Positions 1 through 51,050 of a stretch of 51,050 bases of DNA are shown piece by piece. Below the pieces are notes generated by a model, which worked only from the letters and a program-made list of their open reading frames with translations, searched no databases and was not told where the DNA came from. Position 1 is the stretch's first letter. Every line of letters begins with the position of its first letter. Where the stretch lies: positions 1 through 51,050 of the forward strand of contig JAGWVU010000034.1 of the NCBI GenBank assembly GCA_018970725.1, given 5' to 3'. Position numbers and translations under genes: made by a program. This stretch comes from Verrucomicrobiota bacterium. Lineage in GTDB: Bacteria; Verrucomicrobiota; Verrucomicrobiia; Verrucomicrobiales; DEV007.

Positions 1-1
1 G

Positions 2-253
2 TTGCTGTATTTGTTTGCCGCGGCGCGACCGGAGGATCGCAGAGCCATGATTCAGGAACTTGAAGCGACGAAGACAAAGGTCGGGACGGAGGCGCGCTCC
101 GCCTTGGAGGCCTTGATCCTCGATGGGATGGAGAAGGGGATGGAGAAGGGGATGGAGAAGGGGCGGGAGGAAGGTTTGCAGCTGGCTTTGGAGCGGCTCT
201 GCGCCTCCGGCATGAAACCCGAGGATGCCCGGCGGCTTTTGGGGTTGGGCTGA
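2..253 (+). CDS. C-terminal part of an Rpn-family (PD-(D/E)XK) nuclease/transposase-like protein, cut by the window edge
   Basis: Only the last ~83 residues are present; the nuclease core would lie upstream of the window. What is visible is a charged helical tail with three back-to-back GMEK units (about residues 41-52), then GREEG and a final Leu-rich helix ending MKPEDARRLLGL. This Met-Glu-Lys-Gly-rich tail is typical of Rpn/PDDEXK-type recombination-promoting nucleases and related flexible-tail proteins. The GMEK units are encoded by a 12-bp direct repeat at about 124-160. The family call rests on this tail alone, so function is inferred. Possible alternatives are other proteins with repetitive E/K tails. 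The stop is TGA at 251-253, and no other gene is visible before 445. Confidence 0.6.
   Translation: MLYLFAAARPEDRRAMIQELEATKTKVGTEARSALEALILDGMEKGMEKGMEKGREEGLQLALERLCASGMKPEDARRLLGLG
124..160 (+). repeat. Three 12-bp tandem units encoding GMEK
   Basis: The unit GGGATGGAGAAG occurs three times in tandem inside the Rpn-like tail and keeps the reading frame. A tract like this can change length by slippage in 4-residue steps. Confidence 0.75.
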
Positions 254-444
254 TTGGGAAGGATCTCCGCCTCGGGGGGGGGCGTTCGTTCTGGGACCGA
301 GTTCTCTGGCAGGCGCCTTGCGTGGTTAAGAGCGAGGGAATCGGACCTCGATCTGCATCAGCCGCTCGACCGCCGCTTCCGTTCGGGTCAACGGCGGCGA
401 GATCCCTGCGCGCGACATCCCGATCCCGGAGAATCTCAACAGAC

Positions 445-1413
445 TTAGGGCTGCGAGCGAATGAACGCGTCGCGGGCTTCGCGGAGTCGCACCATTTTGG
501 CTTGAACGGCAGCTCGTTCCTCCTCGGTTTGGCGGATCTTGAGCTGCACGAAATGGTTGTTCTCGCCGAACTTTCGCCAAGGGCCGGGCGGGACTTCTTC
601 CAATTCGACAAACCGCCAGTCGCAGAGACCGCCACTGCGGAGGCTCAGGGCATCGCGCACGGCCGGGGAGACATCGAGTCCTGCGGTATTGTTTTTGGAG
701 GTGCGGGGGCGTTCGTTGCCGAATACGTAGGGCCAGTCGTCCGTTTCAAAGGGGCCGACGTCCTCCCACTGGGCAAAACAGAGTTTGGAACCGTGGCGGA
801 TGGCAATCCACTGGCTTTTGAGGACGCTCTCCCCGGATTCGGTGAAGCGCTCCTTGAACCAAGGGATGACTCTTTCGGCTCCCGGTTTGGTGCGCTTCCA
901 TCCGGCCAGATCATTGTAGGGGAGGGCGCAATAGAAAGGGTTCTGGCCTGGGTTGAACGAGGCGGGCCGAAAGTCCCAGGTGCGGGCTTTGGGATCGGGG
1001 TCGTCATAGCCACCATAACTCTCCATCCACCGGGTGTCCCAGGAGCTGGCTAGATTGGCCGGGCTGTCCTTCTCGGGGTTGGCGGGTTCGCCAATCCAGA
1101 AGATGGTGGTCACCACTTCCTTTTTCCAAGGATACTTGGTGTAGGTCTCCCGGGGCCTTGTGGGGGCGAATACGCGGGGAAGGCCCGGTTCTGGTTGGGA
1201 CTTGTCGAGTTGATAGCCCGGAAGATAGCGTTCCCCGGCGCGGTATTTTTCATCGAGCTGCTTCAGGAGATCGCGGGTGGCGGAATCAAGATGGGCGTAA
1301 GGATCCGCTTTGAGGTTGGAGGTGGCCAACGCGAGCGTGAGGAGGAAGAAGACGAGAAGGGGGCAGGCCATTAGGGGGAGGAAGACGAGGCTTTGCGACG
1401 ACTTCGGGGACAA
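445..1413 (-). CDS. Secreted protein with a double-psi beta-barrel-like region, function unknown
   Basis: A 322-residue protein. It begins with a hydrophobic segment (about residues 9-35) that looks like a signal peptide or membrane anchor, so export is expected. The middle (about 150-290) carries GSKLCFAQWEDVGPF, then a run ending AGLDVSPAVRDAL and a final CDWRFVELE. This order resembles RlpA-type double-psi beta-barrel folds, in which a G-P turn is followed by D-L/V-S-x-A. Fold assignment is by eye; no catalytic residues can be named. The C-terminus is a charged helix. The gene is divergent from rseP, with about 200 bp between them, and it stands alone as a transcription unit. The first ATG is used because it precedes the hydrophobic segment directly. 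Confidence 0.7.
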   Translation of the reverse strand: MSPKSSQSLVFLPLMACPLLVFFLLTLALATSNLKADPYAHLDSATRDLLKQLDEKYRAGERYLPGYQLDKSQPEPGLPRVFAPTRPRETYTKYPWKKEVVTTIFWIGEPANPEKDSPANLASSWDTRWMESYGGYDDPDPKARTWDFRPASFNPGQNPFYCALPYNDLAGWKRTKPGAERVIPWFKERFTESGESVLKSQWIAIRHGSKLCFAQWEDVGPFETDDWPYVFGNERPRTSKNNTAGLDVSPAVRDALSLRSGGLCDWRFVELEEVPPGPWRKFGENNHFVQLKIRQTEEERAAVQAKMVRLREARDAFIRSQP

Positions 1414-1610
1414 TGCGAGGAGTTCCTCCCGTTTTCATTCACCGCCGGGGAAGGCAGGACCTGCTCGCGACTGGGAAAGTAGCGCCTGGCGGGAGGCTCT
1501 TCAAGTTTGAAAACGAGCGGGCGGCGGGCTGCGGTTGGGGACCGGAAGGCGTTGATGTTTCGCTCGTTGATGGTAGGATGACCCCTCAATCGATCGAAAG
1601 CGATATCGCC

Positions 1611-3095
1611 ATGTTTGTTTCCTTCCTTGTCTCGACCCTCCAGTTTCTGGGGGTGTTTTTTTTGGTTCTGGTGGTCTTCAACCTTATGATCGTGGTGCAC
1701 GAGTTGGGCCACTTTCTGGCGGCGAGGTGGCGTGGGTTGCGGGTGGACAAGTTCCAGATCTGGTTCGGGAAGTGCATCTGGAAAAAGACGATCAACGGCG
1801 TACAGTATGGGTTGGGAACGATTCCGGCGGGAGGATTTGTGATGCTCCCGCAGATGGCGATGGAGGCGGTGGAAGGCAAAGCGGAGGGAGACGAGCCGCT
1901 GCCACCGGTGAGTCCCTTGGACAAAATCATCGTGGCGTTCGCGGGGCCGTTGTTCAGTTTCCTTTTGGCGATCGCGTTTGCGGTGGTGGTGTGGATCGTG
2001 AAGTATCCGGAGAGCCGGAACGCGAACTCGACGACCATCGGTTTCGTGGAGGAGGATTCCCCGGCCGAGCGGGCTGGATTGCGTCCCGGGGACGAAGTGC
2101 GGAAGGTGAACGGGCGTGCGGTGACCACGTTCGGCGGGATGTCCGAGAGCATCCAGTGGGAGGTCCTGAGCAGCAAGGAGAACGAGCTGCGCTTCGACGT
2201 GGTGCGTGAGGGGCAGCCAATGGCGATTGCGGTGGAGGCCCCGGTGCCAAAGATTCCTGATTCGGTGAAATGGTATCAGCGGATTTTTCTAAGGCCCCCG
2301 TTGCGTCAGGTGGGGGTGGGGCCGCGAAGCACCCCGGTGTTGGTGGGGAAGGTGATGGAGAACAGCCCGGCGGCCGAGGCCGGATTGCGGGAGGGCGACC
2401 AGATTCTTGGGATGGACGGGCGGCCGATTTACCATTTTTATGCGATCCTGCAGCACGTGAGCCGGGCAAAGCCGGAGACGGTGAAGTTCCAGTTGTTGCG
2501 GGAGGGAAAAGAGGCGGAGATTTCGGTCCGTCCGAGGGTGCCTGAAGATCCGGGGGATTTTCCCGCGGAACCGCGAATCGGGATGGGGGAAATGCAGGAA
2601 GGGGACCCGCGTCGTCCGCTGCAGTTCCGGGACAATCAGTTGAAGCGGGACACCCCGCTCGCGCTCATCGTAAAGCCGTTGAAGACGATGTATAACACGA
2701 TCACGGCAGTGACGACTCCGGGGACGGGAGTGAGTGCGATGCATCTCAGCGGGGCCCCGATGATCGTTTACATTTATTACAAACTTTTCAAGAACCCGGA
2801 CGGATGGCGGTTGGTGCTTTGGTTTAGTGTGTTTTTGAACGTAAATCTGGCCATCATGAACCTGTTGCCAATCCCGGTGCTCGATGGCGGGCATATCACG
2901 ATGTCGCTTTACGAGATGCTGGTCCGGCGTCCCATCCCGGCGGAGTTCATGAAGGTGGTTTACTCGGGCTGTGCCTTCCTCCTGTTCGGCTTTATGATCT
3001 TCATCGCGGGCTTTGATTTCCGCGACATCTTCACGGACGTGACGGTGCAGCAGAAACGGCCATTTCGCTTTCTGGAGACTGGCGCGACGCCCTGA
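1611..3095 (+). CDS. rseP: Site-2 zinc metalloprotease RseP (RIP protease)
   Basis: An inner-membrane intramembrane protease that cleaves regulated substrates such as anti-sigma factors and signal-peptide remnants. Counting from ATG 1611 it has about 494 residues. The zinc motif HELGH is at residues 30-34 in the first membrane helix. Two PDZ domains follow, recognisable by DSPAERAGLRPGDEV and NSPAAEAGLREGDQI. The conserved N-x-x-P-x-P-x-L-D-G-G-H segment comes near the C-terminus (NLLPIPVLDGGH), with further membrane helices after it. The frame is open back to 1413, and an ATG at 1578 is another possible start. 1611 is preferred because it puts the first helix at the N-terminus and has a GAAAG-like site upstream. 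ispG follows 18 bp downstream, so the two are probably co-transcribed. Confidence 0.93.
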   Translation: MFVSFLVSTLQFLGVFFLVLVVFNLMIVVHELGHFLAARWRGLRVDKFQIWFGKCIWKKTINGVQYGLGTIPAGGFVMLPQMAMEAVEGKAEGDEPLPPVSPLDKIIVAFAGPLFSFLLAIAFAVVVWIVKYPESRNANSTTIGFVEEDSPAERAGLRPGDEVRKVNGRAVTTFGGMSESIQWEVLSSKENELRFDVVREGQPMAIAVEAPVPKIPDSVKWYQRIFLRPPLRQVGVGPRSTPVLVGKVMENSPAAEAGLREGDQILGMDGRPIYHFYAILQHVSRAKPETVKFQLLREGKEAEISVRPRVPEDPGDFPAEPRIGMGEMQEGDPRRPLQFRDNQLKRDTPLALIVKPLKTMYNTITAVTTPGTGVSAMHLSGAPMIVYIYYKLFKNPDGWRLVLWFSVFLNVNLAIMNLLPIPVLDGGHITMSLYEMLVRRPIPAEFMKVVYSGCAFLLFGFMIFIAGFDFRDIFTDVTVQQKRPFRFLETGATP

Positions 3096-3113
3096 TCGGG
3101 TCCATGATGGGCC

Positions 3114-4904
3114 ATGGCCGGATTTGGTTCCCTCCCGAGGTATTGCGACTCCCTTTACCACTACCAGAAGCGCGAGACCCGGGAGGTTCGCGTGGGAAGG
3201 GTCGGAATCGGGGGAACGAACCCGATCCGGGTGCAGTCGATGCTCACCTCGGATACCCGTGACACCGAGGCCTGCATCACCGAGACCCTGGGGTTGGTAT
3301 CAGCCGGTTGTGAAATCGTGCGGATCACGGCGCAGACGCGCAGATATGCGGAGAATCTGGAGTTGATCAAAGCCGGTTTGTTGGCGCGCGGGTGCGACGT
3401 CCCGATCGTGGCGGACATCCATTTCAAGCCGGATGCGGCGATGGAAGCGGCGCGATGGGTGGAAAAGGTGCGGATCAATCCGGGGAACTTTGTGGACAAG
3501 AAGAAATTCGAGATCCGCGAATACACCGACAACCAATATGCCGAGGAGTTGGGGCGGATCGAGGAGCAGTTCGTGCCCTTGGTTCAGCTCTGTCAGGAGC
3601 GTGGGGTGGCGATGCGGATTGGGACGAACCATGGCTCCTTGAGTGACCGGATCATGAATCGGTATGGCGACACGCCGCTCGGCATGGTGGAGAGCGCCCT
3701 GGAATTCGCGCGGATTGCGCGTTCCCTGGATTATCATCAGTTCGTCTTTTCGATGAAGGCGAGCAACCCGAAGGTCATGATTGAGGCTTATCGGTTGCTC
3801 GTCGCCCGTTTGCGTGAGTTGGGCTCGGATTGGAATTATCCGTTGCACCTGGGGGTGACGGAAGCCGGGGACGGCGAGGACGGCCGGATCAAGAGTGCGA
3901 TCGGGATGGGATCGTTACTTGCCGATGGGATTGGCGATACCGTGCGGGTTTCGTTGACGGAGGATGCGGTTCACGAGATCCCTGTGGCCCGGGCCTTGGT
4001 GGACAAGGTGGCCATGCCGCTCAGCGAGGGAGCCAATGGGCAGGTCCGGGTGAGTGAACCGGCCGCGGCGTTCGATCCGTTTTCCTTCACGAGACGGAGC
4101 AGTGCGCGGATCTCCGTGCAAGGCGTTTGGGTTGGGGGCGGCGAAACGATCCGGGTGGCGGTGACCCCGGCGCAATGGGAGGAAGTCAAAGACCGGACGA
4201 AGCAGCTCGGAGATTTCCAGCCGGAGATTGTTTGGGCGGATGGCGTGGAGGTCGATCCGTTGGATGATTCTGCCGTGGCGGCCTTGAATGCCCGGGAAGA
4301 AGTTTGTCTGGTGGCGGTGAGCGATTCCTGCGCGATCGACGTGGTGCGGGCTTACCGATTGTTGGCCGCGAGGGTTGCCAAGCGGCATCCGATCCTGCTG
4401 AAAGATGGACTGGGCGAGCCCTCGCAAGGTTTCCTGCCCGGGTTGTTGCGGGCGGCGACGCACCTTGGCTCCCTTTTGTGCGACGGCATCGGGGATGCGG
4501 TCCTGGTGCGGAACGAGGGCACGGCTGAAGGGGCCTTGAAGTTGGCCTACAACATTCTGCAGGGTGCCGGGGTGCGAATTTTCAAGACGGATTATGTGGC
4601 CTGTCCGTCATGTGGCCGGACGCTGTTCAATTTGCAATCCACGACGCAGAAGATCCGGGCGGCCACGGGGCATTTGAAGGGGGTGCGCATCGCGGTAATG
4701 GGCTGCATCGTGAACGGTCCGGGGGAGATGGCGGATGCGGACTTCGGTTATGTGGGCGGGGCGCCGGGCAAAATCAATCTCTATGTGGGCAAGGCGGCGG
4801 TGAAGTTCAACATCCCCGAGGAGGAAGCGGTGGAACGCCTCATCGACTTGATCCGCGAGCACGGGCGCTGGTTCGAGCCGAAGCCGGAACCGGTGGGAGT
4901 TTGA
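3114..4904 (+). CDS. ispG: 4-hydroxy-3-methylbut-2-en-1-yl diphosphate synthase, long form
   Basis: Converts MEcPP to HMBPP in the MEP isoprenoid pathway, using a [4Fe-4S] cluster and reduced ferredoxin/flavodoxin. The protein is 596 residues, well above the ~370-400 of the E. coli type. It begins with the TIM-barrel part (TNPIRVQSMLTSDTRDTEA; RPGNF-type segment VRINPGNFVD). A middle insertion of about 200 residues separates this from the C-terminal cluster domain. Cluster ligands are visible as C497-P-S-C500, C531 and E538 in the motif GCIVNGPGE. The long form is known from chlamydiae, Bacteroidetes and plants, which fits a PVC organism. It lies 18 bp after rseP on the same strand and converges on the MscS gene. 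Confidence 0.95.
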   Translation: MAGFGSLPRYCDSLYHYQKRETREVRVGRVGIGGTNPIRVQSMLTSDTRDTEACITETLGLVSAGCEIVRITAQTRRYAENLELIKAGLLARGCDVPIVADIHFKPDAAMEAARWVEKVRINPGNFVDKKKFEIREYTDNQYAEELGRIEEQFVPLVQLCQERGVAMRIGTNHGSLSDRIMNRYGDTPLGMVESALEFARIARSLDYHQFVFSMKASNPKVMIEAYRLLVARLRELGSDWNYPLHLGVTEAGDGEDGRIKSAIGMGSLLADGIGDTVRVSLTEDAVHEIPVARALVDKVAMPLSEGANGQVRVSEPAAAFDPFSFTRRSSARISVQGVWVGGGETIRVAVTPAQWEEVKDRTKQLGDFQPEIVWADGVEVDPLDDSAVAALNAREEVCLVAVSDSCAIDVVRAYRLLAARVAKRHPILLKDGLGEPSQGFLPGLLRAATHLGSLLCDGIGDAVLVRNEGTAEGALKLAYNILQGAGVRIFKTDYVACPSCGRTLFNLQSTTQKIRAATGHLKGVRIAVMGCIVNGPGEMADADFGYVGGAPGKINLYVGKAAVKFNIPEEEAVERLIDLIREHGRWFEPKPEPVGV

Positions 4905-4911
4905 GGATCGT

Positions 4912-4923
4912 CCCGGGCCCGGG
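4912..4923. terminator. Self-complementary GC tract between convergent ispG and mscS-like gene
   Basis: CCCGGGCCCGGG is a perfect 12-bp palindrome in the 47-bp gap between two convergent stop codons, with CAAAAA a few bases after it. It could fold in either transcript, but there is no proper loop or U-tract, so a terminator role is only a weak suggestion. Confidence 0.25.
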
Positions 4924-4951
4924 TCCGTCAAAAACTGGAATTTCCACAGGC

Positions 4952-6808
4952 CTACGGGCCGAGAAGATCGCCCCGGAGGTTGACCGCTTCTTGGGCGAGG
5001 GCTTCCGGTTCCGGGAGCTTCCCGGTGAAGCTGTGGGCCACGGTGGGAACGGCAAGGTGGACGTCGATTTCCCGAAGCCGTGCATCGATTTCCAAGAGAA
5101 TCCGGGTGCGGATTTCATTGAGCCGGCGGGCATCATCGACCCAGTAAGTGAGGACGAGGGAGATGCTTTCGTTGCCGTAGGCGGTGAAGGAAATTTCGGC
5201 GTTGCGAACGCCCTCGAGACCGGTGGCGATGCGAAGGAAGAGCCCGATGGCCTGGTCGCGCTTGGCCGGTTCCGTCTCCATGTGGAGGTTGAGAGGGATT
5301 TCCTCCTGGGTGCGTTTGTTGACAGTACGGTTGTGGACAACCGAAGCGGTGAGGTGGTTATTGGGAATCATGAGGAGCGTTCCGTCACGCTTGCGCAATT
5401 GGGTGATGCTGAGCCCGATGTCCTCGACCATGCCCTCGACCATCTCATCGCCCTCGGTATCCACCCTGACGTAATCCCGGATACGGAACGGGCGGGTGGC
5501 GTAGAGGGCCAGCCCTGAAATGAAAGGGCTGATGGCATCCCGGGCGGCGAAGCTGACGGCGAGGCCGCCAATTCCGAGACCGGCGAGGACGGCGGCGGGA
5601 TCTTGTCCAAAGGCCTTGAGCATGAAGATGCAGCCGATGACGGAGACCCCGACCTTGGCGGTTTTCCGCCCGAGGTAGAGGAGCTGGACGTCGATGGTTT
5701 CCGAGGCCTCGGCGAGCGGAAAAAGGATGTACTCGAAGAATTTGTCGATCAGGACGAAGCAGATCCAGGCGATGTTGAAGGTGAGACAAAGATGGATGGC
5801 AGTGGTGACCATTCCATGGATATTGAGAAACTCACCGGAAGCGGGGTTGAGAATCTGGGCGGCGATGCGAATGCCGAGGAGGGTGATGAGGTAGACGACC
5901 GGTTGTTCGAGACCGGCGAACCAGGTTTCCCTGAGATTGACCCGGTCCCCCCCCATTTTGGCGACGACGCGGGCGGCGATGCCAATGACGGTGTTGAACA
6001 GGCTGCGGGCGAGGAGCAGGGTCAGGACCACGAGGCCGAGGAACGAGAGATACTCGCTGATGGTGTTGTTGGCGGCGGAGAACCGGAGGAAGGCGCCTGC
6101 GGTTTGCTGGGCGTTGAGGCCGAGTGCTGCAAAGGAGTGAAGCAGGGACCAGAGCCACCAGCCGGAAAGAAGGACGCGGTAGAGGACCGGAAAATAGTGG
6201 CGCTCGGGTTCCCGGACGGAAGTGGTCACCCAGGGAGAGAGATAGGAGCGCCAGAGGAAGCTGGCGATGCGGGCCACGATCCAGCAGAGCGAGAGGACAA
6301 GGATGAACGAGAAGAAGCCGCGGAGGACGAGCCGGGTATAGTGAGGTTTCCACTGGAACGGAATTTTTTCGAGCACCGCGGAGGCGCCGTCCTTGGAGGC
6401 GGGAGGGATCGCTGCCTTGGTTTCAACGGCCGTTTTGGCCGCGGCCGGCTCCGGTTCGGGCGGTTGGGCGAGAAAGGCGGTTCCGGCGACGGCGAACCAA
6501 CAGAGGATGGCGAGATGGAGCGGGCCGGAAACGGCTCGGGCCATGCCCTTGGCGAGGGCTTCAGGGAAGCGTGAGAGGGCAAGTCGGATGAGGCGGCCGA
6601 CGATCAGGGAAGCGATGAGGCCGGCGAACCATCCCACCCCGATGGCCGCTGCGAGGAAGCCGTAGGCCATGACGGTGTTTCCGAGATATTCCTGACCGAG
6701 CAAGCTTTGGATCGGTTGCGGCAGGGCGAACTGTTGGAGAACCCAGTTGCCCAGCGTCTCACCGAGGCTTTCGCTTTGATCGGACCAAGAGGAAGGGGAA
6801 GCGTTCAT
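4952..6808 (-). CDS. MscS-family mechanosensitive ion channel with extended N-terminal membrane region
   Basis: An inner-membrane channel expected to release solutes under hypo-osmotic stress. At 618 residues it is about twice E. coli MscS. The N-terminal ~380 residues hold several hydrophobic helices and a short Pro/Ala-rich soluble loop. The pore-lining helix (about FGQDPAAVLAGLGIGGLAVS) and the following FAARDAISPFISGLAL and RPFRIRDYVRV are characteristic of the MscS core. The beta domain continues with GMVEDIGLSITQLRKRDG and IPNNHL, and the C-terminal alpha/beta domain ends the protein. It is the last gene of a minus-strand run beginning with the ArsR/methyltransferase gene, 46 bp after purK. 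Any functional link to purines is not evident. Confidence 0.93.
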   Translation of the reverse strand: MNASPSSWSDQSESLGETLGNWVLQQFALPQPIQSLLGQEYLGNTVMAYGFLAAAIGVGWFAGLIASLIVGRLIRLALSRFPEALAKGMARAVSGPLHLAILCWFAVAGTAFLAQPPEPEPAAAKTAVETKAAIPPASKDGASAVLEKIPFQWKPHYTRLVLRGFFSFILVLSLCWIVARIASFLWRSYLSPWVTTSVREPERHYFPVLYRVLLSGWWLWSLLHSFAALGLNAQQTAGAFLRFSAANNTISEYLSFLGLVVLTLLLARSLFNTVIGIAARVVAKMGGDRVNLRETWFAGLEQPVVYLITLLGIRIAAQILNPASGEFLNIHGMVTTAIHLCLTFNIAWICFVLIDKFFEYILFPLAEASETIDVQLLYLGRKTAKVGVSVIGCIFMLKAFGQDPAAVLAGLGIGGLAVSFAARDAISPFISGLALYATRPFRIRDYVRVDTEGDEMVEGMVEDIGLSITQLRKRDGTLLMIPNNHLTASVVHNRTVNKRTQEEIPLNLHMETEPAKRDQAIGLFLRIATGLEGVRNAEISFTAYGNESISLVLTYWVDDARRLNEIRTRILLEIDARLREIDVHLAVPTVAHSFTGKLPEPEALAQEAVNLRGDLLGP

Positions 6809-6854
6809 GGGGCGTTGACCGTACTTCGCACCCTTGCCATCCGGATGGGGGGAA

Positions 6855-8027
6855 TCAAACCGAATCTTGGATCGGGGGCAGGGAGAGCGAGTGGCGAACG
6901 CGGTTGGCCCGGGCGACGGCCGTTTTGCGCGCGGCAGCGAGGAAGGTCATGTGCCCCATTTTGCGTCCGGCCCGGGGAGCTGCCTTGCCGTAGAGGTGCA
7001 AGCGGGCTCCGGGAGTTCGGAGAAGCGGCCTCCAATCGGGCTCGCCACCGGAGGCGTCCCAGACATCTCCAAGGAGGTTGCTCATGAGAACGGGGCATAG
7101 GGTGCCGGTGCCGCCCGCCGGAAGATCGCAGACGGCCCGGAGCTGCTGTTCGAACTGGGAGGTCTCGCAGGCGTCGAGGGTATGGTGACCGGAATTGTGC
7201 GGGCGTGGGGCGAGTTCGTTCACCAAAAGGCGACCGTCACCCGCCAGAAAATACTCCACCGCGAGGACCCCGTGGAAATCGAGGGCGGAAGCGATCTCCC
7301 GCGCCAGGGTCTCCGCTTGGGAGATGATTTGCGGAGGCAGGCCGGAAGGCACAAGGGACCAGTCGAGAATATGGTTCCGGTGTTCGTTCAGGGCGGGCGG
7401 GTAACAGCAAACTTCTCCCAACCGGTTCCGGACCACGATGACCGAGAGTTCCGCCGCCAGATCGATCCGTTCTTCGAGGACGGCCCGGGCAGCCCCGAAA
7501 TCCTGCCACAGCCGGGTTGCGTCCCCCGGACGGGTGACAGGAAGCTGGCCCTTGCCGTCGTAGCCGAACTCGGCGGTCTTGAGGATGCCATGGACCGATG
7601 GCATTTGGGCCAGAGCTTGGCCGAGACTCTCACAGCCGTCGATCACCCGGTGCCACGCGCAGGGAAAGCCGTGGCGGCTGAGAAACGCCTTCTCCCTCTC
7701 CCGGTGTTGACAGGTCATCACCGCGTCCGGTCCCGGCGTGAGAGGCATGCGCGAGGCGATTTCCTGCAGCAGCGTCCCAGGGATGTTCTCGAACTCCACG
7801 GTGGCCACGTTGGCGCGTCGGAGAAAGGTGGAACGGGCCTCCTCGCAATCGAACGAGGCATCGAGAACCAGATCGGCCAGACTGGCGGGACCGGGGTCGC
7901 CATCACCGGTCCAGGTGATGACGCGATAGCCCATGCGGCGCGCTTCCATGGTGAGCATGCGGCCGAGTTGACCGCCGCCGAGCACGCCGATCCACGTGGA
8001 GCCGGGCGGTGAGGGGCGTGGGTTCAT
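6855..8027 (-). CDS. purK: N5-carboxyaminoimidazole ribonucleotide synthase
   Basis: Uses ATP and bicarbonate to carboxylate AIR to N5-CAIR in de novo purine synthesis. The protein is about 390 residues with an ATP-grasp fold. The N-terminal [14 protein letters not shown] binds nucleotide. Other family features are [21 protein letters not shown], the AVEYFL segment and [15 protein letters not shown]. The ATG at 8027 overlaps the purE stop (ATGA at 8024-8027), which indicates translational coupling and decides this start. The same frame stays open upstream as far as 8348 but has no family similarity there. It hands its product directly to PurE. Confidence 0.96.
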
Positions 8028-8548
8028 TCGGGGTTGGGGAGGGCCGGAAGCTTCATTCCCTCGACCTTGAGGCGCAGGCCGGTTCGATAGTCCGCGAGAC
8101 GGCGTGCGAAATCCGGGCGATCCAAGGCAAGCATGGAAACGGCGAAAAGCGCGGCGTTGACGGCCCCGGCATCTCCGATCGCGAAGGTGGCGGTCGGAAT
8201 GCCCGCCGGCATCTGCACGATGGAGAGAAGGGAATCGATTCCGTTCAGGGTGCTTGATTTCACGGGGACGGCAAGGACGGGAAGGGGGGTGAGGGCGGCG
8301 GTCATTCCTGGAAGGTGCGCGGCACCTCCGGCCCCGGCGATGATGCATTGCAAGCCTCGCTCGGCCGCGGTGGTGGCATATTCGTAAAGAAGATGCGGGG
8401 TGCGGTGCGCACTGACCACCCTGGCCTCGTAGGGCACGGAAAACTCATCCAGGGTGCGTGCGGCCAAACCGAGCGTGGGCCAGTCCGACTGACTTCCCAT
8501 GATGACACCGACGAGGGGTGCGTGTGAACTCGAACTGCTTCCGGTCAT
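8024..8548 (-). CDS. purE: N5-carboxyaminoimidazole ribonucleotide mutase
   Basis: Converts N5-CAIR to CAIR, the step after PurK. The protein is 174 residues. Class I PurE motifs are present: VIMGSQSDW near residue 15, VVSAHRTP near 45 and [14 protein letters not shown] near 70, followed by PVKSSTLNG. Co-occurrence with purK in one coupled unit supports the two-step class I route rather than the single-enzyme class II route. A GA-rich stretch (GGGGAACGGGG) lies just before the start. The upstream gene on the same strand ends 54 bp away. Confidence 0.97.
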
Positions 8549-8602
8549 ACCCCGTTCCCCAACATCTTCCCGGGGCCGGGTGCAAGCGGATTGTCCGGAA
8601 GA

Positions 8603-9382
8603 TCAACGTGGAACGACCCCGAGAAGGTTGCGCACCCGCTTCCAGGGGGGCAGGGTGAGCGGGGGATTCCCTGCTCCCCGATCAAAGTAAAACGCGGTGG
8701 ACGAGCCCCCGTCGAGGTTGATCGCGCGGTCGGTTTTCCAATCGGTCCAACCTGCCGTGCCGAGGCATTCTCCAAGGTCCGCGAGCGTCAGCGACGTCAG
8801 GGTGGCGCCAATGACCCAGTGACCGCGCCAATCGGTGGCGATGAACGTGCGGCGGCGGGGATCGGCGGGCGAGAGGCCGCGGACGGTGAGCCCGTTTTCC
8901 ACCAGATATGGACCGGTTTGGAGCAGAGCGGAGATGCCCGGGTGATCTTGGAACTGGGCACGGCGGACGACGTGGATTCCTTTGTCGTCGCTGTAAACCA
9001 CTCCGGTGAGCAGTTTGGAGGCTTCGAAGGCACCGGAGCGCCTCCCGTCTGCGATCATCAGGCCGAGTGGTTGGAAATCCGGGTGGAAAAAGCCACCGTT
9101 GACCCCGGCGACACAACCGTGCCGGCCGAAAGCTTGTGTCAGGTTCACAAAGTCGGGATTTGCTCCTGCGCCTTGATCGATGACGTGTAGGCGGAAGGAC
9201 TTCGAGGTGAAAAATGCCAGATGGGCGGTGGCCTCGAGCGCATCGGATGTCCTGACGACGGTGCGCTTCACGTAGAGCAACTCCGGTGTGATCTCGCGGC
9301 GGTCGGATTCCGCGCTGAAGCGCCATTCCGCACCTTGGGCGCAGGCCAGTAAGGCGAGTGGAAGAAGGAAAGTCGGTCTCAT
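8603..9382 (-). CDS. Secreted phosphodiester glycosidase family protein (NAGPA/DUF2233 domain)
   Basis: A 259-residue protein with a short signal peptide (MRPTFLLPLALLACAQGA). The body fits the phosphodiester glycosidase domain found in mammalian uncovering enzyme (NAGPA) and bacterial homologues. Supporting segments are VAGVNGGFFHPDFQPLG, the TGPYLVENG region, RRRTFIATD and the near-C-terminal NLDGGSSTAFYF, which is the most typical signature of the family. It probably acts in the periplasm or outside on a sugar phosphodiester or exopolysaccharide; the substrate is not known. The start at 9382 overlaps the stop of the ArsR/methyltransferase gene (ATGA), so the two are probably translated together. 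A link with methyl metabolism is not obvious. Confidence 0.85.
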   Translation of the reverse strand: MRPTFLLPLALLACAQGAEWRFSAESDRREITPELLYVKRTVVRTSDALEATAHLAFFTSKSFRLHVIDQGAGANPDFVNLTQAFGRHGCVAGVNGGFFHPDFQPLGLMIADGRRSGAFEASKLLTGVVYSDDKGIHVVRRAQFQDHPGISALLQTGPYLVENGLTVRGLSPADPRRRTFIATDWRGHWVIGATLTSLTLADLGECLGTAGWTDWKTDRAINLDGGSSTAFYFDRGAGNPPLTLPPWKRVRNLLGVVPR

Positions 9383-10320
9383 GGGGAGGCGGAGGGCTTG
9401 GTGGCCAAGGCCAATACCGTTTGAAAGTTTGGAGGGTCGGGTTCCCGGTCTACGACCGTGATCTCGATTTCGGTGAAGCCGGCGCCTTCGAGGAAACGTT
9501 GCAGCTCGGCTTGGGAAAAACCGAGCCAGCGATCCTGGTAGAGATCCCGGGCCTCCTCGAATCCATGGCGGAGAAGATCGAGAATCACGATTCTTCCTCC
9601 GGGACGGAGGATCTGCAGGGCGGCTTCCACGGCACGGTCCGGGCGCAGGGCGTGGTGAAGGGCCTGGCTGAAAAAGGCGAGGTCGACCGAGGACGGTTCG
9701 ATGGGAGGACACTCCAAATCCCCGAGGCGAAACTCCAGATTGGTCACCCCGTTTTGGCGGGCGATCCCGGAGGCGTATTCAATCATGCCGGGAGAGTTGT
9801 CAATCGCGACCACGCGTTCCGCGCGCTGGGCGAGGAGTTGGCTGAAGGTGCCCTCCCCGGCACCGAGATCCGCGATGATCATCGGGGGAAGGAGCTTGAG
9901 CAGGGTCTCCGCCAGCCCTTTCCAGGAACGGCCCGGGAGATAAGTTTTGCCGAATTTGCCCGCAAGCTCGTCGAAATAGGCGCGCATCCGGTCCGACCGC
10001 CGGGCCAGCACCAAGGCGAGGGCGGCTTCGTCAGCCTCGGCGTCGACCAATTCGGGAGCGGCGGCCTCGAGGAGTTCCCGGAGCCGGACGCCTTGCCGCG
10101 GTTGTTCGACCAGCCCGTAGATCACGCGCTTGCCGGAGCGGCGGTCCTGGACGAGTCCGCCGCGTTTGAGTTGGGCCAGTTGGGTGGAGATGCGGGACTG
10201 GCCCATGGACAGGATCTCCTGGAGTTCCGCCACGGAGAGATCCTCGCGCCGGAGGAGGCAGAGGATGCGCAGTCGGGTGGAGTCCGCGAGACCGCGCAGA
10301 GAATTTACGATTGACGCCAT
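9379..10320 (-). CDS. ArsR-type regulator fused to a SAM-dependent methyltransferase domain (SahR-like)
   Basis: About 313 residues. The N-terminal ~90 form an ArsR winged helix (LADSTRLRILCLLRR; LSVAELQEILSMGQSRIS as the recognition part; LVQDRRSGKRVIYGL as the wing). The C-terminal part is a class I methyltransferase fold with IIADLGAGEGTFSQLLA as motif I. In Proteobacteria, proteins of this architecture (SahR) sense S-adenosylhomocysteine and control methionine-cycle genes. Here the gene is divergent from metK-ahcY, which strongly suggests the same role, though this is inference. Start: ATG 10320 places the helix at the normal distance and has GAAAG upstream. ATG 10347 is in frame but lies inside the operator-like repeats. 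Autoregulation is likely. Confidence 0.85.
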   Translation of the reverse strand: MASIVNSLRGLADSTRLRILCLLRREDLSVAELQEILSMGQSRISTQLAQLKRGGLVQDRRSGKRVIYGLVEQPRQGVRLRELLEAAAPELVDAEADEAALALVLARRSDRMRAYFDELAGKFGKTYLPGRSWKGLAETLLKLLPPMIIADLGAGEGTFSQLLAQRAERVVAIDNSPGMIEYASGIARQNGVTNLEFRLGDLECPPIEPSSVDLAFFSQALHHALRPDRAVEAALQILRPGGRIVILDLLRHGFEEARDLYQDRWLGFSQAELQRFLEGAGFTEIEITVVDREPDPPNFQTVLALATKPSASP

Positions 10321-10325
10321 GGCTT

Positions 10326-10368
10326 TCACGATTGAAGATATCAACATATCACGATTTGTAAATATGTT
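10326..10368. promoter_or_regulatory. Operator-like region between the SahR-like gene and metK
   Basis: The region is AT-rich in an otherwise GC-rich neighbourhood. Two interlocked perfect inverted repeats are visible: GATAT(10337-10341)/ATATC(10346-10350), and AACATAT(10343-10349)/ATATGTT(10362-10368) with a 12-nt spacer. In addition, ACGATT starts at 10307, 10328 and 10351, about two helical turns apart. The site ends 14 bp before the metK ATG and covers a TAAATAT -10-like stretch, so bound protein should block transcription. It is a good candidate site for the divergent ArsR-type protein; binding itself is inferred. Confidence 0.6.
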
Positions 10369-10382
10369 CTCCCGCTGACCCC

Positions 10383-11588
10383 ATGTCCGACCGCTTCATC
10401 TTCTCTTCCGAGTCCGTCACCGAAGGTCACCCCGACAAGGTGTGCGACACCATATCCGACGCTGTTCTCGACGCCTGCTTCGCGCAGGACCCGAAGTCCC
10501 GGGTGGCCTGTGAGACGATGGTCAAGGACAACGCGGTGATTCTCGGGGGCGAGATCACCACGGGAGCCAAGTTCGACTACCGCGAGGTGGTGAAGGAGGT
10601 GCTCGTGGGGATGAACTACGACTCGAAGTATGCGGAGGGGACGCCTTACAGCTACACCTGCAAGTTCGATGCTCAGAACTTCTTCTTCATGAACCTTCTG
10701 GGGCAGCAGTCCCAGGACATCGCGCAAGGGGTGGACGCGAAGGCTGCGGAGCACAAGGAGACCGCCGAGCAGGGGGCGGGTGACCAAGGCATCATGTTTG
10801 GATACGCATGCGATGAGACCCCGCAGTTACTCCCGGCTCCCATCGCTTACTCCCACATGCTCGGTCGGGAAATCACCCGGATGCGGAAGGCTCGGGAGCA
10901 CACCTGGCTGCGTCCGGATTCGAAGACCCAGGTCTCGGTGGAGTATCGTGGCGGACAAGTTTGCCGGGTCACGGCGGTGGTTGTGTCGACGATGCACGCG
11001 GCTGAGATCGATACCGCGGACATCCGGGAGATTCTGAAGAAGGAACTGATCGAGAAGGTGATTCCCGGGGACTTGCTGACACCGGAAACGCGGTATTACA
11101 TCAACCCGACGGGCAAGTTCGTCATCGGGGGGCCCGAAGGGGATTGCGGCCTGACGGGGAGGAAGATCATCGTGGACAGCTACGGCGGCATGGGGCGTCA
11201 CGGTGGCGGTGCCTTTTCCGGGAAGGATCCGTCCAAGGTGGACCGTTCCGCAGCCTACATGTGCCGTTGGGTCGCGAAGAACATTGTGGCCGCAGGGTTG
11301 GCGCGTCGTTGCGAATTGCAGGTGGCCTATGCCATCGGCTATCCCGAGCCGATCTCGCTGCGTGTCGACACCTTCGGCACCAATACGGTGGACGAGGCGA
11401 AAATCGAGAAGGCGGTCGGTGAGGTGTTCAATTTCAAACCGGCCGAAATCATCCGGCAACTGAACCTGCTGCGGCCGATCTACCGGCACAGCACGAACTA
11501 TGGCCACTTTGGCCGGGAAGACCATTTGGACGCCCTCACCTGGGAGCGCACCGACAAGGCGGAGGCCCTGAAAGCCGCCGCCGCCTGA
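10383..11588 (+). CDS. metK: S-adenosylmethionine synthetase
   Basis: Makes SAM from methionine and ATP in the cytoplasm. The protein is 401 residues, the usual length. Family signatures are [12 protein letters not shown] near the N-terminus, the loop [16 protein letters not shown] near residue 134 and the P-loop-like [19 protein letters not shown] near 275. The leader is only about 60 bp from the divergent gene, too short for a SAM riboswitch, so control probably runs through the SahR-like operator that overlaps the promoter area. ahcY follows 27 bp downstream, giving a two-gene SAM-cycle operon. No clear Shine-Dalgarno sequence is seen before the ATG. Confidence 0.98.
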
Positions 11589-11615
11589 ATCCGCAAACCG
11601 CAATCTGCACGCAAC

Positions 11616-13043
11616 ATGTCAACCACGTTCAACGACTTCAAAGTCAAAGACATCGGACTCGCCGAGTTCGGCCGCAAAGAAATCCACATCGCCGAGCACG
11701 AGATGCCCGGATTGATGGCCATCCGGGAGAAATATGCGGCGACAAGGCCGTTGGATGGGGTGCGGATCACCGGGTCCCTGCACATGACCATCCAAACCGC
11801 GGTTCTCATTGAGACGCTGGCGGAACTCGGGGCGTCGGTTCGTTGGGCCAGTTGCAACATCTTCTCGACGCAGGATCACGCGGCGGCGGCCATTGCTGCG
11901 GCTGGGATCCCGGTCTTTGCGTGGAAGGGTGAGACGCTGGAGGAGTATTGGTGGTGCACGGAGCAGGCGCTCCGGCATCCGCACGGCAAGGGGCCGCAGT
12001 TGATTGTGGACGACGGCGGGGACGCCACCTTGCTCATTCACAAAGGTTTTCAGTTGGAGCACGGGAGCGATTGGGTCGACACGCCGTCCGGCAACGAGGA
12101 AGTGGCGATTATCAAGTCCCTGCTTAAACAAATCCATGCTGATTCACCGAATCTTTGGCAGGGCGTCGTATCGGAGTGCAAGGGGGTTTCTGAGGAGACG
12201 ACCACCGGAGTGCACCGTCTCTATCAGATGGTGGAAGCCGGGGAACTGCTCTTTCCGGCGATCAACGTGAACGATTCGGTCACCAAGTCCAAGTTCGACA
12301 ACCTCTACGGTTGCCGGGAGTCATTGATCGACGGGATCAAGCGGGCCACGGACGTGATGATCGCGGGCAAGGTGGCCGTGGTGTGCGGTTATGGGGATGT
12401 GGGCAAGGGATGTGCCCAGGCCCTCAAAGGGATGGGCGCGCGGGTTGTGGTCACGGAGATCGATCCGATCTGCGCCCTGCAAGCGGCCATGGAAGGGTTC
12501 ACGGTCACGACGATCGAGGACACGCTGGGTTGGGGGAACATTTACGTGACCACGACCGGGAACATGGACATCATCACCCTGGAACACATGGAGCGGATGA
12601 AGGATCAGGCCATCGTCTGCAACATCGGTCACTTCGACAACGAGATCCAGATGGCGCAGCTCAACAGCGCCCCGGGTGTGCGGATGACGCCGATCAAGCC
12701 GGAGGCTGACGGAGCGGTGGACAAGTATACGTTTCCGGGCGGGAACAGTATCTATATCCTGGCGAAGGGAAGGCTGGTGAATCTTGGGTGTGCGACCGGT
12801 CATCCGAGCTTCGTGATGTCCAACAGCTTTGCCAACCAGACCCTCGCCCAGATCGATCTTTGGAAGAACCGGGGCAAATACGAGAACAAGGTCTATCTCC
12901 TCTCCAAGGAACTCGACGAAGAGGTCGCGCGGCTTCACCTGGAAAAGATCGGGGCCAAGCTGACCGTTCTCAGTGCCGCCCAAGCCGAATATCTCGGAGT
13001 GAGCCATAACGGTCCGTTTAAGCCGGCGCATTACCGTTATTGA
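11616..13043 (+). CDS. ahcY: Adenosylhomocysteinase
   Basis: Reversibly splits S-adenosylhomocysteine into adenosine and homocysteine, removing the product that inhibits methyltransferases. The protein is 475 residues, matching the longer bacterial form with its ~40-residue insertion. Motifs include [26 protein letters not shown], the NAD-binding [30 protein letters not shown] and the conserved C-terminus KPAHYRY. It is the second gene after metK, so precursor and product of SAM-dependent methylation are managed together. Its last 26 bp overlap the 3' end of the convergent response-regulator gene, which means the conserved C-terminal codons are read on both strands. Confidence 0.98.
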
Positions 13044-14208
13044 TCTCCACCCCGACGAGGCACAGGTCGCGTCGCAAGTGGCCGGACGGGTCCCACTCGA
13101 GGGCCCGCACTCCGGCCCGGTTTACGCCTTCCTCGATTGGTAAATGGCTTTCCGCCAGCAAAAGATCGGTCAGGACGTCCTCGGTGAATCGTTCACCTAG
13201 GGCGTTTCGGGGGCCGAAGAAGGCGGTGTTGTAAAGGTAAATCCGGTCGCCCGGATGAAGGTGCAGCGTCCGGTTGCGGAAACGGGCGTCCTCTTGAAAA
13301 CCGACCGCTGGGGGCGTCAGGTGGCAGTGCCGGGCCCGGCCTCTTGAGATCACGATGGGTCCGGGGTGGGCCGCGGAAGTGTAGCGGAATGTCCGCTGCT
13401 GGAAATCCAGAATTCCATAGAGGAAGGTGAAGTAGCGCAAGCGGTCGAAGTAGCGGAAGCGGTCATTCAACCAGTGTGCCATCGCGGCTGGCTCACCCAT
13501 GGGCATGGGGTCTCCGTCAAGTGTCGTTTGACGGCTCAGGGTCAGGCTCAGTTGGGCCGACAAGAGCGCAGAACCGACGCCCTCACCGCTGCAACTGGCC
13601 ACGTAAAGGCCCACGTGATCCGGATCGATCGGCACGAAGTTGAAGGTATCCCCGGAGTGGGCCTCGCAGGATTTGTGATACCAAGCGAAGGTGGCTTGGC
13701 GGACCGGCGGTGGCGCGGTGGGGAGGAAGGCGTCCTGGATTTCCGCAGCGGCCTGAAGTTCGCTCCGCATGCGTCCGTTGGCCACATGCAGTTTGAGGTA
13801 AGCCATGGACAACTCCTCGTTGGCTTGCTCCAGCCGTTGTTGTTGTTCCATGATTCGTTCCCCGGCCCGGACCCGGACCCGGAGTTCCTCGGGATCGAAC
13901 GGCTTGCGGATGAAGTCGTCCGCGCCCGCCTCCATGGCTTCGACGAGATGGGCCATGCTCTCTTTTCCAGTGAGGACGATGACATGGCAGCGGCTCGACT
14001 CCCGATCGCGGATCCTCTTGAGGAGGCTCACGGCGTCGAGGTCGGGCATCACCCAATCGGTGATCACAAGACGAGGGCGGTGCCTTTGCAAAAGACGCCA
14101 GGCGGAGTCGACATCCGAGGTGGTCAGGCAATCATGGCCCCATTCCTTTAGGAGGGCGCGGATGCGGGTGCGGGGGGCACGATCATTTTCAGCGATGAGA
14201 ACCTTCAT
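13018..14208 (-). CDS. Response regulator with a PP2C (SpoIIE/RsbU-like) output domain, probably weakened catalytic site
   Basis: About 396 residues. Residues 1-120 form a receiver domain: acidic pocket END near 7-9, phospho-acceptor D51 in ITDWVMPD, and the KPFDPEEL lysine. A coiled-coil linker (about 120-165) follows, then a PP2C-type domain. Proteins of this design normally dephosphorylate anti-anti-sigma factors and feed the general stress response. Here the usual metal-binding Asp in the DVSGHG-type motif is replaced: the segment reads ASCSGEG, with S205 in that position. The terminal DD pair reads R-D (RRDLCLV). The SGD motif keeps its Asp. Phosphatase activity may therefore be low or absent. 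Start ATG 14208 is chosen because it gives a normal receiver N-terminus (MKVLIAEND). Confidence 0.85.
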
Positions 14209-14385
14209 ACCGGGATGGAAAGTTGTGGGTGAAATTCCCCCGGGCCCGATCACAGCCTAGGCGCGGATGCGGAGAAGGGAAGCGGAAATCGGCCCCCGGG
14301 GCGTGTGGGTTTGGACGAATTCGAGCTATGGGCGGATGCAATCCGGCGTTGCGTCCCGGCGGGTTCAGGCGGAGTGTCGGGCGCT

Positions 14386-14919
14386 ATGGCAGGAAATGTT
14401 TCCCTGGTGGTGACCCTGGTAGGTCCGGATCGGCCCGGCGTGGTCAAGATGGTTTCAACAACGGTGGCCGCGCACGGCGGAAACTGGGTGGAGAGCCGGA
14501 TGGCGCGTTTGGCGGGGCAGTTTGCGGGGATCGTGCACGTCGACGTCCCCGGTGATCAAGTTGGCGCCTTGCGGGGGAGTTTGGAGGGATTGGGCTTGGC
14601 CGCCGTGGTGGTGGAGAGCCCCGGCCATGCACCGGCTCCCCGTGTGAGGCATCATCTGGAATTGTTGGGGCACGATCGTCCGGGGATTGTCCGTGATCTC
14701 TCGCAGGCATTGGCGGCCCGGGGCATCAACGTGATCGAGTTGGAGACAGACTGCGTCAGTGCGCCTTGGACGGGGGAGATTCTTTTCAAGGCCGTGGCGG
14801 AACTTTGTTTTCCCGAGGGAACGACGCTCGAGCAGGTGCGGGCGGATCTCGCCGGACTTTCGCGGGAATTGCACCTGGAGATCGATCTGACACCGCCCCC
14901 GGAAGCACCTGAACCATGA
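14386..14919 (+). CDS. Two-ACT-domain regulatory protein, GcvR-like
   Basis: A 177-residue protein made of two ACT domains. The first starts SLVVTLVGPDRPGVV and the second HLELLGHDRPGIVRDLS, both with the G-x-D-R-P-G-I/V hallmark. GcvR-type proteins bind glycine or related amino acids and control the glycine cleavage regulator; the ligand here is unknown. The frame is open from 14305, but ATG 14386 has GGAG 11 bp upstream and starts at the domain. The stop overlaps the next gene by 4 bp (ATGA), so both are translated as one unit. No DNA-binding domain is present, so it must act through a partner protein. Confidence 0.85.
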   Translation: MAGNVSLVVTLVGPDRPGVVKMVSTTVAAHGGNWVESRMARLAGQFAGIVHVDVPGDQVGALRGSLEGLGLAAVVVESPGHAPAPRVRHHLELLGHDRPGIVRDLSQALAARGINVIELETDCVSAPWTGEILFKAVAELCFPEGTTLEQVRADLAGLSRELHLEIDLTPPPEAPEP

Positions 14920-15923
14920 CGGGCAACCTTCTGCAGAATACGCGGGTTTACCTGTCCGGTCCGATGGATTTTGTCGGGTCGAGGGTGGTCGAGAAGTATT
15001 TTGGTTGGCGGGCCATCCTCACGCCGATCCTGCGGGCCCTTGCGATCACCGTGTTGGACCCGTGGAACAAGCCGCGGGTTCTCGGTCACAACGCGCATTA
15101 TGGGCGGGAGGGGCTGTTACCTTCCAAGGAACGTTATGAAACCGATTTCTGGACCTGCCATCAGACGCGGGCGCGTTTTGAACAGGAGTTCTGGGAGACG
15201 GTGCACATCGACCTGCGGATGACCGACATCAGTGATTTCGTGATCGCCTTCGTTCCGACGAATATCTACAGCGTGGGAACGGTGCACGAGATCATCACGG
15301 CGCGCAACCAGTTGAAGCCGGTGCTCCTGATCAGTCCGCCGATCAGTTATGATTTTTTTCCGGAGCTCAAGAGTCTGACCGCGGAGCAGAAAAAGGCGCT
15401 CAAGTTCTACGGTTTGAAGGAAAATCCCCACGGCCTGCCGAGCCAGTGGTATGGCAACATCGTGGGCGGTCACAACATGTTCGATGGCTTTGGCTGGGAG
15501 CATCTTGACTTGAAAGGACCGGACTTTTACGAACGGCTCATCGGGGATTTTCTCGACTCCCAGCCCGCGCCGGGGGAGAACCCGAAGTGGCAGCAGACGC
15601 GGAAGTGGGTGGCCGGATTCAAGCCGTTGCGGAAGTTGAAGGGCGGGATCCTCGATCACGTGGTCTTTGCGGACGATGGTGAAGCTCGCTTGTTGCGGGA
15701 GGCGTTGGAAGGAGCCGCGGAACGGGAGCGGCACTATTTCTGGTATAACCACGCCTACCAACCGAAGCGGACGTTCCTCAGCCATCTGCTCTCCATCGCG
15801 TCCGGTCATATTCCGCCGAAGACGACGATCCTTTCGGAATACGACGAGAGTGGCGCGGTGCGGCAGAGACCGCTGGAATCGATCGACGACAACTGGCTTT
15901 TGCTGGGAGCTGATAATCTTTGA
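14916..15923 (+). CDS. Nucleoside 2-deoxyribosyltransferase-like protein
   Basis: A 335-residue soluble protein. The N-terminus VYLSGPMDFV and the later segment SDFVIAFVPTNIYSVGTVHEIITA match the order of elements in nucleoside 2-deoxyribosyltransferase (NDT) folds: a Y-x-S-G-P nucleotide-contact loop, an aspartate-rich strand, then G-T-x-x-E with the nucleophile-type Glu. The rest, about 170 residues including WQQTRKWVAGFKPL, is not something I recognise and is longer than simple NDTs (~150-160 residues). Enzyme activity is inferred from fold only. It is coupled by ATGA overlap to the ACT-domain gene, and the next gene starts at the stop codon or 24 bp later. Confidence 0.6.
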   Translation: MTGNLLQNTRVYLSGPMDFVGSRVVEKYFGWRAILTPILRALAITVLDPWNKPRVLGHNAHYGREGLLPSKERYETDFWTCHQTRARFEQEFWETVHIDLRMTDISDFVIAFVPTNIYSVGTVHEIITARNQLKPVLLISPPISYDFFPELKSLTAEQKKALKFYGLKENPHGLPSQWYGNIVGGHNMFDGFGWEHLDLKGPDFYERLIGDFLDSQPAPGENPKWQQTRKWVAGFKPLRKLKGGILDHVVFADDGEARLLREALEGAAERERHYFWYNHAYQPKRTFLSHLLSIASGHIPPKTTILSEYDESGAVRQRPLESIDDNWLLLGADNL

Positions 15924-15946
15924 GACGGTTTCACGTCCAAGGGTCG

Positions 15947-16948
15947 ATGAATTCACGGTTGGTTTGGTGGAGTCTGTGGGGTCTGCCCGTTGCTTTATGG
16001 GCGCAAGAGGCCCGGGAGCCGGTTCCGGTGGAACCGCTGCCCTCCCTGGCGATCGAGGCGGGCGTTGGGGAAGCTCCGTTCCGGCGCGGACCGGTCACCG
16101 CGGCACAGGGGACTCCGGTCCGGCTCCGGGTCCGAGGGCCAGCGGGTGAGGGCGGGGTGCGCTGGTATCAGATCGTTCCGGAAACAGCGAGGTATTACAA
16201 AAACGCCAACCATCCTTGGGAGCCGGAAGCGTATGCCTGGGTCGGGTTCGGAAAGATTGACTACCGGATGGTGGAAATCGCAGGTTGGCGCGGGAAGAGC
16301 GAGGTGCAGGTGGATCCGGCCGCCGATTTCCGCGGGGCGAGCGTATCCCCGTATTACCACCCGGATTTGGGGAGCTTCTGGCTGCAAGTCCGGGTGGAGG
16401 GGGCGGGGAAGACGCTTCGGTCCGCCGGGTTGGAGGAGAACGGGGAAAGGAATCTTTCGCCCGCGGTCTTCCGGTTGTCGGTCCAGACGGACTGGAGTTA
16501 TCTCGGTTATCTGACCGGCTTCTTCAATGTTCCCGGCCTGTTCGGCTCAGTTCCGGGGCAGAGTTACCATTACATCGGGGTGGATTGCGCCGATGTGTTG
16601 GTCGCGGCGCACCGCCGGTGGAAGGGAAAAGGTGAGGGCGGGGATGTCAATGTCTCGATGTTGGTGAACGAGTGGGAGCGGGTCGCGGAGTTCCCGGTGG
16701 TGGCGGGCGTCCCGAAACGCGCGTTGCGATGGGGCGTGGACGTTCATCCGGGCGATGCGATCGCAGTGCGTTACACCCCGGGGAAGGCGTTCCAGCACAT
16801 CGGAGCGCTGTCGGAAGATGGGAACCGGAACGGATGGCTGGATGCCGCCGACGAGATCATCCACGCGGGACCGCAAGCCCTGGCCCCGACGTGCTTGCGC
16901 GAGGGAGGGTTTGACGGGGACGTGGTGATTCTCCGCCCTCCGGATTGA
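15947..16948 (+). CDS. Exported protein with an NlpC/P60-like C-terminal domain
   Basis: About 333 residues starting with a signal peptide (MNSRLVWWSLWGLPVALWAQ). The middle is unrecognised. The C-terminal third has GVDCADVLVAAHRRW, a Cys in the position of an NlpC/P60 nucleophile. About 80 residues later comes AFQHIGALSEDGN followed by DEIIHAGP, which resembles the H-V/I-G ... I-H-A part of that family. I infer a cysteine peptidase or amidase acting on cell-wall or other periplasmic material, with moderate certainty. An alternative start is TTG 15920, overlapping the previous stop as TTGA. The last 92 bp overlap the 3' end of the phosphopantetheinyl transferase gene on the other strand. Confidence 0.6.
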   Translation: MNSRLVWWSLWGLPVALWAQEAREPVPVEPLPSLAIEAGVGEAPFRRGPVTAAQGTPVRLRVRGPAGEGGVRWYQIVPETARYYKNANHPWEPEAYAWVGFGKIDYRMVEIAGWRGKSEVQVDPAADFRGASVSPYYHPDLGSFWLQVRVEGAGKTLRSAGLEENGERNLSPAVFRLSVQTDWSYLGYLTGFFNVPGLFGSVPGQSYHYIGVDCADVLVAAHRRWKGKGEGGDVNVSMLVNEWERVAEFPVVAGVPKRALRWGVDVHPGDAIAVRYTPGKAFQHIGALSEDGNRNGWLDAADEIIHAGPQALAPTCLREGGFDGDVVILRPPD

Positions 16949-17684
16949 TCCAAACGAGTCGCGGCGCGGGGCCCGGCCGGTGGATGGCGAGGGCGGCGGA
17001 AGCGCCAGCATGGACCTCGCATCCGGGCAGGGGAAGGAGTTGATACAAACCGGACCGGGAGGGATCATCCCGCCAGAGAACGCGGCCCGGAGTGCGGTGA
17101 CCAAGGAAAACGTCCCGGTCCACCTCGAGGTCCCGGAGGGGAATCTGGAGACCGGTGCCGAGCGCCTTGAGGAAGGCTTCCTTGGCGGTCCACAACCGGA
17201 GCAGGGCCCGATTTCCGAGGGCGGAAGGAAGCGCTTGGATTTCGCGTTGCTCGCGGTCGCTGCACACGGTGCGGAGGAGTTCCCCGAGACGGTCTTCCGA
17301 GGCGATCTGCTCGAGATCGACCCCCAAGGCACCGTTCATGGAAAACGCCATGAGCGCTTGGTCGCCGCTGTGGGAGAGGTTAAAGTGCAAGGGGAGGCCG
17401 GGATTGGCGAGGGAGGGTTTGCCGAACGCGGAAACGGCGAACTCGATGCGGTCCGGGGCCATGCCGGTATAGGCGGCGAGGATTTTCCGGAGCAAAGCGC
17501 GCGCGACGACAAAGCGGCACCGGTCCCGCTCGAAGCGATAAGCCTCCGCGCGGCGGAGTTCGTCGGCGGAGAGGGATTGGAAATCCGAGTCGGAAACACG
17601 GCTTCCGGTCTGCAGATTCACGAGCCAAAGATGGATCTCCCCGGCAGGGGGCGGCGCGGCGATCTGCGGAACCGGGGAATCCAT
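16857..17684 (-). CDS. 4'-phosphopantetheinyl transferase, Sfp type
   Basis: Transfers the phosphopantetheine arm of CoA to carrier-protein serines. The protein is 275 residues. Typical elements are the FNLSHSGDQAL segment, GVDLEQI with the Mg-binding Asp and Glu, and WTAKEAFLKALG with the W-x-x-K-E-A-x-x-K signature. It starts 3 bp after the NRPS stop in the same direction, so it is almost certainly the activating enzyme for the three carrier domains of the two megasynthases upstream. The C-terminal ~40 residues are an unusual Pro/Arg-rich extension that coincides with the antisense overlap with the NlpC-like gene. A slightly shorter ancestral protein is possible. Confidence 0.93.
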   Translation of the reverse strand: MDSPVPQIAAPPPAGEIHLWLVNLQTGSRVSDSDFQSLSADELRRAEAYRFERDRCRFVVARALLRKILAAYTGMAPDRIEFAVSAFGKPSLANPGLPLHFNLSHSGDQALMAFSMNGALGVDLEQIASEDRLGELLRTVCSDREQREIQALPSALGNRALLRLWTAKEAFLKALGTGLQIPLRDLEVDRDVFLGHRTPGRVLWRDDPSRSGLYQLLPLPGCEVHAGASAALAIHRPGPAPRLVWINPEGGESPRPRQTLPRASTSGPGLAVPRG

Positions 17685-17687
17685 GGG

Positions 17688-20600
17688 TCAGGAACCAGAG
17701 GCGACCGGCGTGCGGTCCGGGCGGAGGGGAACGCCGCCGACGGAACCGCTGGGGCGGGAGGCGGCCCGCCGGTCTTCAATTTCCCGGGCCAAAAGGCGGA
17801 GCGTCGGTGCCTGGAAGAGTTTGCCCAACGGCAGGGAGACACCCAGTTTCTTTTGGATGGCGGAGAGAAGGCGCATGCCGAGGAGCGAGTGCCCGCCGGA
17901 GGCGAAAAAGTCAGCCTCCGGATTGGTCCCGGAGAGATTCAGCGCCTGATTCCAGAGAGGGGCCAGCTCCTGCTCGGTGGAGCTGAGGACCGGCCCGGTC
18001 TCCTGCGGTTCCGGCGGAAGCGGAAGGAAAGCCGGCGCAGCGAGGGACCGGGTATCGATCTTGCCATTGGCGGTGATGGGCAGGGCGTCCAGAATGGTGA
18101 TGGCGGAGGGCACCATGTAAGCAGGCAGCTTGGAGCGAAGGTACTCCGCGAAGTCCGCGACGCTGGTGGTCTCACCAGGATGGAGGCAGACGTAGGCAGC
18201 GAGGAACCGGCCCGCCGCGCCTTCTCCAAGCACCGCCACCTTGCATTGGCGGACTGAAGGGTGCCGATCGAGCAGGACCTCGACTTCCTCCGGTTCCACG
18301 CGGAATCCGCGAATCTTGACCTGTTGATCGATGCGGCCGAGGAACTCGATGGAACCGTCCGGGCGGTGGCGGCAAAGGTCCCCGGTGCGATAGAGCTTGC
18401 TCTCCGAGGAGGGATCGAACGGATCATCGACGAAGCGCGCCCGGGTCAAATCCGGGCGGTTCCAATACCCCAGGGCGACGCCGTCTCCTCCGGCCCAGAG
18501 TTCGCCCGGAATGCCCGGCGGCGCGAGCTGGCCGTTGGGGTCGACGATCCAGGCGGTGCAATTGGCGCCGGGGCGTCCGATGGGAATCCGGGCACGGTCG
18601 AGATCCTCCGGGACGATCGGGTGGTGGGTCGTCATGGTGGTGTTTTCCGTCGGGCCGTAGGCATTGACCAAGCGACAACCCGGGTGCGCCGCATGGATTT
18701 TCGCGAAGTGGGAGGGTGAGGCGACATCCCCTCCGGTGATGACTTGCTGCATCCCGGCGAAGGCATCGGGACGGACATCGGCCAAGGCTTCGAAGAGCGC
18801 GGTGGCGAGGATGACGTGGGTGACGCCCTCCGAGCGCATTTGATCGGCCACGCCATCGATGGAAAGCGGGCCGGGAGGCGGGAGCACGAGGCGTCCGCCA
18901 TGCAGCAGGCTGCCAAAGACCTCGAAGATGGAGGCATCGAAGCAGATCGAGGCCATTTGCATGGTGCGTTGGCTGGCATCGAAGCGGGCGTAATCGGTCC
19001 CACAGACGAGGCGGATGATGCCGCGGTGGGAAAGCAGGGCTCCCTTCGGATTGCCGGTGGAACCGGAGGTATAAATGAGCACCGCCTCGTTTTCCGGGGC
19101 GAGCGTCGGTGGCGGGGCGAGACGTGGAGCCTCGGCCCAGGCAAGGGCCTGATCCATGGGGAAGGTCTTGACTTCCCGGGGCAATCGATCCCGGAGACCC
19201 TGCTCGGTGAGCACCAGCAGGCTGGAGCTGTCTTCCACGAGGAAGTGGATGCGCTCCGCGGGATACTGCGGATCGATCGGGACGTAGACACAACCGGCCT
19301 TCAACACGCCGAGGAGGGCCGCGTAGAGGGCGGGGGAGCGTTCCAAAAAGAGAGCGATGCGCGCGCCCGGGGGAATCCCGGCTTCAAGCAGATGGTTGGC
19401 GACGTGTTGGCTCAGGCGGTCGAGTTCGGCATAGGTCAGGCTGGTCCCGGGACCGCGCAATGCGACGGCTTGAGGGTGGGCCGCCACCGTTTGGGCGAAG
19501 AGACCGGGGATGGTCTGATGCCGGGGATACTCGGTCCGGGTCTGGTTCCAGTCATGGATCCTGCGGATCTGCGTGGTGGTCATCGCGGACAAAACCTCCG
19601 TGAGCGGGCGTGAGGGTCGGGCCGAGGCAGATTCGAGCATGGCGAGGTAGGTATCCATCCAAGCCTCGATGGTCGGTCTTTCATAGAGGGTCGTGTGGAA
19701 GTCGCACCGCAGTTCCACTCCGTCCCCAGTCTCGAAAGCCTTGAGATGCAGGGGCTGGATGGAAAAGATTCGTTCCACCGGACGGGCGCTGGCGCGAAGC
19801 CCCTCCAACGGTAGGCTCGGTTCGACCCGCTCGAGATTGAACACCGCCTCGATCAACGGCCGTTGGTCCGGCCCGAGCGTCTTCACCAAGCGCCCGTAAG
19901 TGGTCGTCTGATGCTCGAGGCTGTCGAGCAGGCGGGCCTGGATCTGACGAAGATGGCCAGAGAAATCCCCGGACCGATCGATCGGTGCGATGAAGGGCAG
20001 GACGTTGACGCTGTGACCGATCAATCTCCCGGAACCGGCTCCGGATTGCCCGGCCGCGGGGAACCAGATCGCGAAGCGCGATTCCCGGCTGATGCGGTGG
20101 AGCAGCAGTTGGAACGTGCCGAGGAGAAGGCTGAAGAGCGTGGCCCCGGATGCGGTGGCGCAACGCTTGAGCGCGATGAGTTGGTCCCGATCCAAATGGC
20201 GGTGGACGGTATCACATTTGGGATCGGGCTCGGCCGGAGGCGGGAAATCGAGAGGCAACCGCAAGGGGGCGACGGGTTCGGCGAATGCGGAGAGCCAGAA
20301 CGCATCATCCGCCGAGGCGCTCTGGGTGCGGATGGAGTGATCGACGAAATCGGAAAAACTGGCCGATGGAGGCAAGGCCGGGGTGAGACCTTCCCGGTGG
20401 GCATTGTAAAGTTCTCCCAACTCCCGGAGCAGGACGCCATAGGACCACCCGTCACAGGCGAGGTGATGGCAGTTGAGCAGCAACACGTGTTCCTCGGGAG
20501 ACCGGCGGACAAGGACCGCCCGGAGCAGCGGCCCCCGCTCCAGATCGAAGGGAGTGGTCCGTTCACGGTCGAGAATCTTCTGGAAGGCGGACGCCCCTTC

Positions 20601-22652
20601 GGCGCCCGGAAGAGAGGAAAGGTCTTCCAAGGGAAGGGTGAATCCGGATGCGGACTGAATGGTGAAACCCTCCCCGTTGGACAGAAACGTGGCGCGGAGG
20701 GCTTCATGGCGCTCCACAAGGTCCCGCAGCGCGCGCTCCAAGGCCCCTGCAGCGAGGGAACCCGAGAGCGTGACGGACTGGATTTCGTTGAAACACAGGG
20801 ACCCGTGCGGGCCGATCTGGGAAGCCAGCCAGATCTCCGCCAAGGGTTCACTCAAGGGCTGCACCCGGTCCGGGGAAATTGGCGCGGAAAGGACCGGAGG
20901 GGGCGGCGGAAGTTCCGATGCGGAGTCGAGGAACCCGCCCTTTTGCATTTCAATGATCGCGTGGTGGATTGCATTGAGAATGAACTCCACCTCCTCGGCG
21001 GAATGGGCCGCGGTGAGCCGACAAGGGCGATTTTCGAGCACATGGACGCCCCGGTGACGAAGGTGGAAAAAGAAAAGTCCGGCGGATTCGCGCCCCTCCG
21101 TGACGCGGAAGCGCATGAGGGCGCCGAACGATTCCAAGCGGAGCGGCGACCCGCCGTGTTGGAAAATGCGGTTTGCGCCCTGGACCAGATGGTCTGATTT
21201 TGCGCGGATTCCGGACCAGAAGTCCGCTTCCTGCCCGCTCAAATGCTCCAGCATCGCTCGGGCCGCGGCCAGGGCCAACGGGTGCGGCCGGTCCTCCGGG
21301 TCGGACCCATCCTCCCCAATCCTGGAGAGCGCAACCGCCTGACCGGCAATCACTCCAAGGGGCAGACCGCCTCCCAACGCGTCGCCATGGACGGCAAGAT
21401 CCGGCCGTATCCCGTGGAAATCCGCGGCTCCCCCCGGGCCGAACGAAAATCCGGAGACAGTTTCGTCGAAGATGAACAGGCTGCCGGAAGAGATGGTCAA
21501 GTCGCGCAGCCGGGTGACAAGTTCCTGGGAATGGAGGGGATCCATGATGACCGCCGCCAGTTCGCTGGCGCGGGAGCGGAGGGTCTCGAGGGATTCGGCC
21601 GCTGCGCAAGGCAAAATCAGGAAGTCGGGTCCGGTGGCCCGGGTTCCAACGGACGCGGAACCGAGAACGACCACCAGGCTCCGACCGGTGATGGAGCGCG
21701 CGAGCCGGGCGGCGCCGTGGAGAGCTTCCGACGCGCTTTTCATGAACCAAGCCCGTTCGTGGCCGGTGAGTTCACAGAAAAGCCGGGACGTTTCACCGGT
21801 TGGAGCAGCGCCCATGGCGGGTTCCTGGCGATCGATCGCAGCGTGGAGCGCCGTGCGTAAAAAGCCCGGGGAATGTCCGAGGGGAGGGGAACCGGAACCG
21901 CCGTGGAGATCGACATATTCGTTTCCGTCTGCATCGACCAGTCGGGCTCCGTTGGCGCGGACGATGGTGAGCGGGTAATTGATTTCCCTCCAGCGGCGGT
22001 GGCAACGCGGATCGTGGGACCAGGCACGGCAGCCGGAGGCGAGGTCCCGGGAGGCGCGGGTCTTTGTCAGGTAGGCGCGGATGAGATCGCCGACATGGGC
22101 GCTTTGTCGGGCGGTCAGGGCCTCGTCGAAGAGTCTGTTGATGACGGGCGATGGGGCCGGCACCGCCAGGCGGACCGGAGCTGGAGCTGGAGCTGGGGGC
22201 GTGATCCGCGGTGATGCCGGCTGGACCGGCGGGTTCTGCAGAAGGTCGAGCTGTTGCCGCATCAGGTCCAATTGCCGGGTGATCACGGTCTCGAGGGAGA
22301 AGGCCGGGGCGGGAGGAACCTCGGGGGATGGAAGGGCGGGAGCCGTGGGTTCCCCGGGCACTTCCTCCGGCGCGGGGTCGAGCGCATCCGGTGGGAGAAC
22401 CGTGTCCAGATGGGCGACCATGGCGTCCGTGGTGAGCAAATCCGACATCATCTGGCGGAGCGTGATGGAAGTTTGGAAACGGACTTGGATGGCCCGGCAA
22501 ACCTGGGCGAGGAGCAGGGAGTCGAATCCGAGTTCCAGAAGCGAGGCGTCACCCGCCAGATCGTGATCCGGAATGCCGGACAATCCGCTGAGGATCTCGC
22601 GCACGGCATGGTTGATCCGGGGGGTTCTGGAGCTGGATGGTGTCGGGGTCAT
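17688..22652 (-). CDS. Hybrid synthetase: ACP - aminotransferase (lacking catalytic Lys) - condensation - adenylation - PCP
   Basis: 1654 residues. Order by eye: ACP about 10-85 (S45 in LGFDSLLL); Pro-rich linker with a helical segment; class III aminotransferase about 200-625; condensation domain about 650-1080 with HHLACDG (H729, H730, D734) intact; adenylation domain about 1095-1560 with YTSGSTGNPKG, NAYGPTE, the GRIDQQVKIRGFRVEPEE core and NGKID; PCP with S1589 in GGHSLLG. No thioesterase or reductase follows. The aminotransferase keeps FDETVSGF, but the PLP lysine of the G-K-x-x-G-G-G-L-P motif is D424 (HGDALGGGLPLG). The specificity residues read by hand are D-A-F-I-I-G-A-T-M-K, closest to valine-type codes. 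The ATG overlaps the PKS stop (22649-22652). Confidence 0.92.
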   Translation of the reverse strand: MTPTPSSSRTPRINHAVREILSGLSGIPDHDLAGDASLLELGFDSLLLAQVCRAIQVRFQTSITLRQMMSDLLTTDAMVAHLDTVLPPDALDPAPEEVPGEPTAPALPSPEVPPAPAFSLETVITRQLDLMRQQLDLLQNPPVQPASPRITPPAPAPAPVRLAVPAPSPVINRLFDEALTARQSAHVGDLIRAYLTKTRASRDLASGCRAWSHDPRCHRRWREINYPLTIVRANGARLVDADGNEYVDLHGGSGSPPLGHSPGFLRTALHAAIDRQEPAMGAAPTGETSRLFCELTGHERAWFMKSASEALHGAARLARSITGRSLVVVLGSASVGTRATGPDFLILPCAAAESLETLRSRASELAAVIMDPLHSQELVTRLRDLTISSGSLFIFDETVSGFSFGPGGAADFHGIRPDLAVHGDALGGGLPLGVIAGQAVALSRIGEDGSDPEDRPHPLALAAARAMLEHLSGQEADFWSGIRAKSDHLVQGANRIFQHGGSPLRLESFGALMRFRVTEGRESAGLFFFHLRHRGVHVLENRPCRLTAAHSAEEVEFILNAIHHAIIEMQKGGFLDSASELPPPPPVLSAPISPDRVQPLSEPLAEIWLASQIGPHGSLCFNEIQSVTLSGSLAAGALERALRDLVERHEALRATFLSNGEGFTIQSASGFTLPLEDLSSLPGAEGASAFQKILDRERTTPFDLERGPLLRAVLVRRSPEEHVLLLNCHHLACDGWSYGVLLRELGELYNAHREGLTPALPPSASFSDFVDHSIRTQSASADDAFWLSAFAEPVAPLRLPLDFPPPAEPDPKCDTVHRHLDRDQLIALKRCATASGATLFSLLLGTFQLLLHRISRESRFAIWFPAAGQSGAGSGRLIGHSVNVLPFIAPIDRSGDFSGHLRQIQARLLDSLEHQTTTYGRLVKTLGPDQRPLIEAVFNLERVEPSLPLEGLRASARPVERIFSIQPLHLKAFETGDGVELRCDFHTTLYERPTIEAWMDTYLAMLESASARPSRPLTEVLSAMTTTQIRRIHDWNQTRTEYPRHQTIPGLFAQTVAAHPQAVALRGPGTSLTYAELDRLSQHVANHLLEAGIPPGARIALFLERSPALYAALLGVLKAGCVYVPIDPQYPAERIHFLVEDSSSLLVLTEQGLRDRLPREVKTFPMDQALAWAEAPRLAPPPTLAPENEAVLIYTSGSTGNPKGALLSHRGIIRLVCGTDYARFDASQRTMQMASICFDASIFEVFGSLLHGGRLVLPPPGPLSIDGVADQMRSEGVTHVILATALFEALADVRPDAFAGMQQVITGGDVASPSHFAKIHAAHPGCRLVNAYGPTENTTMTTHHPIVPEDLDRARIPIGRPGANCTAWIVDPNGQLAPPGIPGELWAGGDGVALGYWNRPDLTRARFVDDPFDPSSESKLYRTGDLCRHRPDGSIEFLGRIDQQVKIRGFRVEPEEVEVLLDRHPSVRQCKVAVLGEGAAGRFLAAYVCLHPGETTSVADFAEYLRSKLPAYMVPSAITILDALPITANGKIDTRSLAAPAFLPLPPEPQETGPVLSSTEQELAPLWNQALNLSGTNPEADFFASGGHSLLGMRLLSAIQKKLGVSLPLGKLFQAPTLRLLAREIEDRRAASRPSGSVGGVPLRPDRTPVASGS

Positions 22653-25600
22653 GAGATTTTCGAAGGGGGGGCTTGGGGCGTCTCGGGCGGAACCGCATCC
22701 ACCCAGTGGCGCTGGCGTTCGAAGGGGTAGGTCGGCAGGGCTACCCGGGACCGGGAGCTGCCGTTGTAGAAGGTGGCCCAGTCGACCGGGACGCCTTGGA
22801 CCCAGAGTTGACCGATGGTCCGGATCAGTTGGTCGTGGAAACGATCCGGCGGGGTGTCCTCCGCGAAAAGAGCGAAGGAACGAGGTCCCTCGACGCATGG
22901 CCCGGGGCCGATGGCGACGAGGATCCGGTCGGGCCGCCCGGAGTTTGCGAGGGCCAGAGCTTGGTGGAGCCCGGCAGGGTTCTCAGGATGGGGAGGGCGT
23001 GCAGAAGAAGGGTTGAAATCCCGGGCCGAGAGCGGTTCCCCGGTCGAACCGGAAAACACGGGAATGCCGGGCTCCTCCAGGGGCAAGCCGTGGACGGGGG
23101 GCGCGATGGCGTCGGCTCCGTGCGGATGACCCGGGAGAAGCGTGAACCTCAGGGCGGTCTGCCGATCCATCATCCCGGAGAGCGTCGCGGCCACCCACTC
23201 GCCCGGACCGCAGCCGATCAGGGCGGAGGGGCGGATGCCCCAATGAATCAGCAGATTGGTGAGGGCATGGGACACCGCAAATGCGGTCAGCCGGGACACG
23301 TCGGGATCCCTGAGCCGGCGCGCAGCCAGCTCCGGATCGATGCCGCGGGGCGGGCAAAGGAGTTCGCTCAGTTCGCATCCGAGTCGGGGGCGCAGAAGTT
23401 CCGAGGTAACTTCCAGATCGCGGCGGAAAACGGGTTCGGCCGCGAAAAGAGAGCGTGCCAGTTCGATAGAGGGGGGCCCTTCAGCGGGAAAAAGAAACGT
23501 GACCGGCGGGTTTTCACGGCCAACTTCTCCGGTGCAGGTGGCCCCGGTTGCGAGGGCGCGCGCCAGGGATGGGAAGTCGCTCGCGACCACGGCGCGGCGG
23601 TGGGGGAAGGTCTTGCGCCCGGTGGCAAGCGTCCACGCCGCGTCCGCGGGATCGGCGGTCCCGGGAGCCGCGGCAAATCGGCCGAGCTGGGTCGTCATCT
23701 CATCCAACGCGGCAGGTGAGCGGGCCGAGAAGATGAAAAGACGCGGGCCGGGTGGGGATGGTTGGACGGTCCGGACGGGAGATTCTTCCAGGATGAGGTG
23801 GGCGTTGGTTCCCCCGACCCCGAACGAACTGACGGCGGCGCGACGCGGGGCTCCGTGCCGGCCTTGCTTCCAGGGAACCTCGTTGGTGTTGATGCGGAAT
23901 GGAGTGGATGGAAAATCGATCCGGGGGTTCGGATCACGGAAGTGCGCGACGGGGGGTAGGGAGCCTTTTTCGAGGACGAGAGCCGCTTTGATGAGGCCGC
24001 AGACCCCCGAGGCCACTTCGAGATGGCCGATGTTCGCCTTGAGTGAACCAATGGCGCAAAAGCCGTTTTCCGTGGCTCCGCCGTCCCGGAAAGCCTTGGT
24101 GAGCGCCCGGATCTCCATCAGATCCCCGAGCGGGGTGGCTGTTCCATTGGTCTCCACATAGCCGATCGATCCCGGCTCGATCCCGGCGTCGTGCTGGGCC
24201 ATGCGGACGACCTCGGCCTGTCCCTCCACGCTGGGAGAAGCGTAGCTGTGCTTGACGCCTCCGTCATTGTTCAGGCCGAGCCCGCGGATCACGGCATGGA
24301 CGTGGTCCCCGTCCCGAAGGGCGTCGCTCAAACGCTTGAGCATGACCACGCCGCCTCCGTTTGAAAAAACCGTGCCGGACGCAGCGGCATCGAAGGGACG
24401 GCAGCAGCCATCCGCGGAAAGGATGCCGTCCGGCGTGTGAAAGTAGCCGCGGCGCAGGGGGAGCGTTATGGTAACGCCTCCGGCCAGGGCCATGTCGCAC
24501 AGACCGGACCGCAGCGACCGGCAGGCCTCCGCGATGGCGACCAAGGAGGTGGAGCAGGCGGTCTGGATGGTGAGGGCGGGGCCCCTGAGATTGAGTTTGT
24601 AGGCGGCGCGGGTGGCAAGGAAATCCTTTTCGTTTCCAAGGACGGTGTTGAGAGAGCCACCATGGAGGGAAGCGAGGAAATCCGCACGGAAACGCGGGTC
24701 CGCGCAGAGGTTGGCGAGAAGGTAGGTGTTGAGCGAGGCCCCGGCGTAGACACCGACCCGGCTCGTCTCCACGCCTGGGGCGTGGCCGGCCCGCTCCATC
24801 GCTTCCCAAGCGAGTTCGAGAAAGAGGCGGTGTTGGGGGTCGATCAATCGAGCCTCGTTGGGCAGGAGCCCGAACAAAGCGGCATCGAAACAATCGACAT
24901 CCTCAAGGACTCCCTTGGCAGGCAGGTAATCCGGCCGGTCCGCTTGGTCGGGGGCATCGGGTTCTCCTGGGCCGAAGCGGGTGATCGAATCCACACCGCG
25001 GGACAAATTGGTCCAGAAGGCTTCGGGATCCCCGGCCCCCGGGACGCGCAACGCCATGCCGATGATGGCCACCGCGGTGTCCTCCGAACGTTCGCGCGCG
25101 GGAGGGACCAAATCCCGCGGGGCCGGGCGGACGGGCTGGCCGTCCAAGGCGGCGGCTTGGGCGGCGATGGTTGGGAGTTCGAAGAGATCCGCGAGTTCCA
25201 AACGCGGGCCGAACTGCTTGCGGATGGCGGCGTGCAAGGCCACCAACTGGATCGAGGTCCCGCCAAGGTCGGTGAAAAGATCCTCGATGCCGACCTCTTC
25301 GAGCCCGAGCCCACGGCACCAGATGGCGCTCAGCAACCGCTCCGTTTCCGTTCCCGGTGGCACCAGAGGTCGGACAAGATCCGGCCGGGGACGGCGTTGC
25401 GCCTCCAAAGCGGCATGAAACCGCTCCGCGTCCCACCATTGGGTCGCGATCTCGAGGGCGATCCCGAAGGGCAGGCCGGGACGTCCGGGAGCCGGTTTTT
25501 CGCTTGTCGCCTTCCCGTCGTCCGCCGCCGCGGGATCCTCGGGAATCGGTGAAATCGCCCCGGCCTCAAGAGTCGGAATCCGGAAATCTCCGGTCGCCGT

Positions 25601-27112
25601 GCGCACCGCTCCGGTGGCATCGAGAAAGCGTCGGCAAGGTTCGTTCCGTGCGGTTTCGCGGAAGACAAATGCCAGCGTTTCCGCTCCAGCGGATCGGGCC
25701 CGTGCCGCCAGATCCAGCAGCATCGCCCGCTCCACCCCCTTGCCCAGGGCGCGGCAACTCAGGAGAAAGAGATCGATCCCCATTTCCGCCTGGGGCGTGA
25801 TCCGGTAGAGGACGGCGCCGACCAATCCGTAGTCGCCAAATCGGTCGCGAACGTGGACCGTCAGGCAGACCGACCCTTCCGCGATGCGTCCGGCGAATTC
25901 CGCAGCGGTTAATTGGAGGCCGCTCGCGTTGAATTGATTCGTCCGCTTGGCGAGTTGCGCCAGGCGTGGCCCATCATCGACATCGCTCCGGCGGATTTCG
26001 ATCTTGAGTTCCAAGCCGCGGAGAAACTCTTGAAAACTCGAGGAACGGTGGAGGACTTTGCGGCGTTCGGGCTCCGTGGCGTAGAACTCGGCGCGGAGCT
26101 TGTCTTCCCCGGTGACCCGGCCCACGTCCAACGGCCACAGATGGCGGAGAAAGGTCGATCGCTCCGCCGGTTCCTCCGGCAGCAGAAAGGCCTGAACCTC
26201 CGGACAATTGGCCCGGACCTCGGCGATCTCGGCCGGGTTGTCGTCGAGAAAGACGAAACTGTCGAGACCGAGGCGCAACTCCGCCGCCAGCTCCCGGAGA
26301 TTCTGCGATTTGGCGCTCCAGTTCACCTTCCAGCCGCTGAAATCCTCCCTGCGCAGGCCCAGAGCCCCGGCCCGATGGGAAAACACGCGCTCAACATCAG
26401 TTTCCGCATTCTTGGAGCAGAGACCGAGCAGCACCCCGTTCGCCCGTCGCGAAAGGGCGAGCGCGCGCAACTCGGCAAAGGCACCGCCCAGGTCCAGCGT
26501 CCCGGGATCGTCCTCCCCGCAAACCCCGCCCCAGAGGGTGTGATCCGCGTCGAGCACCAGCACCTTCACAGGGGGACGGAGCCGACGGTTGAGACGGCGC
26601 ACCGCGACACCGGCCAGAGCCGCGAACATGGCCCCGGTGTAAGGAATCCTCCCGGCCAGATCGGACTCGGGATCGAACAACTCGCGGATACCGAAGCTGT
26701 CGGCCCACCCGCCCGAGGAAACCGCTTCCACGTTGGCGAGGTCGGCCCAGCCGTCGATGAGTTGCTGCTCCTGGCCCGACATCCCGGGTTCGGGGCTTGG
26801 TTCCGGGCAGAAAAAGATCAGGTGCTGCCCGGAGCACCGTGTCGCCAGATCCCGGATGGCGTCCGCGAGCGCGGGGACCGCCGTGGCCGCAGCCCCCTCT
26901 GCCGCGAGGTCGGTCAGGCGGATGAGGAAAAGATTGCAACCTCCCGTGTTGCGCGAACTGGCGCTCGCCGGGTCCAGCGCCTCCTGAAACACTTGGTTGA
27001 ATCCGCTGAACCGCGGCGTGGCCTCGATGCCGGTGAGTTGGAGCCACCTGACGAGCGGAGGTCCCAGGGGTTCGGCAGTGAAAGAGGCGGTGATCTGGAG
27101 GGGAAGATTCAT
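22649..27112 (-). CDS. Hybrid PKS: FkbH-like starter domain - ACP - ketosynthase (KS0-like) - degenerate acyltransferase
   Basis: 1487 residues. Residues 1-540 form an FkbH-like region with HAD motif DADHTLWGGVCGED (D188, D190), FVFLDDNPAEI and the TNQFN...FGDYGL part. FkbH proteins load glyceryl units from 1,3-bisphosphoglycerate onto an ACP. An ACP follows (S620 in LGGTSIQL), then a ketosynthase about 685-1115 with C853 (TACSTS) and H1030 (NIGH). The usual EAHGTGT motif reads ETNGTATPLGD, so the first catalytic His is N989. The acyltransferase starts FLFPAEG and has GCGPGE in place of GHSxGE (G1302 at the Ser position). It also lacks the ~120-residue small subdomain, but the post-AT YPFERQRHW linker is kept. 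It is first in the operon. Confidence 0.92.
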   Translation of the reverse strand: MNLPLQITASFTAEPLGPPLVRWLQLTGIEATPRFSGFNQVFQEALDPASASSRNTGGCNLFLIRLTDLAAEGAAATAVPALADAIRDLATRCSGQHLIFFCPEPSPEPGMSGQEQQLIDGWADLANVEAVSSGGWADSFGIRELFDPESDLAGRIPYTGAMFAALAGVAVRRLNRRLRPPVKVLVLDADHTLWGGVCGEDDPGTLDLGGAFAELRALALSRRANGVLLGLCSKNAETDVERVFSHRAGALGLRREDFSGWKVNWSAKSQNLRELAAELRLGLDSFVFLDDNPAEIAEVRANCPEVQAFLLPEEPAERSTFLRHLWPLDVGRVTGEDKLRAEFYATEPERRKVLHRSSSFQEFLRGLELKIEIRRSDVDDGPRLAQLAKRTNQFNASGLQLTAAEFAGRIAEGSVCLTVHVRDRFGDYGLVGAVLYRITPQAEMGIDLFLLSCRALGKGVERAMLLDLAARARSAGAETLAFVFRETARNEPCRRFLDATGAVRTATGDFRIPTLEAGAISPIPEDPAAADDGKATSEKPAPGRPGLPFGIALEIATQWWDAERFHAALEAQRRPRPDLVRPLVPPGTETERLLSAIWCRGLGLEEVGIEDLFTDLGGTSIQLVALHAAIRKQFGPRLELADLFELPTIAAQAAALDGQPVRPAPRDLVPPARERSEDTAVAIIGMALRVPGAGDPEAFWTNLSRGVDSITRFGPGEPDAPDQADRPDYLPAKGVLEDVDCFDAALFGLLPNEARLIDPQHRLFLELAWEAMERAGHAPGVETSRVGVYAGASLNTYLLANLCADPRFRADFLASLHGGSLNTVLGNEKDFLATRAAYKLNLRGPALTIQTACSTSLVAIAEACRSLRSGLCDMALAGGVTITLPLRRGYFHTPDGILSADGCCRPFDAAASGTVFSNGGGVVMLKRLSDALRDGDHVHAVIRGLGLNNDGGVKHSYASPSVEGQAEVVRMAQHDAGIEPGSIGYVETNGTATPLGDLMEIRALTKAFRDGGATENGFCAIGSLKANIGHLEVASGVCGLIKAALVLEKGSLPPVAHFRDPNPRIDFPSTPFRINTNEVPWKQGRHGAPRRAAVSSFGVGGTNAHLILEESPVRTVQPSPPGPRLFIFSARSPAALDEMTTQLGRFAAAPGTADPADAAWTLATGRKTFPHRRAVVASDFPSLARALATGATCTGEVGRENPPVTFLFPAEGPPSIELARSLFAAEPVFRRDLEVTSELLRPRLGCELSELLCPPRGIDPELAARRLRDPDVSRLTAFAVSHALTNLLIHWGIRPSALIGCGPGEWVAATLSGMMDRQTALRFTLLPGHPHGADAIAPPVHGLPLEEPGIPVFSGSTGEPLSARDFNPSSARPPHPENPAGLHQALALANSGRPDRILVAIGPGPCVEGPRSFALFAEDTPPDRFHDQLIRTIGQLWVQGVPVDWATFYNGSSRSRVALPTYPFERQRHWVDAVPPETPQAPPSKIS

Positions 27113-27323
27113 CAGGATGGAAAGACGCGGAAGGCAGGCATTTGCCGGAGCACGACCATCAGGAAGAATTTACTATAAAAACAAGAAACAAAAAGAGTTT
27201 TCACGATGAATTTCGCGGAATTCGGGCAAATTGAAGGGCAAAAGCGGAAGTTCTTCTGTCGAGTGGCTTCTCCTTGCGACGACTGCTTGTCAGTTGGGGC
27301 GCGAAAGGGGATAGTGAACCCCT
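27113..27323. promoter_or_regulatory. Divergent intergenic region between PKS operon and ctpA
   Basis: The 211-bp gap contains an A-rich stretch (about 27165-27200) including ACTATAAAA, much richer in A+T than the flanking genes. It must hold promoters for both directions. On the minus strand TATAGT (27172-27177) could be a -10 box, but no good -35 is seen at the right distance. No repeat or binding site is recognised. Confidence 0.35.
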
Positions 27324-28829
27324 ATGAGAATGAATCTGCTCTCCCCCCGGCGGAACCTCTGCCTATGGGGCTTCCTCTGGCTCGGTCCGATGGGGTTTTG
27401 GACCGGAATGGCCCAGGAGCCCGCCCCGGCTCCTCAGGCTCCGGCGCCGAAGACCGAGCCTGTGAAAAAGTCGGAACCGGTGGTGAAAGGGGGCGAGGAA
27501 CTGGGATTCGAGCAGATCGAGATCCTCGTGCACGTGATTGAATTGATCCGGCAAGAGTATCATGACGAAAGCCGGGTGACCTACCAGCGGCTGATTGACA
27601 GCGCCTTGGAAGGAATGCTGGCGAACCTCGACCCGCACTGCCAGTTCATGCCCAAGGAAATCTTCGAGCAGATGCAGAAGGAGACGGGTGGGACTTATGA
27701 CGGGGTCGGGATCACGGTCGCATTTCGGAACGAGATGCTGACGATCGTGGCGGTCCGGGAAGAAGGACCGGCGGCGCGGGCGGGGATTTTGCCTGGGGAC
27801 CAAATCATCAAGGTCAACGAGATCATGGCGGACAAGCTCGGGTTGGCGGAGGCCATGGACATGATGAGAGGCAAGCCCGGCCAGCCATTGAAGCTGACCT
27901 TGCGGCGCCCGGCGAACAACCAGCTGTTGGAGGTTTCCCTGATCCGGGAGGTCATCCGCGAAGCCACGGTCACCGACGTCATGCTGCTGCCACCGCGATA
28001 TGCCGCGGATCGCAGGATGGGCTACCTGCGGCTCACCCAGTTCGGTGAGGGGACCGTCAGGGAGCTGGTGGACGCCTTGAACGATCTCGAGCAGAAGGGG
28101 ATGGAAGCGCTGGTCATGGACCTCCGCAACAATCCCGGGGGCCTGCTGACGGCGGCGGTCAACACCTGTGGGGAGTTCGTCCCCCCGGATACCGTGGTTC
28201 TCACGACCGAGGGGCGCAATGCAAGCCGTAACACCAAAACCTATCGCACGCCGCCGGGAACAAAGCACGCCCGCGAGTATCCCGTGGCCATTCTGGTCAA
28301 CCATGGCAGCGCGAGCGGGGCGGAGGTCGTGAGCGGAGCGTTGCAAGACCTCAAGCGGGCTCTCATTATCGGTGAGACGACCTTCGGCAAGGGATCGGTC
28401 CAACAAATCATTCCGGTCCCCAACAGCGAGGGCAACGCCATCCGTCTGACCACGGCCCGCTACTACACACCGAGCAAGCGCACGATCCACGAGCACGGCG
28501 TGGAGCCGGACATCGTTTCCACCATGACGCCGCAGGACGAGCGCAATCTCATGATGTGGTTCCGTCGCGATACCCTGGCTGCCGCGGAATTGAAGCAGAT
28601 CGAGCAATGGGAGGACCGGCAACTGGCCCGGGCCGCCGATTCGCTCAAGGGCGCCTTGCTCTTTTCCGGAACGTTCGCGGGCGCCAAGGCGAAACCGGCG
28701 GCCCCCGCCACCCCGGCCAAAAGCGCGACACCGGTTCCTCCCAAACCGGCCGCCGCGGCGGCTCCCCGACCGGCGCAACCGACCACGCCTCCCGCTCCTG
28801 CAAAGCAAGCTGCGCCAGGGTCGAACTGA
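27324..28829 (+). CDS. ctpA: C-terminal processing protease (S41 family)
   Basis: A secreted serine protease with a Ser/Lys dyad. The protein is 501 residues. A signal peptide (about 1-30) is followed by a Pro/Ala/Lys linker, a PDZ domain (VREEGPAARAGILPGDQI), then the S41 core with NHGSASGAEVVSGAL (S331 as nucleophile) and GETTFGKGSVQQ (K356). The 25-residue Ser-Lys spacing agrees with the family. A low-complexity Pro/Ala tail of about 55 residues ends the protein. Likely substrates are periplasmic proteins trimmed at the C-terminus or cell-wall enzymes. tsaD starts 7 bp downstream in the same direction. Confidence 0.95.
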   Translation: MRMNLLSPRRNLCLWGFLWLGPMGFWTGMAQEPAPAPQAPAPKTEPVKKSEPVVKGGEELGFEQIEILVHVIELIRQEYHDESRVTYQRLIDSALEGMLANLDPHCQFMPKEIFEQMQKETGGTYDGVGITVAFRNEMLTIVAVREEGPAARAGILPGDQIIKVNEIMADKLGLAEAMDMMRGKPGQPLKLTLRRPANNQLLEVSLIREVIREATVTDVMLLPPRYAADRRMGYLRLTQFGEGTVRELVDALNDLEQKGMEALVMDLRNNPGGLLTAAVNTCGEFVPPDTVVLTTEGRNASRNTKTYRTPPGTKHAREYPVAILVNHGSASGAEVVSGALQDLKRALIIGETTFGKGSVQQIIPVPNSEGNAIRLTTARYYTPSKRTIHEHGVEPDIVSTMTPQDERNLMMWFRRDTLAAAELKQIEQWEDRQLARAADSLKGALLFSGTFAGAKAKPAAPATPAKSATPVPPKPAAAAAPRPAQPTTPPAPAKQAAPGSN

Positions 28830-28836
28830 AGCCGCG

Positions 28837-29892
28837 ATGGCCCGGGATCAGCCGGTGAAGGGGCGCGAACTGGTGCTTGCCCTGGAGACTTCCTGCGACG
28901 AGACGGCGGCGGCGGTCGTTCGCGATGACGGGGAAGTTCTGGCGAATGTGGTCGCTTCGCAGATTGCCCTGCACCGGCCGCACGGCGGTGTGGTGCCGGA
29001 ACTTGCCTCGCGCGAACACAATCTGGCCCTGTTGCCGGTGGTGAGCGAGGCGCTGAGGAAAGCGGAGATCGATCTTCGGGACCTCGGTTTGATCGCGGCC
29101 ACGGCGGGACCGGGTCTTGCGAGTTCGCTCCTGGTGGGCAACACGTCAGGGAAGACCCTTGCGTTGGCCTTGGGGTTGCCATTTTTTGCGATCAATCATT
29201 TGGAAGGGCACCTGCTATCTCCGTTCCTCGGGCGGGCGGGTGGCGTTCAAGGCTGTGTCGCCCTCATCGTCAGCGGCGGGCACACCCTGCTGCTCGAGTT
29301 GCGCGGGGTGGGCGACTACCGCTTGCTCGGCGCGACGCGGGATGATGCGGCGGGTGAAGCTTTTGACAAGGGCGCCAAGCTCCTTGGCCTTCCCTATCCG
29401 GGGGGGCCGGAAATGGATCAACGGGCGCGGAGCGGCAATGCCGCGGCCTTTGATTTTCCGCGCAGCATGGTGGACTCGGGGGACCACGAGTTCAGCTTCA
29501 GCGGCTTGAAGACCTCGCTCCGCTATCTTTTGGCGAAGATGGACCCTGCCGCGATGGCGGAACGGCTCGACGATCTCTGCGCCTCTTACCAGGCAGCGAT
29601 CGTTGAGATCCTGACCCTGAAGGCTTTGGCCGCGGTGCGGGCCACCGGTCGGCGGGCTCTCGCCGTGAGCGGGGGCGTCTCACGGAATTCCGCTCTCCGG
29701 GACAGTCTGGCCCGGGCCTGTGGCGGGGAGGGGGTGGAGTTGTTTCTCGCTCCGGCGGACTTGGCGACGGACAATGCGGCCATGATCGGTTACGCGGCCT
29801 TGTTGAAGCACCGGGCCGGACAAGCGCCGAGCCCGCTCTCGGAGGACATCGACCCGAACCTGGAGCTCCCGGTCAACGCGGGATGGCCCTGA
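28837..29892 (+). CDS. tsaD: tRNA N6-threonylcarbamoyladenosine (t6A) transferase
   Basis: Transfers threonylcarbamoyl onto A37 of ANN-decoding tRNAs, together with TsaB/TsaE. The protein is 351 residues with an ASKHA fold. Recognisable features are LALETSCDETAAAVV at the N-terminus, VPELASREHN, AATAGPGLASSLLVG, the metal-binding HLEGH, LIVSGGHT and GGVSRNSALR. It lies 7 bp after ctpA. Its last 20 bp overlap the end of the convergent caspase-like gene. Confidence 0.97.
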   Translation: MARDQPVKGRELVLALETSCDETAAAVVRDDGEVLANVVASQIALHRPHGGVVPELASREHNLALLPVVSEALRKAEIDLRDLGLIAATAGPGLASSLLVGNTSGKTLALALGLPFFAINHLEGHLLSPFLGRAGGVQGCVALIVSGGHTLLLELRGVGDYRLLGATRDDAAGEAFDKGAKLLGLPYPGGPEMDQRARSGNAAAFDFPRSMVDSGDHEFSFSGLKTSLRYLLAKMDPAAMAERLDDLCASYQAAIVEILTLKALAAVRATGRRALAVSGGVSRNSALRDSLARACGGEGVELFLAPADLATDNAAMIGYAALLKHRAGQAPSPLSEDIDPNLELPVNAGWP

Positions 29893-32641
29893 GACGGTTT
29901 TCGAGGAACCAGACCGCCCATTCCCCGGCATGGGTATCACGGTTCTGCTTGTTCATGGATCTGGCGACGTCCCGGAGTTTTTGGGTGGCGTTGGGAAGCC
30001 ATTCCAGAGTGCCCTCGTTGGTGACGCGGAATCCGGCCAAAGCCTCGGCCAGATCCGGTAGCCAGAGGGGCGCGTTGTAGCTTTCCGGCAGATGCCCGAT
30101 CAGCGGCGGATTCAGGGCGTGGAAGCTCGGCAGGGCGAGGGGATCCGTCTCGCAAACCCTTCCCGGGAGAGGAAGCGGCATCGGAACGCGAGTGCTCGGA
30201 AGGTCAAGCTGCTGGCCCGCCGTGAAACTATCCCACATCCGGAGCCGCCGGGCCTGATCGTAAAAGAAGAACCATTCACCGTCACCGGACATGGCGGCGA
30301 ACTGCGGGTAGCCGGGAACCGTGCGCCCTGGGGCGATGATCTCCCGGCGGTGGCTGTCGATCGCCACGATTGTGGAATCGGCGGGATTCGCCGTCTCGGG
30401 GGCATGGGCGGCGAAGATGCGCTGGAACGAAGGAGAAAAAGCGAGCAGCGTGCCGCGGTGGTCGACCGGCCAAGGCGTGCCCATGGTCCAGAGCGGTTTT
30501 CCATCGATCCCGATGACTTCGATCTGGTCGCGGAAGAGAAGCAGGATGGCGCCACAGGCGTCGTTGATCAACCAGTCGTCCAGCAAGCCGTCGGTCCTCT
30601 CGTAGAGCCGGGCACCGCCTATATCGGTGAGCGCGACCTTCCCGTCCCGGTCGAGCAGGAGCTGCCAGGCGGCTTCCTTCCCTTCCGCCAACCTGAGCGG
30701 CGCGGTTCCTTCCGCAGCCGTGGCGATGGAGGTGTCCCGTTCCCGGCGCATCGATCCGAGCGCGTTCACGGGTGGCGTCAGGGCGTATTCAGAGAAGAAC
30801 AAGCCCGAGCCGGACCTGCCGTTTTCGAGGGTCGCCAAATAGACCCTTTCGAGCCCCTCGTCGTAATACGAGGCCACGATCTTGCCCCGCTTGAGGATCG
30901 GGGAGGTGGCCCGGGGATCGGCCGGTGCGGCGTCGGCCTGTCCTCCGTCCCAAGCGGTGCGGTGGATGGACCAGGTGCTCAGCGGCTGACCGTCGCCCGA
31001 ACGAAGCTGGCCGGGTTCCTGCAACGCCACGGTGGCGTCCTGGGAGGGGGCGAAGGTATCCTCCACGCCGCTGACCTGCTCTCCGGTGAGCCGGTTGATG
31101 ATGAGGGCCGGGCTCTCCTCTCCAGCGCGCAGCAGGCCGATGTAGGTGCCATCGATCGAAGCCTTCAAGCCTGGAGCGAACTCGGTCCCCTTGGGCTTGA
31201 AGGGGCCCCAGCTCTGCAGAGGAACGGGAACCGCTTGATAGCTCAAGAGGTAGAGCAAGGCCGCCGTGGATGGATTGTGGGAGGGGCGGTTGCGCACCGA
31301 GCGGGCAAGACGGGCCAGGGCCAGGGGGAAACCTTTCTCGATGTCCTCGGTGATCAAGGTCGCTGCCACCCGCAGATCCTCGTCCGGGGCGGCGATCTTC
31401 CGGCACGGGATCTTCGGAAAAAACAGAGGGGCGGAGTCGCTGCCGCGCCACGGCATTTGCGCGCCACCGCTCCATTCGCGCACCAGGCGGCCTGCTTGAT
31501 CAATGATTTCGCGGAACTCGCCATCCCCCGGCAGGGTGGCGGCAAGGGCTTTGGCAAAGGAGGTGTTCGGCTCCGGGGCCGCAGGGGCCGGGATCACCGT
31601 TCCGGGACTGGCCGAGCTGGCCACCAAGGTGACCGCACTCGACTTCATTTCGGCCAGACCGACCGGGCTGGGGGCGGCCACGGCCCGGATCGAGGCGATA
31701 ATCCGGGACAGGTGGGTGGAGGCGTCGACATGGTTGAACGGGTTGGGCCGGCTGGCGTCGAGCAGCAGGGCGCTGAAGCGGTGAGGTTTCCCGGATAGAA
31801 GTCCCATGATGTGGTCGACCGGCACCGAAGTGGCGCGGACTTGATCCCGGTCCAGATAGCTGACTCCGGACGGGGACAGAAAATTCTTTCCGGAGACCTG
31901 CACGGCATGACCGGTGTAGTAAAGAACCAAGCTGTCCCCCGGTTGCAAGGCGGCGACCTTCCGCTCGATGGTTCCCATCATTTGCGCCCGGTCCCCGTCC
32001 AAAAGAGTCTCGACCTGACCTCCGACCTCTTGAAACGCGGCCGTGAGGAGTTGCAGGTCATTCCCGACGCAGGGGAGGTCAAGACCGGCGAGAGCGGCGT
32101 TCCGGGCCGAGTAGTTCCCGTTGCCCATCAGGAGCACGTGGAGGCTCCCCGGCTTCCCGACGTCCGTCGGAAGAATGCCGGTTTCCTCGATGGCGACCGT
32201 TTCCGGGACCGCAGGACCGGCCGTCTCCGGGCTGGCAACCTGTGCCTCCTTGTCCGGCGAGGCAGCGGGCGCCGGGGCCAGGGTTCCCTGCCCCAGCGGG
32301 CGGATCCAGGTCGGCACGGTTCCTTGGCTCGCGTGGTCCCAACTCCAGCCCGAGATGTAGACTTTGGACCCGTCCGCCATGGTCAACACCGCCTTGATCC
32401 CGACCGATGAAGATGCGGTCATCCGCTTCAGAACCTTCGCGGACGCACCGGGGGAATTGAGGATGCGGTATCCTTCGGGGGTGTCGATGTCCCGCTCCCC
32501 GGAGAAAACCTCCACCTGGCAATTCCAATCCGCCTCGATTCTTTCTTCGAGCCCGGGAGGAGCTTCGGAAAAGGCCCGGAAAGGGAGAAGGCACGCGACG
32601 GCGAGGACCGGGTGAAGAGGGCGGGGAACCACGAGCGACAT
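29873..32641 (-). CDS. Secreted caspase-like protein with Ser in place of the catalytic Cys, and a propeller-like C-terminal half
   Basis: About 922 residues from ATG 32641, which gives a signal peptide (MSLVVPRPLHPVLAVACLLP...). A small domain at about 30-105 precedes a Pro/Ala linker. The caspase-like p20 unit (about 170-330) reads LLMGNGNY, then NDLQLLTAAF, LVLYYTGHAV with H245, and ALLLDASRPNPF. In peptidase C14 relatives the last motif is D-A-C-R; here S297 replaces Cys, so proteolysis is unlikely. The remaining ~550 residues are repetitive beta-strand segments with recurring W/G-rich turns, resembling a beta-propeller or repeat sensor. The frame is open from 32692, so an upstream ATG there is possible. 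Function is unknown; a periplasmic scaffold or binding role is inferred. Confidence 0.8.
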   Translation of the reverse strand: MSLVVPRPLHPVLAVACLLPFRAFSEAPPGLEERIEADWNCQVEVFSGERDIDTPEGYRILNSPGASAKVLKRMTASSSVGIKAVLTMADGSKVYISGWSWDHASQGTVPTWIRPLGQGTLAPAPAASPDKEAQVASPETAGPAVPETVAIEETGILPTDVGKPGSLHVLLMGNGNYSARNAALAGLDLPCVGNDLQLLTAAFQEVGGQVETLLDGDRAQMMGTIERKVAALQPGDSLVLYYTGHAVQVSGKNFLSPSGVSYLDRDQVRATSVPVDHIMGLLSGKPHRFSALLLDASRPNPFNHVDASTHLSRIIASIRAVAAPSPVGLAEMKSSAVTLVASSASPGTVIPAPAAPEPNTSFAKALAATLPGDGEFREIIDQAGRLVREWSGGAQMPWRGSDSAPLFFPKIPCRKIAAPDEDLRVAATLITEDIEKGFPLALARLARSVRNRPSHNPSTAALLYLLSYQAVPVPLQSWGPFKPKGTEFAPGLKASIDGTYIGLLRAGEESPALIINRLTGEQVSGVEDTFAPSQDATVALQEPGQLRSGDGQPLSTWSIHRTAWDGGQADAAPADPRATSPILKRGKIVASYYDEGLERVYLATLENGRSGSGLFFSEYALTPPVNALGSMRRERDTSIATAAEGTAPLRLAEGKEAAWQLLLDRDGKVALTDIGGARLYERTDGLLDDWLINDACGAILLLFRDQIEVIGIDGKPLWTMGTPWPVDHRGTLLAFSPSFQRIFAAHAPETANPADSTIVAIDSHRREIIAPGRTVPGYPQFAAMSGDGEWFFFYDQARRLRMWDSFTAGQQLDLPSTRVPMPLPLPGRVCETDPLALPSFHALNPPLIGHLPESYNAPLWLPDLAEALAGFRVTNEGTLEWLPNATQKLRDVARSMNKQNRDTHAGEWAVWFLENRLRAIPR

Positions 32642-32957
32642 GGGGACGAAGAGCCTGGACGAACGGTTTGGACGCGGGAAGAGGAAGATCAAAGCGGGGA
32701 AAATGCGGACTCTTTGCTACGTAGGCTTAAAAAGTCAGCATCCTTGAATATACGCCTTCACTGAAATATGTCAGGCAAATCTTCAAAAATTTGCGAAATC
32801 GGGAGCCTGTTTTGCGATTCTTTTGTAAACCTCGAATCTTGCGGATGAAGGAGTGTGGAGTGGGCGGGGCGAAAACGGGGAGGCGTTTGCGGAAGGCGGT
32901 CCAAGAAACCGCTTGAAATGGTCATCCTGACCAAGCAACTTCCCGGCCCCACGCCCC
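32642..32957. other. 316-bp divergent intergenic region
   Basis: No coding potential is visible. The centre (about 32715-32840) is AT-rich and must carry promoters for the caspase-like gene and hisS. Present are the palindrome CTACGTAG (32717-32724) and two imperfect copies of a TTTGCGA-containing stretch around 32800-32820. No RNA gene or T-box-like structure before hisS is recognised. Confidence 0.5.
32747..32774 (-). promoter_or_regulatory. Sigma-70-like promoter for the caspase-like gene
   Basis: On the minus strand CTGACA (32769-32774) and TATATT (32747-32752) are separated by 16 bp. Transcription would start near 32740, leaving a leader of about 50 or 100 nt depending on which ATG is used. 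Confidence 0.45.
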
Positions 32958-34232
32958 ATGGCCGAAAAGCTGGAGAGACTGCCCGGCTTCCGGGATTTCT
33001 ATCCGGAAGCTTGCGACTTGAGAAACTACGTGTTTGAAACGTGGCGGAAGGTGGCGGCGCGCCATCGGTTCGTGGAATACGAAGGGCCGATCCTTGAGAA
33101 AACGGATCTTTACCGGCGCAAGAGCGGGGAGGAGATCACGGAGCAGCTCTTCCATTTCGTGGACAAGGGGGAACGCGAAGTCGCCATGCGTCCGGAACTG
33201 ACCCCGACCCTGGCGCGGATGGCCGCGGCCCGGCAGCGGGATTACCGCAAGCCGATGAAGTGGTTTTCCATCGGCCCGTTCTTCCGCTACGAGCGCGCGT
33301 CGAAAGGCCGGTTGCGGGAGTTTTACCAGTGCAACTGCGACATCCTCGGGGAGACTTCGGACCAAGCGGACGCGGAGTTGGTGGCGATGGCGGTCGAAGT
33401 CATGGTCGAATTCGGGTTTCGGGAGGGGGACTTCGTGATTCGCCTCAGTGACCGGGGCGCGTGGATGGATTGGTTGACGGAGCAAGGCATTTCCGGGGAC
33501 GCAGCCCTGGCAGTGCTGCAGGCGGTGGACAAGCTCGGTCGGGAGGAAGAGGCCAAAACGGCGGAGCATTTGGCCGGGGCGGGCACGAATTTGGAAGCGG
33601 TGCGCGCCTTCATGGCCCGGGGCGAGGAGGCCTCCCCGCGTGCCGTGGCCATCTCCCGGAACCTCGCCGCACGTGGCTTGGCGGGTTTTCTGCAGTGGGA
33701 CCTCGGCATCGTCCGCGGCTTGGCTTACTATACGGGCACCGTGTTCGAGGTTTTCGACATCGGCAAGGGGATGCGGGCGGTGGCCGGGGGCGGTCGCTAT
33801 GACAATCTGGTGAAACTGATCGGGGGCGTGGATCTGCCGGCTTGCGGTTTTGCCATGGGCGACGTGGTGGTGGGTAATTTCATCGAAGAGACGCCGCATG
33901 CGAAGGCGCGCTTCGAGGCCTGGAAGTCCGATTTCCGGGCGGCGGATGCCTTCGTCATCGTGGCCGACGAGGCCCGCCGGGACGAGGCCCTTGCGGGGAC
34001 CCAATCCCTGCGGCGGGCGGGATTACGGGTCGACTCCTGCCTGACTCCGCGCGCGGTAGGCAAACAATTTGCCGCGGCCGAGGAAGCGACGGCCCGGTTC
34101 GCGGTGATTTATGGAGGGTCGGCCGGATGGATCTCGATCAAAGCGATGTCGGATCGATCGGAGACCCTTTGCGAGACCGGAGCGCTTCCGGCGACCCTGC
34201 TGAAACTTCTTGGCCGCTCATCTGAAATCTGA
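32958..34232 (+). CDS. hisS: Histidyl-tRNA synthetase
   Basis: Charges tRNA-His; class II synthetase of 424 residues. The catalytic core shows LPGFRDFYPE, RPELTPTLARM (motif-2 entry), FRYERASKGRLREFYQ (motif 2 loop), the histidine-specific RGLAYYTGTVFE and the motif 3 segment AGGGRYDNL...PACGFAMG. The C-terminal ~90 residues are the anticodon-binding domain. The FRYER...GRLREF loop is like the archaeal/eukaryotic-type HisRS also found in several bacterial phyla. aspS follows after 8 bp, a pairing common in bacteria. Confidence 0.97.
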   Translation: MAEKLERLPGFRDFYPEACDLRNYVFETWRKVAARHRFVEYEGPILEKTDLYRRKSGEEITEQLFHFVDKGEREVAMRPELTPTLARMAAARQRDYRKPMKWFSIGPFFRYERASKGRLREFYQCNCDILGETSDQADAELVAMAVEVMVEFGFREGDFVIRLSDRGAWMDWLTEQGISGDAALAVLQAVDKLGREEEAKTAEHLAGAGTNLEAVRAFMARGEEASPRAVAISRNLAARGLAGFLQWDLGIVRGLAYYTGTVFEVFDIGKGMRAVAGGGRYDNLVKLIGGVDLPACGFAMGDVVVGNFIEETPHAKARFEAWKSDFRAADAFVIVADEARRDEALAGTQSLRRAGLRVDSCLTPRAVGKQFAAAEEATARFAVIYGGSAGWISIKAMSDRSETLCETGALPATLLKLLGRSSEI

Positions 34233-34240
34233 ATTCCACC

Positions 34241-36034
34241 ATGTTCCGCACCCATCACTGCAACGAGTTGAGGAAATCCCACATCGGCAACACCGTGACC
34301 TTGGTCGGTTGGGTGAATTCAAACCGTGACCATGCCGGGGTCATCTTCACGGACCTCCGTGACCGGGAGGGGGTGACCCAGATCGTCTTCAAATCGGACG
34401 AGCATCCCGAGGTGGCCGAGATGAGCCACAAATTGCGGCAGGAGGACGTGATTCAGATCGTGGGGGTGGTCTCGGAGCGACCCGAGTTCAACGGGCAAAC
34501 CACGGTGAACCCGAACATCGACACCGGCGAGGTGGAGGTCGTGGTTTGCGAATTGCGCGTCCTCAACAAGGCCGACGTGCTTCCGTTCCAACTGGACAAG
34601 GAACTGTCCAATGAGGACTTGCGGATGAAATACCGTTACCTCGATCTCCGTCGCCCGAGGTTGCGGGAGAATCTCCGGCTGCGGCATCGCGTCACCAAGG
34701 CGGTCCGTGATCACTTGGACAAGAACGGATTCGTCGAAGTCGAAACCCCGGTCCTCTCAAAGAGTACGCCGGAGGGAGCGCGGGATTTCCTCGTGCCGAG
34801 CCGGTTGAGTCCCGGGAAATTTTACGCCCTGCCTCAGGCTCCGCAGCAATACAAGCAGCTGCTCATGGTGGCCGGGGTGGAGCGCTATTTCCAAATCGCC
34901 CGCTGTTTCCGCGATGAGGACCTCCGGGCGGATCGTCAGCCGGAATTCACCCAGGTGGACATCGAGGCTTCCTTCATCACCCAGGAGGACATCTTTGGGT
35001 TGATCGAGGGAATCCTGAGCCAAGCGTTTGCCAAGGGGATTGGCGTGAAAATCCCGAGGAAATTCCCCCGCATGACCTATCAGGAGGCGATGGATCGCTT
35101 TGGGGTCGATCGCCCGGACACCCGTTACGGATTGGAAATCGTCGACCTCACCGAGGTTTTTGTCGGCAGCAAGTTCGGGGTCTTCCAACGGGCGGCGGAG
35201 GGAGGGGGCGTGGTCCGGGCGATCAACGCCAAGGGCTTTGCGGGCATCACCACCGGCCAGGTGAAGCGTCTGGAGGAGGTGGCCAAGGAGGCCGGGGCTG
35301 GCGGGTTAGCCTACATCAAAGTGGAGGGAGGCGAGTGGAAATCCCCCATTGTGAAGTTTTTCGGCGAGGCCGAGCGCGCCGCGCTGCAGGAGAAGCTCAA
35401 GATCGAGGAAGGGGATCTCATCCTCTTCGGATGTGACAAATGGGAAGTCGTTTGCAACGTCCTGGGCCGCCTGCGCACGGAAGTTTGCGGCATGCAGGGC
35501 ATTCTGGAAGGCAACACGGACTTGAACTTCCTGTGGGTGACCGACTTCCCGCTGCTGGGCTACGATGCCGAGGAAGGTCGTTGGGGAGCGGTCCACCATC
35601 CGTTCACCCGGCCCAAGGCGGAGGATGTGGCCTTTTTGGAAGACGAGGCCACCTTCGGCAAGGTCCGGGCGGATGCTTACGACGTGGTCTTGAATGGTGT
35701 GGAAATCGGAGGCGGCAGCATCCGGATCCACGAGCAGGGGCTTCAGGCCCGGGTGTTCACCATTCTCGGCATCAGTGAGGAAGAGCAGGAAGCGAATTTC
35801 AGCCACATCCTCACCGCCTTCCGGTTCGGAGCGCCTCCGCACGGCGGGATCGCCCTCGGCCTGGACCGCCTCGTCATGCTCATTGCCGGCGAGAGCAGCA
35901 TTCGGGAAGTCATCGCCTTCCCGAAAAACAACAAGGGCGTCGATCTCATGTCCGACAGCCCGGCCGAGGTCGATTTCAAGCAGTTGCGGGAGCTCTACGT
36001 AAAGTCCACCTTCCAGGAGAAGAAGAAGGTCTGA
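34241..36034 (+). CDS. aspS: Aspartyl-tRNA synthetase, bacterial type
   Basis: Charges tRNA-Asp; 597 residues as expected for the bacterial form with a GAD insertion. The N-terminal OB-fold carries VTLVGWVNSNRDHAGVIFTDLRDR. The catalytic domain has FVEVETPVLSKSTPEGARDF, the motif 2 region FQIARCFRDEDLRADRQPE and the C-terminal motif 3 GIALGLDRLVML. The GAD domain is recognisable between about 290 and 410. It is the second gene after hisS and converges on the DUF1028 gene, with only 6 bp between stop codons, so transcription must terminate inside or past the neighbouring gene. Confidence 0.97.
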   Translation: MFRTHHCNELRKSHIGNTVTLVGWVNSNRDHAGVIFTDLRDREGVTQIVFKSDEHPEVAEMSHKLRQEDVIQIVGVVSERPEFNGQTTVNPNIDTGEVEVVVCELRVLNKADVLPFQLDKELSNEDLRMKYRYLDLRRPRLRENLRLRHRVTKAVRDHLDKNGFVEVETPVLSKSTPEGARDFLVPSRLSPGKFYALPQAPQQYKQLLMVAGVERYFQIARCFRDEDLRADRQPEFTQVDIEASFITQEDIFGLIEGILSQAFAKGIGVKIPRKFPRMTYQEAMDRFGVDRPDTRYGLEIVDLTEVFVGSKFGVFQRAAEGGGVVRAINAKGFAGITTGQVKRLEEVAKEAGAGGLAYIKVEGGEWKSPIVKFFGEAERAALQEKLKIEEGDLILFGCDKWEVVCNVLGRLRTEVCGMQGILEGNTDLNFLWVTDFPLLGYDAEEGRWGAVHHPFTRPKAEDVAFLEDEATFGKVRADAYDVVLNGVEIGGGSIRIHEQGLQARVFTILGISEEEQEANFSHILTAFRFGAPPHGGIALGLDRLVMLIAGESSIREVIAFPKNNKGVDLMSDSPAEVDFKQLRELYVKSTFQEKKKV

Positions 36035-36040
36035 GCCGAT

Positions 36041-36796
36041 TCATGGTTCGCGAGCTTCCGGTTTTTCGGGAAGGGGGCCGGGGAACACTTCCCGGTGGAG
36101 CCTCAGGATCCGGGAGAGTTCTTCGATCGGCTCCGGATGGTCGTCGACCCTCAGGTCCCGGTAACGGTCGCTGAGTCCGCCGTAGCCCCATCCCTCGCGC
36201 ACCACCAGAAGGGCGGCGGACTGTTGGCCGCGGCGGTCTCCTCCGGCGCGTTGCCCGGCGCTGAGGGCGGCGATGAGGCGGTCGGAAAGCTCGCCTCCGG
36301 TCGACTCGAACGTCACCGCCATCGCCTCCAATACTTCCGGGCCGGCCAAAAGATTGCCTTGCACCGCGAAATTCTCCCCGGTGCGGTGCCCCGCGAAGTC
36401 GAGGCAATCGGCACCGGTAAAAGCGGCGCTTTGTCCGGTGGTGTCGATCATCGCCAGCTGACGGTGCTCCCGCTCCGTGTCCCCCTGGAGCAGAATCCGG
36501 AGGGCGCGGTCGGCGGGGATTCCCTCGCGCAGAAGGACAAGGGCGTGATGGCCAAAGCGCACATTCGCCGCGGCTTGGGTGGCGACCGCACCCACCCCCG
36601 CCTGGGCCCATGGAACGATCGATCCCACGGCGGGAACCCGGGATTGCACGGCCACGCCGACCTCGCCGGTCGTGGGATCGCGGGCGATGATGGAAAAAGT
36701 GCTCACCTTTGGGGGCTTGGCGGGCGCTGGTTGAGCGAAAACCGCGCAGGCGAAAAGGATCGTGGCCAGTTTGGGCGGGAAATTGAAGTTTGGCAT
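36041..36796 (-). CDS. Secreted DUF1028-family protein
   Basis: A 251-residue protein with a signal peptide (ending about AQPAPA). The mature part begins STFSIIARDPTTGEVGVAVQS and continues GVGAVATQAAANVRFGHHALVLL, ATFTGADCLDF and NFAVQGNLLAG. These are the standard conserved blocks of DUF1028, thought to be Ntn-hydrolase-like and sometimes found next to peptidoglycan-related genes. The reaction is unknown. The same frame is open far upstream (to 38047), but that part is antisense to the glycosyltransferase gene and has no family similarity, so ATG 36796 is used. Confidence 0.88.
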   Translation of the reverse strand: MPNFNFPPKLATILFACAVFAQPAPAKPPKVSTFSIIARDPTTGEVGVAVQSRVPAVGSIVPWAQAGVGAVATQAAANVRFGHHALVLLREGIPADRALRILLQGDTEREHRQLAMIDTTGQSAAFTGADCLDFAGHRTGENFAVQGNLLAGPEVLEAMAVTFESTGGELSDRLIAALSAGQRAGGDRRGQQSAALLVVREGWGYGGLSDRYRDLRVDDHPEPIEELSRILRLHREVFPGPLPEKPEAREP

Positions 36797-37009
36797 GAGG
36801 GTTGCTCTTCTGTCAGGTGCTTCCGGGCTGCCACGCCTCGCGAAGTGCATGGTAGGGCCGGGCGGGTTAGGGGTTTCCCGCCCGGCCTTCCTTGTCGGAG
36901 GGGTTGGACCCGCCCAGCTTGGCATCGTTTGGGGCAGGGCGCCGATCTTTTGTTCGGGCTGTGGCAGCGTGGGGGATTGCACTGGGCGCGGGGCCGTGCC
37001 AAGTAGGGG

Positions 37010-38095
37010 ATGATGGAGCGGAAGAGAATCGGTCTGGTTCGACGGGGCTATTCCAGTTCGGGAGGAGCTGAGCGGTATCTCCAGCGCTTCGCGGCGGCGC
37101 TCGGTGAGCGTGGTCACGAGGTGGTGCTCTTCGGGTCGCCGGAATGGCCGCAGGATGATCCTGCCTTCAAGGAAATCATCCGTGTCGGGGGCGGGGATCC
37201 AATGTCGTTCGCGGACCAGCTCGTCAAGGTCCGGCCGGGTCAGCATTGTGATCTCCTTTACAGCTTGGAACGGGTTTGGGAATGCGATTTTTACCGGGCT
37301 GGAGACGGCGTGCACCGGGCGTGGTTGGAAAGGCGCGCGAAATACGAGGCCCCATGGAGGCGTTGGGTCCGCGCCGGGCAAAGCAAGCATCGCCAAATTC
37401 TCGAACTCGAGTCCCGGCTTTTCTCCGCGGAGTCGGAGACCCGCATCATCGTGAACTCGGAGATGGTGAAGTTTGAGATCCAAGGCTACTACGGCAAGCC
37501 CCATGACCGGATTCACTTGGTCTACAACGGCTACAAGCCGCCCGCGATCGCCGGTGATCCAAGGGCTGGGATTCGGGCGGAACTCGGGTTGCGCGATCAG
37601 GACGTGGTCCTGCTTTTCAGCGGCAGCGGTTGGGACCGCAAAGGACTTCGTTATGCCATCCGGGCCGTGGGCAGGCTGCGGACCGAGGGCGTGAAACTGA
37701 TCGTCGCGGGGCGGGGCAATCCGGTCGGCATGCCCCCGGGGCCGGTGCGCTACCTTGGTCCGGTGCGGGACATGCCGTCCTACTACGAGGCGGCCGACCT
37801 CTTCATTCTCCCGACGTTGTATGATCCATTTTCCAACGCCAGCCTCGAGGCGGCAGCGCACGGGTTGCCGGTGGTGACCACCACGGCCAATGGATTTGCC
37901 GAAATCATTCCCCACGGCCGCTTCGGCTCGGTCGTGGAAGATCCCGCCGATATCGCCGCGCTGGCGGAAGGCATCCAGCGCTGGTTGCCCGTCGCCCGGC
38001 GGGAAGCCGTCCGTGAAGAGATCAGGGCGTGGGCCCGATCCTTTCATGTGCGCGAAAACCTGCGCCGGACGATGGCCATTCTGGACCCTTCGTGA
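37010..38095 (+). CDS. GT4-family glycosyltransferase
   Basis: A 361-residue GT-B enzyme. The N-terminal acceptor domain begins RIGLVRRGYSSSGGAERYL, and the C-terminal donor domain has VLLFSGSGWDRKGL, LIVAGRG, ADLFILPTLYDPFSNASLEA with the E-x7-E type donor motif, and GLPVVTTTANGFAEI. The layout resembles LPS core glucosyltransferases (WaaG-like), so a role in outer-membrane glycolipid or surface-polysaccharide assembly is reasonable but not proven. It stands alone. The 213-bp gap before it shows no features I can name. ATG 37013 is an equally possible start. Confidence 0.9.
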   Translation: MMERKRIGLVRRGYSSSGGAERYLQRFAAALGERGHEVVLFGSPEWPQDDPAFKEIIRVGGGDPMSFADQLVKVRPGQHCDLLYSLERVWECDFYRAGDGVHRAWLERRAKYEAPWRRWVRAGQSKHRQILELESRLFSAESETRIIVNSEMVKFEIQGYYGKPHDRIHLVYNGYKPPAIAGDPRAGIRAELGLRDQDVVLLFSGSGWDRKGLRYAIRAVGRLRTEGVKLIVAGRGNPVGMPPGPVRYLGPVRDMPSYYEAADLFILPTLYDPFSNASLEAAAHGLPVVTTTANGFAEIIPHGRFGSVVEDPADIAALAEGIQRWLPVARREAVREEIRAWARSFHVRENLRRTMAILDPS

Positions 38096-38124
38096 GGCTC
38101 CGGCGCCACGCTGTGTTTTGGTTC

Positions 38125-40347
38125 CTACAGCGAGTCGTAAAACTGGCGGAGCCGATCCTGATTGATTCCTGGAGCGTCAGCCTGAAGCAACCACCGGAGG
38201 TCCGATTTCGTCCCCTCGACATCGCCCTCCTGATAACGGAGCAGGGCCCGGTCGAAGCGAGCGGCGGCGTCGTCCGGATTGACCTTCAATGCCACCTCCA
38301 GATAGGGAACCGCCTTCAGCGGCGTGCCGCGCTGCTTCTCCTGTTCGATGAGGTTGCGGAGCAGGCGGCCGATGATGGCGCGGTGGTCCATGGGTTTGAG
38401 ATCTTCCGGGGTCATTTCCCGTTCGGTGAACTCGAAGACGATGCGGGCCGCAGCCTCCCCGTCGAGGAAAGCGCCGGACTCATAGACATCCACCAGTTGC
38501 CGCTCACCCCCGGCTTTGGTGAAGCCGGCGACGAAGTGCCCCGGCAGACCCACCCCGTGAACGGATTTGGCCCCGCAACGCTTGCCGAGTTCGATGAAGA
38601 CGATGCACAGGGTGATCGGGATGCCTTCTCGGTCGTCCAGAACCTCGTTGAGAAAGCTGTTCGACTTGTGGTAGTAGGAATCCAGACGGCTCGCGTGGAA
38701 ACCACTCTCCTCGAACATGAAACGGAGGGTGGCCTTCACGATATCCTCCTCCGTCGGCTTGGCCGGAAGTTTGGCCCGGATCCGGGCGGCCATGGAGTCC
38801 ATCAGATCCTCGTAAATTTGGGTTTCGATGTCCGGGTTGTCGAGGCGTGCCACGAGGAGACCGGCGCGAAACAGGTTGCCTCCGGCATCGCTCGCGCCAA
38901 GCGCCGTGGCCACCTCGGTTCCGACGATCTGGGCCACGGCACTTTCGGTCAACGTCTTGAGCCGGTCCAGACGGCGGTTCATCTCCAGCCGCACGGTTTC
39001 AAGCGAGGCCGGAACCTCCTTCGGTGCGGAGAGAAGGGTCTCGAGGATGGCGGCGCGATCCGGCGAAGGGGACCGCAGATACTCTTCAATCTTACCGGCC
39101 AAGGCCTCCGACTGACGGGCTGAGCCCTCGGATCCATCCAGATCCTTGCCCACCCGGAAGCGGCGGAACTCCGCAGAGGTCTGGCGGAATTTGCAGAGGC
39201 CGACACGCCCCCCGCGGAGAACGGAATCTTCCACGGAAGCGATCTCCTCGCCGTTGACGAAACCGATGAGGCGATCCTCCTCGATCCGGACCCGGATCTG
39301 GTTCCAGTCTCCGGGGCGGTAGGATGGAGCGTCATACTGACCGAGGATGGTCCAGCTTTGCACATCCGGCCCTTCGAACCGGGTCAGCCGGATCCGCCCG
39401 CCCGAGGGGTAAAATCCGTAATGGGCGTCGGCACCATCGGCGGCGAAGACCAGACCGGCGGCACCGGATTCGTCGTCGAGCTTGACCTCGACCGCCAGTT
39501 CGTAAGCCGTCTCTGACGGTTCCTTGGTCTGCAAACAGAGGGCCCGGCCGCCGAAACCGGACCCGGTTCCACTGACGAGAATGCGACCGGCACGCTGGGA
39601 CCAATCGGCGCCCATCACCGGGATCCATCTCTGAGGATCGAGCCGCCCAATAGTGGCCCAGGAGGCGATCGGGATTGGATTGGGCTTCTCCAAAAGCAGC
39701 TTCAGGGCGTTCACCGGCATCGCGAAGCCGAGATTGCGGGTGACCATCGACTTCAGGGTCACGATGCCCTGGACCTCGCCCTGCAGGTTGAGCACCGGGC
39801 CGCCGCTGTTGCCCTCCTCCACCGGGATAGCCAGCTGGAGATACCGGAAGGGATTGTCCCCGACATCCTCGCGGAATCCCGAAACGATGCCCTCCACCAC
39901 GCTGAACTTGAGACCGCGGGGGTTCCCCAAAGCGACCACGGGTTGCCCCTGCACCAACGAATCCGAATTCCCAAGTTTCAGAGCCGGCAACGGCTTCTCC
40001 GGCTTGATTTTGATCAGCGCCAAATCCAGACGATGGTCCGATGCATGGACTTCCGTGACGGGATATTTGGTGCCGTCACGCAACTCAACCTCGATCTCGC
40101 TCCGGAAATTGATCACGTGGGCGTTGGTCGCGATCAACCCGTCCGGCGAGACAACGAATCCGGTTCCGGTCGCCTGAATGTCAGTGCCGCGCCCCTGTTG
40201 GCAGACGACCACGACCGAGTCGAGCGAACGCTTGGTCAATTCCGTGACGGGGGTGGGGGCGACGGCGGGAGGATCCTTCGATTCTTCCGCGGCGAAGCAC
40301 GGCGGCAAAAGAGCCCCGAGCAGGAGGATACCAAACCTGAGCGCCAT
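38125..40347 (-). CDS. Secreted HtrA-type serine protease fused to LamG/DUF1080-like, SirB1-type and TPR-like regions
   Basis: 740 residues with a signal peptide (MALRFGILLLGALLPPCFA). Residues about 40-225 are a trypsin-like HtrA domain with a complete triad: H77 (TNAHVI), D108 (LDLALIK), S181 (EEGNSGGP). No PDZ domain follows. About 235-400 is a beta-sandwich similar to 3-keto-disaccharide hydrolase/DUF1080 or LamG (WTILGQYDAP, GDWNQIRVRIE, GFVNGEEIASV). About 420-680 matches the SirB1 transglutaminase-like family (SNSFLNEVLDDREGIPITL, GVGLPGHFVAGF). The end is TPR-like (YLEVALKVNPDDAAARFDRALL). Each part is recognisable; the combination is unfamiliar to me. The start at 40347 is set by the signal peptide. 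Confidence 0.85.
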   Translation of the reverse strand: MALRFGILLLGALLPPCFAAEESKDPPAVAPTPVTELTKRSLDSVVVVCQQGRGTDIQATGTGFVVSPDGLIATNAHVINFRSEIEVELRDGTKYPVTEVHASDHRLDLALIKIKPEKPLPALKLGNSDSLVQGQPVVALGNPRGLKFSVVEGIVSGFREDVGDNPFRYLQLAIPVEEGNSGGPVLNLQGEVQGIVTLKSMVTRNLGFAMPVNALKLLLEKPNPIPIASWATIGRLDPQRWIPVMGADWSQRAGRILVSGTGSGFGGRALCLQTKEPSETAYELAVEVKLDDESGAAGLVFAADGADAHYGFYPSGGRIRLTRFEGPDVQSWTILGQYDAPSYRPGDWNQIRVRIEEDRLIGFVNGEEIASVEDSVLRGGRVGLCKFRQTSAEFRRFRVGKDLDGSEGSARQSEALAGKIEEYLRSPSPDRAAILETLLSAPKEVPASLETVRLEMNRRLDRLKTLTESAVAQIVGTEVATALGASDAGGNLFRAGLLVARLDNPDIETQIYEDLMDSMAARIRAKLPAKPTEEDIVKATLRFMFEESGFHASRLDSYYHKSNSFLNEVLDDREGIPITLCIVFIELGKRCGAKSVHGVGLPGHFVAGFTKAGGERQLVDVYESGAFLDGEAAARIVFEFTEREMTPEDLKPMDHRAIIGRLLRNLIEQEKQRGTPLKAVPYLEVALKVNPDDAAARFDRALLRYQEGDVEGTKSDLRWLLQADAPGINQDRLRQFYDSL

Positions 40348-40492
40348 ATGATACGCTAGTCCCTTCCGCGGGACTTGGCCAAGGGAAAAGAACCGGGCGG
40401 GTGATTGTTCAGCCCGACGCACCCGCTGGGAACGGGCCCGGTCCCCGAACGGGTTTGACACCCCGGCTACCGCCAACGAAGCTTTGCGCCCC

Positions 40493-41347
40493 ATGGATGT
40501 CCATGAATCGATCGAGGAGCTTCGCGCCGGCTTGCGTTCGCGGCCGCGCCCCGTGGTGTTCGTCCCCACGATGGGCGCCCTTCATGCGGGGCATCTCTCC
40601 TTGGTCCGTCTCGCCCGGATCCGGGCGGGAGAGAGGGGGACCGTGGTGGTCAGCATCTTCGTCAATCCCTCTCAATTCGCGCCTCATGAGGACTTCGCGA
40701 CTTACCCGCGCCCCCTCGCGAACGACCTGTCTCTTTGCCGGGAGGCCGGAGCCGATCTTGTTTTCACTCCGGCGCGGGAGATGATGGAGGCTCCGGACGC
40801 CTCGGTCCGGGTGCTGGAGGAGGACCTCAGCCGGGAGCTTTGCGGCAAGAGTCGTCCCCATTTTTTCGCCGGAGTCTGCACCGTGGTCAGCAAACTGTTC
40901 CACGTCGTCGCTCCGGACGCGGCGGTTTTCGGTGAAAAGGATTTCCAGCAGTTGGCCGTGATCCGGCGGATGGTCCGTGACCTGCTCTGGCCCATCGAAA
41001 TCATCCCGGGCCCGATCGTGAGGGAGGCGGATGGACTGGCGATGAGTTCGCGAAATCAGTATCTGGACGGGGAGTCGCGGCGCCAAGCCGTCGTCCTCAG
41101 CCGGGCGCTCCACATCGCGCGCACTGCTCTCGATCAAGGCGAACGCGACCCGCAGCGCTTGAGGAAGCTGCTGCTGGATGAATTGCAGGGCGCTCCCCTC
41201 GCGCGAATCGACTATGTGGAAATCGTCGATCCCGATGCTCTCCGACCGCTTCCGGTGATCGGTTCCCAAGTGCTCATCGCTCTCGCCGTGTGGTTCGGGT
41301 CCACCCGGCTCATCGACAACCTTTGTATGCGGAACCTGCCGACATGA
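40493..41347 (+). CDS. panC: Pantothenate synthetase
   Basis: Joins pantoate and beta-alanine with ATP, the last step of pantothenate (CoA precursor) synthesis. The protein is about 284 residues. Motifs are VPTMGALHAGHLSLVR (HxGH nucleotide-binding), VSIFVNPSQFAPHEDFATYPR, FGEKDFQQLAVIRRMV and MSSRNQYL. Translation is counted from ATG 40493; a TTG at 40484 is in frame. The stop overlaps the nadB start (ATGA at 41344-41347), pairing two cofactor-biosynthesis genes. panB and panD are not in the window. Confidence 0.96.
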   Translation: MDVHESIEELRAGLRSRPRPVVFVPTMGALHAGHLSLVRLARIRAGERGTVVVSIFVNPSQFAPHEDFATYPRPLANDLSLCREAGADLVFTPAREMMEAPDASVRVLEEDLSRELCGKSRPHFFAGVCTVVSKLFHVVAPDAAVFGEKDFQQLAVIRRMVRDLLWPIEIIPGPIVREADGLAMSSRNQYLDGESRRQAVVLSRALHIARTALDQGERDPQRLRKLLLDELQGAPLARIDYVEIVDPDALRPLPVIGSQVLIALAVWFGSTRLIDNLCMRNLPT

Positions 41348-42945
41348 CGCGTTATGATTTCATCGTGGTGGGCTCCGGCATCGCCGGCCTGACCTTCGCC
41401 TTGCACGCCGCCAAGCACGGGAACGTGGCCATAGTGACCAAGCGCAATGCGGACGACGCCAATACTTCCTGGGCTCAGGGCGGGATTTCCTGTGTCTGGA
41501 GTCCGGAGGACACCTTTGAGAAGCATATCTCAGACACCCTCATCGCCGGGGCGGGCCTCTGTCATGAGGATGTTGTCAGAACCATCGTGGAGGAAGCGCC
41601 TGCCGCCATCCAATGGTTGATCGATTCCGGTGTCAAATTCGATCGCCGGGTTCGTGAGGATGGGTGTGAGGAATATGATTTGGGCAGGGAGGGAGGACAT
41701 TCCAAACGGCGCATCCTCCACGCCCGGGATACCACCGGACGGGAAATCGAGGAGAAACTCCTCGACCGAGTGAGAAAAGAGAAGCGGATCGATCTGTTGG
41801 AGCACCACTTCGCGATCGATATCATCACCACCGGAAAACTCGGCTACATCGCGCAGGAACGGTGCCTTGGACTCTATGTTTTCGATGAGGCGGGCAACGA
41901 AGTCCTGACCTTGCGTTCCGACCGCATCATTCTCTGCACGGGGGGCAGCGGCAGGGTTTACCAATATACCACCAATCCCAAGGTGGCGACAGGGGACGGA
42001 GTCGCGATGGCATGGCGTGCGGGAGCGGAGATCGCCAACATGGAATTCACCCAATTCCACCCCACCTGTCTCTACCATCCGCAGTTGAAGTCCTTCCTCA
42101 TCTCCGAGGCGGTCCGGGGGGAAGGTGGCCGCCTGGTGGGCAAGGATGGCAAAACGTTTATGGAGCGCTATGACCCGCGCGGTTCGCTCGCGCCGCGGGA
42201 CATCGTGGCGCGCGCGATCGATTCCGAGATCAAGAGGACCGGGGGCCCTTGCGTGTTTCTCGACATCAGTCACAAAGACCGGGACTTTGTCATCAAACGG
42301 TTCCCGAACATTTATGAGACCTGCCTCAGTGTGGGCATCGATGCCACCCGGGAACCGATTCCGGTGGTGCCGGCCGCGCACTATCAATGTGGCGGCGTGC
42401 GCACCGATCTCAACGGGGCTACCAATGTGCTGGGACTTTATGCCGTCGGTGAGGTGGCCTGCACCGGTCTTCATGGAGCGAACCGGCTGGCGAGCAATTC
42501 ACTGCTCGAGGGAGCGGTCGTCGCAAGGCGCGCGGTCGGTCATGCCATCCAGACGCTTCCTCCCGGGCTCAGGGACGTCAACAAGATCAAGTTGCCTGAA
42601 TGGGAAAGCGGTGAGGCCCTCGATCTGGATGAACTCGTTGTCATCTTCCACAACTGGGACGAAATTCGTCGGTTGATGTGGGATTACGTCAGCATCGTGC
42701 GCACTTCCAAGAGATTGCAACGGGCGGCGACCCGGTTGCGAAACCTCCAGAGGGAAGTCCAGGAGTTCTACTGGAACTTCAAGATCCGGGCCGAGCTTTT
42801 GGAGCTCCGCAACCTTCTGGACACCGCCTCCCTCATGGTGGAAAGCGCCATCCGCCGTCGCGAGAGCCGCGGATTGCACTGCACGCTGGACTACCCCGAA
42901 TCCGACCCCGAGGGCCCAGAGGACACCGTCCTGCGCCGCTACTGA
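41344..42945 (+). CDS. nadB: L-aspartate oxidase
   Basis: Flavoprotein that oxidises L-aspartate to iminoaspartate, the first step of NAD synthesis. The protein is 533 residues, the usual length. The N-terminus has the FAD Rossmann motif FIVVGSGIAGLTFAL, followed by NTSWAQGGISCVW, the active-site region MEFTQFHPTCLY, RGEGGRLV, HYQCGGVRTD and GANRLASNSLLEG. The C-terminal three-helix domain is complete. The ATG start overlaps the panC stop, so translation is probably coupled. nadA and nadC are not present here. Confidence 0.96.
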   Translation: MTRYDFIVVGSGIAGLTFALHAAKHGNVAIVTKRNADDANTSWAQGGISCVWSPEDTFEKHISDTLIAGAGLCHEDVVRTIVEEAPAAIQWLIDSGVKFDRRVREDGCEEYDLGREGGHSKRRILHARDTTGREIEEKLLDRVRKEKRIDLLEHHFAIDIITTGKLGYIAQERCLGLYVFDEAGNEVLTLRSDRIILCTGGSGRVYQYTTNPKVATGDGVAMAWRAGAEIANMEFTQFHPTCLYHPQLKSFLISEAVRGEGGRLVGKDGKTFMERYDPRGSLAPRDIVARAIDSEIKRTGGPCVFLDISHKDRDFVIKRFPNIYETCLSVGIDATREPIPVVPAAHYQCGGVRTDLNGATNVLGLYAVGEVACTGLHGANRLASNSLLEGAVVARRAVGHAIQTLPPGLRDVNKIKLPEWESGEALDLDELVVIFHNWDEIRRLMWDYVSIVRTSKRLQRAATRLRNLQREVQEFYWNFKIRAELLELRNLLDTASLMVESAIRRRESRGLHCTLDYPESDPEGPEDTVLRRY

Positions 42946-42952
42946 GACAAGC

Positions 42953-42972
42953 GGGCCGGAAACTCCGGGCCC
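42953..42972. terminator. GC-rich hairpin between convergent nadB and IscA-type gene
   Basis: GGGCCGG, a five-base loop AAACT, then CCGGGCCC form a 7-bp stem with one bulged G, 8 bp after the nadB stop. No U-tract follows, so it would be a weak or Rho-assisted terminator serving either strand. Confidence 0.35.
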
Positions 42973-43008
42973 GGTCCCTCGAACCTCTCGTTGCAGAGCC
43001 TGCGGCTT

Positions 43009-43389
43009 CTACGCGGCGAAGCTTTCTCCGCAGGAGCAGGTGACGGTGGCGTTCGGGTTGGTCACCTTGAACCCGCCGCTTTGGAGGTCGTCACTAAAGT
43101 CGAGTTCGGAACCGCTGACGAAAAGGGCGCTCTTCGGATCGATCACCACGCGGACTCCCGCGGTCTCGACCAGAAGATCGCGATTCGCGGGGCCATCGAC
43201 GAGATCCATCTTGTATTGCAAACCCGAGCAGCCGCCGCCGACCACGGCCACGCGGAGCGCGCCGCGCTCCAGCCGCCCCTGCTTGCGGAGGAGGCCGGTG
43301 AGTTTGGCGGAGGCGTCGGGGAGCACCCTGATGAGCTTTTCGTTGCCCAGTTTGAAATTCACGCCGGGGTAACGGGAGGTGGCGTCCAT
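43009..43389 (-). CDS. A-type iron-sulfur cluster carrier (IscA/ErpA family)
   Basis: A 126-residue protein. The three conserved cysteines are visible: C54 in GGGCSGLQY and C118/C120 in TCSCGESF at the C-terminus. These bind a 2Fe-2S or 4Fe-4S cluster for transfer to apo-enzymes. Which subtype (IscA, SufA or ErpA) cannot be decided from sequence alone. It is the last gene of the minus-strand run that begins at rpmH, 10 bp after khpB. Two Fe-S-dependent or related enzymes (IspG, and NadB's pathway partner NadA) are the sort of clients expected. Confidence 0.9.
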   Translation of the reverse strand: MDATSRYPGVNFKLGNEKLIRVLPDASAKLTGLLRKQGRLERGALRVAVVGGGCSGLQYKMDLVDGPANRDLLVETAGVRVVIDPKSALFVSGSELDFSDDLQSGGFKVTNPNATVTCSCGESFAA

Positions 43390-43399
43390 GGTTGCAAGG

Positions 43400-43879
43400 T
43401 CAGGCGGGCGGGTTCTTGAGGGAGATGGTGATCTGCTTGTAACGCGCGTCGTCGGAGGGACTCCAGGTCTTTACCTGCGGATGGTCGGCGAAGTGGTTGT
43501 GAACGATGCGCCGATGGTAGGAGTTGAGCGGGTGAAGCTTGGTTGATTGGCCGGTGTTGATCACCCGCTTGGCCACCCGGTCGGCCTCCTCGAGGAGCTG
43601 GTCCTCGTCCATCGAGCGGTGGTGATTGACATCGACGCGGACGCGGGGAGCGGAAGCATCCCGGGTTTGCAGGAGGCGGTTGAGAAGATATTGGATATCG
43701 TCGATGCGGTCGCCATCGTTACCGATGAGGAATTCGCCCTCGGCAGTGAAGATGTGGAGGCAGGGCTCGTCCCGGGAAGTATCGATCTCAATGGTGAAAG
43801 CAAACCCGAGGAAACCGAGCATGGTATCCAGAATTTCCTTGGCGACCAGGATGTGATTCACTGGTGGGAGCGGGGACAC
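43400..43879 (-). CDS. khpB: KH/R3H-domain RNA-binding protein KhpB (Jag)
   Basis: A 159-residue protein. A KH-type domain shows EGEFLIGNDGDRIDDIQYLL, in which the G-x-x-G loop reads GNDG. An R3H domain follows with LNSYHRRIVHNHFADHP. The separate Jag-N domain of longer homologues is missing. KhpB-type proteins bind RNA and influence cell division and envelope growth. Position directly downstream of yidC is the usual one. Confidence 0.88.
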   Translation of the reverse strand: MSPLPPVNHILVAKEILDTMLGFLGFAFTIEIDTSRDEPCLHIFTAEGEFLIGNDGDRIDDIQYLLNRLLQTRDASAPRVRVDVNHHRSMDEDQLLEEADRVAKRVINTGQSTKLHPLNSYHRRIVHNHFADHPQVKTWSPSDDARYKQITISLKNPPA

Positions 43880-43931
43880 GATCCAATTTCGGGGAAAGGG
43901 AAAGCAGGGTCAAGACGAAGCTGAGGAGGTG

Positions 43932-45848
43932 TCAACGGCGTTTGCCTTTCGGTCGCCGGGGCGCCTTCGGTTTTTGGTTGCGTGGCCCCCTCTCGCCGAA
44001 GTTGGAGGAAGTCCCGGTACCGGGGCCTGAGGCGGTGGCTGTCCGGTTGGCGGCTTGGGCGCGTTGGGCGGCCTCGGCCTGCTGGTGGAGGCGTTCGATC
44101 CAGGAGGACTTGCGCTTGCGAAGTTTTTGGAGGGGAGGGATCGGGCGCTTGTTGAGGACGTAGGTTTGGAAGATGCTGATTAGGTTTGACCAAGTCCAAT
44201 AGAGGGCGAGCGCGGAGGCGTAAGTATAACAGAAATAGAGGAACATCAGCGGGAACATCATGAAGATCATCCGCTGGTTCTTGTCCCCGGTTTTGGGCAT
44301 CATGGCGAACTGCACGTAGCTCGTGGCGGCCATGAGGACGGGGAGAAGATTGATATCGAACCCTCCGATCGAGGTGATCGTGTCTGGCATGGAAAGGTCC
44401 TTGATCCAGGCTACGAAGGGTTCGTGCCGGAGCTCCACCGCGGAGGAGAGCATCCGGAAGTAAGCGATGAAGATCGGCATCTGGACGAGCGCGGGCAGGC
44501 AGCCGCCCATCGGGTTGATGCCGTATTCCGCCCAGAGCTTCATTTGCTCCTGCTGCATTTTCTGCGGGTCATCCTCGTATTTGGCCCGCAGCTCGTTGAG
44601 CATCGGGGTGAGCTGGGCCATTTGCTTGGAGGTGGCATGGGCCTTGGCGTGGAGCGGCCACATGATGGCCCGGACCACGACCGTGAGAAGGAGAACAGCG
44701 ACGCCGTAGTTCCCGAACCAGCCGTTGAAGGTGGTCAGCAGGGTGACGAAGAGTTGGGCGAGTGGCTTGATGATCCAGCCGAAGAGGGTCTCCATCATGG
44801 GGACCTTGTCGTAGCCCATGGCGGCGCGCTGGCCGTCGGGCAGCTGGGAAATCAGGGCGAACTTCTTCGGTCCCATGTAGATCTCGTAATCGAAAACGCG
44901 GGTTTCCCCGGGGGCCAGAGTGTCCGGCGGCAGACCGAGCGCGCACTCGATGCCCTTGGTCTGCATCTTGATCGATTGCTCCTCCTCGCCCTCGATGGTG
45001 GTGGCGAAGCGACGGGCCCAGATTTTTCCGGGGCGATGTTCCAGCGGACGGGTGATCAGGGTAAAGTACTCGCTCTTCACCCCCGCCCAATCGAGGTGCT
45101 TGGCCTCACTCTCGTAGGATTCACGGTCGGGCCGGAAGAGGAAGCCCTTGAGCCAGTCGACTCGCTTGAAAACGAAGTTCCCCTGCTTCCAGAAGAACCC
45201 GGTATCCATCTGGCCGCGGGTGTGGGTGGTGGCCATGGCGCCTCCGTAGACGGAATATCTTCCGACCGGCAGAGGCTCCTTCCCGGTGTTCTCAAGGCGG
45301 AGCTGGAACGAGACGAGGTGACCGGTGGGATCATTCGGCTGGCCCGCCTTGTCCTCCGGGCTCGGAAGAGTGGCGAACCGCTTCACCACCTTGAGTCCGT
45401 TCCCGAGGGTGCCGGTCAGCACGATGCCATCCGCTTTTTCTTCAGCCTGATAAACCGTGTCCTCAAAGGCCCCGGAACCGAGGCCAAGGGTGCCGATGGG
45501 CAGGGTCAGGCCGGTCCCGCGATTCGGCTCGTTGAGGACGAGCGGGGCCTCGCTCCCCATGGTGCGTTTGAAATCCTTGAGGGAGGCGGTGGAGATGCCG
45601 CCACCGCGGGAGGCGATGGTGAACGTGGCGCGGGACGTGGCGAGGTCGAAGGTCTTGCCCGGATCCGCCGGCTTGTTCGCCGTGCCCACGAAAGTCTCTG
45701 GAGCCTTGGCGTCCGCCGGGGCGGTTGCCACCGGTGCTTTGACGCCGCCGGGTGTCGGCTTCGGCAGGGTTTTGGGCAACACCAACGTGTACCACAAGAC
45801 CAACAACACCGCGCAGGTGGTTACCCCAATCCATCCAGTCCGATCCAT
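43932..45848 (-). CDS. yidC: Membrane protein insertase YidC
   Basis: Inserts and folds inner-membrane proteins, alone or with SecYEG. The 638-residue length fits the Gram-negative form with a large periplasmic domain. A first membrane helix (about 5-25) is followed by a charged/Ala-Pro linker and the beta-sandwich periplasmic domain (about 60-380). The C-terminal insertase core has several helices, including WFGNYGVAVLLLTVVVRAIM, LPALVQMPIFIAYFRML and FMMFPLMFLYFCYTYASALALYW (given here in part). The tail after about 590 is Lys/Arg-rich and could contact ribosomes. It sits in the rpmH-rnpA-yidD-yidC-khpB order that is conserved across bacteria. Confidence 0.95.
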   Translation of the reverse strand: MDRTGWIGVTTCAVLLVLWYTLVLPKTLPKPTPGGVKAPVATAPADAKAPETFVGTANKPADPGKTFDLATSRATFTIASRGGGISTASLKDFKRTMGSEAPLVLNEPNRGTGLTLPIGTLGLGSGAFEDTVYQAEEKADGIVLTGTLGNGLKVVKRFATLPSPEDKAGQPNDPTGHLVSFQLRLENTGKEPLPVGRYSVYGGAMATTHTRGQMDTGFFWKQGNFVFKRVDWLKGFLFRPDRESYESEAKHLDWAGVKSEYFTLITRPLEHRPGKIWARRFATTIEGEEEQSIKMQTKGIECALGLPPDTLAPGETRVFDYEIYMGPKKFALISQLPDGQRAAMGYDKVPMMETLFGWIIKPLAQLFVTLLTTFNGWFGNYGVAVLLLTVVVRAIMWPLHAKAHATSKQMAQLTPMLNELRAKYEDDPQKMQQEQMKLWAEYGINPMGGCLPALVQMPIFIAYFRMLSSAVELRHEPFVAWIKDLSMPDTITSIGGFDINLLPVLMAATSYVQFAMMPKTGDKNQRMIFMMFPLMFLYFCYTYASALALYWTWSNLISIFQTYVLNKRPIPPLQKLRKRKSSWIERLHQQAEAAQRAQAANRTATASGPGTGTSSNFGERGPRNQKPKAPRRPKGKRR

Positions 45849-45912
45849 GCTCCAATCAAATCAAAGTGGTTCTTTTGGCAAAAATGCCGGGAAAACAGAA
45901 CCGCAGTCTCTG

Positions 45913-46185
45913 CTAGCCTGCGGGTTTGTCCAGCACGGAAGCTTTTGGATCGTTCGCGGGCGGGACGGGGTCGTGTCCGGAACCGCCCCACGGGTTGCAC
46001 CGGGCGATCCGGCGGATGCCGAGCCATCCCCCGCGGACCACGCCGTGGAGGCGGACCGCCTGCAGGGTGTATTCCGAACAGGAGGGCGTGAAGCGGCAAC
46101 CGGCCAGCGGGCCCAGCAAAAAATGCAGCGGAGGCGAAATCAAGATCTGGTAGAGGCGGATCAAGAGGCAGGCGAACCAGCGCAT
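45913..46185 (-). CDS. yidD: Membrane protein insertion efficiency factor YidD
   Basis: A 90-residue protein that assists YidC. Family signatures are [26 protein letters not shown] with its conserved cysteines, and [19 protein letters not shown]. The ATG at 46185 gives a normal N-terminal amphipathic helix. It overlaps rnpA by 25 bp in a different frame, as often seen in this cluster. yidC begins 64 bp downstream. Confidence 0.95.
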
Positions 46186-46556
46186 GGGGGGGGAGGTGGT
46201 AAGGATCCGGAGGCGGGAAGAAGACCGGCCCGCCGGGCAAGCCACCGCCATTCCTTGAGCAGGGTTTCCCGGGAAGCGGAGGCGGCCGCGGGACGCGCAA
46301 CGGTCACCACGAGGTGACCGGGGGAAATCTCCGAACCGATCTCGGAAACAATGGAACGAAGGCGGCGCCGGACCAGATTGCGCACCACGGCGGGACCGAG
46401 GCGCTTGGTGGTGATGAACCCGAACTGCAGGGCGGAACCCGAAGGCTCAGCCAAAACGCCGAGGACGAGGAACTTGCCGGATTGAGAACGCCCCTTGTCC
46501 CGGACCCGGCGGAAATCCGCGCTTCGGGTCAGTCGCTTGGGGCGGGAGAGGCGCAT
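46161..46556 (-). CDS. rnpA: RNase P protein component
   Basis: Small basic protein that helps RNase P RNA mature tRNA 5' ends. It is about 131 residues. The conserved RNR-type motif appears as RNLVRRRLR, preceded by KRLGPAVV. The N-terminus [20 protein letters not shown] is typical. ATG 46556 is taken as start; a GTG immediately before it at 46559 is the other option. A Pro-rich tail (about the last 20 residues) exists only because the frame runs on into yidD. Confidence 0.93.
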
Positions 46557-46586
46557 CACCGGGGCGGAGAAAACGCCGGACCGGGA

Positions 46587-46766
46587 TCAGTCCTGATGGC
46601 AGTGACGACGGTAGGGGATCTCGACTCCCTTGGGCACAAGACGCTTGCGACCCTTTTGACGACGGCGGCGCAGCAGGTCCCGGCCTTGTTTGGTGGCCAT
46701 GCGGGCGCGGAAACCGAATTGACTCCGGCGGCAGCGCTTCGAAGGTTGATACGTCCGTTTGCTCAT
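46587..46766 (-). CDS. rpmH: Ribosomal protein bL34 with a C-terminal extension
   Basis: 59 residues. The first ~45 match bL34 closely ([35 protein letters not shown]). About 14 extra residues follow ([16 protein letters not shown] includes them), whereas bL34 is usually 44-46 residues. ATG 46766 is chosen since the conserved MSKRTYQ begins there; the open frame upstream is not L34-like. It is first in the conserved rpmH-rnpA-yidD-yidC cluster, with a clear promoter about 60 bp upstream. Confidence 0.95.
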
Positions 46767-46831
46767 ATCCTGCTGTTCTGATTGGCGATTTCCGAGACCG
46801 TTACCCCGGTCCTTGGAGAGAAGGGGCCGGG

Positions 46832-46859
46832 AAAATATCGCACCGGAAGGAGTTGTCAA
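46832..46859 (-). promoter_or_regulatory. Sigma-70-type promoter of the rpmH operon
   Basis: On the minus strand a perfect TTGACA (46854-46859) and TATTTT (46832-46837) are separated by 16 bp. Predicted start near 46825 gives a ~60-nt leader to rpmH. Confidence 0.65.
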
Positions 46860-46870
46860 CCACGGTTCCT

Positions 46871-46899
46871 TTGACAGTTCCCCGGATCGACTTTACGAT
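46871..46899 (+). promoter_or_regulatory. Sigma-70-type promoter of the GT-B-like gene
   Basis: A perfect TTGACA (46871-46876) and TACGAT (46894-46899) with a 17-bp spacer. Its -35 box is only 11 bp from that of the divergent rpmH promoter. Predicted transcription start is near 46906, right at the GTG used below. Confidence 0.5.
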
Positions 46900-46908
46900 C
46901 GCTCCATC

Positions 46909-47985
46909 GTGGACAGGACGCTCCCAACGGCCGCGCCCCTGGCGGTGCTGAATCCGGGCGGTCGGGACGCGATGATTGATTATGGGGACGGGCCGGGGAT
47001 TCCTGGATCCGGGCTTCACCCGCCCGTGAACTTCCACGCCTACGCGGCGGCCACCCGCGGAGCCTTCTGCGACGCCGTGGAACAGGTGCTGGACGGGCGG
47101 CGCTTCGGTCATTGCCTCGTGCTGTTGCGCCGTCGGTTGCGTCCCTGCTTGGAGGCGGTGCGGCGGCTCCAGGGCGCGGGTCTCAAGGTTTGGGTGGCTT
47201 GGAAGGAATGCAGCCCTTTTCAAATTGCCGCGCAGTTGGAGGAGCCCAAACTGTGGGGCCTCTACGAGGAGGTTCTGGGGCTTTCCGACGCCGTGGTGAC
47301 GCCCACCCTCGGCCCGCCGCCGCTCCCGCCGAACCTTCGGGAGCCCCGGTTCCTGCAGATTCCAACCCCCTATCCGGTGGATCTCCCCGCATGGGATTTT
47401 TCCTGTGCTCCCGGGGATCGGAGGGGGATTTTCCTCGGAACACGGGAGCTCTTCACGGCTTCCCGGAATCACCTCGCCGCGCTGAGCACGGCGCTCCGGG
47501 TGGCTCGACGCACAGGAACTCACGTGACCGTGATCAATGCCGATAAGTCGCGCGGGCGACGCTTGCTCGATGCCGTCGGCCGCGGAGTCCCGGCGGAGCG
47601 TTTCCGAATCATCGAGTCCCGTTTGCCGTATCCCGAATATCTGAGACGGATGGCCGCGCATCGGGTGGTGTTTCAGCTGGATCGTGGCGGCGTGCCGGGC
47701 CAGGTGGCCGGGGATGCCTTGCTCTGCCGGACGGTTTGTGTCGGGGGCAATAGTGCGATCGAGCAACTCGCCTTTCCCGCCGAAAGCCATCCAAACTTGT
47801 CCGATGCGGACGCCGCGAGCCGCTTGGAGGCGCTGCTCACGGACGAAACGGTTTACCGCGCCGCGATCGAGTCCTCGCAACAGCGGGCGCTGCAAAACCT
47901 CAGCTTCGCGACGGTGGCGCAGCAGGTGCGGGATCTGCAAGGTATGGATGGCCGGATCACCGATCCAGCTCACGATCTTTCGTAG
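46909..47985 (+). CDS. GT-B-like protein, probable glycosyltransferase of unknown specificity
   Basis: About 358 residues from GTG 46909. The N-terminal block PLAVLNPGGRDAMIDYGDG and HPPVNFHAYAAATRGAF looks like a conserved entry segment, which is why the GTG is preferred to ATG 46972. The C-terminal half (VTVINADKSRGRRLL, then YPEYLRRMAAHRVVFQLDR and AGDALLCRTVCVGGNSAIEQL) has the layout of a nucleotide-sugar-binding GT-B domain, but the classical donor motif is weak. With its promoter start only a few bases upstream, the mRNA may be nearly leaderless. I do not recognise a named family. truD follows 56 bp downstream. Confidence 0.65.
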   Translation: MDRTLPTAAPLAVLNPGGRDAMIDYGDGPGIPGSGLHPPVNFHAYAAATRGAFCDAVEQVLDGRRFGHCLVLLRRRLRPCLEAVRRLQGAGLKVWVAWKECSPFQIAAQLEEPKLWGLYEEVLGLSDAVVTPTLGPPPLPPNLREPRFLQIPTPYPVDLPAWDFSCAPGDRRGIFLGTRELFTASRNHLAALSTALRVARRTGTHVTVINADKSRGRRLLDAVGRGVPAERFRIIESRLPYPEYLRRMAAHRVVFQLDRGGVPGQVAGDALLCRTVCVGGNSAIEQLAFPAESHPNLSDADAASRLEALLTDETVYRAAIESSQQRALQNLSFATVAQQVRDLQGMDGRITDPAHDLS

Positions 47986-48041
47986 ATTGCAGGGGTTTCC
48001 CGGGGCGCGGGGCTTTTCTTGTGCCATCGTCCGGGCGATCA

Positions 48042-49064
48042 ATGACCGCCCCTTATCTTTATGGTGGCCCCTTGGGCCGTGCCGGATTCAAGCAGCAGCC
48101 GGAAGACTTTGTGGTCGAGGAGATTCTCGGGTTCGAGCCCTCCGGCGACGGGGAGCATTGCCTGGTTTGGGTGGAGAAACGGGATCTCGACAGCAACACC
48201 GCTGGGGCAAGGTTGGCGGACGCGATCGGGTTGCGGCGGCGTTTGGTGAGTCATTGCGGGCTGAAGGATCGGCATGCGGTGACCCGTCAGTGGTTCAGTC
48301 TGCACCTGCCCGGACAACCGTCACCGGAGCCGGAGGCACTGGAGTCGGAGGGGTTGCGGGTGCTGGGTATCACCCGGAACAAGCGGAAGTTGCGTCGCGG
48401 AATCCATTGGGGGAACCGGTTTACGATCCGCTTGCGGGAACCGGGGTTTTCCATGGCGGCGGCGGCGGAACGGTGGTCGGCCATGGCCGCGCGGGGCGTG
48501 CCGAATCGATTCGGGGAACAGCGCTTCGGAAACGAAGGGCGCAATGTGGAGAAGGCGGTTGCGATGTTCCGGGGCGAGTTTCAGACCCGGGACCGGTTGT
48601 TGCGCGGTTTGCTGCTTTCGGCGGCGAGGAGCGAGGTGTTCAACGCGGTGGTGGCGGAGCGGATGGCGCGGGGAATTTGGGATGATCCGCAGCCGGGGGA
48701 GATTTACGGATTTCCCGACAACGGGACGATTTTGCTGCTCTCCAACCAACGTGGGGACGAGATGGAACGGTTCCGGAAGGGGGGGGTGGAACTCACTGCT
48801 CCGCTTTGGGGGAGTGGGGAACTGGCCAGCGGTGAGCGGGTTCGGGAGTTGGAGGAGGTGGTGGCGGAGCGATTCCGCGACATTTGCGCCGGTCTGGAAG
48901 CGGTCGGTCTGCGGCAGGAACGGCGCGTCATCCGCTTGCGGCCGGTGGATCCCGGGATACCCGTCCTGAAGGGGGGAGATTTGGAGTTTCGCTTTGCCCT
49001 TCCCCGGGGCACCTATGCGACCACCTTAATGCGGGAACTGGCGGACCTTGTTGAAGGCAAGTAG
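48042..49064 (+). CDS. truD: tRNA pseudouridine(13) synthase
   Basis: Converts U13 of some tRNAs to pseudouridine. About 340 residues. The conserved N-terminus FKQQPEDFVVEE, the NTAGARLADAIG region (equivalent to the N-T-x-x-A motif) and the catalytic SHCGLKDRHAVTRQ with D76 are present, as is NRFGEQRFG. ATG 48042 is used; a GTG at 48021 is in frame but adds residues unlike the family. The last third is slightly shorter than in E. coli TruD. Confidence 0.93.
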   Translation: MTAPYLYGGPLGRAGFKQQPEDFVVEEILGFEPSGDGEHCLVWVEKRDLDSNTAGARLADAIGLRRRLVSHCGLKDRHAVTRQWFSLHLPGQPSPEPEALESEGLRVLGITRNKRKLRRGIHWGNRFTIRLREPGFSMAAAAERWSAMAARGVPNRFGEQRFGNEGRNVEKAVAMFRGEFQTRDRLLRGLLLSAARSEVFNAVVAERMARGIWDDPQPGEIYGFPDNGTILLLSNQRGDEMERFRKGGVELTAPLWGSGELASGERVRELEEVVAERFRDICAGLEAVGLRQERRVIRLRPVDPGIPVLKGGDLEFRFALPRGTYATTLMRELADLVEGK

Positions 49065-49107
49065 TGCTTGCATGGCGGGGGACTTGGAGATAGGCAGCGG
49101 AACCACG

Positions 49108-49773
49108 ATGAAATCCAAGATCCTCTTTGCCGCCGTCGTTCTCCTCACCAGCCCAATGGCGCCGGCGGAAGACGGTTTCACTACGCTGTTCGACGGCAGG
49201 ACGATGGCAGGCTGGAAGAACATGTATCCCTGGGGAAGTATCGAAGTGGCTGATGGGGAGCTTCGGCTGACCGGCGAGAAAAAGTTTTTCGTGGTCACCG
49301 AGAACGTCTACTCCGATTTCATTTTTGAAGGGGAAATCCTCCTTCCTCCGGGGAAAGCGAACAGCGGATTTGTCTTCAGGGCCCATGCGGAGCCGGGCAA
49401 AGTTTACGGATACCAAGCGGAAGTCGATGGCGACGCCGACCGCAAATGGTCGGGTGGCCTTTACGACGAAGGACGCCGCAAATGGTTCATCAGCCCGGTC
49501 AAAGGAGATGTCGCGAGTGAGGCTGCGTTTCGGCTCAGGGCGGGGGAGGCATTCAAGCGCGACGATTGGAACAAGTATCGCATCACCTGCGAAGGCCGGA
49601 AGATCAAGATCGAGGTAAATGGAATCGTTACCACCGAGGTCGAGGATGGGATGGACCCGAGCGGAGTGATCGGCATCCAGCACCACGGTGAAAAGGGGGC
49701 GACCTATCGTTTTCGCAACCTGCGGATCAAGGAGCTGAAGCAGGGCGGCAAACCCGCTTCCCTCAAGGATTGA
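49108..49773 (+). CDS. Secreted DUF1080 / 3-keto-disaccharide hydrolase-domain protein
   Basis: A 221-residue protein: signal peptide (MKSKILFAAVVLLTSPMAPA), then a concanavalin-like fold. Signature blocks are FTTLFDGRTMAGWKN, VADGELRLTG, SDFIFEGEILLPPGKANSGF, WNKYRITCEGRKIKIEVNG and GVIGIQHHGEKGATYRFRNL. DUF1080 is greatly expanded in Verrucomicrobiota and Planctomycetota; some members hydrolyse 3-keto-glycosides. Substrate here is unknown. GGAG at about 49085 lies upstream of the ATG. Its stop lies 11 bp inside the broken surface-protein gene on the other strand. Confidence 0.92.
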   Translation: MKSKILFAAVVLLTSPMAPAEDGFTTLFDGRTMAGWKNMYPWGSIEVADGELRLTGEKKFFVVTENVYSDFIFEGEILLPPGKANSGFVFRAHAEPGKVYGYQAEVDGDADRKWSGGLYDEGRRKWFISPVKGDVASEAAFRLRAGEAFKRDDWNKYRITCEGRKIKIEVNGIVTTEVEDGMDPSGVIGIQHHGEKGATYRFRNLRIKELKQGGKPASLKD

Positions 49774-50643
49774 CCAACCGCACCCGAACGAACTTCCGCG
49801 GCAACGATAGGGTTTCGGGCATGACGCGGATCCGAACGATTTCGTGGAGACCGTCCCCGGCCGGCGTCACCGAGACTTCCTGCACATCCCCGGCGCTGGA
49901 GGTCCAGTTTAGGAGGTCCTGGCTGGTTTCGATGACGTAGCTATAGCCGGGGCGGACGAGACGGCGGTGCTGGTGTAGGCGGTGACGAGGTCATTGCCGC
50001 TGCTGCGGGCGTTGATCGTGACGGGGAAGGCCACGCCCGGGGCCTGGGTGCCGATGTTCGCGAACTCGAAGTAGCTCGGGTCGTTGTCCCGCACCGTCAC
50101 CGGGCCGCTGGCGCTGCTGAAGGTGGCGGCGCTGGCGGTGATGAAGACGGCGAGATCGCCATCATCGATGGTGTCGTTGAGGGTGGTGATGGTGAAGCCG
50201 GAGGCGGTGTTGCCCGCAGCGATGGTGACGGTGGCGGGGACGGTGAGTTTGGAGGGATTGCTGGAGGCGAGGTTCACCACGAGCGGCGTGGTCATCGAGC
50301 CGGGGATGATGACGCTGGCGCCGCCGGTGCCGCCCTCGGTGATGAGGCTGGGCAGGTTGAGCGAGAGGGTGCGCTTCTCGTTGTCATTCACGAGCACGGT
50401 GGTGCTGCCGCTGGTGGCCCCAGCGGACGTAAACCGTGGCCTGCTGATCTGCTACCGTGCCGATTTCATACTCCATGCGCCGCCAGGCCTCGTCCGCCGC
50501 GCCGCTGTAACCGCTGGCAAAGAGCGAGCGCCACGTGCTGCCATCCGTCGAGACCTCGATGGTGGCTTTCGCAAAGGTCAGCGGCTGCATGTTCAGCCAC
50601 TGGCGGAAGCGCAGCCGCGTGTTGCGCACCGCGGAGGGGAAGG
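49763..50643 (-). pseudogene. Broken Calx-beta-type surface-protein gene, 3' part in three frames
   Basis: Three minus-strand segments look like pieces of one large secreted protein but lie in different frames. About 50400-50643 encodes a beta-sandwich piece (LRFRQWLNMQP, IEVSTDGSTW, ATVYVRWG). About 49909-50397 encodes a Calx-beta-like repeat (NDNEKRTLSL, SGFTITTLNDTIDDGDLAV, GPVTVRDNDP). About 49763-49960 encodes a C-terminal signature common in verrucomicrobial surface proteins (YSYVIETSQDLLNW ... FVRVRLVNP, stop at 49763). Both junctions look like deletions with loss of frame (near 50400 and near 49970). The 5' part of the gene is missing, and the remnant ends at REP-like repeats. Translation across the whole would fail. 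Confidence 0.65.
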
Positions 50644-50816
50644 AATAGTCATCCCGCTTGACTGTTGGCCGCTCGGCCCCGCCCGCAGGGCGTCGGATGA
50701 TGGCATTCAGGAGCCTGCAGTGATCCTGCTTAAATAATCGAAGGAGCCCGCAGTAATCCTGCTTGTTTGTTCGGAAGAGCAGTTGATACCAAGAACAGTT
50801 ATTCCGCTTGACTGTT
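50644..50816 (+). repeat. REP-like repeat cluster upstream of a RAYT gene (A-B-B-A)
   Basis: Two repeat types in direct orientation. A copies at 50644-50666 and 50794-50816 share 20 of 23 bases. B copies at 50709-50731 and 50742-50764 share 21 of 23 bases and are 33 bp apart. All differences are transitions. The second A copy contains AACAGT/ACTGTT arms, and the first B copy is flanked by CAGGA/TCCTG arms, so single-strand hairpins can form. The layout next to a Y1-transposase gene fits REP/BIME elements. Confidence 0.6.
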
Positions 50817-50846
50817 CGCTTGATCCCCTTCACGGTGGTCTTCATC

Positions 50847-51050
50847 ATGATCGAGACCGCCGACAGACCGTTCCCCACCCACAAGCGTTTTTTGCCCGGA
50901 GGCACCTCATCCTGGGGTGTCATGCATGCCTTCAACCGCACCGCGGGCGGGCTGTTTTTGTTCGGAGAGGCGGAGAAGGATTACTTCCGCTTCCTCGTTC
51001 ACGGGGCGGCGCACTTTTGCGGGCTGGAGGTTTTGGCCTGGACCTGCCTC
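50847..51050 (+). CDS. REP-associated tyrosine transposase (RAYT, Y1_Tnp), N-terminal part, cut by window edge
   Basis: 68 codons are open to the end of the window without a stop. The sequence has GVMHAFNRTAGGLFLFGEAE and then DYFRFLVHGAAHFCGLEVLAW, matching the entry of Y1/RAYT transposases, where H-x-x-N/x-R-x-x-G is followed by a helix and L-A-W-x-x-M-P-N-H-x-H-L. The HUH pair and catalytic Tyr would lie outside the window. RAYTs act on REP palindromes, and REP-like repeats lie directly upstream. Start ATG 50847 is the first convenient one; GTG 50835 is in frame. Confidence 0.7.
   Translation, partial: MIETADRPFPTHKRFLPGGTSSWGVMHAFNRTAGGLFLFGEAEKDYFRFLVHGAAHFCGLEVLAWTCL

Follow-up and report, generated by a model that had tools for sequence, protein, structure and literature searches.

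The usual view of assembly-line megasynthases is that they change their products through the gain, loss or exchange of entire modules. Ketosynthases of the KS0 type and dead acyltransferase (AT) domains are each known, or seen singly, elsewhere. In PMC5764310, a KS0 is a ketosynthase (KS) without the His of the HGTGT motif; a trans-AT line is the usual setting of a KS0 but does not belong to that definition. PMC8456789 reports one KS0 as a non-elongating transacylase. In the trans-AT KS0s covered by these two sources, the Cys is kept and the HGTGT His is lost, as in the KS of the window (the whole stretch of 51,050 nucleotides of verrucomicrobial DNA that was analyzed). The usual trans-AT setting, however, is not found here, where the line has a cis AT remnant and a dead aminotransferase (AMT), and where the relatives carry an intact cis AT. 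Dead ATs of actinobacterial lines (L057, L058, L061, L076, L078, L084, L104) have Gly at the position of the AT Ser, like the window, but, unlike in the window, the Cys and His columns of their KS are usual and they gave no AMT match. According to PMC8949500 and PMC5318452, some lines use FkbH domains to load glyceryl. In the open literature searched, we found no cis-AT line with the combined loss of KS His, AT Ser and AMT Lys reported below, and no triple-loss line is described in the available portions of PMC8456789, PMC6855096, PMC5764310, PMC5318452, PMC8949500 and PMC5490422; the statement in an earlier, sequence-only reading of this DNA that no such line had been described is therefore not contradicted.

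We propose that the window holds a functional hybrid PKS/NRPS line in which a beta-amino module gave up elongation and now serves as a relay, with possible termination by a C-A-PCP-TE protein acting in trans, and we assign this reading a probability of roughly 0.6; the line is probably not a broken gene but one that now yields a shorter product. The relay had already been suggested from the letters alone, and is supported here by intact relatives, by a loss common to two species and by constrained flanking domains. Concerning the gene layout (Table 1), the ORF1 stop and the ORF2 start share 4 bp (ATGA), a gap of 3 bp lies between the ORF2 stop and the ORF3 start, and no pseudogene signs, i.e., stops or frameshifts, were found in the frames of 1487 and 1654 aa; the uninterrupted frames and both junctions are as the sequence-only reading had described them. 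The Pfam profiles of the carriers, C, A and PPTase all score above their cut-offs, as does FkbH against NCBIfam TIGR01686 (271.4 bits, cut-off 146.65). Hence, the 'everything else is intact' of the sequence-only reading stands for FkbH, the three carriers, C and A, whose motifs are present, and for the PPTase, but it is too strong in view of the AT and AMT, which are eroded beyond the catalytic residue, and of the thioesterase (TE), which is missing. An Rfam scan of positions 15900-28900 gave no match at the gathering score.

Table 1. Features of the assembly line, in positions of the window.
Feature	Positions	Strand	Remarks
ORF1	22649-27112	-	1487 aa; FkbH-ACP1-KS-AT remnant
FkbH domain	25610-26569	-	aa 182-501; DxD motif present; TIGR01686
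ACP1	25145-25333	-	PF00550; serine in GGTSI present
KS0-like ketosynthase	23777-25075	-	Cys853 and His1030 kept; N989 at first His
N989 codon	24146-24148	-	
AT remnant	22793-23497 (limits approximate)	-	G1302 at nucleophile Ser; catalytic-His segment largely deleted
G1302 codon	23207-23209	-	
ORF2	17688-22652	-	1654 aa from ATG at 22652; ACP2-AMT remnant-C-A-PCP, no TE
ACP2	22401-22589 (limits approximate)	-	serine in GFDSL present
AMT remnant	20931-22142	-	D424 at PLP Lys; AGTF loop deleted
D424 codon	21381-21383	-	
C domain	19590-20861	-	HHLACDG present; closest solved chains Txo2/Txo1
A domain	18018-19520	-	pocket letters DAFIIGATMK
PCP	17781-17969	-	serine in GGHSL present; ORF2 protein stops about 30 aa later
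PPTase gene, ORF3	16857-17684	-	275 aa; adjoins line in 3/3 genus members

The line was compared with 141 relatives and with 74 genomes of the host's family, the window's included, and the genus itself was represented by three genomes: that of the window (G000), that of a second species (G002, locus L038 on contig QQNE01000032.1) and that of a third member (G001, locus L039 on contig CAMCXS010000006.1). ORF1 was matched at 1e-80 in 87 of the 141 relatives, many of these matches being restricted to the KS part, and at least 22 of these 74 family genomes, among them that of the window, have a match that begins with FkbH and reaches the KS or AT. The first 1151 residues of ORF2 were matched at 1e-60 in 35 of the same 74 genomes; a search of 386 genomes drawn from the order gave 64 at 1e-200, and a search of genome contigs gave 107 relatives, of which the best 80 were used. 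Among 1349 plasmid records matching ORF1, a single one covers 80% of it and none reaches 60% identity. The domain order of the family is FkbH-ACP-KS-AT-ACP-AMT-C-A-PCP-TE, with some lines split across two ORFs and some without FkbH. The window line follows this order up to the PCP, as do the intact lines of the host's family and order (e.g., L041, L042 and L045), in which the KS His, the AT Ser and His and the AMT Lys are all present.

The three replaced residues named by the sequence-only reading (N989, G1302 and D424) were found again in our translations and family alignments. In the KS, the segment VETNGTATP has Asn where the family has HGT, and the domain thus shows two sequence features of a KS0, since the His of the HGTGT motif is gone and the transfer Cys853 is kept. 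In the AT, LIGCGPGEW has Gly in place of the Ser of the family's GHSVGE; a functional malonyl AT has the GHSxG Ser and a catalytic His, whereas here the motif reads GCGPG and the His segment is deleted. In the AMT, VHGDALGGG has Asp where the family mostly has TYGKVVGGG, so the PLP Lys of a functional class III PKS/NRPS AMT is absent. Moreover, 76 residues of the AT and 52 of the AMT are missing relative to L041, and the AT stretch that runs from GGMLSV to HAFHS in the relatives, which we take to be the small subdomain with the catalytic His, is absent in L038 and mostly absent in the window. The AT scores 20.2 against a Pfam cut-off of 32.7, while the AMT remnant, at 85.1 against 30.5, still passes, and hence a domain search alone would score the AMT as present. 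The model of the AMT remnant (mean pLDDT 82.0) likewise has the AMT fold, with the AMT domain of a hybrid PKS/NRPS (6kfm; TMq 0.87, 30% identity) as its closest match, from which it differs in the Asp replacing the PLP Lys of intact relatives and in the deleted AGTF loop. For the KS-AT model (mean pLDDT 74.5, with parts below 50), the top Foldseek match is the ClbI KS-AT module (8xju; TMq 0.84, 34% identity).

The same losses recur in L038, a single frame of 3181 residues that reads NGT, GCGVG and GETVGG (Asn, Gly and Glu) at the three sites; among the relatives searched, no other triple-loss line was found. The L039 line, in the same genus and at the same chromosomal place, is intact at the KS, AT and AMT sites. 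In each of the three genus members, the flanking genes are the same in kind; by eye, we named them CtpA and TsaD. In a six-line tree based on the live domains, window and L038 group together with 100% support. Both carry the KS replacements Y793S, D795N, E824V, Y831F, I938V, A959S and H989N, at positions conserved in intact relatives, the AT replacements Q1211E, H1301C and S1302G, and further identical replacements in the AMT, and their AT deletions amount to 76 and 75 residues, respectively. The window's assembly consists of 108 contigs, which might raise the suspicion of an assembly or sequencing error, but a separate assembly (QQNE01000032.1) shows the same three losses and similar deletions in diverged sequence, and we regard an error as next to negligible. 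Divergence between the flanking genes of the window and those of L038 is 3-38%, so the triple-loss state is considerably older than strain level. A recent, isolated decay of this copy, which the sequence-only reading had named as speaking against a relay, is rejected, since L038 shares the three losses, the substitutions and the deletions. As read from alignments and tree, the triple loss is one shared, old event in two species of the genus, and its two genomes are counted as such.

How common each loss is by itself was assessed in a pooled sample of related and unrelated PKS loci. The KS His column holds a letter in 170 of 176 distinct pieces (168 His, 2 Asn) and the AMT Lys column in 33 of 34 (31 Lys, 1 Glu, 1 Asp), and the exceptions in both columns are the window and L038, nothing else, a pattern that goes beyond chance. 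At the AT Ser column, 142 of the 152 pieces with a letter have Ser (161 pieces in total, many of them fragments); outside the window and L038, Gly occurs there in eight actinobacterial pieces, some weakly aligned, which indicates that a dead AT by itself is not rare. The active Cys is replaced by Gln in 14 KS pieces, none of them from the line's own family. An order-wide follow-up, based on 28 of 30 loci from the search of 386 genomes and overlapping the genomes used earlier, gave 26 His and 2 Asn in the KS, 25 Ser, 2 Gly and one uncovered position in the AT, and Lys in all seven loci that extend to the AMT; again, the exceptions were the window and L038.

The domains of the line differ strongly in their divergence. 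We expressed it as the ratio of the window-L038 distance to that of the intact pair L039-L041, which has the deeper split. The ratio is 0.48 for FkbH, 0.47 for C, 0.31 for A, 0.67 for ACP2 and 0.18 for PCP, and rises to 1.68 for KS, 2.86 for AT and 5.34 for AMT. Given that AMT (84% identity) and KS (82%) are the best conserved of all parts between L039 and L041, this reversal is marked. Pairwise omega values for window-L038, which are rough owing to synonymous sites near saturation, are 0.081 for FkbH, 0.077 for KS, 0.080 for A, 0.156 for AMT and 0.332 for AT, all below 1 (likelihood-ratio statistic from 27 for AT to 305 for A). We used the window-L038 values alone and excluded C, the codon fits having reached the upper divergence bound in all five C pairs, three FkbH, three AT, one AMT and two A pairs, with the window-L039 AT and L039-L041 A fits among these failing. 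Among columns invariant in 19 intact relatives, 12 of 128 KS positions are changed in the window and 7 in L038, compared with 48 and 37 of 80 in the linker/AT; in the AMT, 79 and 70 of the 156 columns invariant in 18 intact AMTs are changed. On these comparisons, AT and AMT are strongly eroded and KS little, and FkbH, C, A and the carriers evolve normally. The AT nevertheless retains 43% identity between window and L038 over 203 aligned residues, where about 13% would be expected under neutrality at the fitted divergence (t 4.65); a purely neutral course of the AT after the two lines separated is thus disfavoured, as a lead and not as proof, because aligning an eroded domain inflates identity.

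These figures bear on the possibility that the line as a whole is in decay and yields no product, its frames being open only for want of time. Three domains and the TE have been lost, and ORF1, ORF2 and the PPTase, at 53-62% identity between window and L038, are more diverged than most neighbours. Against this, 3141 residues remain free of stops at 60-62% identity to L038, the FkbH, C, A and carrier motifs are present, the PPTase is recognised by Pfam, omega is about 0.08 for FkbH, KS and A, and the C, A and PCP distances lie below those between intact lines; we therefore consider such decay distinctly unlikely. A bypass of the dead module, in which KS, AT and AMT would be mere linkers or scaffold and the C domain would take the acyl group from ACP1, or another enzyme would load ACP2, we consider unlikely as well. 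It would accord with AT and AMT remnants that are eroded yet modelled as largely folded, and with an acceleration of the KS that is strongest in the window lineage: the KS tip length is 0.336 for the window and 0.020 for L039, and, being faster than an intact KS, the window KS may be under relaxation as well. However, the omega of the KS resembles those of FkbH and A, merely 12 and 7 invariant KS positions are changed, and Cys853, His1030 and the ACP2 serine are kept. ACP2 itself is 77% identical between window and L038, with its Ser in place, which suggests that it still receives an acyl group. Hence, ACP2, which is conserved and keeps its serine, and the KS, which is still constrained, favour, short of proof, use of the module as a relay over its bypass.

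In the relay that we prefer, FkbH would load a three-carbon acyl unit, presumably the glyceryl that members of its family take from 1,3-bisphosphoglycerate, although other three-carbon units are possible, onto ACP1. The KS, with its transfer Cys and without the decarboxylation His, would only hand this group from ACP1 to ACP2 in the manner of a KS0; with the AT dead, no malonyl would be added, and with the AMT dead, no amine would be installed. The C domain would then couple this group to the PCP-bound amino acid. Alternatively, the line might still elongate, a trans malonyl transferase loading ACP2 and Asn989 supporting decarboxylation; ATs that act in trans are well known, and the KS is otherwise well kept. 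This is countered by the His found in all of the other 168 KS pieces with a letter at that column and by the dead AMT, with which the ancestral product is no longer attainable. Moreover, PMC5764310 names a KS0 by the absence of this His, and we judge continued elongation to be highly improbable.

The product of such a relay would also have to be released. Of the 23 lines with a known end, 20, all outside the genus, possess a TE, and the three without one are the window, L038 and L039. A TE query gave one match each in G000, G001 and G002; in G000 it lies in a C-A-PCP-TE protein of 1435 aa encoded elsewhere in the genome, whose C domain has HHILFDG and is closest to the solved chains Txo2/Txo1, and whose gene is followed by that of a cyclic-peptide ABC exporter (TIGR01194; 433 bits, cut-off 286), which is conserved too (72-83%). 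The C-A-PCP-TE and exporter genes lie at positions 6726-12688 of locus L170. Since the line lacks a TE, we propose a handover to this protein: the PCP-bound product might pass to it in trans, receive a second amino acid, be released and leave through the adjacent exporter. As originally worded, the small glyceroyl-aminoacyl product expected by the sequence-only reading after one amino acid is not supported, as no TE follows the terminal PCP of the line and the C-A-PCP-TE protein may add a second residue. The C-A-PCP-TE protein was matched at 1e-100 in 50 of the 74 family genomes, but orthologues at 58-71% identity over its length occur in three of them, the genus members (in G002 divided into two pieces that lie on different contigs), the matches outside the genus being partial or weaker. 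Proteins of similar length in G023 (1386 aa), G057 (1394 aa) and G009 (1406 aa) share 37-42% identity over A-PCP, and in G023 also over the TE, and hence terminating modules of this stand-alone kind may not be confined to genomes whose line lacks a TE. The co-occurrence in one three-genome clade and the missing TE thus hint at the C-A-PCP-TE protein as a candidate trans terminator. A fuller version, in which the triple loss and the TE loss turned a cis-AT PKS/NRPS into a glyceryl relay, the dead AT and AMT being folded scaffolding under purifying selection and the separate C-A-PCP-TE protein terminating, we offer tentatively, as somewhat more apt to fail than to hold.

The amino acid on the PCP would be chosen by an A domain whose pocket letters gave no firm substrate prediction. 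L038 has DVCIIGATLK and L039 DVCFLGSTFK, whereas most intact relatives have DAFWIGGTFK-like letters, presumably a valine code, with DPYFMGPTYK, DILQLGLVWK and DIESIAGIYK as exceptions. Since the pockets of window and L038 differ, the products of the two lines may differ from each other.

Taken together, three successive activities have been lost inside an uninterrupted line whose flanking domains are constrained and which has an intact orthologue at the same locus. We regard this as a real and unusual feature, namely the loss of individual domains from a megasynthase that is being maintained, for which the intact line at the same locus serves as a control. If the relay is true, L039, in the same genus and at the same locus, would complete a before-and-after pair for product shortening, and the window line would bear on how a KS0 may originate from a normal cis-AT ketosynthase and on why dead domains persist.

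Glycine was aligned with the AT nucleophile Ser in the actinobacterial lines L057, L058, L061, L076, L078, L084 and L104, all of which possess the usual KS columns beside the Gly-bearing AT and an intact KS-AT downstream of it. At the thioesterase nucleophile position, Cys (GYCFGG) replaces Ser in loci L153 and L156 (genomes G139 and G137, respectively).

Within the window, the PPTase gene shares 92 bp (16857-16948) with an opposite-strand ORF (15920-16948). The caspase-domain protein occupies the same position in both genus relatives. The ArsR-type fusion adjoins a SAM synthetase gene and another neighbour, which we take by eye to be adenosylhomocysteinase. Open frames of ~4000 aa with a match similar to that of the second large KS-containing protein recurred in many genomes in our ORF1 search of relatives.

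Features and their locations (G000, the window's own genome; C, contig; L170, a locus)
Feature	Location	Strand	Detail
Caspase-domain protein	window 29873-32692	-	939 residues; PF00656
ArsR-type helix-turn-helix + methyltransferase fusion, neighbour genes	window 9379-13043		Pfam for the fusion and SAM synthetase
Second large KS-containing protein	G000:C31:16468-18405		open frame 4028 aa
C-A-PCP-TE protein	G000:C88:48725-53029		
C-A-PCP-TE protein + exporter after it	L170:6726-12688		

In G000, a cyclic-peptide ABC exporter gene directly follows that of the separate C-A-PCP-TE protein. The C-A-PCP-TE protein with its exporter is conserved in all three genus members, and we regard this protein as a candidate trans terminating module, which would end the chain of the TE-less line.
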